Source: Thiovibrio frasassiensis
GTDB taxonomy: Bacteria; Desulfobacterota; Desulfobulbia; Desulfobulbales; Desulfurivibrionaceae
Assembly (NCBI RefSeq): GCF_029607905.1
Contig: NZ_JAPHEH010000001.1
Location: 835,530-899,529 of the forward strand
DNA: 64,000 bases
Direction: 5' to 3'
Made by a program: the position numbers and the translations under genes. Of this stretch, positions 1 through 64,000 are shown piece after piece; positions within the stretch are counted from its first letter, which is position 1, and every line of letters begins with the position of its first letter. The notes beneath the pieces were generated by a model, which did not search any database, was not told the DNA's origin, and saw only the letters and a list, made by a program, of their open reading frames with translations.

Positions 1-814
1 TAACGATATCGCCCTTTTCCGCCTTGCCCGCGGAGGTCACCACCAGATCATGGCTGTTCTTCAAGGGATCGCCGGTGCCATCCTGGAGATGCAGCCAGTT
101 TTTCCCCATGATCATCGGAGAAAACTTGACCACCTGCCCCTTGATCTTCACCTTTTTACCATTGAGGCTTCCACCCTTGGCAAAAAGATCCGCAACGGTG
201 AAACCGTTGTCGCCACTGGCCTTGGCAATCTTCAGCTCCACAAAAGGAACCACGGCCTTGCCGCTGCCCGGAGCCGCCTCGCCCATTCCGGCAGAGGGCG
301 CGGCTGGGGCACCGCCTGCTTCCTGCTGCATGGCCGCGCCAAAAGAGCCACCATGCGCCGGGGCTCCGGCCGTAGCCGGCTGTGCCGCAGGGGTCCCAAC
401 ACCACTCTCGCCGCCATGGGGTCCGCCGGCCATCTCCGCCTTTTTGCCTTCAAGGCCCGGGGCAAAAACAATCTCGGCAAAGGTGCGGTTCAGGCTCTTG
501 CTGGGAAAGTTCTGCATGACCTGCCCTCCGGCAACGTTACATGCTTCACCCACCGCAACCTTGGTCTCCGGCACCGCCACCCAGGTTTCTCCCTTTTCGG
601 CCGCAATCAGCACATAGGTGAAGCCGCCGCCCTGGAGCACTTCCTTGGCCTGCCCCTGGATACCGCCGACCGGGTTGGCCTGCGGGCTTCCGCCTTCCGC
701 CGCAACCGGCTCCGCAGCCGCCTTGCTCTCCGGCTTTTGATTATTACAGGCAACAAGCGCCACCAGACACAGCCCGCTCACCAAAAAATTCCGCCACTTC
801 ATTGCCTCACCCAT
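1..814 (-). CDS. OB-fold lipoprotein, truncated at window edge
   Basis: The frame is open from an ATG at 814 to the left edge, so the C-terminus is missing. The N-terminus has a lipoprotein signal ending in a lipobox-like LVALVAC, with the Cys followed by NNQ. Two regions resemble OB-fold (tRNA_anti-like) modules: an early one with GGFTYVLI and a second with KKVKIKGQVVKFSP and KNWLHLQDGTGD. An Ala/Pro/Gly-rich linker separates them. Such periplasmic or membrane-anchored OB-fold proteins are common in Geobacter and Desulfo-group genomes; their role is unknown. A second ATG at 802 is also possible. The ATG at 814 has an AGGGAGGG ribosome site about 10 nt upstream. A terminator at 854-888 separates it from clpA, so it probably has its own promoter. 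Confidence 0.75.
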   Translation of the reverse strand, partial: MGEAMKWRNFLVSGLCLVALVACNNQKPESKAAAEPVAAEGGSPQANPVGGIQGQAKEVLQGGGFTYVLIAAEKGETWVAVPETKVAVGEACNVAGGQVMQNFPSKSLNRTFAEIVFAPGLEGKKAEMAGGPHGGESGVGTPAAQPATAGAPAHGGSFGAAMQQEAGGAPAAPSAGMGEAAPGSGKAVVPFVELKIAKASGDNGFTVADLFAKGGSLNGKKVKIKGQVVKFSPMIMGKNWLHLQDGTGDPLKNSHDLVVTSAGKAEKGDIV

Positions 815-853
815 ACGCGCAACACCCTCCCTCTTTTCATTCTTTGCGGACAT

Positions 854-888
854 AAAAAAGCGCCCCGCACCATTTCCGCAGGGCGCCA
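854..888 (-). terminator. Rho-independent terminator after clpA
   Basis: Read on the minus strand, a GCGCCC/GGGCGC stem with a loop containing GGAAATGG is followed by six T residues. It lies 43 nt beyond the clpA stop and before the lipoprotein start, so it probably ends the clpS-clpA transcript. Confidence 0.75.
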
Positions 889-930
889 ACGCTCTATTTC
901 AAAGACAACCGAACAGACAAAAAGTTCGCC

Positions 931-3216
931 TTATTTTGCCCGGGAAGGCTTACGGGCCATCTCTTCCTGCCCGGCCTTGCCCTTGCCCCCATATTGATAG
1001 GTCAACCGATCACCCTTGACCCCGATCCGGACACTGCCCCCCTTGACCAAACGGCCAAAGAGCAGCTCTTCGGTCAGGGCATCCCCCACCTCTTGCAGGA
1101 TAAGCCTTCTCAACGGCCGCGCCCCGAATTCCGGATCATACCCCTTGGTAGCCAGCCAGCTCCTGGCACTGTTGCTGAGGCTGATCGTCACCTTGCGTTC
1201 GGCCAGCTGGGCCTGCAATTCCTCGATCATCTTGTCCACGATCTGCTCCATGAGGACACCATTCAACGAGTTGAAGGTAATGATCGCGTCCAGCCGGTTT
1301 CTGAACTCGGGGGCAAAAAGATTTTTCAAGGCCCGCTCGTTGCGTCCCTTGCTGTCCCCGGTAAAGCCGATGGCGCGCTCGCTCAGCTCGCGGGCTCCGG
1401 CATTGGTGGTCATGATCAGGATCACATTGCGAAAATCCGCCTTGCGCCCGGCATTGTCCGTCAGGGTCGAGTGGTCCATGACCTGCAACAATATGCTGAA
1501 CAGGTCCGGGTGGGCCTTTTCAATCTCGTCCAGCAGGAGCACGCAGTACGGATGCTTTCGGATGGCGTCGGTCAAAAGCCCGCCCTGATCGAAACCGACA
1601 TAGCCGGGAGGCGCCCCGATGAGCCGGGAGACCGCGTGTTTTTCCATGTACTCGCTCATGTCGAAGCGTTCAAAATGCACGGAGAGAGCCGCAGCCAGCT
1701 GCTTGGCGACCTCGGTCTTGCCGACCCCGGTGGGGCCGGCAAAAAGGAAGGAACCGGTGGGTCCCTCCTTCTGCTTCAACCCGGCCCGGGAACGCTTCAC
1801 TGCGGTGACCAAGGCGCTGAGCGCATGGTCCTGACCGAAGATGGACTTTTTTAAGACCGTATCGAGTTCCTTCAGATGGATCAGGTCGGAGCCGCTGACG
1901 CTTCTTGCCGGGACCCGGGCCAAGCGGGAGACCACCTTTTCCACATCGCGCACCGTCACGGGACGCCGCTTGCCTGCAGGACCCCCGGCCAAGCGGAAAG
2001 CGGCACCGATCTCGTCCAGCACGTCGATGGCCTTGTCGGGCAGAAAACGATCGGTGATGTACCGGCTGGCCAGTTCCGCCGTGGCCTTTACCGCCGGAGC
2101 CGAGTAGCTGATTCCGTGATGCGCCTCGTAGCGGGGCAGCAACCCTTGCAGGATGGCATAGGTCTCGGCCACGCTGGGCTCCTCGATGTCAATCTTCTGA
2201 AAGCGCCGGGAAAGGGCGCGGTCCTTTTCAATATAGTTTTTGTATTCCTCATAGGTGGTCGAACCGATGCAGCGGAGACTCCCGGCCTGGAGAGCCGGCT
2301 TGAGGAGATTGGAGGCGTCCATGCTGCCGCCGCTGGTTGCGCCGGCGCCGACAATGGTGTGAATCTCGTCGATGAAGAGAATGATGTGCGGCTCCTTTTC
2401 CACCGCGGAGATCACCGCCTTGAGGCGCTGCTCAAAATCGCCCCGATACTTGGTGCCGGAGAGCAGCCCGCCCATGTCCAGCAAGCGGATCTCCACCCCC
2501 TGCAGCAGATCAGGCACCTTGCCTTCATAAACCTGCAGGGCCAAGCCTTCGGCAATGGCGGTTTTCCCAACCCCCGGCTCCCCCACCAGCAGCGGGTTGT
2601 TCTTGCGCCGGCGGCACAGGGTCTGCATCACCCGCTTCAATTCCGCGGTCCGGCCGATCAGGGGATCGATCAATCCCTGGGCAGCCCGCTCACTGAAGTT
2701 GATGGTGTATTTTTCCAGGGCCTCGTTTTCCTTGCTTTTCTCCGCGCCCTTCTCCTCCGACTTCTTTTCCTCCTGGGGCTGTTCCTCCCGCTCAAGACCG
2801 TGGGAAAGATATTCCGTCACATCCAGCTTGCTGACCCCTTCGGAATGGAGAAAATAGACGGCAAAGGACTCGGCCTCGGCAAAGATGGCGGCCAAGACAT
2901 CCCCGGCATCCACCTCTTTTTTTCCGCAACTCTGCACATGGGCAATGGCCCGCTGCAAGACCCGGTTGAAACCGAGGGTCTGGACGGGATCGTGGACAAT
3001 GCCTTCCTTGACCATGGGCAGGTTGGAGGCGAAAAATTCCTCCAGCCGCTTCTTCATCCCCTCGGGATCGCCGCCGCAGACCACTATCGCCCTGGCGGCA
3101 AGCTCGTCATCCAACAGGCCATACAAAATATGCTCGACCGTGACATGTTCGTGCCTACGGATTTTTGCCTCCCGGATGGCTCGCACCAGGGCTATTTCCA
3201 ACTTCGCATTGATCAT
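931..3216 (-). CDS. clpA: ATP-dependent Clp protease ATP-binding subunit ClpA
   Basis: A 761-residue Hsp100/ClpA unfoldase, close to the usual length of about 758. It unfolds substrates and feeds them to ClpP in the cytosol. Seen in order: a Clp N-domain (about 1-140) with EHVTVEHILYGLL; a charged Glu/Lys linker; AAA+ D1 with Walker A GEPGVGKTAIAEG and Walker B LFIDEIHTIVGAG; AAA+ D2 with Walker A GPTGVGKTEVAKQ and LLLDEIEKAHPD; and a C-terminal D2-small domain. It lies 23 nt downstream of clpS, the usual operon arrangement in bacteria with the N-end-rule pathway. No clpP is in the window. A terminator follows the gene. Confidence 0.97.
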   Translation of the reverse strand: MINAKLEIALVRAIREAKIRRHEHVTVEHILYGLLDDELAARAIVVCGGDPEGMKKRLEEFFASNLPMVKEGIVHDPVQTLGFNRVLQRAIAHVQSCGKKEVDAGDVLAAIFAEAESFAVYFLHSEGVSKLDVTEYLSHGLEREEQPQEEKKSEEKGAEKSKENEALEKYTINFSERAAQGLIDPLIGRTAELKRVMQTLCRRRKNNPLLVGEPGVGKTAIAEGLALQVYEGKVPDLLQGVEIRLLDMGGLLSGTKYRGDFEQRLKAVISAVEKEPHIILFIDEIHTIVGAGATSGGSMDASNLLKPALQAGSLRCIGSTTYEEYKNYIEKDRALSRRFQKIDIEEPSVAETYAILQGLLPRYEAHHGISYSAPAVKATAELASRYITDRFLPDKAIDVLDEIGAAFRLAGGPAGKRRPVTVRDVEKVVSRLARVPARSVSGSDLIHLKELDTVLKKSIFGQDHALSALVTAVKRSRAGLKQKEGPTGSFLFAGPTGVGKTEVAKQLAAALSVHFERFDMSEYMEKHAVSRLIGAPPGYVGFDQGGLLTDAIRKHPYCVLLLDEIEKAHPDLFSILLQVMDHSTLTDNAGRKADFRNVILIMTTNAGARELSERAIGFTGDSKGRNERALKNLFAPEFRNRLDAIITFNSLNGVLMEQIVDKMIEELQAQLAERKVTISLSNSARSWLATKGYDPEFGARPLRRLILQEVGDALTEELLFGRLVKGGSVRIGVKGDRLTYQYGGKGKAGQEEMARKPSRAK

Positions 3217-3239
3217 CTCGCACTCCTCACTTGCACCCC

Positions 3240-3554
3240 TTACGCCTTTTCAAAGGAACATTTTAAGGGGTATTCGTTCTTCCGGGCAAGGTCATGGACC
3301 AAAATCACCTTGGTTTCCGCAACATCGCGCGGGTACACTCCTGCCACCCCAACCCCCCGTTCATGGACATTGAGCATGATCTGGTTGGCCTCTTCCACGC
3401 TTTTATGAAATATCGTTTGCAACACCATGACCACGAAATCCATGGTGGTATAGTCGTCATTGTGCAACAGCACCTTGTACATGGAAGGGCGCTTGGTCTG
3501 CTGCTTTTTTTCGGTGACAACCGAACCTTCTCTCTCCCTGCCTGTACCGCCCAT
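3240..3554 (-). CDS. clpS: ClpS adaptor for N-end-rule substrates
   Basis: A 104-residue ClpS protein. The core reads YKVLLHNDDYTTMDFVV, with the conserved HNDD..T..FV motif that holds the N-terminal residue of N-degrons, and HERGVGVAGVYPRDVAE. It delivers substrates with destabilising N-termini to ClpA, encoded 23 nt downstream. The ATG at 3554 was chosen because AGGAG lies just upstream; the frame could extend to a TTG at 3575, which lacks a good ribosome site. The first 20 or so residues are charged and probably disordered, as in other ClpS proteins. Confidence 0.95.
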   Translation of the reverse strand: MGGTGREREGSVVTEKKQQTKRPSMYKVLLHNDDYTTMDFVVMVLQTIFHKSVEEANQIMLNVHERGVGVAGVYPRDVAETKVILVHDLARKNEYPLKCSFEKA

Positions 3555-3660
3555 GCTTCTCCTGCTCCCCTGCAATCAATCTCAACCAAACCTATAATAA
3601 AAAAATAATCATCTTTTTTTGATCCGCATCCCTGGCCCGCATCTTTTTCCGGAAGTCGCC

Positions 3661-5064
3661 TTATCCTGCCATGCTGGACTGCCTGGCCCGTTCCCGAACC
3701 TGCAACACGGAAAAAAGAAAATCCTCCAAAATCAGATATTCCGGCAGCCCGGACCCTTTCAGCCGGTATTCTGCCGCCAGCAGGTCAGTCTGGGCCTGCT
3801 TCAAGGCTGCCAGGGTAAACCGCTCCGCCTGCTGAAAACTCTTGTATACGGCAAAGGGATGGCCACCCAACGCTTTCTGCTGCGGGCCAAGGGATTCTTG
3901 CAGCTGGGGCAGGAGCCCTTTTTGAAAGGCGGCATAGGAGATCCCCTCGGGATAGGCCGGGGCGGGCTGTTCGATAATGGCCCGCACCAGCAGGAGCTTG
4001 CGCAGGAAATTACGCAGCCCCGCCACCACGATGAGCGGATGCACGCCGTTTTCCTGCAACCGCCGGCAGATGGTCAGCGAAGCACCCAGATCATGATTGC
4101 CAAAGGCCTCGTTCAGCTCATAGAGCGCCTCTTCCCGGGTCCGGCCAACCATGGCATTGAGATCGTCCATGGTGATCGTTTCCACCTCGCCCACAGAAAG
4201 GGCCAGTTTTTCCGCCTCCATGGCCACGGCCACCGGATGAAATCCCACCCGTTCAAGGAGCACCGGCAAGGCCCGCGGTTCCAGCCTCTTCCCGAACCGG
4301 GCCAGGCTCTGTTGGACAATATCCTTGAGCAGTCCGTCCTGATCCTTGCGGGCCGCGGAACTGGAACCGGTATCCACGGAGAGATCAACAACCGCGCAGT
4401 TCTTTTCCAGATACTTGAAGAGTTTCTTCCGCTTGTCCGCAGCCTCGGCAACGAGAATCAAAATATTGCCCGAGGGAACCCCTGCCTCCAGAGCCGCCAT
4501 CAGCAGCTCCGCCCCATCGACCTTGGGCGCTGCCGTAGGGGAGCTACCCTCGCTTGCCGTACAGACTTCCGCCACCCAGGCCAGCTCATCGGGCTTGGCA
4601 AAACCGAACAGCTCCTGCCAGCGCCCCGGCGCGCAAGCGACCATCTCCTCTTTCTCCCAATCTCCGGGAGTAAGATCGGCCAGGGCCAGCATCTGCGCCA
4701 GATAGCGGAGGGATTTTTTCGTTTCTTTTCCGCCCCAGGCTTTGCGTGCCTTGTCCCAGAGACCACTGGCCACAACCTTGGAATAGAGAATCTGGGAGTC
4801 CATAACCCGGATAACCTGCCTGGTGCCGAACAGACTATAGGTTTTGAACATGTTGACGGTGGCGCCCATCTCTTCCTGATCGCCATCGATGGCCTTGAGG
4901 CTGTTTACCCGTTGGGCCTCATCGGGCAGCAAACGGCAGACCAAGTCGTTGGCGATCTCCTGACAGAGGTAGCGTTCCCCGAAAAGCAGATAGACCGGTA
5001 CCGTCTTCCCTTGCTCCACACCCTTGAGCAGCGTCGCCACTTCCTGTCGTTTATAAATCGCCAT
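3661..5064 (-). CDS. holA: DNA polymerase III subunit delta
   Basis: A 467-residue HolA, the clamp-loader wrench that opens the beta clamp. The N-terminus has PVYLLFGERYLCQEI, the degenerate nucleotide-binding region of delta. The C-terminal collar contains EALYELNEAFGNHD, typical of the family. At 467 residues it is well above the roughly 340 of E. coli delta; the excess is mainly an insertion at about residues 105-200 with acidic and Trp-rich segments. It stands alone, transcribed on the minus strand, about 85 nt upstream of the ClpS start. Its start at 5064 (ATG, GGAC upstream) is the only good one. Identification is firm; the function of the insertion is unknown. Confidence 0.93.
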   Translation of the reverse strand: MAIYKRQEVATLLKGVEQGKTVPVYLLFGERYLCQEIANDLVCRLLPDEAQRVNSLKAIDGDQEEMGATVNMFKTYSLFGTRQVIRVMDSQILYSKVVASGLWDKARKAWGGKETKKSLRYLAQMLALADLTPGDWEKEEMVACAPGRWQELFGFAKPDELAWVAEVCTASEGSSPTAAPKVDGAELLMAALEAGVPSGNILILVAEAADKRKKLFKYLEKNCAVVDLSVDTGSSSAARKDQDGLLKDIVQQSLARFGKRLEPRALPVLLERVGFHPVAVAMEAEKLALSVGEVETITMDDLNAMVGRTREEALYELNEAFGNHDLGASLTICRRLQENGVHPLIVVAGLRNFLRKLLLVRAIIEQPAPAYPEGISYAAFQKGLLPQLQESLGPQQKALGGHPFAVYKSFQQAERFTLAALKQAQTDLLAAEYRLKGSGLPEYLILEDFLFSVLQVRERARQSSMAG

Positions 5065-5238
5065 CCCTTGTCCTTAAGCGTCCAGACCACCTGCCAGGCC
5101 GATCGCGCTTCCTGTTGACTGACCCGCCCCTTATTGCTACTCTCAATTTAAGTACTGTGTCTCGCTGCCCTTGTCACTGAAAAAAGCCCTGACAAACAGG
5201 CATCCCTCTTCAACGGAACATCCCCGGAAAAACCCGTC

Positions 5239-6426
5239 ATGACGCCAGCCATTACTGAAAAAACAGGGGTGCTCCTCGGCGGCTCCGGCCTGATCGGCGG
5301 CACCCTGCTCTATTATTTCAAGACCCAGGCCGAGGGGCGGATCAACATCCTTGCGCCCAACAGCAAAAAACTCAGCCTCCGGGACCCGGACGACATCCGG
5401 CGCTATTTTGAAAAGGCCAAGCCAGCCTTCATCATCAACTGCGCCATTGCCGCCATCGACAGCGACCCGCAGCTGGCTTACGAGATAAACTATCAAGGCA
5501 CGGTCTATCTGGCCAAGGCGGCCCAGGAACTGGGCATCCCCTATATCCATTTGAGTTCAGCGGCGGTCATGCCAATCGGCCAGAATCTGAGCGAAGAACG
5601 CCGCTTGCCCCTGCAGGCGGCGCTGCCCAACTACACCAAGGCCAAACTCATGGCCGAGCTCAGCCTCGAACACCTATCCCGAAGCCGAGGCCTCGACTAC
5701 ACCTGTGTCCGGCTGGGCATCGTCTACGGCGCCCACGATCACAAGATCCAGGGGTTTCACCGCTTATTTTTCGCCATTGTCGACCAGTCCATGCCGGTGC
5801 TGTTCACCACGCAGGGGGCGTTGCACTCCTATTCCAACGCCCGGAAGCTGCCCTATTTCATCGCCCACCTTCTCGAAAACCGAGCTGAATTTTCCGGGCA
5901 GACCTATAACTTTGTCGATCCCAACCCCGTCTCCTTGAGCCAGCTCATCCTGACCATCAAATCCTATCTTGAGCTCAAAACCCCACGGGAGATCTACCTG
6001 CCTTTCCCGGTGGCCCAATTCGGCATGGAGATCATGGCCCGGCTGGTGCGGCTGATAACCCGGCTCGGCATCGAAGCGCGCATGCCGGCAGAGCTGATGT
6101 TTTTGCAGAATTTTTACGAGACGCAGACCCTCAGCGCGGCCAAACTCCGGCAGTCAAGCTTCCGCGATCCGGACCCGGAGGCGACGATCTTCACCGAGCT
6201 GCCCGAACTGATCCAGTACTATGTGACTCGCTGGGAGCACCTGAACCTCATCAAACCGTTCAACAAGGAATTCTTTGACCCGCGCAGAAGGGCCGAGGAG
6301 TTTCTCCACACCCCGGAGCTGCTTCTGCAGGAAATGCACCAGGAAAGCGACCTTCCCTTTCTCAAGCAGTGCCCCCTGAGCAACCCACCACGGGGGGAGG
6401 AAACAACGCAGGGCCCGGGAAAATAA
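5239..6426 (+). CDS. NAD-dependent epimerase/dehydratase (extended SDR)
   Basis: A 395-residue extended short-chain dehydrogenase resembling RmlD/GalE sugar-nucleotide enzymes. The N-terminal Rossmann motif is GGSGLIGG (about residues 12-19). The catalytic pair reads YTKAK (YxxxK), with HLSSAAVMP supplying the Ser/Thr region. The substrate cannot be told from sequence. About 80 C-terminal residues extend beyond the usual fold and carry no motif I recognise. It is convergent with the rhodanese/MBL gene and has no sugar-nucleotide genes beside it. The ribosome site is weak (CCGGAAAAAC). Confidence 0.8.
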   Translation: MTPAITEKTGVLLGGSGLIGGTLLYYFKTQAEGRINILAPNSKKLSLRDPDDIRRYFEKAKPAFIINCAIAAIDSDPQLAYEINYQGTVYLAKAAQELGIPYIHLSSAAVMPIGQNLSEERRLPLQAALPNYTKAKLMAELSLEHLSRSRGLDYTCVRLGIVYGAHDHKIQGFHRLFFAIVDQSMPVLFTTQGALHSYSNARKLPYFIAHLLENRAEFSGQTYNFVDPNPVSLSQLILTIKSYLELKTPREIYLPFPVAQFGMEIMARLVRLITRLGIEARMPAELMFLQNFYETQTLSAAKLRQSSFRDPDPEATIFTELPELIQYYVTRWEHLNLIKPFNKEFFDPRRRAEEFLHTPELLLQEMHQESDLPFLKQCPLSNPPRGEETTQGPGK

Positions 6427-6451
6427 CCACACCCCCGGCCCTGCGCTCAGA

Positions 6452-7645
6452 CTATATCGCGCAGCGCTGCACTTCGGCGCTGACCCCCACCTTGCCGTAG
6501 TTACTCGCCCCGCACTCGTTTTTCCCAAGATCCATGGTATCGGCCTCGGCCTGACTGACCTTGAGCCACCCCCCGTTTACCCTGCGGATCTCGGCATAGA
6601 CCCCAGGCTGCGGACGCATGTTGTCCTGAATGAATTCGGCAAATTTCTTTTCATTGGGCAGCCGGAAGGCGATGACGCTTTCCCGGAGTTGTCCCAGTTT
6701 TATCGCAAAGATCTGGGTGCAGGGGTTGGCCTCGCTCCAGTTTGTGTAATGGCCGGGCAAGACAAGCACCTCATCACTGAGACTGCGCAAGCGCAGCATC
6801 AAGGAGAGGTAGAGTTCCCTGGCCCATTCCTCCCATTTGCCGCCAAGATCCGGGCGACCGGCGGTGTTGATGAAAACCGTGTCTCCGCTCAGCAGATAGG
6901 CGTTGTCGATGAAATAACAGGTGCTGCCCATGGTATGGCCCGGGGTGTGGAGCGCCTGTACCGTTGGCCCGTCTCCTCCCAGAGTAAAGGTGTCGCCGTG
7001 GGCGACCGGCTTACAGGGGAAAACCGCGCCTTCAAAATCGAGGCTGTTGACCATGGCGGAACACCCTGCTTCTTCGGCAAACTGCGGGGTCCCGGAAATA
7101 TAGTCGGCCTGGCGATGGGTCTCAAAGCTGGCGATGATCTTGCTGCCATGCTGGGCGGCAAGGCTTTTATAGGCCTCAATATTGCGCGAGGGATCAAAGA
7201 CCATGGCCTCATTTTTGTAGATGAGCAGATAGCTGCAAGACGCCTTGCCCGGCCGGATAAACTGATACAGGGTATAGGGGTGCCCCTCCGGGGTAACCTT
7301 TTTGGGAACCAGGGCATTGCCCCAGCTGACAATCCCCTGCTGGAGATAGCCCACATCCCCAAAGCCATTTTGACACAGGAGATCGGCAACGTATTTGGCC
7401 GAGCCCTCCTTGGCGCAGACGATCCGAACCTTTTCCCCCTTGGGGATGCGGTCAAGACTGCCCTGCACATCCTCCATGAAATTGAAGTAGGGAATGTTGA
7501 GATAAGGGAAGAATTCCGGCCCCTCGACACTCCAGTTGGCAAAATCCTTTTCATTACGGACATCGAGCAGGATAAAGTCGGGCTTGGTGCTGATCCAGCC
7601 AAAAAGATCATTGGCGGTATAAAGAAACGGGGTGGATGCATCCAT
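6452..7645 (-). CDS. Rhodanese / metallo-beta-lactamase fusion, persulfide-dioxygenase-like
   Basis: A 397-residue protein with an N-terminal rhodanese domain (about 10-115; candidate sulfur-carrying Cys in VRIVCAKEGSAKY) and a C-terminal metallo-beta-lactamase domain. This is the reverse order of CstB, and it resembles ETHE1/BlrP-type sulfur dioxygenases joined to a sulfurtransferase. The MBL metal motif is altered: THRQADY in place of THxHxDH. The other ligand positions remain (HTPGHTMG, SGDTVF, LPGHYTNW). In ETHE1 the single iron uses the first His of this motif, the GHT His and the GD Asp, and all three positions are kept here. A role in handling persulfide or sulfane sulfur is likely but unproven. 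Ribosome site AGGAGG precedes the ATG. Confidence 0.8.
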   Translation of the reverse strand: MDASTPFLYTANDLFGWISTKPDFILLDVRNEKDFANWSVEGPEFFPYLNIPYFNFMEDVQGSLDRIPKGEKVRIVCAKEGSAKYVADLLCQNGFGDVGYLQQGIVSWGNALVPKKVTPEGHPYTLYQFIRPGKASCSYLLIYKNEAMVFDPSRNIEAYKSLAAQHGSKIIASFETHRQADYISGTPQFAEEAGCSAMVNSLDFEGAVFPCKPVAHGDTFTLGGDGPTVQALHTPGHTMGSTCYFIDNAYLLSGDTVFINTAGRPDLGGKWEEWARELYLSLMLRLRSLSDEVLVLPGHYTNWSEANPCTQIFAIKLGQLRESVIAFRLPNEKKFAEFIQDNMRPQPGVYAEIRRVNGGWLKVSQAEADTMDLGKNECGASNYGKVGVSAEVQRCAI

Positions 7646-7828
7646 GGGACCTCCTAAAATAGTGGTTGAGGTTTAATCTAATAAAGATTACTAGTACTGG
7701 AAACTTTCTGCAACGGCTTTTCCTGGGATGCCGCCCCTTTTCCCTGTTTGCACCAAGATGCGTGTGCTATATATAGTAAATATACTAAATTTCTCCTCTT
7801 CGGATTTTTTTTTAAGAAAGACCACGCC

Positions 7829-10800
7829 ATGACGATTCTCTCCCATCTTCCCGGCATACTTTCCGCCCTCTCTTTTCCGCTCGCGGTTCTTGAGGCTGAC
7901 GGCCGCATTGCCTCCTGCAATGCGGCTTGGACCGAGACATTACAACGGTTGCATCTGAGCGGCGGCCGGGCGGGCGACGATTTTGCCGCACTTTTTCGCA
8001 ACGCTGACGGCCAAGAGGCGGGGGAAATCTCGCCAGAAAGGATTCGCACCTTTCTGGCCGGCAACGAAAATACCTTTTCCTGCTCCCTGCCCGTATCCGG
8101 CAGCAATGCGGCGCTGTTTCGGCTGACCGCGGCACCGGAAAACTTCCCCCGGCTGTTTTGTGCCGAGATCCATATCCCCTGCTCCGACCCTCTGCTTCTT
8201 GCCGGCGAAGAGAGGCTCCGTTGCCTGCTCGATGCCATGCCCGACATCGTCTGCTTTAAAGACGGCGCCGGCCGCTGGCTTGAAGCCAACCAGTCCGACC
8301 TGGAGCTTTTCCGTCTGCAGGGCGTCGATTATCTGGGAAAAACAGATGGTGAGCTTGCAGCCTTTAGCCCCTTTTACCGGGAGGCTTTTCTCGCCTGCCA
8401 GGAGAGCGACGAAAAGGCCTGGCAAGCCGGAACCCTTGTTCGAAGCAAAGAAATTATCCCTTTGCCCGATGGCGCCTTTACCACCTTGGACCTCTACAAG
8501 ATCCCTCTATTTCATCCGGACGGCAGCAGGAAGGGCCTCGTGGTCCTTGGCCGGGATATTACCGCCAGCACGCTGGCCCAGGAGAACCTCCAGCAGATCC
8601 GCCGCCAACAGGAGATCATCGAGCAGCTTCTCAGAATCAGTTTCAGCAAGACCTCGCTTGCCTCCCAGCTTTCCACGGCCCTGGAACTCATCGTCGAGAT
8701 TCCCTGGCTGCCGCTTACTGCAAAGGGGGGGATTTTCCTGGTAGAAACCACCAAACCAAAAACCCTCACCCTGTTCGCACAGAAAAACATGGCCCCCTCC
8801 CTGCTGCAACACTGTGGCAGCATCAACTTCGGAGAATGCCTCTGCGGCACAGCCGCTGAAGAACAGCGGTTTATCTTCGCGCCGCATCTCCCGGCGGAAG
8901 AGGCTTTCCGCTATGCGGGACTGGAAGACCAAAGCCATTACATCGTTCCCATTCTCCGGGACAACCAGCTGCTCGGCGTACTGATGCTCTATGCCGAGGC
9001 CGGATATGCAAGCGGAGAAACGGAGCAAAAATTTCTCGAAAGCGTGGCCAACGCCCTGGCTCTGCTCATCGAACGCCAGCAGGGCGCAAACCGTCTGCTG
9101 ATCAGCGAGGCAAATCTGGCCAAGGCGCAGCAAATCGCTCAGCTTGGCTATTGGGATTGGCATATCAGCGGAAATCTCCTGTCCTGGTCGGACGAGGTGT
9201 ACCGGATCTTCGGCCTGCTTCCCACAAAGACTCCGGCCGCATATGACAATTTCCTGGCCCATATCCATCCTGATGACCGCCCAAAAGTCCAGGCTGCAGT
9301 GCAAGACGCCCTCATCGGGAAAACGCCTTACAGCATCAATCATCGCATCATCCGGGAAGATGGCGCCCTCCGCGAAGTCCACGAAGAAGGCGAGGTGGAA
9401 TATGATACAAGCGGCGCGCCGCTGCGGATGTTCGGGATCGTGCAGGATATCACCCTGCTGAAACGAAGCGAAGAACAGATGGACCTGGCCGCCAAGGTGT
9501 TCGACAGCAGCATCGAAGGCATTACCATTACCGACGCCACGGGGACCATCCAATCGGTGAACAGGGCCTTTACCCATATCACCGGCTACAACCCCGAGGA
9601 GGCCATCGGCAAGAATCCGAGCATCCTGAAGTCGGACCGCCACGACGCCCAGTTTTACAGCGCCATGTGGTCCACCCTTCTGGCTGAAGGAAAATGGGAA
9701 GGCGAGATCTGGAACCGCAGAAAAAACGGCGAGGTGTATCCGGAATGGCTCACCATTACCGCGATTACCGACGAATATGGCCAGATTACCCATAATGTGG
9801 CGGTATTCCACGACATGAGTGAAATCCGCAGCTACGAGGAGCAGCTGCATTTCCATGCCTACCATGATGCCCTGACCGGTCTGCCCAACCGGTTGCTGAT
9901 ACTCGACCGTTTCACTGTGGCAATCAGCCATGCACTGCGCCTGCACAAACAGGTAGCGGTTCTGGTGCTTGACCTGGACAACTTCAAGCATATCAACGAC
10001 AGCCTGGGCCATAAGATCGGAGATACCTTGCTGCAGCAGGTTGCCGAACGGCTGAAGGTTGGACTTGGAGATGACCATGCCGTAGGAAGGCTGGGCGGCG
10101 ATGATTTCGCGATCCTGATCGAACAATGCGAGGATGAACAGGCTGCGGTCCGCATGGCGGAAAAGACCATTGGCCTGTTTGCCGAACCCTTCAACCTGGC
10201 CGTCTATGAAACCTTTGTCACGGTGACCATTGGCATCAGCTTCTTCCCCAATGACGGCAGCGATGCGGATACCCTGCTGAAAAGCGCCGAACTTGCCATG
10301 TACCGCGCCAAGGAAGAAGGGAAAAACAAGTACCAGCTTTTCACCCCGGCCATGAATGCCAAGGTGGTGCATCGGCTTTCCCTGGAAAACAGCCTGCGCA
10401 AGGCCCTGGAGCGCGATGAATTTCTCGTCTATTACCAACCCAAGGTGGCCACCGGCACGGGACGCATTGTCGGGATGGAGGCTCTGGTCCGCTGGCAGAG
10501 CAGTGATGGCCGCCTGATCTCCCCCCTGGACTTCATCCCCCTGGCCGAGGAGACCGGCCTGATCATTCCCTTGGGCGAACAGGTGCTGCGTAAGGCCTGC
10601 CGCGACACCAAACAATGGCTGGCAAAAAACAAAGACTTGGTGGTCTCGGTGAATCTTTCTCCGCGCCAGTTCATGCAGGAAAATCTGCTGCAGACCATCA
10701 TGGATATTTTACAGGAAAGCGGACTCCCTCCAGCCCAGCTTGAACTGGAGGTCACGGAAGGGGCGGTCATGTTCAACGAACAGGCAGCCCTGGCGACACT

Positions 10801-11155
10801 GCACGAACTCAAAGAGGCAGGGATCCGCCTAGCGCTCGATGACTTCGGCACGGGCTATTCGTCGCTGCATTTTCTCCGCAAATTGCCCCTCAATACCCTG
10901 AAGATTGACCGGGCCTTTATTATGGAATTACCCACGGATCCGAACAGCGCGGCCATTGCGACCATCATCATCTCCCTGGCGCAGGCGTTGCATCTGGAGG
11001 TTGTGGCGGAAGGGGTCGAAAATATTGCCCAGCTTGAGTTCCTCAGACGCCTTGACTGTACGGAGATCCAGGGCTATCTGTTCAGCCCGCCGGTTCCCGG
11101 CCCAGCGTTTGCTGAATTGCTAAACGCCAATCAACTGTTGCCCTTGCCGAAATAA
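7829..11155 (+). CDS. PAS-PAS-GAF-PAS-PAS-GGDEF-EAL c-di-GMP protein
   Basis: A cytosolic sensor of about 1,108 residues with no membrane segments. Approximate order: two PAS-like regions (10-255), GAF (275-425), two PAS domains (430-680), GGDEF (680-850) and EAL (855-1105). The EAL domain has VGMEALVRW and DDFGTGYSSL, consistent with an active c-di-GMP phosphodiesterase. The cyclase signature is GGDDF rather than GGEEF/GGDEF, and the RxxD inhibitory site is absent. The GGDEF half may therefore be weak or regulatory, making a net phosphodiesterase plausible. The ATG at 7829 was preferred over one at 7748, whose extension shows no domain. A globin-coupled cyclase follows 54 nt downstream. Confidence 0.85.
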   Translation: MTILSHLPGILSALSFPLAVLEADGRIASCNAAWTETLQRLHLSGGRAGDDFAALFRNADGQEAGEISPERIRTFLAGNENTFSCSLPVSGSNAALFRLTAAPENFPRLFCAEIHIPCSDPLLLAGEERLRCLLDAMPDIVCFKDGAGRWLEANQSDLELFRLQGVDYLGKTDGELAAFSPFYREAFLACQESDEKAWQAGTLVRSKEIIPLPDGAFTTLDLYKIPLFHPDGSRKGLVVLGRDITASTLAQENLQQIRRQQEIIEQLLRISFSKTSLASQLSTALELIVEIPWLPLTAKGGIFLVETTKPKTLTLFAQKNMAPSLLQHCGSINFGECLCGTAAEEQRFIFAPHLPAEEAFRYAGLEDQSHYIVPILRDNQLLGVLMLYAEAGYASGETEQKFLESVANALALLIERQQGANRLLISEANLAKAQQIAQLGYWDWHISGNLLSWSDEVYRIFGLLPTKTPAAYDNFLAHIHPDDRPKVQAAVQDALIGKTPYSINHRIIREDGALREVHEEGEVEYDTSGAPLRMFGIVQDITLLKRSEEQMDLAAKVFDSSIEGITITDATGTIQSVNRAFTHITGYNPEEAIGKNPSILKSDRHDAQFYSAMWSTLLAEGKWEGEIWNRRKNGEVYPEWLTITAITDEYGQITHNVAVFHDMSEIRSYEEQLHFHAYHDALTGLPNRLLILDRFTVAISHALRLHKQVAVLVLDLDNFKHINDSLGHKIGDTLLQQVAERLKVGLGDDHAVGRLGGDDFAILIEQCEDEQAAVRMAEKTIGLFAEPFNLAVYETFVTVTIGISFFPNDGSDADTLLKSAELAMYRAKEEGKNKYQLFTPAMNAKVVHRLSLENSLRKALERDEFLVYYQPKVATGTGRIVGMEALVRWQSSDGRLISPLDFIPLAEETGLIIPLGEQVLRKACRDTKQWLAKNKDLVVSVNLSPRQFMQENLLQTIMDILQESGLPPAQLELEVTEGAVMFNEQAALATLHELKEAGIRLALDDFGTGYSSLHFLRKLPLNTLKIDRAFIMELPTDPNSAAIATIIISLAQALHLEVVAEGVENIAQLEFLRRLDCTEIQGYLFSPPVPGPAFAELLNANQLLPLPK

Positions 11156-11209
11156 TCCTATATCCCCCTTAGGCCGGTTCCACGCACCGGTCGTCGCTGG
11201 AGATTCCCT

Positions 11210-12328
11210 GTGAAAGCCACTGACTTGAACCTGGGAGAGCAGTTGAAGATGTCGGAGCGGGAGATCCGCCGCCGGCTGGAGCTCTTGTCCATCGGCCCGA
11301 AGGAAAAAAAGGAGATGGTCGGGATGAAACCCCTGATCGCTCCCCATGTCGAGACCCTGGTGGATCGATTTTACACCCTGCAGGTTGAGGAACCCGAGAT
11401 TGCCAGATTGATCGGCGACTCCGAAACCTTGTCCCGCTTAAAAAAACATCTCTCCCGCTACATCCTGACCCTTTTCGACGGGGAATACGGCATGGAATAT
11501 GTGCTTTCCCGGCTGCGCATCGGCATGGTGCATAAACGCATCGGCGTGCCGCCCAAGCTGTATGTCCCCTCCCTCTGGAACCTTTTCTCGCTGTTGCGCC
11601 ACCAGATCCTCCTTGAAACCGACCAAAAATGCGGGGTCTGCAGCGACAGGCTGAATGCCCTGGAAAAAATCATGCTTTTTGATCTGGCGCTGGTTTTTGA
11701 CACCTATATCTTCAGCCTCATGGATGCCCTGGCCAGAGGCCGACAAGAGCTGGAGGAATACGCCGAGAGCCTAGAAGAAACCGTGGCCCGGCGCACCCAG
11801 GAACTGGCGTCTTTGGCCAGCAAGGATGGGTTGACCGGACTTTTAAACCAGCGCAGCTTCTATGAGGAACTGCGGAGGGAAACCGCGAGAATCCTGCGGA
11901 TCCAAGGAAAGATCGCCCTGCTCTATCTGGACCTGGACGGCTTCAAGAAGGTCAACGACACCCTGGGACACCAGCAGGGAGACGACATCCTCATCGCGGT
12001 CTCCGATGTGATCCGCACGGTGGTGCGTAGCGAGGACATCGCCGCCCGTTACGGCGGGGACGAATTCTGTATTCTTCTTCCCCACAGCGGCGTGGCCGAA
12101 GCCAGAGAGGTGGCGCAACGGCTGGCTCAGGCCTTTGCCCGTCAACCGCGGTTGACGGAAACAGGGGTCGCTTTCAGCATCGGGATTGCCGCCGAAAATT
12201 GGGACAATCTGCGCGACGGAGATCTGCTCGTTCAACAAGCGGATGCGGCCATGTACCTTTCCAAAAAAATACCGGGCCACGCTGTTACCGTGGCAGGGCA
12301 AGAAGCCGAGCCCTTGCCGGGCGACTGA
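11210..12328 (+). CDS. Globin-coupled diguanylate cyclase
   Basis: A 372-residue globin-coupled sensor cyclase of the DosC type. The N-terminal globin fold (about 20-175) has a candidate proximal His in RIGMVHKRIGVPP, so it should bind haem and sense O2 or another gas. A coiled linker with SLEETVARRTQEL joins it to a GGDEF domain with YGGDEFCILL, consistent with an active diguanylate cyclase, and RSED five residues before the signature, matching an inhibitory I-site. The gene starts with GTG behind GGAG. It sits directly after the PAS/GAF/EAL protein, so this pair could make and degrade c-di-GMP in response to different cues. Confidence 0.9.
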   Translation: MKATDLNLGEQLKMSEREIRRRLELLSIGPKEKKEMVGMKPLIAPHVETLVDRFYTLQVEEPEIARLIGDSETLSRLKKHLSRYILTLFDGEYGMEYVLSRLRIGMVHKRIGVPPKLYVPSLWNLFSLLRHQILLETDQKCGVCSDRLNALEKIMLFDLALVFDTYIFSLMDALARGRQELEEYAESLEETVARRTQELASLASKDGLTGLLNQRSFYEELRRETARILRIQGKIALLYLDLDGFKKVNDTLGHQQGDDILIAVSDVIRTVVRSEDIAARYGGDEFCILLPHSGVAEAREVAQRLAQAFARQPRLTETGVAFSIGIAAENWDNLRDGDLLVQQADAAMYLSKKIPGHAVTVAGQEAEPLPGD

Positions 12329-12467
12329 GCTGGCCGGAGGCTTTTTCCCACGCTGGACAATTTTCCGTTTCGCCCCCTCTCCTGTCTTCATTTTTCCTTT
12401 CGCCTGCGGTATAGTACGGCAACCGCTCCCTGCCGGGGAGCCTCCAAAAACAAGCACGAGGAACGCC

Positions 12468-14701
<2,234 letters not shown>

Positions 14702-14744
14702 CCATAAACTGATCGTGGCGGACCAGGCAAGCGAGGAGCGGGAG

Positions 14745-15026
14745 ATGACAAAAAAACGGGTGGTGACCAGGGTTGAAGGGGTGGTGCAGGGCGTCTATTT
14801 TCGTGATTATGCTCAGAAAGAGGCCCGGGAACTTGAGTTGAGCGGCTGGGTGCGGAACCGGCCGGACGGCACGGTGGAAGCGGTGCTGGAGGGTGAGACC
14901 GAAAAAGTCGAACAGATGATTGCCTGGCTGCACACCGGCTCGCCCCAAGCCGAGGTCAAAACGGTACAGGTGACAGAGGAGCAGCCCCTGGGCGACAAGA
15001 CCGCCTTTGCCATCCGTTATAATTGA
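14745..15026 (+). CDS. acyP: Acylphosphatase
   Basis: A 93-residue acylphosphatase, a small enzyme that hydrolyses acyl phosphates. The two catalytic residues are visible: Arg in VVQGVYFRDYAQ and Asn in GWVRNRPDGTVE. The C-terminus has TAFAIRYN. The ATG at 14745 was chosen over longer in-frame starts because GAGGAGCGGGAG precedes it and the protein then has the family length. It follows ligA and may share its transcript. Confidence 0.93.
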   Translation: MTKKRVVTRVEGVVQGVYFRDYAQKEARELELSGWVRNRPDGTVEAVLEGETEKVEQMIAWLHTGSPQAEVKTVQVTEEQPLGDKTAFAIRYN

Positions 15027-15113
15027 TATCCCGTAATTATTGATTTTGCCCGCTCGCTGCCGCGCTTACTGTCTTGCTTCCCCCTGCCGGTTTTCATTTT
15101 CACAAGCTCTTAA

Positions 15114-15142
15114 TTGACATTTTTCTCCATCTGCCGTAGAAT
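15114..15142 (+). promoter_or_regulatory. Sigma-70 promoter for zinc-ribbon gene
   Basis: A TTGACA at 15114-15119 and a TAGAAT at 15137-15142 with 17 bp between them, 51 nt ahead of the zinc-ribbon start. This is a near-consensus sigma-70 promoter. Confidence 0.8.
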
Positions 15143-15193
15143 CCGCCCTTTTATCATTATGAGAATCCCCCCATTTTTCTGGCGAGGAGGAGT

Positions 15194-15457
15194 ATGGAAA
15201 CCGAAATGGCAACCCCACGCAGGGTTCCACAAAAAGGCCAAGCGCGGATCCGTTGTCCGCACTGCGGCAACGATACCGATTTTTTTGAGATCGCAGACGG
15301 GGTTGTCCTGACCACCCGCTATCAACAGAATGACGACGGCAGCTTTACCCAGGAAGGCGACGAATCGCAGGTTTTAGGCGAGATTAAGTTCTTTTGCGGC
15401 GAATGCAACCAGGATCTTTCCGAGTACCACAACCACTTCCTGGAGATGCTTTTCTAA
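15194..15457 (+). CDS. Small zinc-ribbon protein
   Basis: An 87-residue protein with two CxxC pairs, CPHCGND (about residue 21) and CGECN (about residue 68), which is a zinc-ribbon spacing. The middle is acidic and Gln/Asp-rich. It starts at ATG behind GAGGAGGAG. A near-consensus promoter lies just upstream, so expression is likely strong. I recognise no specific function; small zinc-ribbon proteins of this kind are common in Desulfobacterota. Convergent with dsrC across a bidirectional terminator at 15516-15556. Confidence 0.8.
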   Translation: METEMATPRRVPQKGQARIRCPHCGNDTDFFEIADGVVLTTRYQQNDDGSFTQEGDESQVLGEIKFFCGECNQDLSEYHNHFLEMLF

Positions 15458-15515
15458 CGAGAGGATTCTGCGACTGTTTGCTTATTTGTGACAGAAGATT
15501 TAGAGATTTTTGACA

Positions 15516-15556
15516 AAAAAAAAGGAGAAGGCAAATGCCTTCTCCTTTTTTCATTC
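15516..15556. terminator. Bidirectional rho-independent terminator
   Basis: A perfect GGAGAAGGC/GCCTTCTCC stem with an AAAT loop, flanked by A- and T-runs on both sides, between the zinc-ribbon gene and dsrC. It can end transcription from both directions. Confidence 0.9.
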
Positions 15557-15585
15557 AATCCTGAACAAATCAACTGGCGTGGGGA

Positions 15586-15906
15586 TTACACACAACCGGT
15601 CGGTTTCGGCAGGCCGGCCATTTTACAGGCGCCCTTGCCGGGTCCAGAGGGGAACAGCTCGTAAATCCGCTTCAACGGGAAGCCGGTGGTCTTGGAAAGA
15701 ATACGGACCATGGGAGCGATACCATTCTTCTTGTAGTAATCACGAAGGGTATCAATAACCTTGTGATGTTCGTCGGTCATTTCACCAATGCCCTCAACAC
15801 CCTTAACATAGTCAACCCAGTTTTGATCCCAGGCATCCATGTTGCCGGTGAGGAAGCCGTCTTCATCGACGGTGAAGCTTGAACCATTATGCTCGATAGT
15901 AGGCAT
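15586..15906 (-). CDS. dsrC: DsrC/TusE-family sulfur carrier
   Basis: A 106-residue DsrC, the physiological partner of dissimilatory sulfite reductase. It takes the sulfur as a trisulfide between two conserved Cys in the flexible C-terminal arm. Both are present: GKGACKMAGLPKPTGCV, with the penultimate Cys and the one ten residues before it, so this is a functional DsrC and not a TusE-like single-Cys form. The start at 15906 has AAGGAG upstream. A near-consensus promoter sits behind it. No dsrAB, dsrMKJOP or sat/apr genes are in the window; in sulfate reducers dsrC is usually a separate, highly expressed gene, which fits. Confidence 0.96.
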   Translation of the reverse strand: MPTIEHNGSSFTVDEDGFLTGNMDAWDQNWVDYVKGVEGIGEMTDEHHKVIDTLRDYYKKNGIAPMVRILSKTTGFPLKRIYELFPSGPGKGACKMAGLPKPTGCV

Positions 15907-15981
15907 ATTTATTCTCCTTCAGTAAAATTTTAACAAAAAAATTATTGTGAATGTAACGTATTCGCTAATTCAGGATGCCAC

Positions 15982-16010
15982 TTATTACTATATGCTTTCC
16001 CCTTTGTCAA
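15982..16010 (-). promoter_or_regulatory. Strong promoter for dsrC
   Basis: On the minus strand TTGACA (16010-16005) and TAATAA (15987-15982) are 17 bp apart, 76 nt ahead of the dsrC start. The leader between them and the ATG is AT-rich. This fits the high expression expected of dsrC. Confidence 0.75.
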
Positions 16011-16097
16011 GCCGAGGGGTTTATTTTTTTCTCCGCCGCGCTTGCCCTACAAACGCACTGATTTAATACGCTCTTTTTCGAAAGAGCCACCCCCTTC

Positions 16098-16784
16098 TCA
16101 AGCGACCATGGCCTCAAAGCGGGAAAATATTTCCGGCCCGAACCCCTGCTCTTTTTCAAAGGCAACATCCAGGGTGGTACGCGGATTGAAATTTTGCAAC
16201 TTGAGGCGGGAACGGGAGCGGTCAAACTGCTTGGCCCAGGCAACGATGTCGTCTTCGCTGTGCAGGGCCGGAGCAATGGTCATGCGGAACTCATGGGGGA
16301 TACCACTGTGGCATAGGAGGTCGATACTGTGCTGAATCGCGCCCAGATCAACGGCGCTTCCGGCGCAGCGCTCGTATTTATCCTGCACCAGTACCGTCTT
16401 GACATCCATGGCCACCATGTCGAGCAGATTATCCCCCAGCAGCTGGGCGACCACCTCCGGCCGGGTGCCGTTGGTGTCGAGCTTGATCGCCCACCCTTCT
16501 GCCTTGAGCCGGGCAATCAACCGAGGAAGACCTGGAGAGAGGGTCGGCTCACCGCCGGAGATACAGACCCCTGCCAGCCAGTTTTTCCGGGCGGCCAGAC
16601 GGCTCATGATCTCCTCAAAGGCTATGGTTTCCATGCCTTCCGGGGCAAGAACCAACGGGTGATTGTGACAGAATGGACAGCGGAAGTTGCAGCCGCCCAC
16701 AAAGAGGATGGCGCACAGCTTACCGGGCCAGTCGATAAAGGAGGTCTCCAAAAACCCCTTTATCGGCGGCAGGCAAGCAATCAC
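16098..16784 (-). CDS. nrdG: Anaerobic ribonucleotide reductase activating protein
   Basis: A 228-residue radical SAM protein with the [4Fe-4S] motif CNFRCPFCHN (CxxxCxxC). It generates the glycyl radical on NrdD. CISGGEPTLSPGL is the SAM-binding GGE region. The protein is longer than the short NrdG of E. coli (about 154), as in the NrdG forms of many anaerobes. It is the third gene of a nrdD-glutaredoxin-nrdG operon (24 nt gap before it). Identification is firm from motif and context. Confidence 0.93.
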   Translation of the reverse strand: MIACLPPIKGFLETSFIDWPGKLCAILFVGGCNFRCPFCHNHPLVLAPEGMETIAFEEIMSRLAARKNWLAGVCISGGEPTLSPGLPRLIARLKAEGWAIKLDTNGTRPEVVAQLLGDNLLDMVAMDVKTVLVQDKYERCAGSAVDLGAIQHSIDLLCHSGIPHEFRMTIAPALHSEDDIVAWAKQFDRSRSRLKLQNFNPRTTLDVAFEKEQGFGPEIFSRFEAMVA

Positions 16785-16808
16785 AGGACACCTACTATCA
16801 CAACAAGA

Positions 16809-17123
16809 CTACTGCAGGGCGCAGCTGCCGGATTCACAGCCTGCCTGTTTGTTCTGGTGTTGGGCCGCAACGCCGAAACGGACGGCACGGTCCAGTAACT
16901 GGCTTTGGATATGGCCAAACTCATGCAGGGCTGAAGAATCGTCGAGCACCAGAATGGGCAGAGCCTTTCTGGCCCGTTCCACCAAGCCGTGCCAGGCAAG
17001 ATGGGCCAGGGCGCCGGCGTCGTTATTGCCCAACACCTCCACCCGCACATCCATGGCGGAAAGATCGAATTGTTTTTTCAGCTGGGCGCAGAGCATGCAG
17101 TCATCGGTGGTAAAAAGTGTCAT
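16809..17123 (-). CDS. Glutaredoxin-like thiol-redox protein of the nrd operon
   Basis: A 104-residue protein beginning MTLFTTDDCMLCAQLKKQF, with a CxxC redox pair in a glutaredoxin position (a CMLC active site). It ends in a second Cys pair, CESGSC. It lies between nrdD and nrdG (14 nt and 24 nt gaps), preceded by a GGGGG ribosome site. The family assignment rests on the short N-terminal motif, so it is moderate. The context suggests it supplies reducing equivalents to NrdD, as some class III reductases use thiol proteins rather than formate. That is an inference. Confidence 0.7.
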   Translation of the reverse strand: MTLFTTDDCMLCAQLKKQFDLSAMDVRVEVLGNNDAGALAHLAWHGLVERARKALPILVLDDSSALHEFGHIQSQLLDRAVRFGVAAQHQNKQAGCESGSCALQ

Positions 17124-17137
17124 AGGTTTTCCCCCTG

Positions 17138-19264
17138 TTAATTGTTGAAGCGATCGGTGTTCCGGTAGCGGTCGTGCAGTTCGCCAAGCTTGCCCTTGTT
17201 CCAGCTGGAGATCTTGGTGAAATAGCCGGTGATCCGGGTGATGCCGTCGACGTTCTTCGACTGGCAATAGGGACAGGCCTCGCTCAACCCCCTGCTCGTC
17301 TTGCCGCAATCCAGACAGGCGGTGAATTCCGGAGAAAAGGCGATCTGGTCGTTCTGGGTGTACTTGAAGACATTGATCACGAAGCTGGCCAGTGCCTCCT
17401 TGTCCGGCTGGGCTTCGCCCAACCAGAGATGGGTGATGGAACCCGCCTCGATGAGGGGATGGAACAGACCTTCCTTCTCCACCCTGGCGATGGGGCTCAT
17501 GACGGCACCGACGTTAAAGAGGGTGGAGTTGCTGTAATAGACCTCCCCTTTCTCCCGGTTGCCCTGGACAACCTTTGCCGCCTCGGCATTGAAATGGGCC
17601 AGATCCAGCTTGGCAAAGCGGAAGGAGGTGGACTCGGCCGGGGTCTGCTCAAGAACAAATTTCATGCCCAGGGATTCGGCCAGCTTGTTGCACACGATGT
17701 TCATATGGGCAATGACCTTGAGGCCGAACTTGATGGATGCATCCGAGTCGTGCAGCTCCTCGCCAAGATGCACCCGGATCAGCTCATTGAGGCCCACCAT
17801 GCCGATGAGATAGGAGCACTTGTGCAGCTTGAGGTAGGGCTCGCCGTCGAGATCCATGGCCAGCAAAGAAAGCGGCCCGCCCTTGCCCAGGCTCATCAGC
17901 CGTTCGATAAACTTCTTCTTCTGGCCATGGGCCTTGGCCGCAAGCTGGAGATTTTCGGTGAGCAGCCCAAAGAGCTTGGTGTCATCGCCCTGGGCCTTGA
18001 AGGCAAGACGCGGCAGGTTGATGGTGATGTTCTGCAGGGCCGAGTAGCGCATCTTCCAGGGCTGCTTGGCATCCTCCAGATCCGAGGCCTCCAGCTTGAA
18101 GCTTAAGCGACAGCATTCAGAGATCTTGGCGGTATCGCCCCGGTCAAAGACAAAATAGGTGTTGCCCTTCACCGAGGCCACTTCGCAGATATGGTGCAGG
18201 AAGTCCATGTGGCCGTCGGTCTTGAAGAACTTCTCGGTAATATGCACCAGAGGCTTGGGGAAGAAGAAGGGGCGGCCGGCGGCATCCCCCTCTTTATAAA
18301 CCTCGAACAGCGCCCAGGCAAAGCGTTGCGCCTGCTTTTCGTATTCGCCATAGGTCTTACCGGTGTACACCCCGCCCGGGCCGATGGCGGGCACGTCCAC
18401 GAAATGCTTGGGCACCTCCCAGTAGATGTTGACGTCGGAGAAGATCGCCTGCCCGCCCCGGGCCACGGCCTGCTGGGAGAATTCGTAGATCATCATCTGG
18501 GCCAGCTGCTTGACCCCGTTGTCATCCAGCTCTTCGAGATAGGGAGCGTAAAAGAGGTTGATCGCATCCCAGCCGATGGCCCCGGCAAAATGGCTCTGCA
18601 GGGAGGCGGCAAACTTGACCATATGGGCAAGAAGCACCTCGGCATGCTTGGCCGGCTTGGCCATGGACAGGGCATGGGGCAGATTGAGGCCAAATTTCTT
18701 GATATACTCCAGGGACTGACCGGAACAATACGGCCGGTCGATAAAGCCCAGGTCATGGAGATGCAGGTCGCCGCTCAAGTGGGCGTCGGCCACATCCGGG
18801 GTAAAGACGTGAAGCAGGGCGTACTCCTTCTTGATGCCCTCGGCCAGGGTGAGGTTGGTGGCCTCCGGCCCATGGGGCACATTGGCATTTTCCTTGTTGT
18901 GCTGAACCAGCAGCTGGTCCACATCGTAGAGCGGCACCCCGAGGCGGGTATGCATGCGCCGCGCCTCTTCCAGACCCATCTCCAGGAGTTTGGCGTTGAC
19001 CATTTCGCGGATCAGCGGACCGGTGATGGTTTTCACCTTGCCGGCCTGGATGGTCAGCTCGATGTCCTTACTGATCTTCTCGGCGGTGTCACGGTCGACA
19101 AAGGTCTCGCGCAACAGGGCATCGACGATGCGCTGCCGGTTCCAGCCAAGCATGTCATCCTGGGAGGAACGGACAAAAAGAGCGATATCGGTGCTGTCCT
19201 CGTTCACTACCTGATGTGTGCTGGCCTGGGCGGTCTCCGCTTTGAGTGGCATCACAACTCCCAT
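17138..19264 (-). CDS. nrdD: Anaerobic ribonucleoside-triphosphate reductase
   Basis: A 708-residue class III reductase. An ATP-cone (about 30-120; GWNRQRIVDALL) precedes the catalytic domain. A zinc site is visible as CLDCGKTSRG and CPYCQS, and the glycyl-radical region reads RITGYFTKISSWN near the C-terminus. It makes deoxyribonucleotides without oxygen, fitting an obligate anaerobe. The start at 19264 has GAGGAG seven nt upstream; an internal ATG at 19252 is weaker. Two NrdR-type boxes lie 65-112 nt upstream. Confidence 0.96.
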   Translation of the reverse strand: MGVVMPLKAETAQASTHQVVNEDSTDIALFVRSSQDDMLGWNRQRIVDALLRETFVDRDTAEKISKDIELTIQAGKVKTITGPLIREMVNAKLLEMGLEEARRMHTRLGVPLYDVDQLLVQHNKENANVPHGPEATNLTLAEGIKKEYALLHVFTPDVADAHLSGDLHLHDLGFIDRPYCSGQSLEYIKKFGLNLPHALSMAKPAKHAEVLLAHMVKFAASLQSHFAGAIGWDAINLFYAPYLEELDDNGVKQLAQMMIYEFSQQAVARGGQAIFSDVNIYWEVPKHFVDVPAIGPGGVYTGKTYGEYEKQAQRFAWALFEVYKEGDAAGRPFFFPKPLVHITEKFFKTDGHMDFLHHICEVASVKGNTYFVFDRGDTAKISECCRLSFKLEASDLEDAKQPWKMRYSALQNITINLPRLAFKAQGDDTKLFGLLTENLQLAAKAHGQKKKFIERLMSLGKGGPLSLLAMDLDGEPYLKLHKCSYLIGMVGLNELIRVHLGEELHDSDASIKFGLKVIAHMNIVCNKLAESLGMKFVLEQTPAESTSFRFAKLDLAHFNAEAAKVVQGNREKGEVYYSNSTLFNVGAVMSPIARVEKEGLFHPLIEAGSITHLWLGEAQPDKEALASFVINVFKYTQNDQIAFSPEFTACLDCGKTSRGLSEACPYCQSKNVDGITRITGYFTKISSWNKGKLGELHDRYRNTDRFNN

Positions 19265-19328
19265 ACCCGTACTCCTCTTCTCTGATTTAAGAAATTAGTT
19301 AAAATCTTCCCCTCTAAACTGGCTTGAA

Positions 19329-19344
19329 ACACTACATGTCGTGT
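19329..19344. promoter_or_regulatory. NrdR box 1 upstream of nrdD
   Basis: ACACTACATGTCGTGT matches the 16-bp NrdR consensus (ACACwAtATaTwGTGT) at both outer arms. It is paired with a second box that starts 32 bp away. Confidence 0.75.
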
Positions 19345-19360
19345 TTCGGGATCTATCATA

Positions 19361-19376
19361 GCACTACAGGCAGTGT
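19361..19376. promoter_or_regulatory. NrdR box 2 upstream of nrdD
   Basis: GCACTACAGGCAGTGT repeats the CACTACA core and the GTGT arm of box 1. The start-to-start distance is 32 bp, about three helical turns, the typical spacing for NrdR pairs. No nrdR gene is in the window. Confidence 0.7.
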
Positions 19377-19541
19377 ACTCGTCAAGCAAAAAAAGGCGGG
19401 AAAACGAGAAAAGTTGAATCGCATTTTTATCCGCACAATCAACGGGATAAGAAGAAAAAGCGATTAATGAAAAACTTACGTTTCAAGGGGGTTTTGCGTT
19501 ACAGAGGGGGGAAGGATGGGGAAGTTCCGACGTCTATCCGG

Positions 19542-21191
19542 CTAGTTGGCGGAATCGGACTGGCCCGGTTCCCCCTCCGAACGCCGGAGAATGGTGTCTT
19601 TTTTCCAATGTTCGTCATCGGGGAGAGGAAACTCAACCAGATAATGGAGGCCGCGGGATTCCTTGCGGAGGCAGGCGCAGCGCACGATGAGCTCGGCAAC
19701 CTGGGCGATATTGCGCAGTTCGATGAGATCCGGGGTCAGGATGTAATCGTGATAATGCTGGTTCACCTCATCAACGATAACCCGGAGGCGCTCTTCCACC
19801 AGAGCAAGGCGCTTCTCGGTGCGCACGATGCCGACATAGTTCCACATCAAGCGGCGGATCTGATCCCAGTTGTGGCTGACCAGGACATTCTCCTCGATGC
19901 GCTGGGCCGAGCCTGCAAACCACTCCGCCACCTCGGGCAGCGCAGCCTTGCGCAGCTCGGGCCATTCCCGCTCACACTCAAGAAAGGCCTGATGGGCAAA
20001 AACCACCGCCTCAAGCAGGGAATTGCTCGCCAACCGGTTGCCGCCGTGCAGACCGGTGCAGGCGGTTTCACCAAAGGCAAAGAGATTTTCGATGTTGGTC
20101 CTGCCCCACGAGTCGGTAACCACCCCGCCGCACATATAGTGGGCCGCGGGCACCACCGGAATGGGCTCTGTGGTCATGTCGATCCCCAAGGAGAGGCATT
20201 TTTGGTAAATGGTGGGAAACCTTTTCTGCAAAAACTCCGCCGGCTGGTGGGTGATGTCCAGATAGACGCAGTCATCGCCGCTCGCCTTCATCTCGCTGTC
20301 AATGGCTCTGGCCACGGTGTCGCGGGTGGCCAGATCCCCCCGGGCGTCATACTTGTGCATGAAGGCTTGGCCATGCTTGTCGATAAGCCGTCCCCCTTCG
20401 CCGCGCACCGCTTCGGAGATCAGAAAATTCTTCACCTGAGGGTGATAGAGGCAGGTGGGGTGAAACTGGACAAACTCCAGATTGCCGACCTTGGCCCCGG
20501 CCCGGTACGCCATGGCAATGCCGTCGCCGGTGGCGATATCGGGATTGGTGGTGTAGAGGTAGACCTTGCCGGTGCCGCCGGTGCAGAGCACCGTCACCTT
20601 GGCCTGGTAGGTGTCGATCCCCCCGGTTTCCCGGTCAAAGACATAGGCGCCCAGGCACTGGTCGCTGAAGCTGTCGTGGGGCTGATACGGGGTGCCGGTC
20701 TTGGAGCTGACCAAGAGATCCACGGCCAGATGATTTTCCAGCACCGTGATCCTGGGATTGGCCGCCACCTGGGCCAGAAGCCCCTCTTCGATCTTGCGGC
20801 CGGTGAGATCCATGGCATGGGCGATGCGGCGGGCCGAGTGACCGCCCTCCTTGCCCAGGTCGAGATGGCTGGGGTCGTTGGCCTCGCTCTGAAACTGGAC
20901 GCCGAGGCGGATCAACTCCTCGATCCGGGCCGGGCCGTTTTCCACGACCAGCCGGACGATATCCTCATGACAGAGCCCGGCCCCGGAGCGCAGGGTATCC
21001 TCGATGTGCAGGGCAAAGGAATCATCCGGCGACAAGACCGCGGCGATCCCGCCTTGGGCCAGGTTGGTGGCGGTATCCACCCGGGCCTTCTTGGTGATAA
21101 TCGTCACCCGCCCCAGCTGCGCCGCCTTGATGGCGAAGGAGAGCCCGGAAATACCGCTGCCAATCACGAGAAAATCAGTACTCTGTTTCAT
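19542..21191 (-). CDS. nadB: L-aspartate oxidase
   Basis: A flavoprotein of about 549 residues that oxidises aspartate to iminoaspartate, the first step of NAD synthesis. The FAD site is VIGSGISGLSFAI, followed by the substrate region NLAQGGIAAV and HSARRIAHAMDLTG. FGETACTGLHGGNRLASNS is the second FAD-binding block of the succinate dehydrogenase flavoprotein family. The C-terminal helical domain has NIAQVAELIVRCACLR. The start at 21191 (ATG, GGTGAG upstream) was taken over a GTG three codons earlier. In anaerobes fumarate likely serves as electron acceptor. No nadA or nadC is in the window. Confidence 0.95.
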   Translation of the reverse strand: MKQSTDFLVIGSGISGLSFAIKAAQLGRVTIITKKARVDTATNLAQGGIAAVLSPDDSFALHIEDTLRSGAGLCHEDIVRLVVENGPARIEELIRLGVQFQSEANDPSHLDLGKEGGHSARRIAHAMDLTGRKIEEGLLAQVAANPRITVLENHLAVDLLVSSKTGTPYQPHDSFSDQCLGAYVFDRETGGIDTYQAKVTVLCTGGTGKVYLYTTNPDIATGDGIAMAYRAGAKVGNLEFVQFHPTCLYHPQVKNFLISEAVRGEGGRLIDKHGQAFMHKYDARGDLATRDTVARAIDSEMKASGDDCVYLDITHQPAEFLQKRFPTIYQKCLSLGIDMTTEPIPVVPAAHYMCGGVVTDSWGRTNIENLFAFGETACTGLHGGNRLASNSLLEAVVFAHQAFLECEREWPELRKAALPEVAEWFAGSAQRIEENVLVSHNWDQIRRLMWNYVGIVRTEKRLALVEERLRVIVDEVNQHYHDYILTPDLIELRNIAQVAELIVRCACLRKESRGLHYLVEFPLPDDEHWKKDTILRRSEGEPGQSDSAN

Positions 21192-21255
21192 GGCAATCAC
21201 TCACCAATTATGCGGAATCGGCAGGGAGATCCAGCGCCGCGCCCAGGTTAACAGC

Positions 21256-21283
21256 TTGACAGCACCCGGCAATGTTCTGTAAA
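21256..21283 (+). promoter_or_regulatory. Candidate promoter upstream of HAD gene
   Basis: TTGACA (21256-21261) and TGTAAA (21278-21283) with 16 bp between them, 152 nt before the HAD start. Moderate match; an alternative -10 starting two bases later is equally good. Confidence 0.45.
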
Positions 21284-21435
21284 GATGAGGCTCATTCTCC
21301 GGCAGCCGCACGCCAAAGGCCCGGGAGCTAACAGGCCGACAAGAGCAGCGCAGCGGCGAAGCATATGGTGTGCCCGGTGAGCGCTTACGGATTTTACATA
21401 GCGCGGCGCCGACAAGATAACAAGGATTCTTCGCA

Positions 21436-22056
21436 ATGACTGCTTTGAAACTGGTGATATTTGACTGTGACGGCGTGATGTTCGACTCAAAAAACGCCAA
21501 CCGGGTCTACTACAATCATATGCTGGAAAAATTCGGCCACCCGGTCATGGATGCCGAAGAGCTCGAATACGTGCACATGCACCATGTCATGGATTCGGTC
21601 CGCCACATCTTCCGCAACTATCCCCAGGATCTGGAGGCGGCGGACGCCTTCCGCAAGGGACTGGATTACACCCCCTACCTGCAGCACATGATCATGGAGC
21701 CCGATCTCCCTGAATTTCTCGATTTTCTCAGGCCCGCCTATAAAACAGCGATCAGCACCAACCGGACCTCGACCATGGGCCCGGTGCTGCAGATGTTTCG
21801 CCTGGCCGACCTTTTCGACAAGGTGGTAACCGCCTTTGACGTGACCCAGCCCAAGCCGCATCCGGAAGCGCTGCACCAGATCCTTGCGCATTTCCAGTGC
21901 AGCGTGGCAGAGAGCATCTACATCGGCGATTCCCAGGTGGACCGGGAGCATACCGAAGCTGTCGGCATGCGGCTCATCGCCTTTAAAAACCTAAAACTGC
22001 CCGCGGAATACCACGTGAGCAGCTTCATGGAAATCAGCCGGTTGCCTATTTTCTGA
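21436..22056 (+). CDS. HAD-superfamily hydrolase, phosphoglycolate-phosphatase-like
   Basis: A 206-residue HAD phosphatase. Motif I is FDCDGVMFDS (DxD nucleophile), motif II the Ser/Thr of AISTNRTS, motif III the Lys of KPHPEAL, and motif IV IGDSQVDREHT. A helical cap lies between motifs I and II, as in the phosphoglycolate/beta-phosphoglucomutase group. The substrate cannot be inferred. AAGGA precedes the ATG. It is followed 18 nt later by a gene of unknown function, so the two form a small operon. Confidence 0.88.
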   Translation: MTALKLVIFDCDGVMFDSKNANRVYYNHMLEKFGHPVMDAEELEYVHMHHVMDSVRHIFRNYPQDLEAADAFRKGLDYTPYLQHMIMEPDLPEFLDFLRPAYKTAISTNRTSTMGPVLQMFRLADLFDKVVTAFDVTQPKPHPEALHQILAHFQCSVAESIYIGDSQVDREHTEAVGMRLIAFKNLKLPAEYHVSSFMEISRLPIF

Positions 22057-22074
22057 CCCCGGGAGGGAAACACC

Positions 22075-22572
22075 ATGCGGCTGGAAATATCGCACCGGAT
22101 CCTGGTGATGGGGCCGGACCTGGAAAAGAGCACGGCGCATGCCCTGCGCTTTCTTGCCCACACCCCGCTGGTACAATACGACTCTTCCCGGGTGATCGCG
22201 GCCGAATCCTGCTCAGGAGAGGACAACCGTTTCTGGCCCTGGCTGGAAGAGGGGGTTACCGCAAACCGGCAGGTGCTCGCAAAACTGCTGGCTGATCTGC
22301 GGGCTGCCGGCACCAAGGATTTCCAGGATCTCCTCCGTATGCCCCAAGGCTTTCAGAGCAAGATCATCCACACCGTCGCCCATATCCTCGATGGATTTTT
22401 CGGCATCGACAGCATCTTCTACAGCCTGCCCGAGGATTCCCACTGGCTCAGCGACACCCTGCGCAACCAGATCGAGGCCTCGCCGGAAGAGTTCTGGCTG
22501 CTCAAGGTGGTGGCCACCCTGGAAGCCCTTGAGCCCGGCAACGTTTCCACCCTGCGCTCCTTTGAACACTAA
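22075..22572 (+). CDS. Conserved hypothetical protein in HAD operon
   Basis: A 165-residue protein I do not recognise. It has no signal peptide and no membrane span. It is rich in aromatic and acidic residues (SGEDNRFWPWLEEGV; HILDGFFGIDSIFYSLPED) and probably mainly helical. It follows the HAD phosphatase by 18 nt, with GGGAGG as the ribosome site, so it is likely expressed with it and may act with it. Confidence 0.7.
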   Translation: MRLEISHRILVMGPDLEKSTAHALRFLAHTPLVQYDSSRVIAAESCSGEDNRFWPWLEEGVTANRQVLAKLLADLRAAGTKDFQDLLRMPQGFQSKIIHTVAHILDGFFGIDSIFYSLPEDSHWLSDTLRNQIEASPEEFWLLKVVATLEALEPGNVSTLRSFEH

Positions 22573-22626
22573 GAGGCGCGCCGCTCAAAGCTGAGCGGGC
22601 GCAGGAACGGACAGACAGGGGACAGA

Positions 22627-22887
22627 TCAGTCGTAATGGTGGTGATGGTGGTGGTGCTGTTCATGGCCTTGACTCGGCCCGCCGATTTCCGCCAAGGCTT
22701 TTTTCAGGATCGCATCGGTGGCACCCATGCTTGCCACGGCCTGATCAAGAATCGCGGCCAGGGATTCCTTCCCTTCCCCGCGCACCTCCGCAGCCCATTT
22801 CTTGAACTCCGCCTCATGATTTTCGTTATGCTCGACCCAATGGGGCAGAAGCACCTGCAACTTTTCAATGGTTGTTTTCGGATGCAT
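22627..22887 (-). CDS. Small protein with C-terminal poly-His tail, cooT partner
   Basis: An 86-residue protein with a helical N-terminal part (TTIEKLQVLLPHWVEHNENHEAEF, read in pieces) and a His-rich end, with seven consecutive His after EQ. It begins one base after the cooT stop (TGAgATG), so the two are translationally coupled. The tail resembles metal-storage or metal-sensing His tails of nickel chaperones. The N-terminal part matches no fold I can name. A nickel-handling role is an inference from the tail and from coupling to cooT. Confidence 0.75.
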   Translation of the reverse strand: MHPKTTIEKLQVLLPHWVEHNENHEAEFKKWAAEVRGEGKESLAAILDQAVASMGATDAILKKALAEIGGPSQGHEQHHHHHHHYD

Positions 22888-22888
22888 C

Positions 22889-23092
22889 TCAGGTGGCTCC
22901 TTTCGTTTTTGTCACGGTTACCTTGCCATGGAGAAAATCGATGGCGCGTACCGCGGCTCCCCGGATGAACTTCGGCTCTTCAAAGAGAGCGGAAACCCTT
23001 ACGCCATCATCGGTAACCTCAAGAAGAGAGGCATTTTCCAGGAGTACCTCTTCCTTACCATCCCCTACAAGGATTATGCTCATCTGGCACAT
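22889..23092 (-). CDS. cooT: CooT-family nickel-binding protein
   Basis: A 67-residue CooT-like protein. It starts MCQMS, with the conserved Cys at position 2 that ligates Ni(II) in CooT, and continues with LLEVTDDGVRVSALFEEP and AVRAIDFLHGKV. In carbon monoxide dehydrogenase systems CooT is a dimeric nickel chaperone. No CODH gene is present here, so the client may be another nickel enzyme such as a hydrogenase. The ATG at 23092 has GAGGCAGG upstream. A His-tailed partner follows one base after the stop. Confidence 0.85.
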   Translation of the reverse strand: MCQMSIILVGDGKEEVLLENASLLEVTDDGVRVSALFEEPKFIRGAAVRAIDFLHGKVTVTKTKGAT

Positions 23093-23215
23093 GACCTGCC
23101 TCACTTGTTGTGTTTTTTCGCTTTGCCGCGAGGGAAAATACAATATAATAAGATTTTCCCGCTTTTTCATGCAGATTTACAATACTACCACAACTTATTC
23201 CCAGGAAAGCCCCGC

Positions 23216-23620
23216 ATGCTTCTTGATTTAAGCGCCCTGAAAAACCTTCTGACTTCCAGCAAAACCATTGCCGTGGTAGGGCTTTCCCCCAAGAAATCCC
23301 GTCCGAGCAACATGGTGGCCCGCTATCTTCTTGAAGCCGGCTATAGGGTGATTCCGGTCAACCCCGGCCAGGAGGAAATCCTGGGACTCCCCTGCTATGG
23401 TAACCTTGAGGCGGTACCTGACCCCGTGGATATCGTCGATATCTTCCGGCGCTCCGAGGATGTGGAGCCCATCGTCGAGGCCGCAATCCGCATCGGCGCC
23501 ACAGCGGTGTGGATGCAGGAAGGGGTGGTCAATGAAGCGGCCGCCCAAATGGCCCGGGCTGCCGGGTTAACCGTGGTGATGGACCGCTGCCTGAAAACCG
23601 TACATGCCGGCCTGTGCTGA
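23216..23620 (+). CDS. CoA-binding domain protein
   Basis: A 134-residue protein of the CoA_binding_2/YccU type. The Rossmann core has KTIAVVGLSPKKSRPSN, followed by YLLEAGYRVIPVNPG and AVWMQEGVVNEAAA, the family's typical sequence. The exact role is not known. An AGGAAAG ribosome site precedes the ATG at 23216. The gene is divergent from cooT. Its stop precedes the histidine kinase by about 60 nt, so transcription may run into the kinase. Confidence 0.88.
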   Translation: MLLDLSALKNLLTSSKTIAVVGLSPKKSRPSNMVARYLLEAGYRVIPVNPGQEEILGLPCYGNLEAVPDPVDIVDIFRRSEDVEPIVEAAIRIGATAVWMQEGVVNEAAAQMARAAGLTVVMDRCLKTVHAGLC

Positions 23621-23679
23621 TAAGCTCCCCCCATGTCCACTCCACTCATAACCCGGCCCAGGAAAAGTAGGATGCATAC

Positions 23680-26235
23680 GTGACCTCTCAAAAGAACCCG
23701 GCAGCAGAGCAGCAGACGCAGAGGCCACAGGACAGCACCACCGCTGATACCCTGAGCTGTCAGCACAAATTCCTCAAGATCCTCGACAGTCTCGACGCCA
23801 TTGTCTATGTGGCGGACATGCAGAGCTACGAACTACTCTTTGTAAACAGATACACCCGCAAGCTCTTCGGGGAAATCGAGGGGGCCATCTGCTGGCAGAG
23901 CTTGCAGCAGGGCCAAACCTCCCCCTGTCCCTTCTGCAGCAACGCCAAACTCATCGACGGAAACGGCCGTCCGGTCGGAGAGTATAGCTGGGAGCTCTGC
24001 AACACCAAAAACAATCATTGGTACCACATGGTCGATCGGGCCATTGAGTGGGGCGATGGCCGGATCGTCCGCCTGGAGATCGCCACCGATATCAGTGAGG
24101 CAAAGCTGGCCCATGAGGCGCTAGCCCGCCGCAGCCGTGCCCTTGAGGTCTTGCGCAAATGCAATGAAGCCCTGATCCGAGCCAGGAGCGAAACCGATCT
24201 GCTCCATGATATCTGCCGGCTGGTGGTGGAGATCGGCAATTATAGGCTGGCCTGGGTTGGCTACGCCATGCACGACCAGCAAAAATCGGTCAAGCCCATG
24301 GCCCAGTTCGGGGATGAAGACGGCTTTCTCGCTTCGGTCCAGGCAAGCTGGACCGATACCCTCGTCGGCGGCCGGGGCCCGGTGGGCACGGCCATTGCCA
24401 CGGGCAAGCGGGTTCTCCTGCAGGATACGGCGAGTTCCGCGGCCAGCTGTCCCTGGCGGGATGAAGCGGTAAAACGGGGATACGGCGCCGCCTTGAGTCT
24501 TCCCTTACCGGTGGATCAGGAGATTGTCGGCGCCCTGACCATCTATGCGGCAAATTCCATCGCCTTTGATGCAGAAGAGGTCCTTCTCCTCGAGGAGCTG
24601 GCACACAATCTGGCCTATGGCCTCCATTCCCTGCGGATTCAAAAAATAGCGGAATGCACCCAAGCCGAATTAGCGCGGAGCAACGAGAAGCTCGCCCTGC
24701 TTCTGGACTCCCTGCCCATCATTCCCTTCACCAGAACAGCGGACAAGGATTTTTCCTTCACGTACATGAGCAACGTGGTCGAGGCCATTACCGGATACTC
24801 CCCCGAACAGTTTCTCCAGACCCCCCGGTTCTGGCTCGAACATCTCCATCCCGAAGACCGGGCGCGGGCAGTCACCGGCCTTGACTCCCTGCACAAGGAA
24901 GAAAATCAGCAGTGTGAATGCCGCTTTCAGGTGGCGGATGGCTCCTACAAATGGTTTGCGTCCAACCTCCGGGCGGTACGGCATCCCTCTGGAGAATTGC
25001 GCTATATCATCGGCACCTGGCAGGACATCTCCGAGGAGAAGAAGCTCCAGCTTCAGTCAGAACAGCGGTTGCAGCAGATCATCCAGGCCGACAAGCTCGC
25101 CTCGCTGGGCCAGGTCGTCGCCGGCGTTGCCCACGAGATCAACAACCCAAACAGCTTTATCACCTATAATATGCCGCTGCTTGAAGAGTCCTGGGAGGCC
25201 TTTTCCCCGATTATCTCGGAATTCAGCCAACGCCATCCGGAAAAAACGGCCGGGAACATCACCTTTGCTGAAATGGCCGAGGAGATGGGAGAAATCATTG
25301 CGGCCATCAAAACAGGTTCCGACCGAATCAATACCATTGTCGCCAAGCTCAAGGATTTCGCCCGGCTCGACGAGGCTTCCCCCAGCAAGCTGGTGGATAT
25401 CAACAAGGTGATCAATGATTCCCTGACCATTGTCGGTGCCCAGGCGAGAAAGCTGGTAGGCAACATCACCGTTGACCTGACGGAGGGGCTGCCTCCGTTT
25501 TACGGTCATTTCCAAAAACTGGAACAGGTCGTTGCCAATCTGATCATGAACGCGTCCCAGGCTGTCCTCAGCAAGGACAAGGGAGCAATCTCCATCCACA
25601 GCCGCTATGTGAAAAGGCTCAATGCCATACTCATCGAGGTGGAAGACAATGGCCGGGGCATTCCCCGGGAGGCAGCAGGCCATATCTTCGACCCCTTTTT
25701 TACCACCAACCGCGATCGCGGCGGCACCGGCCTAGGACTCTCTGTCTCCTACGGATTAATCCAGGAACATAACGGCAAAATTGGCGTATTGTCTCGGCCC
25801 GGTCTCGGCACAAAGTTCACTATCTTTCTTCCCGTTGACCGGCGGCAGAGCCCCCTTGACCTGCATCCAACCATCCTCTGCGTTGACGATGACCCTCTGG
25901 TTCTGAGCCTCTTGCAATCCTTCTTCGTCGAAGTACAAAAAATACCGGTGGAGTTTATGAAAAACGGCCAGGAGGTGCTCAGCCTTTTAGAGGAGCACCC
26001 AGAGATTGATCTGGTCTTAAGCGATATTGCCATGCCCGGGATCAATGGCTGGCAGCTCCTGAAACAGATCAAAGAAAAGTTTCCCCTGCTGCCGGTCATT
26101 CTTATCTCCGGAGACCCGATTGAAGCGCAGCACCTCCGGGAGGACAACCCCCAGCCGGATCATTTTATGGCAAAACCCCTGGATTTCCAAGTACTTATCA
26201 CGGTGATCAACTCCCTTGGCAGGCAACAGCTATGA
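23680..26235 (+). CDS. Hybrid histidine kinase (PAS-GAF-PAS-HK-REC)
   Basis: An 851-residue soluble sensor kinase starting at GTG. Order: PAS (about 31-145) with a Cys cluster, CWQSLQQ and CPFC (C71, C83, C86); GAF (155-315); PAS (335-455); His-kinase dimerisation domain with phospho-His in VVAGVAHEINNP; HATPase (about 575-705) with NLIMNASQAV, DNGRGIP and GTGLGLSVSYGL; and a C-terminal receiver with phospho-acceptor Asp in LVLSDIAMPG. The Cys trio in the first PAS could bind metal or sense redox state. It overlaps the sigma-54 regulator by four bases (ATGA), so the two are cognate partners. Confidence 0.93.
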   Translation: MTSQKNPAAEQQTQRPQDSTTADTLSCQHKFLKILDSLDAIVYVADMQSYELLFVNRYTRKLFGEIEGAICWQSLQQGQTSPCPFCSNAKLIDGNGRPVGEYSWELCNTKNNHWYHMVDRAIEWGDGRIVRLEIATDISEAKLAHEALARRSRALEVLRKCNEALIRARSETDLLHDICRLVVEIGNYRLAWVGYAMHDQQKSVKPMAQFGDEDGFLASVQASWTDTLVGGRGPVGTAIATGKRVLLQDTASSAASCPWRDEAVKRGYGAALSLPLPVDQEIVGALTIYAANSIAFDAEEVLLLEELAHNLAYGLHSLRIQKIAECTQAELARSNEKLALLLDSLPIIPFTRTADKDFSFTYMSNVVEAITGYSPEQFLQTPRFWLEHLHPEDRARAVTGLDSLHKEENQQCECRFQVADGSYKWFASNLRAVRHPSGELRYIIGTWQDISEEKKLQLQSEQRLQQIIQADKLASLGQVVAGVAHEINNPNSFITYNMPLLEESWEAFSPIISEFSQRHPEKTAGNITFAEMAEEMGEIIAAIKTGSDRINTIVAKLKDFARLDEASPSKLVDINKVINDSLTIVGAQARKLVGNITVDLTEGLPPFYGHFQKLEQVVANLIMNASQAVLSKDKGAISIHSRYVKRLNAILIEVEDNGRGIPREAAGHIFDPFFTTNRDRGGTGLGLSVSYGLIQEHNGKIGVLSRPGLGTKFTIFLPVDRRQSPLDLHPTILCVDDDPLVLSLLQSFFVEVQKIPVEFMKNGQEVLSLLEEHPEIDLVLSDIAMPGINGWQLLKQIKEKFPLLPVILISGDPIEAQHLREDNPQPDHFMAKPLDFQVLITVINSLGRQQL

Positions 26236-27614
26236 AGATATTGATGGTTGACGATGAACCGATGGCCCTGAGCTCTTTACAGAGGCTCTTGCGACGTCGC
26301 GGCTACCGAGAGGTGGAGGTCTGTGAACAGGCACCCGCAGCCGTAGAAAGGATAAAATCCGGGGGCTTCGATGTGGTCTTCCTGGATATGCTCATGCCGG
26401 AAATGGATGGGTTGCAGGTGCTGGAGTCAACAAAGCCCTTCTGTCCGCACACCGAGTTCATCATGCTCACTGCGGTGGATGACGTGCATACCGCGGTGAA
26501 GGCCTTGCGGCTCGGGGCCTATGACTATCTTATCAAGCCGGTTGATAACGAGAGGCTGATCCTGGTGCTGGAGCACGCCTACGAACGCCGGGCTCTGCTC
26601 TCCGGTCTCGCCGGAGCCAGCGCAGGCAAGACGGTGACCCTGTCGGAACCATTTTCTCCGATCATCACCCAGTGCCCCCGGATGAAGGAGCTGCTGACCT
26701 TTGCGCAAACCATGGCCAAAAGCGGCAACCCGGTCCTGATCACCGGTGAGTCGGGCACCGGCAAGGAGCTCCTGGCCAGAGCCATTCATGGGGCCGGACC
26801 CGCCCCGGATGGCCCCTATGTGCCGGTCAATGTCGCGTCTGTTTCCGAGTCTCTCTTTGAAAGCCAGTTTTTCGGCCATGTCAAGGGGGCCTTCACCGGA
26901 GCGACCATGGACTATCCCGGTTTTTTTGCCCAGGCCCACACCGGCACCCTGTTTCTTGACGAAATCGGGGAACTGCCCCTTTCGCTCCAGGCAAAATTCT
27001 TACGGGTGTTGGAAGAAAAAAAGGTAATGCGCCTCGGCGACCCGCAGCAGATTTCGGTGGATGTCCGGATTGTTTCCGCGACCAATGTGGATCTGGACAA
27101 GGCGTGTCAGGAAGGGGCCTTTCGCCTGGATCTCATGTACCGCCTCAAGTCCATCCATCTGCATCTGCCGCCCTTGCGGGAGCGGGATGGGGATATCCCC
27201 CTTCTTGCCGACTATTTTCTTAAAAAAGCCGCTCTGCGCCATGGCAAAGAGGCCAAAGGCTTTCGCCCGGAGGCTCTCGAGCTTTTGCAGCAGCAAAGTT
27301 ATCCGGGCAACATCCGCGAGCTGGCGCAGAAGGTGGAAACCGCAGTACTCATTTCTCGGGAGACCTATTTACCGCCCGAGGCCTTCGGGCAAGAATCCGC
27401 CCCCGCCCAAAGCTTTGGCAGAAGACTCTGCAGCCTCAAGGAAGATGCCGGCCAACATACGGCCTTTGTCCTCATGCAGACCAAAGGAGATCGCAAGCAG
27501 GCAGCAGAGATCCTTGGAATAACAGTCCGCCAGGTGCAACGGAAGATTGCCGAGATGAAAAAAGAGCCCCGCTGGCAAAAGCTCTTGAGCGACATTGAGG
27601 TCGCACACCCATGA
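26232..27614 (+). CDS. Sigma-54 dependent response regulator (NtrC type)
   Basis: A 460-residue regulator. Receiver (1-115) with phospho-Asp in VVFLDMLMPEM; AAA+ sigma-54 activator domain (145-375) with Walker A GESGTGKE, the GAFTGA loop that contacts sigma-54, and the Walker-B LFLDEIGELPL; and a C-terminal Fis-type helix-turn-helix (about 415-450) in GDRKQAAEILGITVRQVQRK. Its ATG overlaps the kinase stop. The last codons of this gene contain the first of three dyad sites, and a sigma-54 promoter lies downstream. It probably binds those sites and activates the receiver-cheW-mcp operon. Confidence 0.95.
   Translation: MKILMVDDEPMALSSLQRLLRRRGYREVEVCEQAPAAVERIKSGGFDVVFLDMLMPEMDGLQVLESTKPFCPHTEFIMLTAVDDVHTAVKALRLGAYDYLIKPVDNERLILVLEHAYERRALLSGLAGASAGKTVTLSEPFSPIITQCPRMKELLTFAQTMAKSGNPVLITGESGTGKELLARAIHGAGPAPDGPYVPVNVASVSESLFESQFFGHVKGAFTGATMDYPGFFAQAHTGTLFLDEIGELPLSLQAKFLRVLEEKKVMRLGDPQQISVDVRIVSATNVDLDKACQEGAFRLDLMYRLKSIHLHLPPLRERDGDIPLLADYFLKKAALRHGKEAKGFRPEALELLQQQSYPGNIRELAQKVETAVLISRETYLPPEAFGQESAPAQSFGRRLCSLKEDAGQHTAFVLMQTKGDRKQAAEILGITVRQVQRKIAEMKKEPRWQKLLSDIEVAHP
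27589..27604. promoter_or_regulatory. Dyad site 1 (candidate activator site)
   Basis: GCGACATTGAGGTCGC: arms GCGAC and GTCGC with a six-base centre. It overlaps the last codons of the regulator gene. Confidence 0.7.
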
Positions 27615-27626
27615 CCTCAATGTCGC
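27611..27626. promoter_or_regulatory. Dyad site 2 (candidate activator site)
   Basis: ATGACCTCAATGTCGC is the reverse complement of site 1 except at its first two bases. Its centre is 22 bp from that of site 1. Together with site 1 it makes a perfect 14-bp inverted repeat with a 10-base loop, which could also act as an mRNA hairpin after the regulator gene. Confidence 0.7.
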
Positions 27627-27704
27627 AGCATTCATTTTTATCGCAATAACAGTCTGTTCCATCGCCATCCCATCTTGTTTCTCCCTCCACCCAAGAACAG
27701 CGAC

Positions 27705-27720
27705 CCGACATTGAGGTCGC
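27705..27720. promoter_or_regulatory. Dyad site 3 (candidate activator site)
   Basis: CCGACATTGAGGTCGC differs from site 1 at one base. Its centre is 94 bp from that of site 2, about nine helical turns, and about 123 bp upstream of the predicted start of transcription. Confidence 0.7.
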
Positions 27721-27809
27721 ACATCCACGCCGCCCCCCCATCCCCCAACAAAAAACAAATTCCTGTTATTTCAAGATGATATGTTTTTATCAGGACTGTT
27801 TTTTGCTCC

Positions 27810-27825
27810 TGGCACCCTCTTTGCA
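27810..27825 (+). promoter_or_regulatory. Sigma-54 promoter of receiver-cheW-mcp operon
   Basis: TGGCACCCTCTTTGCA matches the sigma-54 consensus TGGCAC-N5-TTGCA exactly at the -24 and -12 elements. Transcription would start near 27836, just ahead of the ribosome site (GAGGAG) of the receiver gene. Confidence 0.88.
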
Positions 27826-27854
27826 AAACTCCGCTATGCAAAGAGGAGCGAATA

Positions 27855-28289
27855 ATGTGCCAAACAACAATCCATAAAATTCTGGTGGCTGATGACAACG
27901 AGATTCTGGGCAGCTCCATCGCCCGTCATCTCCACCGCCAGGGCTTTAATGTCACCAAAACCAACGAGCTCGATCTGGCTAAAGACTTAATCATGGCGGC
28001 AGAGCAAGCCGGCCAACCCTTTGATCTGGTGATCAGCGACATCCTCATGCAAAACCGGAGCGGAATCTCCTTTATCCTCTGGTTGCATGCCGAGCACCCC
28101 GAGGTCGCGGTGCTGGTGGTTTCCGGCTTCGGCAATGCAGACCTGCTCGAGTCCTTGCTGAGACCCGACCGCGATTCCTTTCGAAAAAAACCGGTCCTCC
28201 CCCAGGAGATCGTTGGCGCCATTTTCTGCATGGAAAAAAAGAAGCGTGCTCGATTTGAACCCGGCGAAGTAATCCCCTGCGAATGTTGA
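27855..28289 (+). CDS. Single-domain response regulator (receiver)
   Basis: A 144-residue receiver protein. The acidic cluster is VADDNE, the phospho-Asp is in LVISDILM, and the conserved Lys is in FRKKPVLPQ. A short tail ends in Cys-Glu-Cys; no output domain is attached. It is the first gene downstream of the sigma-54 promoter, before cheW and mcp. It may act as a CheY-like messenger or phosphate sink for this chemosensory module; its partner kinase is not obvious. Confidence 0.88.
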   Translation: MCQTTIHKILVADDNEILGSSIARHLHRQGFNVTKTNELDLAKDLIMAAEQAGQPFDLVISDILMQNRSGISFILWLHAEHPEVAVLVVSGFGNADLLESLLRPDRDSFRKKPVLPQEIVGAIFCMEKKKRARFEPGEVIPCEC

Positions 28290-28332
28290 AGAAGAAACGC
28301 CCTAAATTTCACCCAACCCAAGAGGCATTGTT

Positions 28333-28818
28333 ATGGATGAACAAACAGCAAGAATCAGCAAAGAAGGCAAATACCTGACCTTTTCCCTCGGGACCGAGCA
28401 ATATGGCATCGGGATTTTAAAGATCAAGGAAATCATCGGCATGATGCCGATCACTGCCTTGCCGCAAACCCCGGAATACCTGCGAGGGGTGATTAATCTG
28501 CGGGGCAAGGTGATCCCCATTGTTGATCTGCGGAAAAAATTCGCCATGCCCGCCCAGATGGAGACCGAGCGCACCTGCATCATTGTCGTCGAGTTTGTCA
28601 GAAACGCGACTCGCTCCTTGACCGGCCTGGTGGTGGATGCGGTGTCCGAAGTGCTCAGTATCAAAGGTGAGCAGATCGAAGCGCATTCTTCTCTGGGAGA
28701 ACTCCATTCCGAAAGTGTTTTGGGGTTGGCCAAGGTGGAGAGCGGGGTCAAGATCCTGCTTGATATCGATCAAGTGATAAACAGTGAATGTTCCGCAGCC
28801 ATGCAGCTTGCTGCCTAA
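28333..28818 (+). CDS. cheW: Chemotaxis coupling protein CheW
   Basis: A 161-residue CheW. It has the typical core: KYLTFSLGTEQYGIGILKIKEI, read as two segments, followed by LPQTPEYLRGVINLRGKV and VDAVSEVL. It couples a chemoreceptor to the kinase CheA in the cell membrane array. cheA is not in the window. The gene lies between the receiver and the receptor, 43 nt and 33 nt from them. Confidence 0.95.
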   Translation: MDEQTARISKEGKYLTFSLGTEQYGIGILKIKEIIGMMPITALPQTPEYLRGVINLRGKVIPIVDLRKKFAMPAQMETERTCIIVVEFVRNATRSLTGLVVDAVSEVLSIKGEQIEAHSSLGELHSESVLGLAKVESGVKILLDIDQVINSECSAAMQLAA

Positions 28819-28851
28819 CTGACGGCCAACACAACACAAGGAGAAAAAATC

Positions 28852-30462
28852 ATGTTCAATTTCAGCAAGTTAACCATAGGGACGAAAATCAAGGGAGGAT
28901 TCGGTTTTCTCGTGATCCTGTCAGTTATGCTCGGGGGTTTCGGCTTCTGGAAGGCAACCCTGGTGGACATCGGGGTAAGCGATCTGGACAAAACCCATCT
29001 CCCCCTGACCCTCATGATGGGGGCGGTATCGGAAACCGCGCTTCGTCAGGAGCTGGCCATGACCAACTACGCCCTGCACAGGGAAGAGAAATTCGCGGAG
29101 CATTTTAAAGAACTGGATGCGACAGAAGACCAGAATTTTGCGAAGATGAAAGAGATTATCCGCCAGGACGAGTATCTGGTGGGCGAGCACTGGCTCGACA
29201 AAATCGATGCGGTGGCCGGAGGCCACGACCACTTTGCCACTGAGGCAAAGGGACTGATGGCCGCGGTCGCTGCCAATGATCAGAGCGCCATCGATACCCG
29301 TGCCGATGCCATGGCACAGGCTGCCACCTCCTTCAAGAAAACAGTGCGGGATTTTGAAGCGACCAATACCGCCGAGGCAAAATCGGTGGCCGGCGAAGCC
29401 CTCGGCCAAAGCCAGAGTTCTAAATTCCTCATGGGGGTTATCAGCCTCTGCGTGCTCATTTTTGGCGCAGCCTTTGCGATTACCCTGGTCCGGCAGATCA
29501 CCCGCCCCTTGAATCGCGCCATTGAAAGCCTCAATGACGGCTCGGCTCAGGTTGCCTCCGCTTCCGGCCAGGTTGCCGGGGCAAGCCAAATGCTGGCGGA
29601 AGGCGCTTCCGAGCAGGCCGCGGCCATTGAAGAGACCTCTTCCGCCCTGGAAGAACTGACCGCCATGACCAAACAGAATGCCGGTAACGCCACAGAGGCG
29701 GATGGTCTCATGCAAGAAACCATGCAGACGGTGGATCGGGTCAACACCTCCATGGGCGAATTGACTGCGACCATGAACGATGTTTCCACCGCTAGCCAGG
29801 CCACCTTCAAGATCATCAAGACCATCGACGAAATCGCGTTCCAGACCAATCTCCTGGCCTTAAACGCAGCGGTCGAGGCAGCCAGGGCCGGTGAGGCCGG
29901 TGCCGGCTTTGCCGTAGTCGCCGACGAGGTGCGCAACCTCGCCATGCGGGCGGCCGAGGCGGCCAAAAATACCGCCGATCTCATTGAAGGCACGGTGAAA
30001 CGGGTGCAAGACAGCACAGGCCTGCTCGCGACCACCAATGCGGCTTTTGGCGAGTTGGCCGCCCGCTCGGCCAAGGTCAACCAGCTGGTCAACGAGATCA
30101 GCGTTGCCTCGACTGAACAGGCCCAGGGTGTCGACCAGATCAACAATGCCGTCACCGAAATGGATGCGGTTGTTCAGCAGAACGCGGCCACTGCCGAGGA
30201 ATCGGCCAGCGCCTCCGAAGAGCTGAGCGCCCAGGCCGAAGTGATGAAAAGCACTATTGGCGACTTGATCGCCATGGTCGGCGGCCAGGCCCTTGCCCAC
30301 CAGAGGGATGCGGGTCAATATGCCCGTGCCGCACAGGTCTCAAGAAAATCACCTCGGCAGCAGGCACGCCCGGTTCTACGTCCGCACGGGGCTGCCTCAG
30401 CGCAGCGCTTTCTCCCCCTTGACGGTGATGAGGATTTTGTCGACTTCGGCGCAGCGGCATAA
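28852..30462 (+). CDS. Methyl-accepting chemotaxis protein
   Basis: A 536-residue receptor. The N-terminal membrane span (about 16-35, [15 protein letters not shown]) is followed by a periplasmic four-helix-type sensor domain (about 40-190) and a second span near 195-215 ([17 protein letters not shown]). A HAMP-like link leads to the signalling coiled coil. The hairpin tip is present as [20 protein letters not shown] and [20 protein letters not shown]. No CheR-binding pentapeptide ends the protein. It is last in the sigma-54 operon, followed by a strong terminator. Ligand unknown. Confidence 0.95.
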
Positions 30463-30463
30463 C

Positions 30464-30509
30464 AAAAAAAAAGGCCTGCCCGGGAAAACCCAGGCAGGCC
30501 GTAAATCTT
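30464..30509. terminator. Bidirectional terminator after mcp and yajC
   Basis: GGCCTGCC and GGCAGGCC pair around a GGG-AAAA-CCC inner stem, flanked by a 9-base A-run upstream and T-runs downstream. It lies between the converging mcp and yajC genes. Confidence 0.85.
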
Positions 30510-30545
30510 TTTTTGCTTCACCCCCGGCGAAGACTTTTATCGAGC

Positions 30546-30908
30546 TCAGCCGCCGCCGATGGAGCAAGCCGCGCCCTCTTTTTTCTCCCCGCCTTCCAGT
30601 CCAGCCAGCGAGCCGAGAATATAGGAGCGGGCAATCTTTACCCGGACATTCTCGGCAATCTCTAGGGTGGCAACCCGGTCGGTGAGACCGGTGATCTTGC
30701 CCTGGAGACCGCCGCTGGTCAGCACCTCGTCGCCCTTCTTGAGATTGGCAATGAATTCCTGATGCTCCTTGGCTTTTTTCTGCTGGGGCCGGATCAACAA
30801 AAAGTAGAACACGACAAAGATCAAAACAAGCGGCAAAAAGCTCATCAACCCTCCCGGCCCAGCTGCTCCACCGGCCGCAGCGTCTGCGGCAAAAGCTACA
30901 CCTTCCAT
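30546..30908 (-). CDS. yajC: Preprotein translocase subunit YajC
   Basis: A 120-residue YajC with a single N-terminal membrane span (LPLVLIFVVFYFLLI) followed by the diagnostic RPQQKKAKEHQ and a small cytoplasmic domain (VRVKIARSYILGSLAG). It associates with SecDF. GGAGG precedes the ATG. It is the last gene of an apparent rph-tgt-yajC operon; secD and secF, often directly after yajC, are absent and a terminator follows, so they must lie elsewhere. Confidence 0.93.
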   Translation of the reverse strand: MEGVAFAADAAAGGAAGPGGLMSFLPLVLIFVVFYFLLIRPQQKKAKEHQEFIANLKKGDEVLTSGGLQGKITGLTDRVATLEIAENVRVKIARSYILGSLAGLEGGEKKEGAACSIGGG

Positions 30909-30967
30909 AATTTCCTCCGATTCAGTTTAAATTTCTCGGGCAAGCCTGCATCCGCCTGCGCCCTATT

Positions 30968-32781
<1,814 letters not shown>

Positions 32782-32847
32782 GATTAGATTCCTGAAAAGA
32801 ATGAAAAGGATGAAAAGGATGTTTGTGAGATGGTCTCGTTAAAACTG

Positions 32848-32939
32848 GCCTTCGACAGACTCAGGCCGAGCAGTGCCAGCGGCGACGGAAGTTGTCGTAA
32901 CATATTGATGTTCCGTTCGTGCTGAGCCTGTCGAAGCAC
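32848..32939. repeat. REP-like inverted repeat element
   Basis: A left arm CCTTCGACAGACTCAGGCC and a right arm TGAGCCTGTCGAAGCACC face each other around about 50 bases. The consensus CCTTCGACAGGCTCAGCACG occurs as REP/palindromic units in many environmental genomes and gives spurious LSLSKH peptides; that is recalled, not searched here. It lies between rph and the M24 peptidase. Confidence 0.65.
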
Positions 32940-32964
32940 CTGCTTAGAGTAAATTCCAAATTGT

Positions 32965-34059
32965 TTACAGCTCCAGAAAGGTGGTGTCCCGATTCAACAC
33001 CCTGCACCCCTCTTTTTCAACCACCGCCATGTTTTCCAGACGGATGCCGCCCCAATCCGGGATATACACCCCCGGTTCCACCGTCACCACCATCCCTGCG
33101 GCAAGGGGCTTGCGATTCCGGTAGTTGAGCGAGGGTCCTTCGTGGACATTGAGTCCCACCCCGTGCCCCAGGCCGTGGCCGAACCGCTCGCCTAAGCCCG
33201 CCCGTTCGATCACGCTCCGGGCAATCTTGTCCACCGCCATCCCGCTTATCCCGGCGCGGAGGCTATTGAGCCCGGCCAGTTGCGCCTTGCGCACCAAGCG
33301 AAACAACGCGACTGTTTTTTCGTCCGGGGTCCCCAGTACCACGGTGCGGGTCATGTCCGAGCAATAGCCGTCCAGCACGAGACCCATGTCGATGACAATG
33401 GTTTCCCCTGTGGCCAGAGGCCGGTCGGAAGGAACCGCATGGGGCAGAGCCGCATTGGGTCCGGAGGCGACGATGGTCTCGAAACTCGGCCGCTCCGCAC
33501 CCTTGAGCCGCATGGTATTTTCTATGGCCTGGGCCACCTCTTTCTCGGTCCGGCCCGGCCGCAAGGTGCGGTAGATCTCCTGAAACACCGCTTCGTTGAG
33601 GAGCACTGCCCGTTCGATTCGGGCCAACTCCGCTGCATCCTTTTCCAGCCGCAGCTCCTCGATAAAACCGGTGAGCGGCTCAAGCTCCACCTTGAGACTG
33701 TCCGCCAGCTTGGCCAGGGTCTGGGAGGTGGAGTGGAGAAAATAATGGCTCTCAAAGGCCAAGCGCTTGATGCGGTGCCTCTTGAGCAACAAGCGCAGCA
33801 GGGGAAAGAGCCCGCGGGGATAGAGCTTGACCCGGAACCCCGCGGCCTCTTGTTCCGCCTGCAGCGAAAAGCGGGAGTCGGTGAGGAGATAGGGCTCGCC
33901 CTCGCTGGGGATGAGCAGGACGCCGGCGCTCTCGTTGATCGCATGATCCCTGGCCGTATACCCGCTCAAGTACCTTCGGTTTTCCGGCTGGGTCACCAGG
34001 ATGGCGTCAAGCTGGCGCCGCTTGAGCCGGCGCCTGATTCGCGCAAAGGCTTCCCGCAT
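32965..34059 (-). CDS. M24 metallopeptidase, Xaa-Pro aminopeptidase family
   Basis: A 364-residue pita-bread-fold peptidase. An N-terminal creatinase-like domain (TQPENRRYLSGYTARDHA) precedes the catalytic domain with metal ligands in IDMGLVLDGYCSDMTRT (two Asp), GHGLGHGVGLNVHE (His), VTVEPGVYIPDWG (Glu) and RLENMAVV (Glu). It removes N-terminal residues before proline; cytosolic. The start at 34059 has GAGG upstream and comes 7 nt after the stop of the preceding gene. The gene is the last of a group of minus-strand genes. Confidence 0.93.
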   Translation of the reverse strand: MREAFARIRRRLKRRQLDAILVTQPENRRYLSGYTARDHAINESAGVLLIPSEGEPYLLTDSRFSLQAEQEAAGFRVKLYPRGLFPLLRLLLKRHRIKRLAFESHYFLHSTSQTLAKLADSLKVELEPLTGFIEELRLEKDAAELARIERAVLLNEAVFQEIYRTLRPGRTEKEVAQAIENTMRLKGAERPSFETIVASGPNAALPHAVPSDRPLATGETIVIDMGLVLDGYCSDMTRTVVLGTPDEKTVALFRLVRKAQLAGLNSLRAGISGMAVDKIARSVIERAGLGERFGHGLGHGVGLNVHEGPSLNYRNRKPLAAGMVVTVEPGVYIPDWGGIRLENMAVVEKEGCRVLNRDTTFLEL

Positions 34060-34066
34060 CGGCGCC

Positions 34067-34327
34067 TCAGTGCATGAAGTGGACAAAGACCTTGACCCCG
34101 AAGCGGAAGAGCTTGCCATGCAACCCCTGAATGGACAGAGCAAGATCGGCCTGCCCGAAATCCACCTGGTAACGGAACGGCTTGTCCAGCACGGTGAGGA
34201 AAGCGAAACACGGCTTGTTGTAGCGCGCCTCTGCCCCTGCCGCGTACCAGTCCTTAAACCTTTTTTCAACCTCGGGCAGATCCTTGGGATCGGCCTCTTC
34301 CACATCAAGCCAGATTTCTGCTTCCAC
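34067..34327 (-). CDS. Small conserved hypothetical protein
   Basis: An 86-residue protein, from the GTG at 34327 with GGAG six nt upstream. It is rich in aromatic and charged residues and reads like a compact alpha/beta domain (DLALSIQGLHGKLFRFGVKV). I do not recognise a family. It lies between the DUF6657-like gene (49 nt gap) and the M24 peptidase (7 nt gap), so it is likely co-transcribed. Confidence 0.65.
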   Translation of the reverse strand: MEAEIWLDVEEADPKDLPEVEKRFKDWYAAGAEARYNKPCFAFLTVLDKPFRYQVDFGQADLALSIQGLHGKLFRFGVKVFVHFMH

Positions 34328-34376
34328 GCCTTTCTCCTTTACCTGCCGTACCCTGTGCCTTTCCCGCAATCTCCGA

Positions 34377-34982
34377 TTAGGGAGCAACCTCCATGACCAG
34401 ATGCTGTTCGACCAAATCCTTTAACTGCTGCAGAGCCTTGCCGTACTGTTCGTTGAGCTGATCTTGAATCCGGGCCCATTCCTCCTGAAACTTCGGGTGC
34501 TGGGAGGGTTGCAACTTCATGGCCCTGCCGGTCTGTTTGGCCAGATTCTGTTCCATCATCGCCAGCTGTTGGCTGAACTGGGCTTCCAGCTGTTCTCGCA
34601 GCTGGAGGCCATGCTGCCGGTAGCCATCGAGAATCTTTTTCAGTTCCGCCAAAATCTTGAGCAACTCGCCATCTCCCTGCCCGATTTCAACCAGACCATG
34701 CATGGCTTTATCTGCCACCTCCTGCTTTTCCACCTCCCGGACCAGAAAAATATTGCGCAACAGGGACTGCACCGCCCCTTTCCGGACAGGACCTTTTTCC
34801 GCCGGCGGCAGGGCAGCAAGCCTTTCTCCCAAGCCTACCCCCTCGCCCCGCATGTAGGCAGCGCCAAGGCGCATGCCCTCCTTGACCTGTTCCTCGGCAA
34901 GATAATTGTCATCTTCTGGACCGGCAGCCATCCGGGCCGCCCGTTCCATCACCATGTCCATGGTACTTTTTATTTCCGCCAC
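34377..34982 (-). CDS. Conserved hypothetical helical protein (DUF6657-like)
   Basis: A 201-residue protein whose start, a GTG at 34982, lies 8 nt after a strong AAGGAGG. The N-terminus VAEIKSTMDMVMERAARMAA is one I recall from Desulfobacterota proteins placed in DUF6657; that label is tentative. The whole sequence looks helical and the last half (KALQQLKDLVEQHL) is Gln/Leu-rich, likely coiled coil. Function unknown. It lies 94 nt downstream of the aldolase gene. Confidence 0.7.
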   Translation of the reverse strand: MAEIKSTMDMVMERAARMAAGPEDDNYLAEEQVKEGMRLGAAYMRGEGVGLGERLAALPPAEKGPVRKGAVQSLLRNIFLVREVEKQEVADKAMHGLVEIGQGDGELLKILAELKKILDGYRQHGLQLREQLEAQFSQQLAMMEQNLAKQTGRAMKLQPSQHPKFQEEWARIQDQLNEQYGKALQQLKDLVEQHLVMEVAP

Positions 34983-35076
34983 GGAATACCGCCTCCTTGA
35001 TTCTTCATTTTTTTCACCTGTACCTCTGGCAAACATACACCAAGGGTTCGACCATTTCCAGCCCTGTGTTTTTTCT

Positions 35077-37167
35077 TTATCGCGGGAAGGCAGCCATGAT
35101 CCCGCCATCCACGGGCAGGGTAGCGCCGGTGGTGGGGGTCTGTTCGCTGGCGAAAAAAACCACCGCGTTCCCGACATGGTCGGCATGCACTGTGGTTTTC
35201 AGGAGATTGCGCTGGCGATAGTAATCCTTAAGCCCTTCCGGATCGAGATTGCGGGAGCGCATCCGCTCCGGCCCGATCACGTCCCAGAGCCCGGAGGAAA
35301 CGCCCGCATCATCAAAAATCGCATCGGCATTGATCATATTCACCCGCACCCCGAACTCGGCCAATTCCAGGGCGGCGATCTTGCCCAGCTGGTGGGCCCC
35401 GGCCTTGGAAGCGCTGTAGGCGCCAAAGGACGCGCCCGGGGCGAAGACGTTTTTCGAGCTGTTGATCACAATGGAGCCGCCGGTACCCTGGCGCCGCAGA
35501 ATCGGAATCACCCCCTTGATCACCTGAAACACCCCCAGGCAATTGACCTCCATGACCTGCCGGAATGCCGCCTCGCTGAGGTCCGCAAGCTTCGCCACAT
35601 GGGCGATGCCAGCGTTGGGCACCAGGATATCAAGACCGCCGCACTCCATGACCAGCTGCGCCAAGCCAAGCCGCACCGACTCTTCGCTGGTAACATCCAT
35701 GAGCAGCGGCGAAACCAGACGGCTGCCAAAGGTGTCGGCCAGATTATGGCACACCGCCTCCAACCGTTCCTGGTTGATATCGGTCATAAAGACCCTGGCC
35801 CCGGCCTCCAGGAGCTTGCGGCCGATCCCCATGGCAATGGCCCCGCCCCCGCCGGTCACCAGGGCAGTCCTGCCCTCGAGGGCCTTGGGCTTTGCCTTGC
35901 CCAGCTTGGCCTGCTCCAGCGCCCAGTATTCCATATCAAAAATAGAGTCCGCTCCGAGTTCGCGGTAGGGGCCAAGCCCTGCGCCCCGTAACTTCGCGGT
36001 GAGGGTGTGTTCGGCAATATCCGCGGCGATGCCGGCGTCCTTCTGACTGAAACCGGCCGCGACCAGCCCCAACCCAGGGACGAGAATAACCCGGGGCATG
36101 GCATCAAGCTTGGTGCGGCTGACCGCTTTCGCCGCCACCTGCTCGGCAAAGTACCGGTCATATTCCTCCTGGTATCGTCCAAGTCCTGTCTGTACCGCAG
36201 CCAAAGTCCCTTCCTCATCCAGCCCTCCGACCTCCAGCCATAAGGGGTAATTCTTGGTCCGAATCACATGGTCCGGGGTGAGGACCCCGTTGACGAAAAG
36301 CTCTTGGGCGTCCGGGCGGAAAAGAGCGGCCAGGATTTCTTTATTCTGCCGGACCGCCAACTGCATGGTCCTCCTCCGTCCCGAGTCCTCCACAAAGCTC
36401 AACCCCCCACGCAGGATGGGCAGCAGCAGCGAAGGTTGGACCAGCCCCGGGTCGACCGCCTCTCCGGCGGATGCCCCGGGGCCGCGTTCGGCAAGATACG
36501 CCTCGGCCCGGCTCACATAGTCGATCATTCGGTCGTAGGCGGTTTTCGCGTCGTCGCCAAAGGTGAAGATGCCGTGATTGGCCAGGATAATACAGTCGAT
36601 TTCGGGCCGGCTTTCATAGAGTTCGGCCATGGCTCTGGCCAGGGGCAGACCCGGCATGATAAAGGGCAGGATCGCGATGTTTGTCCCCAGCGCCTCGTGT
36701 AACTGCTTTGCCCCGTCTTCCCGGTTGCTCAGGGTGACAATGGCATCGGCATGGGTATGATCGATGAAGCGGTGGGGCAAAAAGGCATGCACCAGGGTCT
36801 CGATGGAGGGATTGGGAGAGGCGGCGTCAAGGAGATGGGTACGAAACTGGTTGACCATCTCCGCATCGCTTAAGTCCTGCACCTGCCGCAGCTTGCGCAG
36901 ATAGGCGAGATCGAGGGCGGGGAACCCCTGGGGGGCAATGACCCCCAGATCCCAGCCGCTCCCCTTGATATAGAGGATCTCCTGCTCTTCCCCGACCAGG
37001 TTGGTAATGACCCCCTTCACCGAGGTGTTCCCCCCGCCGTGCAGCACCAAATCTTCTTCCGCTCCGAGAAGCCGCGAGGTATAGACCCTGAGGGCTAGTT
37101 CCGCTGGGCACTGGGGATAGGCCCCGACAAAGGCCTGGGCCTCTTTTTCCTCATAACGGTTTTTCAT
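35077..37167 (-). CDS. Bifunctional class II aldolase / short-chain dehydrogenase
   Basis: A 696-residue fusion of the RhaD/AraD-type and SDR families. The N-terminal aldolase domain has the zinc ligands HTHAD and ANHGIFTFG, and an ALHGGGNTS-type segment (VLHGGGNTSVKG). The C-terminal half is an SDR with VTGGGGAIAMGIG and the catalytic YSASK. Proteins of this architecture are known as rhamnulose-1-phosphate aldolase/lactaldehyde dehydrogenases, but related fusions of unknown substrate occur widely. Substrate here is not known. Start at 37167, AGGAG upstream. Confidence 0.85.
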   Translation of the reverse strand: MKNRYEEKEAQAFVGAYPQCPAELALRVYTSRLLGAEEDLVLHGGGNTSVKGVITNLVGEEQEILYIKGSGWDLGVIAPQGFPALDLAYLRKLRQVQDLSDAEMVNQFRTHLLDAASPNPSIETLVHAFLPHRFIDHTHADAIVTLSNREDGAKQLHEALGTNIAILPFIMPGLPLARAMAELYESRPEIDCIILANHGIFTFGDDAKTAYDRMIDYVSRAEAYLAERGPGASAGEAVDPGLVQPSLLLPILRGGLSFVEDSGRRRTMQLAVRQNKEILAALFRPDAQELFVNGVLTPDHVIRTKNYPLWLEVGGLDEEGTLAAVQTGLGRYQEEYDRYFAEQVAAKAVSRTKLDAMPRVILVPGLGLVAAGFSQKDAGIAADIAEHTLTAKLRGAGLGPYRELGADSIFDMEYWALEQAKLGKAKPKALEGRTALVTGGGGAIAMGIGRKLLEAGARVFMTDINQERLEAVCHNLADTFGSRLVSPLLMDVTSEESVRLGLAQLVMECGGLDILVPNAGIAHVAKLADLSEAAFRQVMEVNCLGVFQVIKGVIPILRRQGTGGSIVINSSKNVFAPGASFGAYSASKAGAHQLGKIAALELAEFGVRVNMINADAIFDDAGVSSGLWDVIGPERMRSRNLDPEGLKDYYRQRNLLKTTVHADHVGNAVVFFASEQTPTTGATLPVDGGIMAAFPR

Positions 37168-37288
37168 CAACAATTTCTCCTGCACACTCCCGACCAAAAA
37201 GCCGAAAAAAGTTCTCAATGGTTTAATTATTTAATAAAATCTTTACATCAAAAACGACCTAAAAAGTTGACTTTTCTACGTTTTTTGC

Positions 37289-37316
37289 TTGACACCCCCC
37301 TCAGATGGATTACAGA
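37289..37316 (+). promoter_or_regulatory. Candidate promoter of dnaG-rpoD
   Basis: TTGACA (37289-37294) and TACAGA (37311-37316) with 16 bp between them, 77 nt before dnaG. The -35 is perfect and the -10 weak. Confidence 0.4.
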
Positions 37317-37393
37317 GAAAGTTGGGGTGTATCATACCTCAGTTGTTTTCGATCGTGTACCTTTCCTTTTGCTGAAGGAGTCTTTTTGCCCGT

Positions 37394-39163
37394 ATGGCCG
37401 TGAATCAGGGAGACGATACTGTCCAGCTCATCAAGGACGCCGCAGACATCGCCGAGATCATCGGCGAGCATGTCTCCCTCAAGCGCGCCGGCACCAACCT
37501 TAAAGGGCTCTGCCCCTTTCATTCCGAAAAAACGCCTTCCTTCACCGTCAACCCCGATCGCAAAACCTACCACTGCTTTGGTTGCGGCGAAGGCGGAGAC
37601 GTCTTCAGCTTCATGATGAACTTTCACCACCTGAGCTTTGTCGAGGCGTTGAAAGAACTGGCCCGCAAATACCAGATCGCCCTGCCGGAAAAACCGCTGA
37701 ATCCGCAAGAGCTTGAAAAAGCCCAAAAGCGGGAGGCAATGCAGGCTGCCAATGAGAAAGCGGCAGAGCTCTTTCATCAGCTCTTGCTCTCCGATGCAAG
37801 CGCCAAAAAAGCCCGGGAATATCTTGAACAACGGGGTATTTCTGAGGAAATCAGCAAAGAGTTCCGCCTTGGCTTTGCCCCGGACAGCTGGAATTTTCTC
37901 GTCAACACCCTGCCCAAACAGAACATTACCCCGGACGCGGCCAAAGAAGCCGGCCTGATCGTACCCAGGGACAACGGCGGCTTTTATGACCGTTTCCGCA
38001 ACCGGGTCATGTTTCCCATTGTCGGCCTGACCGGCAGGGTCATCGCCTTTGGCGGCCGCATTCTGGACGACGGCCAGCCCAAGTACATGAACTCGCCGGA
38101 ATCCCCGGTCTTTGACAAAAGCCGGACCCTCTTTGGCCTCTTTCAGAATCGGGAGCACATCCGCCAGGCAAAAAACTGCCTGGTGGTGGAAGGCAACTTC
38201 GACCTGATATCCCTGGCCGTGCATGGGGTACGCAATGTGGTCGCCCCCCTGGGCACCGCGTTGACCCAGGCCCAGATCCGCTCACTGAAGGGGTACACCG
38301 ACGAGGTGATCCTGCTTTTTGACGGTGATCAGGCAGGACTCAAGGCCGCCATGCGCTCGGTCCCGCTTTTTTTAAGCGAACAGGTTACGGCCCGAATCGC
38401 CGTATTGCCCGAGGACCATGATCCGGACACCTTTGTCCGGGAATTCGGCCGGGAGGGCTTAGACAAACATCTGAAAACCGCCATGCCGCTGCCGGAGTTT
38501 GTTTTTGACAAACTCGTCGCCCAATATGGCGCAAGCGTGGCCGGCAAGGCAAAGATCGTTGCCGAGCTGCAGGAGTTGATCAAGGCCATTGGCGATCAAC
38601 ATCTCCAGCGCACCCTCTTTGTCTCGCATTTCGCCAAAAAACTCGGCTTGAGCCCGCAGCAGCTGCTCGCTGGGGTTATCCTCCCGCCGCCGGCAAACAG
38701 CCAAGCAGCAAAAAGCAAGGCTGGGCAGGGTAAGGGTGAGGCCCCGCTCCCCATGAAGCAACGCCAGCTGCTTGAATTTCTCTTGGCCTACCCGGAATAT
38801 CTCCCCGCCTTTCTTGAGGCGGGTCTCGAAGAGATCATCATGAACCGGTTCGGCCTTGCCATTCTCCATCTGCTTAAAAAGCAGCCGGACCTCTCGGGCG
38901 GCTCTGAACAGCTCCTTGAACTTGCCACCGGCCCTGAACGGGCTTTTATTTCCGAACTGCTCATTTCCACGCCCTCGCATTCCGAAGAGATGAAGGAACA
39001 GATGGCCCAGGAAATGCTCAGTTGGCTAACCTCTTCCAGCCTGAAGGCAAAAAAAGAACGGCTGATGCAGCAGATCAGCGAAGCCCAGCAGACCCAAAAT
39101 GAACAGCTCCTGCTGGAGCTGATGAGCAAAAAAATCCAGATGGACGAGGCCCTGCATTCTTAG
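37394..39163 (+). CDS. dnaG: DNA primase
   Basis: A 589-residue primase making RNA primers for replication. The N-terminal CHC2 zinc domain reads CPFHSEKTPSFTV and YHCFGCGEGGD. The TOPRIM domain has VVEGNFDLIS and LLFDGDQAG. The C-terminal helicase-binding domain follows. With rpoD 76 nt downstream it forms the core of the macromolecular-synthesis operon; rpsU, first in E. coli, is missing here. Confidence 0.96.
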   Translation: MAVNQGDDTVQLIKDAADIAEIIGEHVSLKRAGTNLKGLCPFHSEKTPSFTVNPDRKTYHCFGCGEGGDVFSFMMNFHHLSFVEALKELARKYQIALPEKPLNPQELEKAQKREAMQAANEKAAELFHQLLLSDASAKKAREYLEQRGISEEISKEFRLGFAPDSWNFLVNTLPKQNITPDAAKEAGLIVPRDNGGFYDRFRNRVMFPIVGLTGRVIAFGGRILDDGQPKYMNSPESPVFDKSRTLFGLFQNREHIRQAKNCLVVEGNFDLISLAVHGVRNVVAPLGTALTQAQIRSLKGYTDEVILLFDGDQAGLKAAMRSVPLFLSEQVTARIAVLPEDHDPDTFVREFGREGLDKHLKTAMPLPEFVFDKLVAQYGASVAGKAKIVAELQELIKAIGDQHLQRTLFVSHFAKKLGLSPQQLLAGVILPPPANSQAAKSKAGQGKGEAPLPMKQRQLLEFLLAYPEYLPAFLEAGLEEIIMNRFGLAILHLLKKQPDLSGGSEQLLELATGPERAFISELLISTPSHSEEMKEQMAQEMLSWLTSSSLKAKKERLMQQISEAQQTQNEQLLLELMSKKIQMDEALHS

Positions 39164-39239
39164 GGCCGGTACTCCTTTTCGACAGCTTTTGTATAAGTTA
39201 AAGAGGTGGGGCGAATTAACTTAGGAGGGTGAAAAAGCT

Positions 39240-40856
39240 ATGGCGAGTCACGAGAAAGGAAGCAAACAAGCACGGATTACCGCAGCCAAAGAAGTGGAAA
39301 GCGTTCTGCTGGCCGACGAGGCTTTGCTCGAAAGTGGGGGGGAAGGGGAAGAGGAAAGCAGCTGGTCGGTTGAGCGGCCGAATAATCTGACCGCCATTTT
39401 TGATCTGGATCTGGATGCAGAGTCCGATCTGGAGGAAAGCCTGCACCCCATCGACCAGGATGATGAGAGCCCTGGCGGAGGATTGATTACCAAGGCCCGC
39501 GACCTTTCCGGAAACCAGCTTGATCCGGTCAAAGCGTATCTCCAGGAAATGGGATCTGTCGGCCTGCTTTCTTCGGAGGCGGAAACCGACATCGCCAAGA
39601 AGATCGAAGACGGGGAAAAACTTATCCAGGACACCCTCCTCACCACGCCCCTGGCCGTTGAATATCTGCGCGAAGTGGCGGACAAAATGCTCGCGGGGAA
39701 ACGAAGCATCGCCGATATTTTGCGCGGTCTCGATGAAACAAACAATCAGGCCAATGAAGAAAAAAAGGAGCACTTCCTCTGGCAGATCAGTGAAGCGCAC
39801 CGGCTCAACGAAGAGCTCTCGGCCTTCCGTCTTGATCTGCTTGCTCCGGCAATAACCAAGGCGGAAGCCCAGAAGATCAGGATCCGCATCAAACGCAACA
39901 CCAAGGCGATCGCCAAACTTTTCGAACACGACCGCTTCAGTGCCAAACATCTCTCCGCCATCATCAGCCGGTTGCGCAAACAAGGAGCCAAACTTACTCC
40001 GCCAGCCCAGATCAGGGAAGACGCAATCAAGTACCCTCTCTTTTTGCAGGGCTGCATCAAAACACATGGCATCGACCATGAATCCCTGAACACCCTGCTG
40101 GGAGAAATCACCGACGGAGAAAAGACCAGCCGTGAATCAAAAAATGCCTTGGTGCAGGCCAACCTGCGGCTGGTGGTCAGTGTCGCGAAAAAGTATGCCA
40201 ATCGAGGGCTGCAGCTGCTCGACCTTATCCAGGAAGGCAACATCGGCCTGATGAAGGCGGTGGAAAAATTCGAATACCGGCGGGGCTACAAATTCAGTAC
40301 CTATGCCACCTGGTGGATCAGACAGGCGATCACCCGGGCCATTGCCGACCAGGGCCGGACCATTCGCATCCCCGTGCACATGATCGACACCATCAACCGT
40401 CTTCTCAAGGGCGCCAAGGATTTTATGCGGGAAACAGGCCGTGAACCCACCCCCGAGGAAATGGCCGAACGGCTCGATATTGATTTGAACAAGGTCAAAA
40501 ATATCCTGAAGATCGCCAAGGAGCCCCTCTCCCTGGACACCCCCATCGGCAGCAGCGAGGACAGCTATCTTTCCGATTTCATCGAAGATGTGGACTCGCT
40601 CTCGCCGGATGAGGCAACCGCCATGGAAAGCCTGCGGGAGAATCTCCGCAACGTCCTGCGCACCCTCTCCCCGCGGGAGGAACTGGTCCTGCGCATGCGT
40701 TTCGGCATCGATACCTCGGTTGACCTGACCCTGGAAGAGGTTGGCGACAACTTCGCCGTAACCAGGGAGCGGATCCGCCAAATCGAGGCCAAGGCGCTGA
40801 AAAAACTCAAGCACCCCACCCGGCGCAATCTGCTATTCGCCTTTTATAACGATTGA
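39240..40856 (+). CDS. rpoD: RNA polymerase sigma factor RpoD (sigma-70)
   Basis: A 538-residue primary sigma factor. Region 1.1 is acidic; the non-conserved region spans about 110-280; region 2 has [35 protein letters not shown] and RTIRIPVHM; region 3 [13 protein letters not shown]; region 4 [22 protein letters not shown] lies ahead of the ATG. It follows dnaG directly. Two tandem hairpins follow the gene. Identification is firm. Confidence 0.97.
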
Positions 40857-40870
40857 GCGGTTTGCCAGAC

Positions 40871-40910
40871 CGAAGCACAGGACCTTCATTTTATGGAGTC
40901 CCGTGCTTCG
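40871..40910. other. Stem-loop 1 after rpoD
   Basis: CGAAGCAC pairs with GTGCTTCG, and the inner GGAC with GTCC, making an imperfect stem of about 12 bp with a single mismatch and a 14-base loop. No T-run follows, so it may be a processing or factor-dependent terminator element. Confidence 0.6.
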
Positions 40911-40937
40911 CTGCCCGCGCCTGACAACAAATTTACC

Positions 40938-40971
40938 CGCAAGCCAGCAACCATGAGCCCGCTGGCTTGCG
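40938..40971. other. Stem-loop 2 after rpoD
   Basis: CGCAAGCCAGC pairs perfectly with GCTGGCTTGCG around a 12-base loop. It lies 28 nt after stem-loop 1. No T-run follows. Confidence 0.65.
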
Positions 40972-41054
40972 CCAGAACAGATCCCCGGTCCGGCTGATGG
41001 CTTCTCGGGGCCGAGAGATCTCAAGCCCTTCACCCACATTCCACATGTGCTGAC

Positions 41055-42170
41055 ATGGACACCAGACACCAGTGGCTCACCCTTGCCTTTACCCCAGGGC
41101 TTGGCCCAGCCACCCTCAAAAAACTTGTCCTGCGCTTCGGCTCCGCCACGCAAATCCTCGCCGCAAGCCGCAAGGATCTTGCGGAATGTTCTTTTTTGCG
41201 CAAAGACAGCCTGACATGCCTGTGTGACCAACGAACGATTGCCGCCACCGCGGCGGACAGGGAGCTCCTTCTTTCGGAAAAAACAGGGACAACCCTCCTC
41301 TGCTGGAACGATCCGCTCTTTCCGCCAATGCTCAAGGAAATAAACGACCCGCCGTCGTTCCTCCATGTCTTGGGCTCCCCGCAACTTCTCAGCGCTCCGG
41401 GCATCGCCATGGTGGGGGCACGGGCGGCCTCATCCTACGGGTTGCAGGTGGCGGAACGGCTGGCCGGCGACTTGGCGCGCCACGACCTTGTCATCACCAG
41501 CGGCTTTGCCCTGGGGATTGACACCGCCGCCCACCGGGGCGCATTGACTGCGGGAGGCAAAACCATCGCGGTCATGGGCTGCGGCCTGGATATTGTCTAT
41601 CCCCGCCAGAACCGGAAACTCCACGAGCAGATCGCGACCCACGGCGCCATCATCAGCGAAACCCCATTGGGCACCCTGCCGGAAGGATTTCGCTTTCCGG
41701 CGAGAAATCGGATTATCAGCGGCCTTTCCTTAGGGGTTGTTGTGGTTGAAGCCGCCCACCGTTCCGGAACCCTGATCACCGCGCATCAGGCACTGGAACA
41801 GGGGAGGGATGTTTTTGCCATCCCCGGGAGGATTGATTCCCCAAAAAGCGAAGGATGCCACCGCCTGATCCAGGAAGGCGCAAAGTTGGTGCACAGCGTT
41901 GCCGATATCCTTGAAGAACTGGCCTTGGCAATCTCTGCCCCTTCGCCAAAAACACTACCACAGGCGCCTCCGCTGCCTGCGGAAGAGGGCAAGGTCTTCG
42001 CCCTGCTGGAGGTTTACCCCAGAAATATCGAGGAGATTATTCAGGCAGCCCAGCTCCCGGCCCACAGGATAAGCGAGATCCTCCTGCACCTCGAACTTCA
42101 AGGTCTGGTGGCATCTTTACCGGGCAAACAGTACCAAAGGCTTGCAGAACCACATTCGTCCAGTGTATAA
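41055..42170 (+). CDS. dprA: DNA-processing protein DprA
   Basis: A 371-residue DprA/Smf that loads RecA onto incoming single-stranded DNA in transformation. The Rossmann-like core shows AMVGARAASSYGLQVAERLA, ITSGFALGIDTAAHRGA and GLSLGVVVVEAAHRSGTLIT. The C-terminal winged helix (about 300-365) has EIIQAAQLPAHRISEILLHLEL. topA follows 56 nt later; the dprA-topA pair is common in bacteria. No comEA or comEC is in the window. Confidence 0.95.
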   Translation: MDTRHQWLTLAFTPGLGPATLKKLVLRFGSATQILAASRKDLAECSFLRKDSLTCLCDQRTIAATAADRELLLSEKTGTTLLCWNDPLFPPMLKEINDPPSFLHVLGSPQLLSAPGIAMVGARAASSYGLQVAERLAGDLARHDLVITSGFALGIDTAAHRGALTAGGKTIAVMGCGLDIVYPRQNRKLHEQIATHGAIISETPLGTLPEGFRFPARNRIISGLSLGVVVVEAAHRSGTLITAHQALEQGRDVFAIPGRIDSPKSEGCHRLIQEGAKLVHSVADILEELALAISAPSPKTLPQAPPLPAEEGKVFALLEVYPRNIEEIIQAAQLPAHRISEILLHLELQGLVASLPGKQYQRLAEPHSSSV

Positions 42171-42226
42171 GGCCCCTAGAGAAAGAGTCGTAGCTGCGCC
42201 AGCTTAACAAAAACGCACAGGACACC

Positions 42227-44518
42227 ATGTCACAATCCCTCATCATTGTTGAATCTCCGGCCAAAGCCCGGACCTTACAGAAATATCTCGGCAAAAACTT
42301 TACCGTCAAGGCATCGGTCGGGCATATCATCGATCTGCCGGTTAAAACCCTGGGTGTTGATGTTGCCAATGATTTTGCCCCCCAATACGTCACCATTCGG
42401 GGCAAGGGGAAAATCATCAGCGACCTTAAAAGCGCGGCGGAAAAAGCGGACACGATATATCTGGCCCCAGATCCTGACCGAGAGGGAGAGGCCATTGCCC
42501 ACCATATCGCCGAAATTTTAAAATCCACCCGCAAGCCCATCCATCGGGTTCTCTTCCATGAGCTCACCAAAAAAGCCATCCTCGCCGCCATCGAACAGGC
42601 AACCGAGGTCAACCAGCAGCGCTTCGAGGCCCAACAGACCCGCCGCATCCTGGACCGTCTCGTGGGCTACCAGATTTCCCCTTTGCTGTGGGATAAGGTC
42701 CGTCGCGGCTTGAGCGCCGGCAGGGTGCAGTCCGTTGCGGTGCGCATGGTCTGTGAACGTGAGCAGGCCATCGAGGCCTTTGTTTCGGAAGAATACTGGT
42801 CCATCCACACCACCCTGGAAGGGAAAACGCCCCCACCCTTTGTCGCCCAGCTCGATCAGGCTTACGGCAAAAAAATTGATCTCAAGAAAAACAAGATCGG
42901 CACCGACGCTGAGGCCCAAGCCATTGTCGAGGCGGTGGGGAACGCTTCCTTTCTGGTGGAGGGTCTGGAGAAGAAAAAGAAAAAACGCAACCCGAGCCCG
43001 CCCTTCATCACCAGCACCATGCAGATGGACGCCAACCGCAAGCTCCGCTTTTCCGCGAAGAAAACCATGACCCTGGCCCAACGGCTCTATGAGGGGATCG
43101 AATTGGGCGCCGAAGGCCCCACCGGCCTGATCACCTATATGCGGACCGACTCCACCCGGATCAGCAACGAGGCCCTGGATGAGGCCCGTGCCTATATCAC
43201 CGAAGCTTACGGGGAACAATTTCTCCCGGCCAAAGCGAACATCTTCAAAACCAGTAAATCAGCCCAGGACGCCCATGAAGCCATCCGGCCCACGGATGTG
43301 CGCAATACCCCGGAAAAACTCGCACCCTTTCTGGAAAAGGACATGCTCTCCCTCTACTCGCTGATCTGGAAGCGCTTTGTCGCCTGCCAGATGGCTCCGG
43401 CGGAGTATGACCAGACCACCATCACCATGGTCGCCGCCCAAGACTTTATTTTCAAGACCGTGGGCTCCATCATGCGTTTTCAGGGCTTCATGGCCCTGTA
43501 CGAGGAGGCGGTGGATGAAAGCGCTACTTCGGATGGCACGGAAAGCAACGATGCCACCCTGCCTGATTTAAAAAAAGGCGACACCGTCTCGCTTCTCTCC
43601 ATCGAACCAAAACAACATTTCACCCAGCCGCCTCCCCGGTATACTGAGGCAACCCTGGTGAAGGCGCTGGAGGAAAACGGCGTCGGCCGACCCTCCACCT
43701 ATGCCTCCATTCTTTCCACCATTCAGGACAAGGAATACGCGCTCCTGGCCCAACGCAAATTCATGCCCACCGACCTGGGCAAGCTGGTCAACGAACTGCT
43801 GGTCGCCCATTTCCCCGATATCCTGGACATTGAATTCACCGCCTCCATGGAGGAAAAACTTGATGAGGTGGAGGCCGGCAACAGTCAGTGGCTGAAGGTT
43901 CTGCAGGATTTTTACGGTCCATTCAGCAAAACACTGGATGCGGCCAAAGAGGAGATGAAGTCGATCAAGAAAACGGCCATCCCCACCGACCTCCCCTGTC
44001 CGCTCTGTGACGGAAAAATGGTAATCAAGTGGGGGAAAAACGGCGAATTTCTTGCCTGTGAGAAGTATCCGGATTGCAAACACACCCAGGATTTTACCAG
44101 AAACGACGAGGGCAAGATCGTGCCCGTCGAGAGGGAACAGCCCGCCGACTCAGGCGAGCTCTGTGAAAAATGCGGCAAGCCCATGGTCTTTAAAAATGGC
44201 CGCTATGGCAAGTTTCTCGCCTGTTCCGGCTATCCGGCCTGTAAAAACATCCGCGCCACCAGCACCGGCGTTCCCTGTCCGGAAGAAGGATGTACCGGAG
44301 AACTCATCCAGAAGATCTCCAAACGCGGCAAGGTCTTTTACAGCTGCAACCGGTATCCGCAATGCGCTCTCGCCCTGTGGGACAAGCCGGTCAATGAGGT
44401 GTGCCCGCAATGCGGCTCTGTATATTTGCTCGAGCGGGAGACGAAAAAAAGCGGCCGGCAGTTGCATTGCCCGAACAAGGAATGCGGGTATACGAAAAAG
44501 ATCGGCGAGGAAGAATAG
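42227..44518 (+). CDS. topA: DNA topoisomerase I
   Basis: A 763-residue type IA topoisomerase that relaxes negative supercoils. TOPRIM domain with IIVESPAKARTLQKYLG, catalytic Tyr in LITYMRTDSTRIS, and three C-terminal zinc fingers (CPLCDGKMVIKWGKNG, CEKCGKPMVFKNG, CPQCGSVYLLERE). The C-terminus is Lys-rich. It follows dprA and runs convergently into the DUF218 gene 7 nt away. Confidence 0.97.
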   Translation: MSQSLIIVESPAKARTLQKYLGKNFTVKASVGHIIDLPVKTLGVDVANDFAPQYVTIRGKGKIISDLKSAAEKADTIYLAPDPDREGEAIAHHIAEILKSTRKPIHRVLFHELTKKAILAAIEQATEVNQQRFEAQQTRRILDRLVGYQISPLLWDKVRRGLSAGRVQSVAVRMVCEREQAIEAFVSEEYWSIHTTLEGKTPPPFVAQLDQAYGKKIDLKKNKIGTDAEAQAIVEAVGNASFLVEGLEKKKKKRNPSPPFITSTMQMDANRKLRFSAKKTMTLAQRLYEGIELGAEGPTGLITYMRTDSTRISNEALDEARAYITEAYGEQFLPAKANIFKTSKSAQDAHEAIRPTDVRNTPEKLAPFLEKDMLSLYSLIWKRFVACQMAPAEYDQTTITMVAAQDFIFKTVGSIMRFQGFMALYEEAVDESATSDGTESNDATLPDLKKGDTVSLLSIEPKQHFTQPPPRYTEATLVKALEENGVGRPSTYASILSTIQDKEYALLAQRKFMPTDLGKLVNELLVAHFPDILDIEFTASMEEKLDEVEAGNSQWLKVLQDFYGPFSKTLDAAKEEMKSIKKTAIPTDLPCPLCDGKMVIKWGKNGEFLACEKYPDCKHTQDFTRNDEGKIVPVEREQPADSGELCEKCGKPMVFKNGRYGKFLACSGYPACKNIRATSTGVPCPEEGCTGELIQKISKRGKVFYSCNRYPQCALALWDKPVNEVCPQCGSVYLLERETKKSGRQLHCPNKECGYTKKIGEEE

Positions 44519-44525
44519 GGGGAAA

Positions 44526-45302
44526 TTACAACTTGCCCTGAATCAGATAAGCGGTGTAGCCAACCATCTCGTAAAACATCCAGTAGGTATCCTCCAGGCC
44601 ATCTCCGGAAGGGACAAAGCTATCCCTGGTTATAGGCCGGTTGTCCCTGGAAACAGACAACAGATCCGGGCTCAGGCCCTGCTTCCGGAAAAGCGCTGCC
44701 GCCCGCCGCATATGGTTGGCCGAGGTGATGAGCAAAATCCGCTTGATTCCCTTGCTCTCGCAGTATGCCTTAACGCTTTTTGCCTCAGCCAGGGTATGCC
44801 TGACCTTGCCGTGGACCGCGATCTTCTGGGGATCAATCCCCTGCCTTTCCAGGAGATCCAGGAGGATTCTGGTCTCGTGCACGCCCTTGATACTCACGTC
44901 ACTGAGGAGCAAGGTGTCGGCCAGGCCGCTTTTTATCGCCGCAGCCCCCATGAGGATGCGCGCGGAGCTCTGCCCCAACTGCTGGTAATCGGAGACATAT
45001 TTGAAGATCTCTTCTTCATTCTCCGCCGCATGCCGCACATACCATTTATAATCAACCATGCCGCCCAGGACCACGGCGGCATCATACCTGCTATGCCGAT
45101 CCACCGTATCCGCCACCGCCCATCTGGACATGACAATCTGTGAAGTATAAGGGATACTGACCCCATAGAGGTACAGCAGAAGAAAAAGCAGGTTGAGGCG
45201 GGTCCGTTCCTTCTTGAACAATAGAATCAGACCGATAAAAAATACAGGGAAGAGCGGATTGAGAAAAAATCGGCCCACATCCTGGAGAGTATAAAAAGGC
45301 AT
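44526..45302 (-). CDS. YdcF/ElyC-like DUF218 membrane protein
   Basis: A protein of about 258 residues with two N-terminal membrane spans (FFLNPLFPVFFIGLILLF; LLFLLLYLYGVSIPY) followed by a DUF218 domain. DAAVVLGGMVDYKW, DVSIKGVHETRILL and ITSANHMRRAAALFRKQG are its family blocks. In E. coli ElyC and SanA affect envelope and peptidoglycan precursor recycling; the precise role is unclear. A start 12 nt earlier is possible; the ATG at 45302 has GAGGG upstream. Confidence 0.85.
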   Translation of the reverse strand: MPFYTLQDVGRFFLNPLFPVFFIGLILLFKKERTRLNLLFLLLYLYGVSIPYTSQIVMSRWAVADTVDRHSRYDAAVVLGGMVDYKWYVRHAAENEEEIFKYVSDYQQLGQSSARILMGAAAIKSGLADTLLLSDVSIKGVHETRILLDLLERQGIDPQKIAVHGKVRHTLAEAKSVKAYCESKGIKRILLITSANHMRRAAALFRKQGLSPDLLSVSRDNRPITRDSFVPSGDGLEDTYWMFYEMVGYTAYLIQGKL

Positions 45303-45477
45303 GGCAACCCTCATTGTGCAGCATCAGAGTAACAGGCGGCGCATCAGTAAAATTCATCTCAGATATACCTGTAAAACACTCCGATTACCACCTGCAAAAT
45401 TAAAGCTGCTTGCCAAACCGACCGATAAAGAAATATGATAAGGGATACTTTACGCAAGGACACCAGGAGGCAACCCC

Positions 45478-45831
45478 ATGATTTCCGGCATCCATTCAGC
45501 ACTTTCCGGCCTGACCGCCATCCAGAAAAAGATTGAATCAAACGCCAATAATGTGGCCAACATCAATACGGATGGCTACAAAAAAACGCGGGTGACCTTG
45601 CAGGAAAAGGAGCCTCAGGGCATAGAGGCGGTGGTGCAACAGATCCAAACGGCCGGACCCATGGTGTATGAACAAACGTCCGGGGGAGAAACCCTGATTG
45701 AAAAATCCAATGTGGAGTTGAGCGAAGAGTTGCCGAGCATGATGCTCAGCCGCCGATTTTTTCAGGCCAACCTGAAAACCGTGCAGGTGCAAGATGAAAT
45801 GCTTGGCAATCTACTGGACATCAAGAGCTGA
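45478..45831 (+). CDS. Orphan FlgC-like flagellar rod protein
   Basis: A 117-residue protein with the flagellar rod-protein N-terminal motif (SALSGLTAIQKKIESNANNV, ANINTDGYKKTR) and a C-terminal rod helix (MLSRRFFQANLKTVQ, DEMLGNLLDIKS). The length and both ends match FlgC. It stands alone with no flagellar neighbours, so it may be an extra rod-like protein. AGGAGG precedes the ATG. Its 3' end overlaps that of pyrC by 11 bp. Confidence 0.8.
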   Translation: MISGIHSALSGLTAIQKKIESNANNVANINTDGYKKTRVTLQEKEPQGIEAVVQQIQTAGPMVYEQTSGGETLIEKSNVELSEELPSMMLSRRFFQANLKTVQVQDEMLGNLLDIKS

Positions 45832-47125
45832 AATCACCCTCCTGGCGCCAGGTTATCTTGCCGTCCATAATAGTCAATACCGCCTTCCCCTGCATCTCCC
45901 AGCCAAGAAACGGAGAATTCCTGCTCTTGGAGAGAATGCTCTCCGCAGTGAAAACAAATTTCTTTTCCGGGTCAATCACCGCTATATCCGCCGGCACCCC
46001 CACCGAAAGCGTGCCGCCCACCACCCCGAGAATCCTTGCCGGATTCACCGAGAGCAACTCCACCATTCTCCGAGCATCAAGCCGGTTTTCCCGCACCAGC
46101 CGCAAGGTTAAGGGCACGGCAGTTTCCAACCCTATTATCCCATTGGCTGCCAGATCAAACTCCATATCCTTGTCAAGCTCGCCGTGGGGCGCGTGATCCG
46201 TGGCAATGGCATCCAGGGTCCCGTCCCGCAATGCCTCCAGGATCGCAGCCACATCCGCCTCGGTTCGCAGGGGCGGATTCATTTTCGCCAGGGTATTATA
46301 ACCATCCACCGCTTTCTCGGTGAGGGTGAAGTAATGGGGCGCTGTTTCCGCAGTAACGGCCACCCCTTTCTTCTTGGCCCGTCTGATCAAAGCCAATGAC
46401 TCCCTGGTGCTGACATGGGCGATGTGGATAGGCCGCCCGGTGAATTCAGCCAGGGCCAGATCGCGATACACCATGATTTCTTCGGCGACATGGGGAATTC
46501 CCCGCAGGCCAAGCCGGGTCGCCAACGGACCATCGTTCATCGCGCCACTCTGACTGAGGGAGAGCTCCTCGGCATGGGAGATAACCAGCAAATCATGGTC
46601 CCCCGCATACTCTAAGGCCCGGCGCATAAGCTGGCTGTTGCCCACCGGCAAGCCATCATCGGTTACACCAACCGCCCCGGCCTGCCGCAGTTCGCCAAAC
46701 TCCGCGAGATGCTCCCCTGTACTCCCACTGCTGATCGCCCCCACCGGATAGACTCGGGCAAAACCGGCTTCCGCTGCCTTCGCGATAATGAAGACGGTCA
46801 CGGTCTGATTATCATTGACCGGTTTGGTGTTCGGCATGCAAGCCACCGCAGTAAAGCCGCCGGCGGCAGCAGCGCGGGTGCCCGTGGCAATGGTTTCCTT
46901 GTACTCCTGGCCGGGTTCACGCAGATGCACATGCATGTCGATCAGCCCGGGCACCACCCATTTCCCCTGCAGGTCATAGACGATTCCGTCTGGCTGCTCG
47001 GGAAGAGTGTCTGGCTGGACCACCGCACTTATTTTGCCATCTTCGATCAACACGTCGAGAATCTGATCAATTCCGTTCGCCGGATCGATCACACGCCCAT
47101 TTTTTAAATGGATCCGTCCGACCAT
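45821..47125 (-). CDS. pyrC: Dihydroorotase
   Basis: A 434-residue class I dihydroorotase of pyrimidine synthesis. Zinc ligands in LIDMHVHLREPGQEYKETI (HxH) and DHAPHG (Asp/His). Start at 47125, one base after the pyrB stop. The gene is convergent with the FlgC-like gene. The catalytic motifs are complete. Confidence 0.96.
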   Translation of the reverse strand: MVGRIHLKNGRVIDPANGIDQILDVLIEDGKISAVVQPDTLPEQPDGIVYDLQGKWVVPGLIDMHVHLREPGQEYKETIATGTRAAAAGGFTAVACMPNTKPVNDNQTVTVFIIAKAAEAGFARVYPVGAISSGSTGEHLAEFGELRQAGAVGVTDDGLPVGNSQLMRRALEYAGDHDLLVISHAEELSLSQSGAMNDGPLATRLGLRGIPHVAEEIMVYRDLALAEFTGRPIHIAHVSTRESLALIRRAKKKGVAVTAETAPHYFTLTEKAVDGYNTLAKMNPPLRTEADVAAILEALRDGTLDAIATDHAPHGELDKDMEFDLAANGIIGLETAVPLTLRLVRENRLDARRMVELLSVNPARILGVVGGTLSVGVPADIAVIDPEKKFVFTAESILSKSRNSPFLGWEMQGKAVLTIMDGKITWRQEGDFSS

Positions 47126-47126
47126 G

Positions 47127-48059
47127 CTAATCGCCTCCCATTATCAGATATATCAAAGCCATCCGCACAGCCACCCCGTTGGTAACCTGCTCCAGAATAA
47201 CGGAACGGCGGCCATCGGCAAGCTTGGGATCGAGCTCAACCCCCCGGTTTATCGGGCCAGGGTGCATGATGATCACCTCAGGTTTCGCGGCATCAACCAC
47301 CTTTTGGGAAACACCAAAAAATTTCGCATATTCGCGCAGGGAGGGAAACAGTGGATCCTGTTGCCGCTCTTTCTGGATCCGCAGGGCCATGATGACATCG
47401 GCCCCATCAACCGCCTCCATCACGGACCGGCTGACCTGGGCGCCCAGAGCCTCAATCCCGGGAGGGATCAAGGTCGCAGGCCCACACACGGTAACGGAAG
47501 CCCCCATCTTGGAAAAACCGATGATATTTGAATGCGCCACGCGGCTATGGGCTATATCGCCAATAATGGCGATTTTCAACCCCGCGATCTCCCCCTTGGC
47601 TTGCCGGACCGTCATCAGGTCGAGAAGCCCTTGGCTTGGATGCTCATGGGTGCCGTCCCCGGCATTGATCACGGAAACATCGACATGATCGGCCAATAAT
47701 CGGGCCGCCCCTGAGCGGGGATGCCGGAGGATGATGCAGTCCGGATTCATGGCGGCAAGATTGCGCGCGGTGTCGATGAGGGTTTCCCCCTTTACCGTGC
47801 TGCTGCCTGAGTTGGAGATATTGAAGGTGTCCGCGCTCATGCGCTTTGCGGCAACTTCAAAAGAAAGACGGGTCCGGGTGCTTGGTTCAAAGAAAAAATT
47901 GATGATGGTTTTGCCGCGGAGGGTCGGAACTTTTTTTATGGAGCGGGCAGAGATTTCCTTGAATGATTCAGCCGTCTGTAACACGGCCTGAATATCTTCC
48001 GAGGAAAGATCGGCAAGACCAAGGACATGTTTGTGGCTGAATCGGTACTCCGGATCCAT
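47127..48059 (-). CDS. pyrB: Aspartate carbamoyltransferase
   Basis: A 310-residue ATCase catalytic subunit. Carbamoyl phosphate loop FFEPSTRTRLSFE; aspartate loop HPSQGLLDLMTV and PGPINRGVELD. It makes carbamoyl aspartate for pyrimidines. No pyrI regulatory subunit follows, so it probably works as a catalytic trimer. The ATG at 48059 starts the family N-terminus. pyrC follows one base after its stop. Confidence 0.96.
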   Translation of the reverse strand: MDPEYRFSHKHVLGLADLSSEDIQAVLQTAESFKEISARSIKKVPTLRGKTIINFFFEPSTRTRLSFEVAAKRMSADTFNISNSGSSTVKGETLIDTARNLAAMNPDCIILRHPRSGAARLLADHVDVSVINAGDGTHEHPSQGLLDLMTVRQAKGEIAGLKIAIIGDIAHSRVAHSNIIGFSKMGASVTVCGPATLIPPGIEALGAQVSRSVMEAVDGADVIMALRIQKERQQDPLFPSLREYAKFFGVSQKVVDAAKPEVIIMHPGPINRGVELDPKLADGRRSVILEQVTNGVAVRMALIYLIMGGD

Positions 48060-48331
48060 ACGATTCTTTCCGTTAGATATCAGCGCCAAAGGAGAAAGCC
48101 GCCCGCGCCAAAATTTATGAAGGTCGAGTAAAGAGAAAAAGCTCCAGGTCCGTTGCAGACGTAGCCGAGCCAGTGGCTCTCCCGACATCAAAGTGTTCTC
48201 TTGAGCAACTGTGTGCATTGCGGCTATGCAACATCTGCACCTCGCGGTAATTTCTTCAATAGAACATGAAAAGCAGCACCGCGTATCAGTACACAATAAA
48301 AAAAAGAAACGCCAATGGTCCAGAAGTTTTT
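48060..48331. other. Intergenic leader upstream of pyrB
   Basis: A gap of 272 bases between lepB and pyrB. I see no gene, no clear PyrR-type RNA element and no convincing terminator. Upstream of pyrB on the minus strand it has purine-rich stretches. A leader with a pyrimidine-responsive element cannot be excluded. Confidence 0.4.
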
Positions 48332-48955
48332 TTAAGGAATTATATTACCGATCCGGTTCCAGCGCACCGTAAAATTTTCACTGTCCCATGACCAGTACAG
48401 CATAAACGCCTTACCTCTGATGGCCTTGAGATCAACAAATCCCCAAAATCGGCTATCGTGGCTGTTATCCCGATTGTCCCCCATAACAAAAACGGAACCG
48501 GGCGGCACTGTTAATGGCGCCATCTCGTCCCTTGGAGAAGGAAGAATCTCGGGGTCCAGATTCACGGCGTTTGGCTCGATAAAAGGTTCTCCGTTGACAA
48601 AGACCTTTTTTCTCACAACCTCAACCCGATCTCCAGCAACCCCTACAACCCGTTTGATGAAATCCTGGGAAGGGTTTTGCGGATACTTAAAAACGATAAC
48701 ATCATGCCGCCGGGGGTCATGCACCGCGATCCAGGAGGTCCCATTCAGGGGGTTTTTCACCCCATAGCCGAATTTGTTGACCAGAATATGATCACCAACC
48801 AGCAAAGTGGGAATCATCGAGCCGGATGGGATCTTAAAAGCCTGGACCACAAAAGTCCTGATAAAAATCGCAAGCAGCAAGGCAATAATGATTGCCTCGG
48901 TATATTCGCGGACAAGAGATTTTTCTGCGACCTTGACAGGAATTTTCTTCAACAC
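48332..48955 (-). CDS. lepB: Signal peptidase I
   Basis: A 207-residue type I signal peptidase. N-terminal membrane anchor (AIIIALLLAIFIRTFVV), catalytic Ser in IPSGSMIPTLLVGD and general-base Lys in DFIKRVVGVAGDRVEV, then GDNRDNSHDSRFWG. It cleaves signal peptides at the outer face of the membrane. The GTG at 48955 was chosen, since GAGGATC lies seven nt before it; longer frames lack a ribosome site. Confidence 0.95.
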   Translation of the reverse strand: MLKKIPVKVAEKSLVREYTEAIIIALLLAIFIRTFVVQAFKIPSGSMIPTLLVGDHILVNKFGYGVKNPLNGTSWIAVHDPRRHDVIVFKYPQNPSQDFIKRVVGVAGDRVEVVRKKVFVNGEPFIEPNAVNLDPEILPSPRDEMAPLTVPPGSVFVMGDNRDNSHDSRFWGFVDLKAIRGKAFMLYWSWDSENFTVRWNRIGNIIP

Positions 48956-49428
48956 GCTTGATCCTCGTCTCACAATCTGTTCATTCAGGGTTACACAAGA
49001 TCCGTCCAGCGGCACATTGTCGCCCGAAAGATGCCAGCAAAGTAAGCGAAGAGCGAAATAAATACAAGGGGCTGAATGACACTGGCCAAGAAATTCGCTC
49101 GAACCCTTCCAAAAACAATCTTTATTGTATCTCAAAAAAAGAAACCACCTGTAGTAGCCGCGACTTATGAAAAACACAACATATCGATATATTTAAGTTT
49201 TTTCACCAACCCATTTCCCCCCTCTCTCATTCAACTATTCAATTTTTATGAGAAAAATCCACGATCTACCACTTACTTTATTCTTGACACCATGTTTTTT
49301 TTGTGTCTCTAATGCAACAGGATAGATAAAAATATAAGTCAGCAAGAGCAGTTAGAAAGTATTCCGCGCGACAACCGATGTCGGCATGCGGATGTGCACA
49401 GCCAGAAAATCTTGGTCACGGGGAGCTC
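48956..49428. other. AT-rich intergenic region upstream of pilM
   Basis: 473 bases divergent between lepB and pilM. No gene, tRNA or repeat was recognised. It becomes increasingly AT-rich towards pilM and contains the candidate pilM promoter at 49284-49313. Confidence 0.5.
49284..49313 (+). promoter_or_regulatory. Promoter of the pilM operon
   Basis: TTGACA (49284-49289) and TCTAAT (49308-49313) with 18 bp between them; transcription would start near 49320, about 109 nt before the pilM ATG. Confidence 0.6.
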
Positions 49429-50526
49429 ATGGGCAAATCCGGTTTCAAAAAATTACAATTGCCATCCTTGAATATCCCATTTCTTAAAAGGCAAACGCTT
49501 TCCGTCGGCCTTGATATTGGCTCCCATGCCGTGAAAATCTGCGAACTGGCGGAAACAGGCACAGGCTATCAGTTGGTCGCCCTGGGCAGCGCTCTGCTCC
49601 CTCCCGACTCCCTTGAAGACGGAGCCTTGCAGGATCCGGAAGCCGTAGGCAAGGTAATCACCTCTCTGGTCAACAACCTGAAGATTAAAAATAAAAAAGT
49701 CGCTATCTCCATTTCGGGCTATTCCGTCATCGTCAAAAAAATAAATCTCGCCGTGATGACCGAAGAGGAGCTTGAAAAACACATCGAATCAGAGGCGGAA
49801 CAATATATCCCGTTCGATATTGAAGACGTCTACCTGGATTTCCAGGATTTAAAAACGAACACCGCTTCCGAGCCCCGCACGGATGTAATGTTGGTTGCCG
49901 CCAAACGGGATGTTGTGGACGGATATCTCAACATGCTCCGTGCGGCAGGACTGCAACCGGTTGTCGTTGACGTGGATGCCTTTGCTCTGGAAAATGCCTT
50001 TGAGGCAAATTTTGGCGTGGCGGACAATGTCGCCCTGGTGGATATCGGCGCCTCCAAAATGAACATCAATATTATCTCCCATGGCGCTTCCATTTTGGCT
50101 CGGGACGTTGTCCTTGGCAGCCGCCAGCTGACCGAACAGATTGAAAATCTTTTTGGGGTCAGCTTTGAAGAGGCGGAGGGGCTGAAAACAGGGGAAATTG
50201 CCTCGAAAGAAAAGCAAGAGGAGCTTGAAACCCTTTTTGCCAATACCTGCAGTCAATGGGTGACAGAGGTGAAACGGGCCATAGACTTTTATTATTCCAA
50301 TCATCCGGACGAAACGATTGCAAAAATCGTTCTGAGCGGTGGCGGAGCAAAAATACAGGGACTTCCCGAATTCTTTAAAAAAGAGACGGATATACCGGTC
50401 GAAATTTTCAACCCCTTCAAACAAGCAACCGTGGACAGCAGAACCATTGACCCCTCCTATTTGAAAAGCATTGCTCCGGAAATGACTCTTGCGGCCGGTC
50501 TGGCGACAAGACCGGTGGAGGTATAG
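49429..50526 (+). CDS. pilM: Type IV pilus assembly protein PilM
   Basis: A 365-residue actin-like ATPase on the cytoplasmic side of the type IV pilus alignment complex. Nucleotide-fold motifs: LSVGLDIGSHAVKICEL, LVDIGASKMNINII and KIVLSGGGAKIQG. It recruits PilN. The start at 49429 has GGGGAG upstream; an earlier frame lacks similarity. It opens the pilMNOP group and pilN follows within 4 nt. Confidence 0.93.
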   Translation: MGKSGFKKLQLPSLNIPFLKRQTLSVGLDIGSHAVKICELAETGTGYQLVALGSALLPPDSLEDGALQDPEAVGKVITSLVNNLKIKNKKVAISISGYSVIVKKINLAVMTEEELEKHIESEAEQYIPFDIEDVYLDFQDLKTNTASEPRTDVMLVAAKRDVVDGYLNMLRAAGLQPVVVDVDAFALENAFEANFGVADNVALVDIGASKMNINIISHGASILARDVVLGSRQLTEQIENLFGVSFEEAEGLKTGEIASKEKQEELETLFANTCSQWVTEVKRAIDFYYSNHPDETIAKIVLSGGGAKIQGLPEFFKKETDIPVEIFNPFKQATVDSRTIDPSYLKSIAPEMTLAAGLATRPVEV

Positions 50527-50530
50527 CCGC

Positions 50531-51082
50531 ATGATCCGCATAAATCTCCTGCCGATCAGGCAGCTCAAGAAAAGACAACGACTGAAGACGGAGCTGCTTG
50601 GGTTTTGCGCTGCCCTTGCTCTGGTCTTGTTCTTCCTTGCCGGCGGCTGGTTCGCCTTGGCCGGGAAGATAAACACCCTGCAGGATGAGATTGTTACGCT
50701 TGAGCAAAAAAAACAGGCCTTCGCGCCCATCCTGAAAGAAATCGAGACCCTGAAAAAAGAAAAGCAGCTTGTAGAGCAGAAGCTGGACTCCATCAAAACA
50801 CTTCAGGCTGGCGCCAAGGTTACCGTCCGCGTCCTCGATGAGGTGGCCTCTCGCACCCCGACAAGCCGGATGTGGCTCAGCTCCCTGCAACAGTCGACCG
50901 GGCGCTTGCAGCTGCAAGGCATCGCCCTGGACAATGAAACCATTGCCCAGTACATGCAACAGTTGGAAGCTTCCGAATATTTTGAAAAAACAGAATTGAC
51001 CAGCTCTGCCCAGACGGATGTTGCCAAGCAGAAGCTGAAATCATTTTCTCTCACGATTAATGTCATCACACCGAGCAGTTAA
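50531..51082 (+). CDS. pilN: Type IV pilus assembly protein PilN
   Basis: A 183-residue inner-membrane protein. It has the PilN N-terminus MIRINLLPIRQLKKRQR, which binds PilM, one membrane span (about 24-45), a coiled coil and a ferredoxin-like periplasmic domain. It starts 4 nt after the pilM stop. Confidence 0.92.
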   Translation: MIRINLLPIRQLKKRQRLKTELLGFCAALALVLFFLAGGWFALAGKINTLQDEIVTLEQKKQAFAPILKEIETLKKEKQLVEQKLDSIKTLQAGAKVTVRVLDEVASRTPTSRMWLSSLQQSTGRLQLQGIALDNETIAQYMQQLEASEYFEKTELTSSAQTDVAKQKLKSFSLTINVITPSS

Positions 51083-51102
51083 CACCTTGGGCGGGAGAAG
51101 CC

Positions 51103-51753
51103 ATGGCGCTTGACATGAAACAAATACAGGCAGGCTTTGAGAGCTTTCTTGACAGCAAGGTAAGCCGGCTTGACATGAAACAAAAGATGCTGATCGCGGG
51201 CGCAACTTGCGTTTTGCCGTGCATAGCTTTCTTTTTTCTTGCATATTCACCGAAAAGCACTGAAATAACCACCCTTGAAGCAAAGAAGTCCGGGATCGAA
51301 TCGGAAATCCAACGCGTAGAAAAAATTGCAAGTGACCTGAACAAACACAAGGCGGAAATGGCAGAAGTGCAGCGGCAGTTTGCAGAGGCATCACTCCTAT
51401 TACCCGACCAAAAAGAAATCCCTTCCCTCCTGACAACCATTTCCGGCCAGGCCACCTCCTCTGGGTTGGATGTTCTTTCGTTTAAGCCGCTACCCGAAAA
51501 GCCGCAACAATTTTACGCTGAAATCCCTGTAGATATAGCAGTACAGGGGCCATATCATAATGTAGGGGTTTTTCTTGATAGAATCAGCAAGCTTCCCCGG
51601 GTTGTCGCCGTGAACAACATTCAAATGGATTCCCCCAAACAAATGGGTGCAGAAATGTCCCTAAAGTCAACATTTCAACTTGTCACCTACCGTTTTCTGG
51701 ATCCCGCTGAAATTGAAGCCAACACGGGAAAAAATACTCCAGGGAAAAAATAA
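51103..51753 (+). CDS. pilO: Type IV pilus assembly protein PilO
   Basis: A 216-residue inner-membrane protein with an N-terminal cytoplasmic part, a membrane span (about 25-50), a coiled coil and a PilO periplasmic domain (VQGPYHNVGVFLDRISKL). It pairs with PilN. Two near-identical copies of DMKQ occur near its N-terminus. Position between pilN and pilP supports the call. Confidence 0.9.
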   Translation: MALDMKQIQAGFESFLDSKVSRLDMKQKMLIAGATCVLPCIAFFFLAYSPKSTEITTLEAKKSGIESEIQRVEKIASDLNKHKAEMAEVQRQFAEASLLLPDQKEIPSLLTTISGQATSSGLDVLSFKPLPEKPQQFYAEIPVDIAVQGPYHNVGVFLDRISKLPRVVAVNNIQMDSPKQMGAEMSLKSTFQLVTYRFLDPAEIEANTGKNTPGKK

Positions 51754-51819
51754 CATATCCACAATATGTGGTTAAACGATTACAGAGATAACCGGTGCAT
51801 TTGACGAGAACCACTCACT

Positions 51820-52338
51820 ATGACAAATAGCGTCCCTTCAAAAAATATTTTCCTCGCATTAACCTATGCAGTTTGTTTGTGCTTCATAGGCGCAGGGAAT
51901 ATTGCCTCTGCCCAAACCGAGCCTGCCACGCCAAGCTCCACCTCCGAAAATTCGGCTCAATCTTTGGAAACAGCGCTTGCAACCGGGCAACCGCCACCTT
52001 TTGTCTATAACCGCGAAAGACCTGATCCCTTTTTCCCGTTTCTCAGCAAGGAAATAATGAAGGCCCAAGCCGAACTTACGGGAACACAAAAATTTGAACC
52101 AGGCCAGTTGACGTTGGTTGCCATCGTTTCAGGAAAACGCGGTTTAATAGCCATGGTCCAGGATTCATCCGGCGTTGGCTATGTCCTCCGCAAGGGGACA
52201 AAAATTGGAGAAACGGGAAAGGTTGTACAAATAGCCCAAGACAAAGTTATCATCGAGCAATCTCTAAAAAATGTAACCGGTGATGACAGCATAACCCGAA
52301 AAATTGAAATGACCTTAAGCAAAGAGGGAGATAAATAA
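51820..52338 (+). CDS. pilP: Type IV pilus assembly protein PilP
   Basis: A 172-residue periplasmic protein linking PilNO to the secretin. A signal peptide (about 1-30) is visible. RPDPFFPF and the basic C-terminal domain with GYVLRKGTKIGETGKV match PilP. No clear lipobox Cys is present, unlike most PilP lipoproteins. Its last base is the first base of the next gene. Confidence 0.87.
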   Translation: MTNSVPSKNIFLALTYAVCLCFIGAGNIASAQTEPATPSSTSENSAQSLETALATGQPPPFVYNRERPDPFFPFLSKEIMKAQAELTGTQKFEPGQLTLVAIVSGKRGLIAMVQDSSGVGYVLRKGTKIGETGKVVQIAQDKVIIEQSLKNVTGDDSITRKIEMTLSKEGDK

Positions 52339-54431
52339 TGACACCCCTTACCCGCCTGAAATGTATCCCTGCCGGGCTGATAATATTCTGTTTCCTTTTA
52401 TCCGGGATCGCTTTTGCTCAAAAAGCAGCTCCCCAAGCAAAAACAGCATATACAATTTCAAGTATCTCTCTTGAGCAGACTGCCGATGGCATGCAGCTCA
52501 TTGTGCAAGGGCACACTCCGCCCACCTATACAATGTACGAACTCTTCGATCCCCTTCGGATTGTGCTGGACATTGCTGATGCCAAAATCGTTGACTCCGC
52601 GTCTATTCCGGCAAATCTGCCACTGGGGCCGGTACAGAGCATTAAAAGCATCGCCTTGACCGATCAGGACCCCGCCATCGCCCGTTTGGAGATTTACCTT
52701 GCCGATGACCCTGCCTATACCATTGAAAGAAAGGGAAACAATATTGTTGTCAGTTTTGCAAAGACAATGCCCCTTCCAGCACAACTCACGCAGGCGGTAG
52801 CCGAAACTGAGGCAAAGCAACCCCCTGCAACCACTGCTATTCCGTCGCCTCATCCTGCATCATTGCTCCAGGACATTGAGATTGACACCACCAACCCCGC
52901 CGAGACCCTCGTTTTTATTAAAACAGACGGCCCGGTCAAAGATTACAAAAAAGCCCATCTCGTTAAAGGCGGTGGTCGCCCGGCCAGAATGTATATCGAC
53001 ATTGCCAATGTCGCCCTGCCAGGCAAGATGTTGCAGCACACGGTTGGAACGGCTTTGGCAAAAATTCGTGCGGCCCAGCACAAATCTGCGGTACGCATTG
53101 TTTTTGATTCCGGACTTAACGAGCTCTTCCCCTATGAGGTGGAAAACAGACCCGATGGCTTACTGATCAAAATAGCTGAGTCGTCAACCATTGCCGCTCC
53201 AGTCGTTGCCAACCTTCCCCCTCGAGAAGAACCGAAAACTCCCGCGCCCCCTGTTGCCACGGTTAACAAAGAAATGCAGGAACAGCCAATGGTCGCAACA
53301 GCGCCCAAAAATCCAGCGCCGCCGGTGGCTGCTCCTGCCGTACACACAGAAATTCAGGAAACCGCTCTGGTCACAACAGCTCCTCCGGCAGAGCTTATTA
53401 TCCCGAAGATTGCCAGCCTTAAACCAAAGGCAAAAACCACTCCCAAAAAGGCCGTTGTCCCGGCTCCTCCTGCTAAAAAATCTCCTGAAAAGACCCAGGC
53501 AGACAGCCTTGGTTTTGCAGGATATGAAACCCAAAAAATCACCGTCGATTTCTTTAAAATTGATCTCCACAACGTCTTCAGACTATTTGGGGAAATTAGC
53601 GGGAAGAATATTGTTGTGGATGAAGGAGTCAATGGCACCCTGACCCTGGCACTTACCGATATTCCCTGGGATTTTGCCCTGGACATTATTCTCAACCTCA
53701 AGGATTTGCAGAAAGAGGAGCGGTTCAACACCATCGTCATTTCGCCAAAATCCAAACAATTCAACTGGCCCAAAGGCGCAACGGATGCACTGGCCGTCAA
53801 AGGGGGCGTAACGGTTGAATCCATTTCCGTAAAACAACGCATTGAGACGCCCACAGGCGTTGTTGAAGCAAAAAACCTGATTCAGCTGGCAACTGCGGCG
53901 GAAAAAAGCAACCAATATGAAAAAGCCTTATCTCTGTACGAAGCAGCATTTAAGAACTGGCCAGAAAATGCAATGCTTACAAGCCGTATTGCCTCTCTCT
54001 GTCTTACCCGGCTTGGGATGAATGCCAAGGCCGTACACTATGCCAAAGCAACCCTGACCCTTGAGCCGCGCAACGCAGAGGCAGCACTGCAGGCCGCCAT
54101 TGGTTCGGCGAACATGAAAAATACTGAGGCTGCCAAAGCATACTTTGATCTGGCCATCAGCGGGGATGCGCCTGCGAGCGAGGCACTGATCAGCTATGCT
54201 TCCTTTGCCGAAGAATATCAGAGCTATAATGGCGCCTTGGCACTGCTTACCAGACATGAAACCCTGTTCGGGGATACCCTCGACACCCTGGTGGCCAAAG
54301 CCCGCATCCTTGACAAACTTGGCCTGTCCGCCCAGGCAGTCGAGGCATACAATACCGTTCTGCTTTCCGGATACACGATCCCGGAAGATTTGCAGCAATT
54401 CATCAGAGGCAGAATTGCTGCTGCAAATTAA
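52338..54431 (+). CDS. PilQ-like AMIN/STN protein with TPR C-terminus
   Basis: A 697-residue exported protein (signal peptide 1-28). It carries two AMIN domains (about 40-145 and 175-275), a Pro/Ala-rich linker (280-390), an STN/N0-type secretin N-domain (395-480; FFKIDLHNVFRLFGEISGKN), and a TPR region to the end. It lacks the secretin beta-barrel that PilQ would have. The next gene encodes a separate secretin. It looks like the N-terminal half of PilQ joined to TPRs. It starts at the base that ends pilP. Confidence 0.85.
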   Translation: MTPLTRLKCIPAGLIIFCFLLSGIAFAQKAAPQAKTAYTISSISLEQTADGMQLIVQGHTPPTYTMYELFDPLRIVLDIADAKIVDSASIPANLPLGPVQSIKSIALTDQDPAIARLEIYLADDPAYTIERKGNNIVVSFAKTMPLPAQLTQAVAETEAKQPPATTAIPSPHPASLLQDIEIDTTNPAETLVFIKTDGPVKDYKKAHLVKGGGRPARMYIDIANVALPGKMLQHTVGTALAKIRAAQHKSAVRIVFDSGLNELFPYEVENRPDGLLIKIAESSTIAAPVVANLPPREEPKTPAPPVATVNKEMQEQPMVATAPKNPAPPVAAPAVHTEIQETALVTTAPPAELIIPKIASLKPKAKTTPKKAVVPAPPAKKSPEKTQADSLGFAGYETQKITVDFFKIDLHNVFRLFGEISGKNIVVDEGVNGTLTLALTDIPWDFALDIILNLKDLQKEERFNTIVISPKSKQFNWPKGATDALAVKGGVTVESISVKQRIETPTGVVEAKNLIQLATAAEKSNQYEKALSLYEAAFKNWPENAMLTSRIASLCLTRLGMNAKAVHYAKATLTLEPRNAEAALQAAIGSANMKNTEAAKAYFDLAISGDAPASEALISYASFAEEYQSYNGALALLTRHETLFGDTLDTLVAKARILDKLGLSAQAVEAYNTVLLSGYTIPEDLQQFIRGRIAAAN

Positions 54432-54612
54432 TATACAGGTTGAGGCGTTTTCGGTTTTTACCTGAGATTTGCTGGGCTCGTAAAAAAGGGAACGATGACA
54501 CAGGTCCGTAACATAATTTAAAAAGTTACAAAGAGACCACTGTTGTAAGCGCGGCTTTTTTGCGATTTCAACAAATTTTCTTTCACCTCAAAAAAGTATA
54601 AAGACTGCCATC

Positions 54613-56262
54613 ATGAAAAAGAAAACTCAAAGCGTTGTTACCCTCTTAGTCTGGACAGCAATCTGTCTGCTACTCATTACTGCCTGCGCACCTGCTGCCA
54701 AAACCGAGGCAACGCAAGATCCTCTTGCGGCAAAACAGACTAAGACTTTGGAAGCCGGCCAGTTGCCGGTCCGCTACCAAAACCCGGCGTATATGCTGGG
54801 AGAGAGTTCTGCCAAAAATATTGGGGCGGGGAAATCAGAAGGACTTACAATCCCGGTTGGCGCAGATATTTCTTCCAATACTGGGCCCGTGGCGCTGCGC
54901 GACATCATGAAGAAACTGGCCGTCTTAAAGGAGATGAATATCAGCTGGGCAAGCGATGTGGACCAGATGGCCATGGTGGATGTGGATATCCGCGCAGAGG
55001 ATGATTTTTTCAAATCCCTGGAAAATATTCTCAGACAAAAGGATTATTTCCACGAGGTGCAGGGCAATACCATCGTGGTCAAATACCGCGAAACCAGGAA
55101 GTTCCATGTGGCCATGCCCTTTTTGAAATCCACCTATAACACCGGAGTCGGCGGAGATGTGCTGGGAGGCGGCGCAGAAAAAAGTGGCCTTAAGGGGAAT
55201 ATCCAGCTTACCAGCGAAAAGAACGATTTTGATGTTTGGGGGAATATCAGTACCAATCTCGATCAAATACTTGGCATTTGGGAGGAAACCGTCACTACCC
55301 CAGCCCCTGCTACAACTACCACGGCAACAGGAGCTGCAGCTGTTGTTGCAGCAGCCCAGCCTCCGCCCGCCAGCAGTACGACGACCAAACGCAATGTCCA
55401 GGCAGGAAAGGGGTATTACAGTATTGACAAGCCAATCGGCTTGATCACCGTTACCGCCCCGAGGCCTCTCGTAGAGAAGATTGCCGTCTATCTTGAAAAC
55501 TTTAAAACAGAACTCTATCGGCAAATCTCCATCGAGGCAAAAATCGTGGAGGTTTCTATTGATGACACAGAAAGCCGTGGCATCGACTGGACCAATTTTC
55601 TGACCGATAAATCCATCGATTTTCAACTTTTTGGCTCCAATGGCGTTATCTATGAAGCCGGCACAAACAATGGCGGTAACCGGGTCGTGAGCAAGGTTTC
55701 TGTTACCAACCCCTTTTCCCTTGCTCTGAACTTTCTCGACACCCAAGGGCATACCACCGTCCTGGCGAATCCAAAACTCAGCGTCATGAACGGCCAACCA
55801 GGCCTCATCACTGCTGGGGACAGTGTCAAATATATCGACAAGGTGGAATCCAGGGTTGATGGCACTACCGGTTCTGTGACTTATACCGTCACGACGGCAA
55901 CCCTCATGTCCGGCATCGGCATGTCGGTGATCGGCACCATCATGGACAACGATGAGATCATTCTCACCCTGACCCCGGTCACCTCAAAGCTTGAGAACAA
56001 TGAAGTTACCTATATCAACGGCTGGGGAGGTGTTATCGGTGTTCCCAGGATTAAGTTGCGGGAGATGAACACCACCGTCCGAATCAAGAGCGGGCAAGTG
56101 GTAGTAGTGGGCGGTCTTATTGACAATGCGGAAGGGACCCTCGGCAGCAGCAAGGTCCCTTTCCTCGGCGATCTCCCCCTCATCGGCAATCTCTTCTCCC
56201 ACTCTGCCAAGTCCACCAAGAAAAGCGAACTGGTTATCATGCTGCAGCCCACAATTCTTTAA
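54613..56262 (+). CDS. MshL/PilN-type secretin lipoprotein
   Basis: A 549-residue secretin. An N-terminal lipoprotein signal has the lipobox LITAC. After N-domains (about 75-190) and a Thr/Ala-rich linker, the secretin domain shows IEAKIVEVSIDDTESRGIDW and ends VPFLGDLPLIGNLFS, TKKSELVIMLQPTIL. This is the MshL/BfpB class, not PilQ. It lies 181 nt after the PilQ-like gene and forms the outer-membrane channel for this pilus system. Terminator follows. Confidence 0.9.
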   Translation: MKKKTQSVVTLLVWTAICLLLITACAPAAKTEATQDPLAAKQTKTLEAGQLPVRYQNPAYMLGESSAKNIGAGKSEGLTIPVGADISSNTGPVALRDIMKKLAVLKEMNISWASDVDQMAMVDVDIRAEDDFFKSLENILRQKDYFHEVQGNTIVVKYRETRKFHVAMPFLKSTYNTGVGGDVLGGGAEKSGLKGNIQLTSEKNDFDVWGNISTNLDQILGIWEETVTTPAPATTTTATGAAAVVAAAQPPPASSTTTKRNVQAGKGYYSIDKPIGLITVTAPRPLVEKIAVYLENFKTELYRQISIEAKIVEVSIDDTESRGIDWTNFLTDKSIDFQLFGSNGVIYEAGTNNGGNRVVSKVSVTNPFSLALNFLDTQGHTTVLANPKLSVMNGQPGLITAGDSVKYIDKVESRVDGTTGSVTYTVTTATLMSGIGMSVIGTIMDNDEIILTLTPVTSKLENNEVTYINGWGGVIGVPRIKLREMNTTVRIKSGQVVVVGGLIDNAEGTLGSSKVPFLGDLPLIGNLFSHSAKSTKKSELVIMLQPTIL

Positions 56263-56283
56263 GACCTTTGTTTCTTATGCAAT

Positions 56284-56316
56284 AAAAAAAGCCCGGCAAC
56301 CGCCGGGCTTTTTTTA
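56284..56316 (+). terminator. Terminator after the pilus operon
   Basis: GCCCGGC-AACC-GCCGGGC followed by a run of seven T, with an A-run before it, so it may also serve the converging secB gene. Confidence 0.88.
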
Positions 56317-56340
56317 TACTCCACAATGTGACAATCAATC

Positions 56341-56823
56341 CTATTGCGCTTGCTCCTGTCCCGCCTTCTGCTTCTTTGAATTCTCATACAGGGCATGAAA
56401 ATTAATCGGCTCCATGAGGAAGGGGATAAACCCACCATCCACGGAAACCTGACTGATTATCTGCCGGGTAAAGGGGAAAAGCAGGGCCGCACATTCCACC
56501 GACAATACCGGCTGCAGATGCTCCTCCGGAATGTTTTTCAGCAAGAACACCCCGGCATGCTCGACTTCGATGATAAACAGCGTTTTCTCGGTCTGGCTGT
56601 TGGTCACCTTGGCGGTAATGGCCAGGGTAACCTCATAATGGTCTTCCGTCTCCAGCTTCCGGTGCTTCAAGCCCAGGTTCACATCCACCTTGGGTTCGCC
56701 TTTGGCAAGAAAGATATCCGGAGCCTCGGGATTTTCAAACGACAGATCCTTAAGGTACATCTTCTGCAAACGGAAAATAGGTGGTTGCGGCGCCTGAGCG
56801 TCCTCATTCTTTTCTTCTGCCAT
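56341..56823 (-). CDS. secB: Protein-export chaperone SecB
   Basis: A 160-residue SecB that keeps precursors unfolded and delivers them to SecA. Family blocks FRLQKMYLKDLSFENPEAP, EVTLAITAKV and FIIEVEHAGVF are present. Start at 56823. It is convergent with the pilus operon across the terminator. Confidence 0.94.
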   Translation of the reverse strand: MAEEKNEDAQAPQPPIFRLQKMYLKDLSFENPEAPDIFLAKGEPKVDVNLGLKHRKLETEDHYEVTLAITAKVTNSQTEKTLFIIEVEHAGVFLLKNIPEEHLQPVLSVECAALLFPFTRQIISQVSVDGGFIPFLMEPINFHALYENSKKQKAGQEQAQ

Positions 56824-56942
56824 GATTCGCTTTTTCCTTGTCTGAGTTTCTGTATGGCAACCGCCACGATTACGCTGCTTCAAATACCACACTCCATTCT
56901 TTATAATGAAATATGGTGAAAATTCAACGGGTCTTTTGAAAT

Positions 56943-56963
56943 TTCCGGCGATTCCCGCCGGAA
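56943..56963. other. Perfect stem-loop between secB and uvrA
   Basis: TTCCGGCG pairs with CGCCGGAA around an ATTCC loop. No T-run follows. It may help end the uvrA transcript or affect secB. Confidence 0.5.
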
Positions 56964-57011
56964 TTGCCTCCGAGAGCTTTATTCATGATTCTCGTTACAC
57001 GCCTACCCGCG

Positions 57012-59840
57012 TCATGCCAGAATTTTCTTGAGAAATTGCCCGGTGTACGATTCCTTCACCCGGGCGACCTCTTCGGGGGTTCCCTGTGCGACAATGGCAC
57101 CGCCCTGATCCCCACCCTCCGGGCCGAGATCGATGAGATGATCACCGGTTTTGATCACATCGAGATTATGTTCGATAATGACCACGGTATTGCCGCTCTC
57201 CACCAACCGGTTCAGCACATGAAGGAGATGCTGGATATCGGCAGGATGGAGGCCGGTTGTCGGCTCATCCATGATGTACAGGGTTTTGCCGGTGCTTCTT
57301 TTGCTCAACTCTTTGGCAAGCTTTATCCGCTGCGCCTCGCCGCCGGACAGGGTTACGGAGGACTGGCCCAGGGCAAGATACGACAGCCCCACCTCAAGCA
57401 AGGTTTGCAGCTTCCCCTTGATCTGTGGGACCTTGGCGAAGAAGGCCAGGGCCTCCTCCACATTCATGGCCAGGATCTCGGCGATATTTTTGCCCCGATA
57501 GGCAATATCCAAGGTGTCTTGGTTGTACCGTTTCCCGCCGCAAGCCTCGCAGGTCACATAGATGTCCGGAAGAAAATGCATGGCGATCTTGATCACCCCC
57601 TCACCTTCACAGGCCTCGCACCGCCCCCCTTTCAGGTTGAAGCTGAAGCGCCCCGGCTGATACCCCCTGGCCCGCGCCTCGGGCAACCGGGCCAGCAGTT
57701 CACGCACCGGGGTAAGCACCCCGGTATAGGTGGCGGGATTGGAGCGGGGTGTGCGGCCAATGGGGCTCTGATCGATATCGATCACCTTGTCGATCTGCTC
57801 AAGCCCCTCAAAGGTGCCGGCTTTGCCTGATTGCCCCTTTCCGTGGGCCAAAGAATTGACCGCCCCCTTAAACAAGGTCTCGATCACCAGCGAGCTTTTG
57901 CCTGAGCCGGAAACACCGGTGACGCAGGTCATCAAGCCAAGAGGAATACGGACATCGATATTTTGCAGGTTATTGGCCGTAGCCCGCCGGATGGTGATCC
58001 ACCCCTTTTTTGAGGCGGGTCGTCGTCGCTTCTTTGGGATCGGAATAGACAAGCGGCCAGAGAGATACCCGCCGGTAATGGATGCTTTGTTGCGCAACAA
58101 ACCCGCAACCTCGCCGTTGTAGACCACCTCGCCTCCATGCACCCCAGCGCCCGGACCCATGTCCAACACATGATCCGCCGCCCGAATGGTGTCCTCGTCG
58201 TGCTCCACCACCAGGACGGTATTGCCCAGATCCCGCAGCCGGGTCAGGGTGTTGATCAGCCGCTGATTGTCCCGCTGGTGCAAGCCGATGCTGGGCTCAT
58301 CGAGAATATACAAGACCCCGGCCAGCCGCGAGCCGATCTGGGAGGCCAAGCGGATTCGCTGGGCCTCGCCGCCGGAGAGGGTTCCCGCCTTGCGGGCAAG
58401 GGAGATGTAGCCCAATCCCACGTCATGCAAAAAGGAGAGCCGGTCAATAATCTCTTTCAGGATCCGCTCGGCAATGACCATCTCCTGCTCCGTCCAGGCT
58501 AAGGCTGGCAAGGTTTCCAGGAGCCCTCCGATACTCTGGCTGGTCAAATCATGGATATTCCACTTCCCGATTCGAACGGCCAAGGCCTCGGGCCTGAGCC
58601 TCGCCCCATGACAGGCAGGGCACTCCTGCTCGTTCATATACTGTTCCAGATCTTCCCGTACCGAGCCCGAACCGGTCTCAAGATACCGCCGGCCCAACTG
58701 GGGGAGAATCCCCGCAAAGGGCTTCCGATGGGTATGGATTCTACGAAAACGCACATAATCGAAGATAACATCCTCGAAGCCGCTCCCGTACAGAATAACC
58801 TCCCTGGCCCGCTCGGGCAGATCAGCAAAGGGGGTATCCAACGAAAAACCGTATTGCCTGGCAAGTGCGGCCATGAGTTCCGGGGTATAGGTGGATGGCG
58901 AGTTGGACTGCCAGGGAAGAATGGCGCCTTGGTTGAGGCTGAGGTGCGGATTGGGCACCACCAGATCAGGATCGAAAAACTGTTTCACCCCCAACCCGCC
59001 GCATTCCTGGCAGGCTCCCTTGGGGTTGTTGAAGGAAAAAAGCTGGGTGGTCAGCTCGGGCAGGCTCTTGCCGCAGCGGACGCAGGCGGCATGCTCGCTG
59101 TAGAGAATCTCTTCCCCGGTTTCCGGCTTTTGCACCAACAAAAAACCTGAGCCCAGCTGCACGGTGGTGGCAACGGAATCGGACAACCGCCTGGCCACCG
59201 AAGGCTTGATCACCAGGCGATCCACCACTGCCTGGATGGTGTGGCGCTTGTTCTTTTCAAGAACAATCTCCTCACCAAGATCGCGCACCTCGCCATCAAT
59301 CCGCGCCCGGACAAAACCCTCGCGACGGAGTTTCTGCAACACCGCCTGATGCTCGCCCTTTTTCCCATCCAGCAGCGGGGCCAGGAGAACGATCTTGGTT
59401 CCCTCCTCAAGGGCAAGCAGACTTGCCACCATGTCCTGCACGGACTGGGACCGGATCTCCTCGCCACACTCCGGGCAATGGGGCTTGCCCACCCTGGCAA
59501 AGAGCAGGCGCAGGTGATCGTAGATCTCGGTGATGGTCCCCACCGTGGAACGCGGATTCCGACTGGTGGTCCGCTGCTCGATGGAGACCGCAGGGCTCAG
59601 CCCCTCCAGCGAATCCACCTCCGGCTTTTCCATCTGCCCCAAAAACTGACGGGCATAAGTGGACAACGATTCCACATAGCGGCGCTGTCCCTCGGCATAG
59701 AGGGTGTCAAAGGCCAGCGATGATTTTCCCGAACCGCTCAACCCGGTAAAAACCACCAGCCGGTTGCGGGGCAGATCAACACTGATATTCTTCAGATTGT
59801 GCATCCGGGCGCCGCGGATGCTGATGTATTTTGGTTCCAT
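57012..59840 (-). CDS. uvrA: UvrABC excision repair ATPase UvrA
   Basis: A 942-residue UvrA that recognises DNA damage. Two ABC ATPase halves with Walker [13 protein letters not shown] and [12 protein letters not shown] and signatures [17 protein letters not shown] and [16 protein letters not shown]. Zinc-finger Cys are visible, for example [11 protein letters not shown] and [10 protein letters not shown]. Identification is firm. Confidence 0.98.
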
Positions 59841-59946
59841 GGCATACCAATAAGCAGTTCAGAACGAAATTGCTACTTTTTGAGTACAATAAAGCTTATT
59901 ATGCTCATCGTTCCTCGCTCTTGAGAACTTTCATGCACAATGACCC

Positions 59947-61278
59947 CTAGCCATTTTTCACCATGCGCGCCGCAAAAAAACCATCCAGCCCCTGCTCGGG
60001 CGTGCTTTTAAAAAATCCCTGCCCATCACACAAGCTCCTGGCTGCTTCGGGAAGATATTCTTGCGCCGGGGTAATGACAAATTCAGAATGTTCCTTAATA
60101 AATGCAGCGAGCACCTCATCATTTTCCATTGGATCAATGCTGCAGGTCGCATAGACGAGCACGCCTCTCTTCTCCACCAACCCGGCAGCGGCAGCCAACA
60201 ACTCCCGCTGCCTCTCCTGGTAACCTTGCAATGATGCAAGCGATCTCTGCCAGCGGATATCCGGCTGTCGACGGATTACGCCCAGTCCGGAACAGGGCGC
60301 ATCAACGAGAACGCCCGCAAAGCCAGCATGGCGCTGCGCACCAAAAACCTGGAGGGTCTCGCCATGGATTTCAATCTCCGGGCCGCCAAGGCGCCGCAGA
60401 TTGTCTTTAAGCATGGCCTGGCGTTTCCGGCTGGGCTCGACCGCCACCACCCTGCCGCCTTCCGGCAACAGCTGGGCCAGATGCAAGGTCTTGCCGCCAA
60501 GCCCGGCACACCCGTCGAGATATCTTCCGCTGACAAAGGGCGCGAGTAATTGGCTGACAAGTTGGGCCGCCTCATCCTGAACCACAAAAAAGCCCTCCCC
60601 ATAGCCGGGCAAGGCTGTGACAGGCCCCTGAAAATCATTGATCCGCACACCATCCTGGGCGAAAAGACCACGCTCGCATCCAATCCCATTTTCTTGCAAC
60701 AAGATTATAAAATCGTCGGTCGAGATGCGCAGGGTGTTCACCCGCACCACCAAAGGCGGCAGGGTATTGTTTATCCAGCAGATCCGACGCGTGCGCTCCG
60801 GGCCGAACAAATCGTACCAACGCTGAACCAGCCAAGCCGGATGGCTCAAAACCGCTGCCCCCTCATCAGCCGCAGGCAAGGTCGCTCGCTGCCGGGCCAT
60901 GGCGCGGAGCATCCCATTGACAAAGCCGGTGAGCCATTTCGGCTGCCGGGCCGATTTCAAGGCCTGGACCGTTTCATTGATAGCGGCCGATTCCGGCATC
61001 CGATCCAAAAAAATGAGCTGATACAACCCTACCCGTAACGCCACAAGAGTAAGGGGTTTCATTTTCGTCAGGGGATGGCTGGAAAATTGCTGAATAATTC
61101 CATCCAAATACCCTTGCCAGCGGACGACCCCATAGACCAAGGCCATGACAAGCTGCTTATCGCGCGGATCGTCCATAGAAAGCCCGGAGATGGTGGTTTC
61201 CAAGACCTGATCCAGCGGGGCCTGCGCTTTCTCCCAAGTCAGGAGGGTTTCCATGGCTATCCCGCGAGAATTACCCAT
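59947..61278 (-). CDS. rsmB: 16S rRNA (cytosine-967-C5)-methyltransferase
   Basis: A 443-residue RsmB. An N-terminal NusB-like domain precedes the SAM domain with LDGCAGLGGKTLHLAQL, VDAPCSGLGVIRRQPDIRW (PCSGLG) and YATCSIDPMENDE (TCS). It methylates 16S rRNA. It starts 24 nt after pgeF, so the two likely share a transcript. Confidence 0.95.
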   Translation of the reverse strand: MGNSRGIAMETLLTWEKAQAPLDQVLETTISGLSMDDPRDKQLVMALVYGVVRWQGYLDGIIQQFSSHPLTKMKPLTLVALRVGLYQLIFLDRMPESAAINETVQALKSARQPKWLTGFVNGMLRAMARQRATLPAADEGAAVLSHPAWLVQRWYDLFGPERTRRICWINNTLPPLVVRVNTLRISTDDFIILLQENGIGCERGLFAQDGVRINDFQGPVTALPGYGEGFFVVQDEAAQLVSQLLAPFVSGRYLDGCAGLGGKTLHLAQLLPEGGRVVAVEPSRKRQAMLKDNLRRLGGPEIEIHGETLQVFGAQRHAGFAGVLVDAPCSGLGVIRRQPDIRWQRSLASLQGYQERQRELLAAAAGLVEKRGVLVYATCSIDPMENDEVLAAFIKEHSEFVITPAQEYLPEAARSLCDGQGFFKSTPEQGLDGFFAARMVKNG

Positions 61279-61302
61279 GGATCAGTGTTCCATGCCTCAT
61301 TT

Positions 61303-62049
61303 TCATCTCTCAGCCCCTGACTCAGTCGTCTTTATCCCTATCACCGAGGCAAACCGCCCGGTAACCCCCTCACGGCGATAGGAAAAATAATTTTCATCGC
61401 AAACCGTACAGGTTGCGGCAATCTCGATCTGTTCCGTAGGCACACCGCTGTCGCGGAGTTGGTCCCGGCTGATACCCCAAAAATTAAAATAATTCGGCCG
61501 GACCTGATAGGCGTGAAACGCGAGAGGAAGTTCTGTGTGATATTGGCTGAACTCCCCACAGCATGGCCCCAAGGACGGACTGATCCCAGCAAGAATCGCC
61601 GTAGGGTTCGTCCCGTATGCCGCGGTCATGGCAACCAAGGTTTTGGCGATGATATTGGCCACACTGCCCCGCCAGCCGGAATGGATATTGGCCACCGCAC
61701 CATGTTGAGGATCGTACAACATCACCGCCTGACAATCGGCCTGCTGGATCATCAAACCGACCTCGGGAATATTGGTCATGAGGGCGTCATACCCTGCATG
61801 CTCCACATCCTCTTGCGGCAGCCAGTCCACAACCAGAACTTTATTCCCGTGCACCTGCTTTGCCGAAACAAGCCAGCCCAACCCGAGTTTTTCCTTGATA
61901 ACGGCTCTGTTCCGCAGAACCCCTGCCGCATCATCACCAACATGGAATCCAACATTAAGCGAACAATATGGGGGGGCACTCGCCCCGCCCTGCCTCGAAA
62001 AGGTGACGGCCGATACCGTTGGCATGTTTGGGAAAAAAGAGTGCTGCAC
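61303..62049 (-). CDS. pgeF: Peptidoglycan editing factor PgeF (laccase-domain)
   Basis: A 248-residue YfiH/PgeF protein that edits muropeptide composition. Metal-ligand motifs: KQVHGNKVLV (His), ADCQAVMLYDP (Cys) and ANIHSGWRGSV (His). GTG start with GGAG upstream. Followed by rsmB. Confidence 0.93.
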   Translation of the reverse strand: MQHSFFPNMPTVSAVTFSRQGGASAPPYCSLNVGFHVGDDAAGVLRNRAVIKEKLGLGWLVSAKQVHGNKVLVVDWLPQEDVEHAGYDALMTNIPEVGLMIQQADCQAVMLYDPQHGAVANIHSGWRGSVANIIAKTLVAMTAAYGTNPTAILAGISPSLGPCCGEFSQYHTELPLAFHAYQVRPNYFNFWGISRDQLRDSGVPTEQIEIAATCTVCDENYFSYRREGVTGRFASVIGIKTTESGAER

Positions 62050-62123
62050 AATAAACTCCGAGAAAAAAAGAAGAGAAAAAAGGGACGTCTATGATTACCT
62101 CTAATTACCTCTTACAATTACAA

Positions 62124-62158
62124 ACAAAAAGAGGGAAGGGCTTGCGCCCTTCCCTCTT
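62124..62158 (-). terminator. Terminator after the porin-like gene
   Basis: GAGGGAAGGG pairs with CCCTTCCCTC around CTTGCG; on the minus strand a T-run follows. Confidence 0.88.
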
Positions 62159-62197
62159 CAATATTACGAGAACAACAGGTACTACAGAACAACTGGA

Positions 62198-63751
62198 TTA
62201 GAACTGTGCCTCAAAGGTCAGGTATACCTGATCTGCACTGTCGATGATGTCCTGACCAGCGAAGTTTGCTTTCCAAGCTTCGGCATCGTCATTCACATCG
62301 TACGGCATAGTGGTCCAATCCATGGAACCGGTGAAGTCATAATCATAATGCTGGTAGCCCAAGCGGATGAAGGCCTTGCCAAACTTGGACACAGCCTCGC
62401 CACCGGGGATGTCATAGATGGTGTAGAGCTCATAGACATTACCGCGGGTAGCAAGCTTGGAGGCGTACACATCATCATGACCGGGGGTCATGGCAATCCA
62501 GTACTTGGATCCGTGGTTGTACTCGGCACCAATCTTGAAGAGAGAGTCAGGAATATCATAACGCACACCGAGATGCACGGAATAGCCATTCTCTTTGTCT
62601 GTATTCGCTGCGCCAGAGGTCCAATCGTTCAGCATACCATTGGTATTGGGATCGGTCCGACTCCAGGCAGCTGTCAAGAAGTAGTTCAGATTCTCATACT
62701 TATCCTGGTACACGCCGGAGGTATGATAAATATTACCCATGTTATACCGGGCCCCCATCATCGCTTCCATACCCATTGCCGTCAATGAATCTGAAAAATC
62801 CGGGTAACTGAACACATCCATGGCTGCAAAGGACTGGAGATAGGCAAAACGGTTGCCCTTCTTGTAGACATCCCAGCTCACGCCGATAAAGTCGGTGTCG
62901 TTGATCCCACCACTAGCCGTTGCCGACTGGTCTTGGTTCAGGCCGGCCTCAAAGCCGCGGCCGTAACAAATACGGACCCGACCCGGGGCATCCTGCATGC
63001 CGAAAAGGTTGTTGTAAGCATAGCCGGCGGAAATACCATCAAATGGCCAATCCATAAAGGCGGTGGGGGTGGCCATCCGCTCGTCCTGCCCCATGCGCAG
63101 CTGGGCAGCCGGGCCATCGGTGGTGGGCCTACGGCCAACGGAAAACCAAACCGGCGAATCGCCGATGTTGTTCCAGTTGACAAAGGCGCGATCAACCTGC
63201 AAGGCGCTGTCGCCGGGGGTCCGGGTTGCATTGCCGTCAAAGGCAGGGAAAGCGCCGATTGGCGCATTGCCATCGCTATCGGGAGTTGACTGCATTCCCC
63301 AAGCCTTGTACATGGCCAGACGCCCCTTGAACTCGACATTCTCCAGAGCCTTGGCGCGCATATCCAGACGGAAGCGGTTGGTCATCATGGAATTGTTCGT
63401 GTCCGTAACCTCGGTGTAAGCGATGGGAGCGCCAGGGGCAGTGAACATGGCAACATTAGAGACTCTCCGATCACGGGTGTAGTAATCGCCCCGAGAACGG
63501 AAATCGCCGCTCAACTGAATACGAGAGGCCAGGTCCCACTTTTCTGCCTTCTCATCAAAAGACTCAAACTTCTGGTCCTGAGTGGTCTTGATGTCCGCCA
63601 TCTGAGCCTTCAGGGCGTTGAGCTGCTTGGTCAGGGCATCAACCTGCGCCTGCACGTCCGCGGTGGCGGCTGCGCCGCCCGCACCTGCGGAAGCCATGGC
63701 CGGAAGAGCCAGAAGGCCAACCAGTGCCAATGTAGAAATTTTCTTCACCAT
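62198..63751 (-). CDS. Porin-like outer membrane protein (DUF3373-like)
   Basis: A 517-residue exported protein with a signal peptide (1-22), a coiled-coil region (about 30-75, SLH/trimerisation-like TADVQAQVDALTKQ) and a beta-rich barrel ending in Phe, the outer-membrane sorting signal. Many strands end in aromatic-X-aromatic patterns. It resembles DUF3373 porins of Desulfobacterota; the substrate is unknown. AAGGAG precedes the ATG. Confidence 0.85.
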   Translation of the reverse strand: MVKKISTLALVGLLALPAMASAGAGGAAATADVQAQVDALTKQLNALKAQMADIKTTQDQKFESFDEKAEKWDLASRIQLSGDFRSRGDYYTRDRRVSNVAMFTAPGAPIAYTEVTDTNNSMMTNRFRLDMRAKALENVEFKGRLAMYKAWGMQSTPDSDGNAPIGAFPAFDGNATRTPGDSALQVDRAFVNWNNIGDSPVWFSVGRRPTTDGPAAQLRMGQDERMATPTAFMDWPFDGISAGYAYNNLFGMQDAPGRVRICYGRGFEAGLNQDQSATASGGINDTDFIGVSWDVYKKGNRFAYLQSFAAMDVFSYPDFSDSLTAMGMEAMMGARYNMGNIYHTSGVYQDKYENLNYFLTAAWSRTDPNTNGMLNDWTSGAANTDKENGYSVHLGVRYDIPDSLFKIGAEYNHGSKYWIAMTPGHDDVYASKLATRGNVYELYTIYDIPGGEAVSKFGKAFIRLGYQHYDYDFTGSMDWTTMPYDVNDDAEAWKANFAGQDIIDSADQVYLTFEAQF

Positions 63752-63931
63752 CTCATTTTCTCCTTAAGAAAATATTTGGTAATTCGGGGTGATTGCTCCA
63801 CCCCCTCCCTCTCGGTGGCATGCGACGTCCACATGCCACCATTCGCTCCCTGCTCCCCCCTCAAGGGCGAGAAGCAAGATTAAGATCTGCGTAATTACTG
63901 ACAACTCCCCCTAAAAATTAGGAATTATATT

Positions 63932-63960
63932 CTGTTACCGCAGGTTGACACGGTTGTCAA
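63932..63960 (-). promoter_or_regulatory. Promoter with palindromic operator for the porin gene
   Basis: On the minus strand TTGACA (63960-63955) and TAACAG (63937-63932) with 17 bp between them. The -35 is part of the perfect palindrome TTGACACGGTTGTCAA (63945-63960), which could be an operator. Confidence 0.55.
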
Positions 63961-64000
63961 AATAAAAATGCACACAATATGAATAGCACTTCACAAAAAA

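Follow-up and report, generated by a model that had tools for sequence, protein, structure and literature searches.

Gene organization of the locus

The window analysed here is a stretch of 64,000 nucleotides of the Thiovibrio frasassiensis genome (contig NZ_JAPHEH010000001.1), numbered from its first letter. It holds a pilMNOP operon followed by a gene for an AMIN–N0–TPR protein, hereafter the N0-TPR protein, and by a secretin gene:

49378..50526, + strand: pilM (TIGR01175, 286.6 bits, above the cut-off of 133)
50531..51082, + strand: pilN (PF05137, 74.8 bits)
51103..51753, + strand: pilO (PF04350, 137.9 bits)
51820..52338, + strand: pilP, inner-membrane docking lipoprotein, GspC-like (weak domain score, conserved place)
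52338..54431, + strand: AMIN–AMIN–N0–TPR protein of 697 residues, the N-terminal half of a PilQ joined to a TPR superhelix (families, model, conservation)
52449-52760, + strand: its AMIN1 (AlphaFold residues 38-141)
52863-53177, + strand: its AMIN2 (AlphaFold residues 176-280)
53190-53525, + strand: its disordered linker (AlphaFold residues 285-396)
53535-53747, + strand: its N0 (AlphaFold residues 400-470)
53853-54425, + strand: its TPR superhelix (AlphaFold residues 506-696)
54432..54612, + strand: intergenic gap of 181 bases
54613..56262, + strand: MshL-class lipoprotein secretin of 549 residues (family scores, AlphaFold model, tree)
54685-54687, + strand: its lipobox Cys25 (by eye)
~54850-55107, + strand: its N0-like domain (residues ~80-165)
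~55111-55512, + strand: its N1
~55513-56259, + strand: its secretin domain
56290..56316, no strand assigned: G+C-rich hairpin with A and T runs on both sides (by eye)

For pilN, the domain scan started from an upstream TTG at 50489 and the profiles were built from the ATG at 50531. Both domain scores of pilP lie below their cut-offs (PF11356, 23.4 bits; PF04351, 19.5 bits); with a profile of our own, pilP was found in order in relatives. The hairpin, located between the secretin gene and the convergent secB, reads by eye as a two-way terminator, and Rfam gave no match anywhere in the 64-kb window.

The two proteins replacing PilQ

The 697-residue protein is encoded by a single intact ORF. Its two AMIN stretches are matched by PF11741 (full-protein score 42.6 bits) and its STN/N0 at residues 424-471 by PF07660 (30.9 bits), while positions 2-77 of the PilQ model TIGR02515 align with the N0 region at 61 bits. 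TPRs begin at residue 512 in the family scan, and the superhelix is modelled with a pLDDT mostly over 95. No secretin domain was detected by the Pfam and TIGR scans, the barrel being encoded by the next gene. The protein has thus the place of a PilQ, after pilP in the pilMNOP operon, without having N0 and barrel in one chain. When the complete AlphaFold model was searched with Foldseek, PilQ as it stands in 3jc8, a model of the T4aP machine, ranked first, and a plasmid scan with the protein as query returned short PilQ N0 matches only. No lipobox was seen by eye at its N-terminus, and a script found one in 8/106 relatives. Its N0 is more strongly conserved than the secretin domain; this was dropped as a proof of a new interface, since ordinary PilQ shows the same pattern.

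The second protein reaches 126 bits with Pfam Secretin. It scores 238.7 bits on the MshL model TIGR02519, slightly short of the curated cut-off of 250.2, and does not classify as a PilQ (TIGR02515, 112 bits against a cut-off of 284). In the secretin tree (like every tree cited here, computed with a quick setting), the pore of the window groups with MSHA-pilus MshL, with a support of 98, and the PilQ rows form another clade, which places the secretin domain in the MshL class. The gene nevertheless sits between the pilMNOP module and secB, and not in an MSHA cluster with mshI–mshQ genes. The secretin retains a conserved N0-like domain of its own (pLDDT about 77-86); N0 is therefore doubled, not moved. 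A lipobox was found by script in 80/101 MshL-type secretins, most of the others being explained by start choice or by N in the motif. Of the one-gene PilQs, 12/28 are also lipoproteins by script, so the lipid anchor is no novelty of the split form. The initial annotation, made from the letters alone, had proposed for 52338-56262 that AMIN, STN and TPRs lie on one barrel-less protein and that a distinct MshL-class lipoprotein secretin follows; the coordinates hold, and the domain scans, models, lipobox and tree bear out both statements. Three points go beyond that annotation: the pore is of MSHA-class origin, the secretin has a second N0, and a separate pilotin is missing.

Conservation of the pair

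N0 and TPR occur in one ORF in all 80 named relatives' loci, and an MshL-type secretin comes next in 77 of them, the remaining three being contig edges. This is the consistent pairing that had been suggested as a check. Outside Desulfobulbales, the secretin is next in 13/14 loci, the last one ending with its contig. The gap between both genes is mostly 0-271 bases in relatives, with overlap in a few, and the pair lies within the pilMNOP operon at every locus with enough contig. As far as gene sequences can tell, the architecture, the pairing and the orthology of the locus are established. The N0-TPR protein is not a chance product, because it is found in 56/58 relatives; the two misses are a genome with only part of pilM, at the border of a contig (G018), and one with no pilM match (G022). 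Five loci were left out of the profile models: L069, L070, L082, L083 and L071, in the last of which a stretch of N interrupts the secretin. The carriers are sulfur-cycling Desulfobulbales and some relatives, and the named strains among the matches include Desulfoprunum benzoelyticum DSM 28570, Desulfogranum marinum DSM 2058 and Desulfobulbus sp. Tol-SR.

The constant part of the split protein is N0 plus TPR, shared by every split locus examined. Outside the order, AMIN went undetected in 12/14 loci, and the separation of peptidoglycan binding from pore formation, which the initial annotation had put forward, is therefore not the conserved core.

Neither of the two refutations named with the initial annotation was borne out. 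A frameshift of a normal pilQ was discarded, the N0-TPR ORF being intact and conserved, and the source genome has no AMIN-bearing PilQ. AMIN occurs there in just one further protein, encoded by an open frame of 630 aa at another place and probably an amidase.

One-gene and two-gene loci

Across the phylum, the pilMNOP locus ends either with a single PilQ gene or with the N0-TPR and MshL pair, in support of the earlier idea of a two-gene replacement of pilQ. In the one-gene loci, a PilQ with N0 and secretin in one ORF follows pilMNOP in 28/29 cases. On the N0s of these PilQs, the split-protein N0 model gives 44-76 bits, versus 17-21 bits on the N0 of secretins from MSHA-like clusters. Both states are found in the same operon slot within one family (f63), as pilQ followed by a Tgl-like TPR lipoprotein in three genomes and as N0-TPR followed by MshL in two. 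Split and one-gene loci of f63 share their PilMNO (SH-aLRT 99), and both split-module genes of this family group with those of another genome (G318), with supports of 99 and 96. A single clade of all split loci is rejected on PilMNO (p-AU 7.6e-58, 37-row tree); it is not rejected when the f63 one-gene rows are removed (p-AU 0.325). The 37-row tree comprises in-order rows (7/15), earlier one-gene rows (13/25), the window and three new f63 rows; L224, with PilQ in pieces, and L197, at a contig end and without pilM, were omitted from the PilMNO trees. Sequence comparison shows an MSHA-class pore, an exchange within f63 and, for the panel described below, no Tgl-like pilotin as a separate protein in split genomes.

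Role of the TPR superhelix

The TPR part superposes on the pilotins PilW (2vq2) and PilF (2fi7) with a Z of 17.7 each, and on MamA with 19.9, above both pilotins, TPR folds being generic. The same reserve applies to its helices 506-696, which form a superhelix of about six repeats as in pilotins. Split TPR domains score 26-36 bits on the PilW model, and Tgl-like lipoproteins give weak scores of 7-37 bits on the TPR profile (16 bits for L230). The TPR part is not a small outer-membrane lipoprotein of its own, and it reaches 26 bits on TIGR02521, against a cut-off of 154; of 28 TPR matches to this model in the source genome, none is over the cut-off. Since TIGR02521 alone left the pilotin question unsettled, a Tgl panel was used. 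A Tgl-like lipoprotein was found in 18/22 one-gene genomes versus 0/20 split genomes (raw counts, kinship ignored); the gene is thus also missing from 4/22 one-gene genomes, and a different TPR lipoprotein, 335 aa long, occurs in one of the split genomes (G237). The Tgl-like gene lies directly 3' of pilQ in all three f63 one-gene loci. An origin of the TPR from MshN was set aside: at a permissive threshold (E 0.1), the TPR profile picked up no TPR protein in the MSHA loci of Legionella and Aeromonas, which, next to the scores of the Tgl-like lipoproteins, speaks weakly and not decisively against MshN.

The TPR could also be a scaffold for another partner, for example a polar or pilus-modulating protein. 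The N0-TPR protein would then be a docking and wall-anchoring adaptor only, and Tgl would have become dispensable once the pore was swapped for a lipidated MshL needing no pilotin. The lipobox of most MshL-type secretins and the unspecific likeness of the TPR to pilotins fit this view, which we hold to be rather unlikely: the TPR is the one domain other than N0 that every examined split locus has, the loss of Tgl coincides exactly with its gain, f63 included, and several lipoprotein PilQs (L256-L258) still adjoin a Tgl-like gene. It is even less likely, since N0-TPR is kept in all split loci, that this protein is a decaying pilQ remnant without a present role. MshL, with its own N0 and N1, could admittedly make a complete gate alone; yet the N0 of the supposed remnant is better conserved than the secretin domain and its gene changed jointly with MshL in f63, so that we give this reading hardly any credit.

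The pair might instead serve a separate MSHA-like or secretion system, the T4aP using another secretin of the genome, at C1:2084545, which passes the PilQ cut-off (290 bits), the window secretin being of MshL class. This appears improbable, given the constant position of the pair inside the pilMNOP operon. The C1:2084545 secretin lacks AMIN and has its own MSHA-like cluster, with an ATPase, a platform protein and pseudopilins. Moreover, in a 99% complete genome (G037), the split-pair secretin is the only secretin match, yet two PilT-sized ATPases are present. The source genome encodes PilB and two PilT-family ATPases above cut-off. Of note, classes are crossed in this genome, the MSHA-like cluster carrying a PilQ-class secretin and the pilMNOP locus an MSHA-class pore.

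A proposed split outer-membrane module

The pair is probably the outer-membrane module of a type IVa pilus, in which the parts of PilQ and of its pilotin have been re-partitioned over two proteins. The periplasmic N0-TPR protein would keep the N-terminal half of PilQ; its AMIN domains may bind the cell wall, as an anchor optional across lineages, and its PilQ-type N0 would dock on PilP. The TPR superhelix, in the place of the barrel and with the size and fold of PilF/PilW/Tgl pilotins, could bind the secretin and aid its assembly. The pore would be formed by the MSHA-class secretin, a separate protein that has N0, N1 and a lipid anchor of its own, the lipid presumably carrying it to the outer membrane. 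Both proteins are expected to form one physical complex. A fuller picture, to which we give slightly less than an even chance, is a hetero-oligomeric gate where an N0-TPR ring, bound to PilP and the wall, lies under an MSHA-class liposecretin ring and builds it. Wall anchor, inner-membrane docking and pilotin would be fused in one chain, the pore would be exchangeable between pilus families, and pilQ plus tgl would have been swapped in place with N0-TPR plus mshL more than once, f63 included.

Comparison with known systems

PilQ with Tgl, PilF or PilW (Myxococcus xanthus, Pseudomonas, Neisseria) has in common with the present pair the pilMNOP slot, AMIN, a PilQ-type N0, a TPR fold of pilotin size and a secretin pore. 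Here, in contrast, separate proteins provide the N-terminal half and the barrel; the TPR extends the N-terminal half instead of forming a lipoprotein by itself, and the barrel, which comes with an N0, belongs to a different secretin class. In M. xanthus, PilQ is recruited to the pole by AMIN and multimerizes with the help of Tgl (PMC10653833). The secretin domain of the pair falls with the MshL proteins of Legionella and Aeromonas, and MSHA systems likewise have a TPR protein, the TadD homologue MshN (PMC6668835). However, the present secretin lies in a pilMNOP locus with a PilQ N-terminal half as TPR partner, and its N0 block was not found with our profile in Legionella and Aeromonas MshL. 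In the Tad system, TadD, a TPR protein of PilF-like fold, is required to assemble the pilus secretin RcpA (PMC10499894); unlike the N0-TPR protein, it is a lipoprotein that lacks both AMIN and N0. A precedent for an N0 split from the pore is Legionella DotD, which carries N0 apart from the outer-membrane pore, with DotC and DotH (PMC2951367), although it is a small lipoprotein of type IVB secretion without TPR or AMIN. In type II secretion, separate wall-linked partners (GspAB/ExeAB/OutB) aid and anchor the secretin (PMC9239104; PMC6532946), but these are inner-membrane proteins and the secretin is whole. No account of the AMIN–N0–TPR plus MshL architecture was recognised in titles, abstract starts and passages, most subscription journals being beyond reach.

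According to an earlier report, the secretins of T4aP form a single clade and have rarely been transferred between systems (PMC6668835), whereas the pore of this T4aP locus is of MSHA class. The usual one-chain logic of wall anchor, docking ring and gate is broken up here, which offers a natural experiment on the parts of PilQ that need to stay together and a means of telling polar recruitment, docking and pore assembly apart. PilQ searches in Desulfobulbales will return half a PilQ plus an "MSHA" secretin, a warning for annotation. Cable bacteria are members of the Desulfobulbaceae (PMC6976610).

Organization of the Locus and Domain Composition

The pilMNOP genes of the window are followed by two genes, with secB beyond them:

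49378-52338, + strand: pilM, pilN, pilO and pilP (profile matches)
52338-54431, + strand: N0-TPR protein, 697 aa, 1-base overlap with the end of pilP
54613-56262, + strand: secretin, 549 aa, 181 bases after the N0-TPR gene
56341-56892, - strand: secB, convergent to the secretin gene

Family models place AMIN domains, an STN/N0 domain (PilQ model positions 2-77, 61 bits) and TPRs on the 697-aa protein, and detect no secretin domain in it. The 549-aa secretin bears a lipobox. The MshL model gives it 238.7 bits (cut-off 250.2), the PilQ model 112 and the GspD model 108. The initial annotation of a barrel-less AMIN/STN/TPR protein followed by a separate MshL lipoprotein secretin is thus borne out by the domain models. 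The pair is not a PilQ, since N-terminal half and barrel lie on two proteins and the barrel belongs to a different class; its pore is a secretin of MshL class in a locus that is not of MSHA type. The secretin has its own N0-like block at residues ~80-165, and the system therefore comprises two N0 domains.

The AlphaFold model of the 697-aa protein shows two AMIN folds and, after a long linker predicted as disordered, N0 and a superhelix of TPRs; its top Foldseek match in the PDB is PilQ in the type IVa pilus (T4aP) machine model 3jc8. The TPR part superposes on the pilotins PilW and PilF (Z 17.7 each), and also on many unrelated TPR proteins, MamA being the best. It is pilotin-like but not a separate lipoprotein. 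Confidence is lower for the secretin model (pLDDT 63.7), whose matches are BfpB, PilQ, and secretins of type III and type II systems. Where relatives have enough contig, secB mostly adjoins the secretin gene or lies a few kb off.

Conservation of the Gene Pair

The N0-TPR protein is present in 56 of 58 relatives, with a secretin domain 0.7-1.7 kb downstream in at least 42 of these 56. Gene order was read in 20 fetched loci: 17 hold the gene, 16 of them in the order pilM-N-O-P-(N0-TPR)-secretin, the remaining one stopping at a contig edge. The two relatives lacking the protein are G018, whose pilM is seen only as a fragment where a contig ends, and G022, with no pilM match. The latter, of family f1, has a small genome (1.7 Mb) and retains two PilT-sized ATPases. 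Its one secretin lies near MshE- and MshM-like genes and is placed in the MshL-side clade.

When 84,980 genomes, one for each species, were scanned, 182 relatives were found, the best 80 of which were kept. N0 and TPR lie within one ORF in all of these 80, and an MshL-type secretin comes next in 77, the other three ending at contig edges. The pairing is thus found consistently elsewhere, and the possibility that the AMIN protein is a frameshift of a normal pilQ is dismissed by these 80 intact frames and the 56 relatives. The AMIN content of the best 80 is biased, because they were chosen by similarity to the window protein. Their names are mostly of Desulfobulbales kind, many being broad names only. 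Two MAG contigs labelled Chlorobiaceae and Prolixibacteraceae (L150 and L167) carry a Desulfobulbales-type pil locus and are probably misplaced.

Among the matches listed for 297 genomes of the phylum, those spanning N0 and TPR come from 11 genomes within the window's order and 14 outside it; most others are AMIN and/or N0 within long PilQ-like frames. The 14 outside loci were fetched: an MshL-type secretin comes next in 13, a contig edge in one, and no AMIN was detected at E 1e-3 in 12. These counts argue that, as judged from sequence, what stays constant in the split form is N0+TPR and, next to it, a secretin of MshL class, AMIN being optional. The initial interpretation is partly supported: the two-gene split with MshL stands, but the AMIN domain is not a constant part of it. 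PilQ, with N0 and secretin in one ORF, follows pilMNOP in 28 of 29 fetched one-gene loci, in one case separated from pilP by an additional gene; in the last locus (L224), PilQ is in pieces. One pilQ frame (L233 of G334, 7062-10403) reaches 1113 aa, its called start overlapping pilP and its N0 and secretin lying far back, which indicates either an extended N-terminal region or an incorrectly called start.

Class of the Pore and Pilus Function

In a quick secretin-domain tree of 78 rows, the 23 split secretins all belong to a 28-row clade with the Legionella and Aeromonas MSHA MshL and three others (SH-aLRT 98). PilQ rows form a separate clade (SH-aLRT 100), which also takes in the secretins from the MSHA-like clusters of G019 and of the window's genome. 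Two secretin classes seem thus to have crossed over between two pilus loci, although several long branches advise caution. The reference study of these systems describes a monophyletic group of T4aP secretins and little exchange from one system to another (PMC6668835).

Two secretins are present in the window's genome (2.84 Mb, 95.5% complete). An AMIN-bearing PilQ elsewhere was looked for; the only other secretin (C1:2084545, 479 aa) is over the PilQ cut-off (290 bits) but AMIN was not found in it. The MSHA-like cluster around it contains an MshM-kind AAA ATPase, a GspE/PilB-type ATPase carrying a c-di-GMP motif related to MshE, a protein of GspF/PilC type and several pseudopilins:

5154-18736 of fetched locus L003 (C1:2075000-2094000): MSHA-like pilus cluster; secretin at 9363-10802, PilQ class without AMIN

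This cluster is the mirror image of the window's locus. PilB (757 bits) and two PilT-family ATPases are over cut-off in the same genome. In G037 (99% complete), which has two PilT-sized ATPases, the split MshL is the sole secretin match. Taken together, the lack of an AMIN-bearing second PilQ, the PilB and PilT genes and the case of G037 make it very likely, from gene content, that the pair is the T4aP gate.

The Separate Pilotin and a Proposed Mechanism

Family f63 holds both forms, and in its three one-gene loci a TPR lipoprotein directly follows pilQ. These proteins score best with the Tgl family, at 118-143 bits (cut-off 225), and with PilW, at 105-127 bits (cut-off 154); neither cut-off is reached by any of them. 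The Tgl model was searched at E 1e-18 in 42 genomes (22 one-gene, 20 split). It matched in 19 of the 22 one-gene genomes, 18 of which have a Tgl-like TPR ORF with a lipobox (16 by script, 2 by eye), aligned from model position 15 or before. The single match among the 20 split genomes is an 823-aa ORF of the window's genome, aligned from position 27; a Tgl-like gene is thus found in 0/20 at this threshold (Fisher p 2e-8 against 18/22, kinship uncorrected). A laxer search (E 1e-10; the 20 split genomes and four one-gene genomes without match) gave many partial matches. Thirteen ORFs from split genomes were read among them, 11 being shorter than 300 aa; no export signal was seen by eye in 10 of these, and the eleventh (G186, 274 aa) has a signal-like start and no lipobox. 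Of the two longer ORFs, one codes for a TPR lipoprotein (G237, 335 aa).

In M. xanthus, AMIN domains recruit PilQ to the cell pole, and its multimerisation is promoted by Tgl, a TPR pilotin (PMC10653833). Here AMIN (where present), an N0 that would dock on PilP and a pilotin-sized TPR lie on one periplasmic protein, and the pore is an MSHA-class lipoprotein whose own lipid could serve for targeting. In the likely sequence of steps, the N0-TPR protein would bind the wall and PilP, the lipid would carry MshL to the outer membrane, the TPR would hold MshL monomers for ring assembly, and the two N0 rings would stack. N0 is the most conserved domain of both proteins; since in ordinary PilQ, too, N0 exceeds the secretin domain in conservation, this only suggests a kept interface.

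Exchange of the Two Forms

In a quick PilM+PilN+PilO tree of 54 rows, split loci appear in two places, but the test did not reject their union in a single clade (p-AU 0.325). A 37-row tree takes in three one-gene loci of f63 and fewer of the other rows; in it, the split and one-gene loci of f63 group together (SH-aLRT 99), and a single clade for every split locus was rejected (p-AU 7.6e-58). The module genes, however, group f63 with G318 (support 99 for N0-TPR, 96 for MshL). These trees argue that the module replaced the one-gene form within one operon, or the reverse, both genes being exchanged jointly. In L256, pilQ and the TPR lipoprotein gene are followed by an opposite-strand gene, by eye a HAD-type hydrolase, and a similar-looking gene follows the pair in L198 and L205. 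An extra gene for an exported protein of 396-444 aa is also observed in f63 between pilP and the secretin genes, in one split locus (L198, 10618-11808) and one one-gene locus (L258, 8698-10032).
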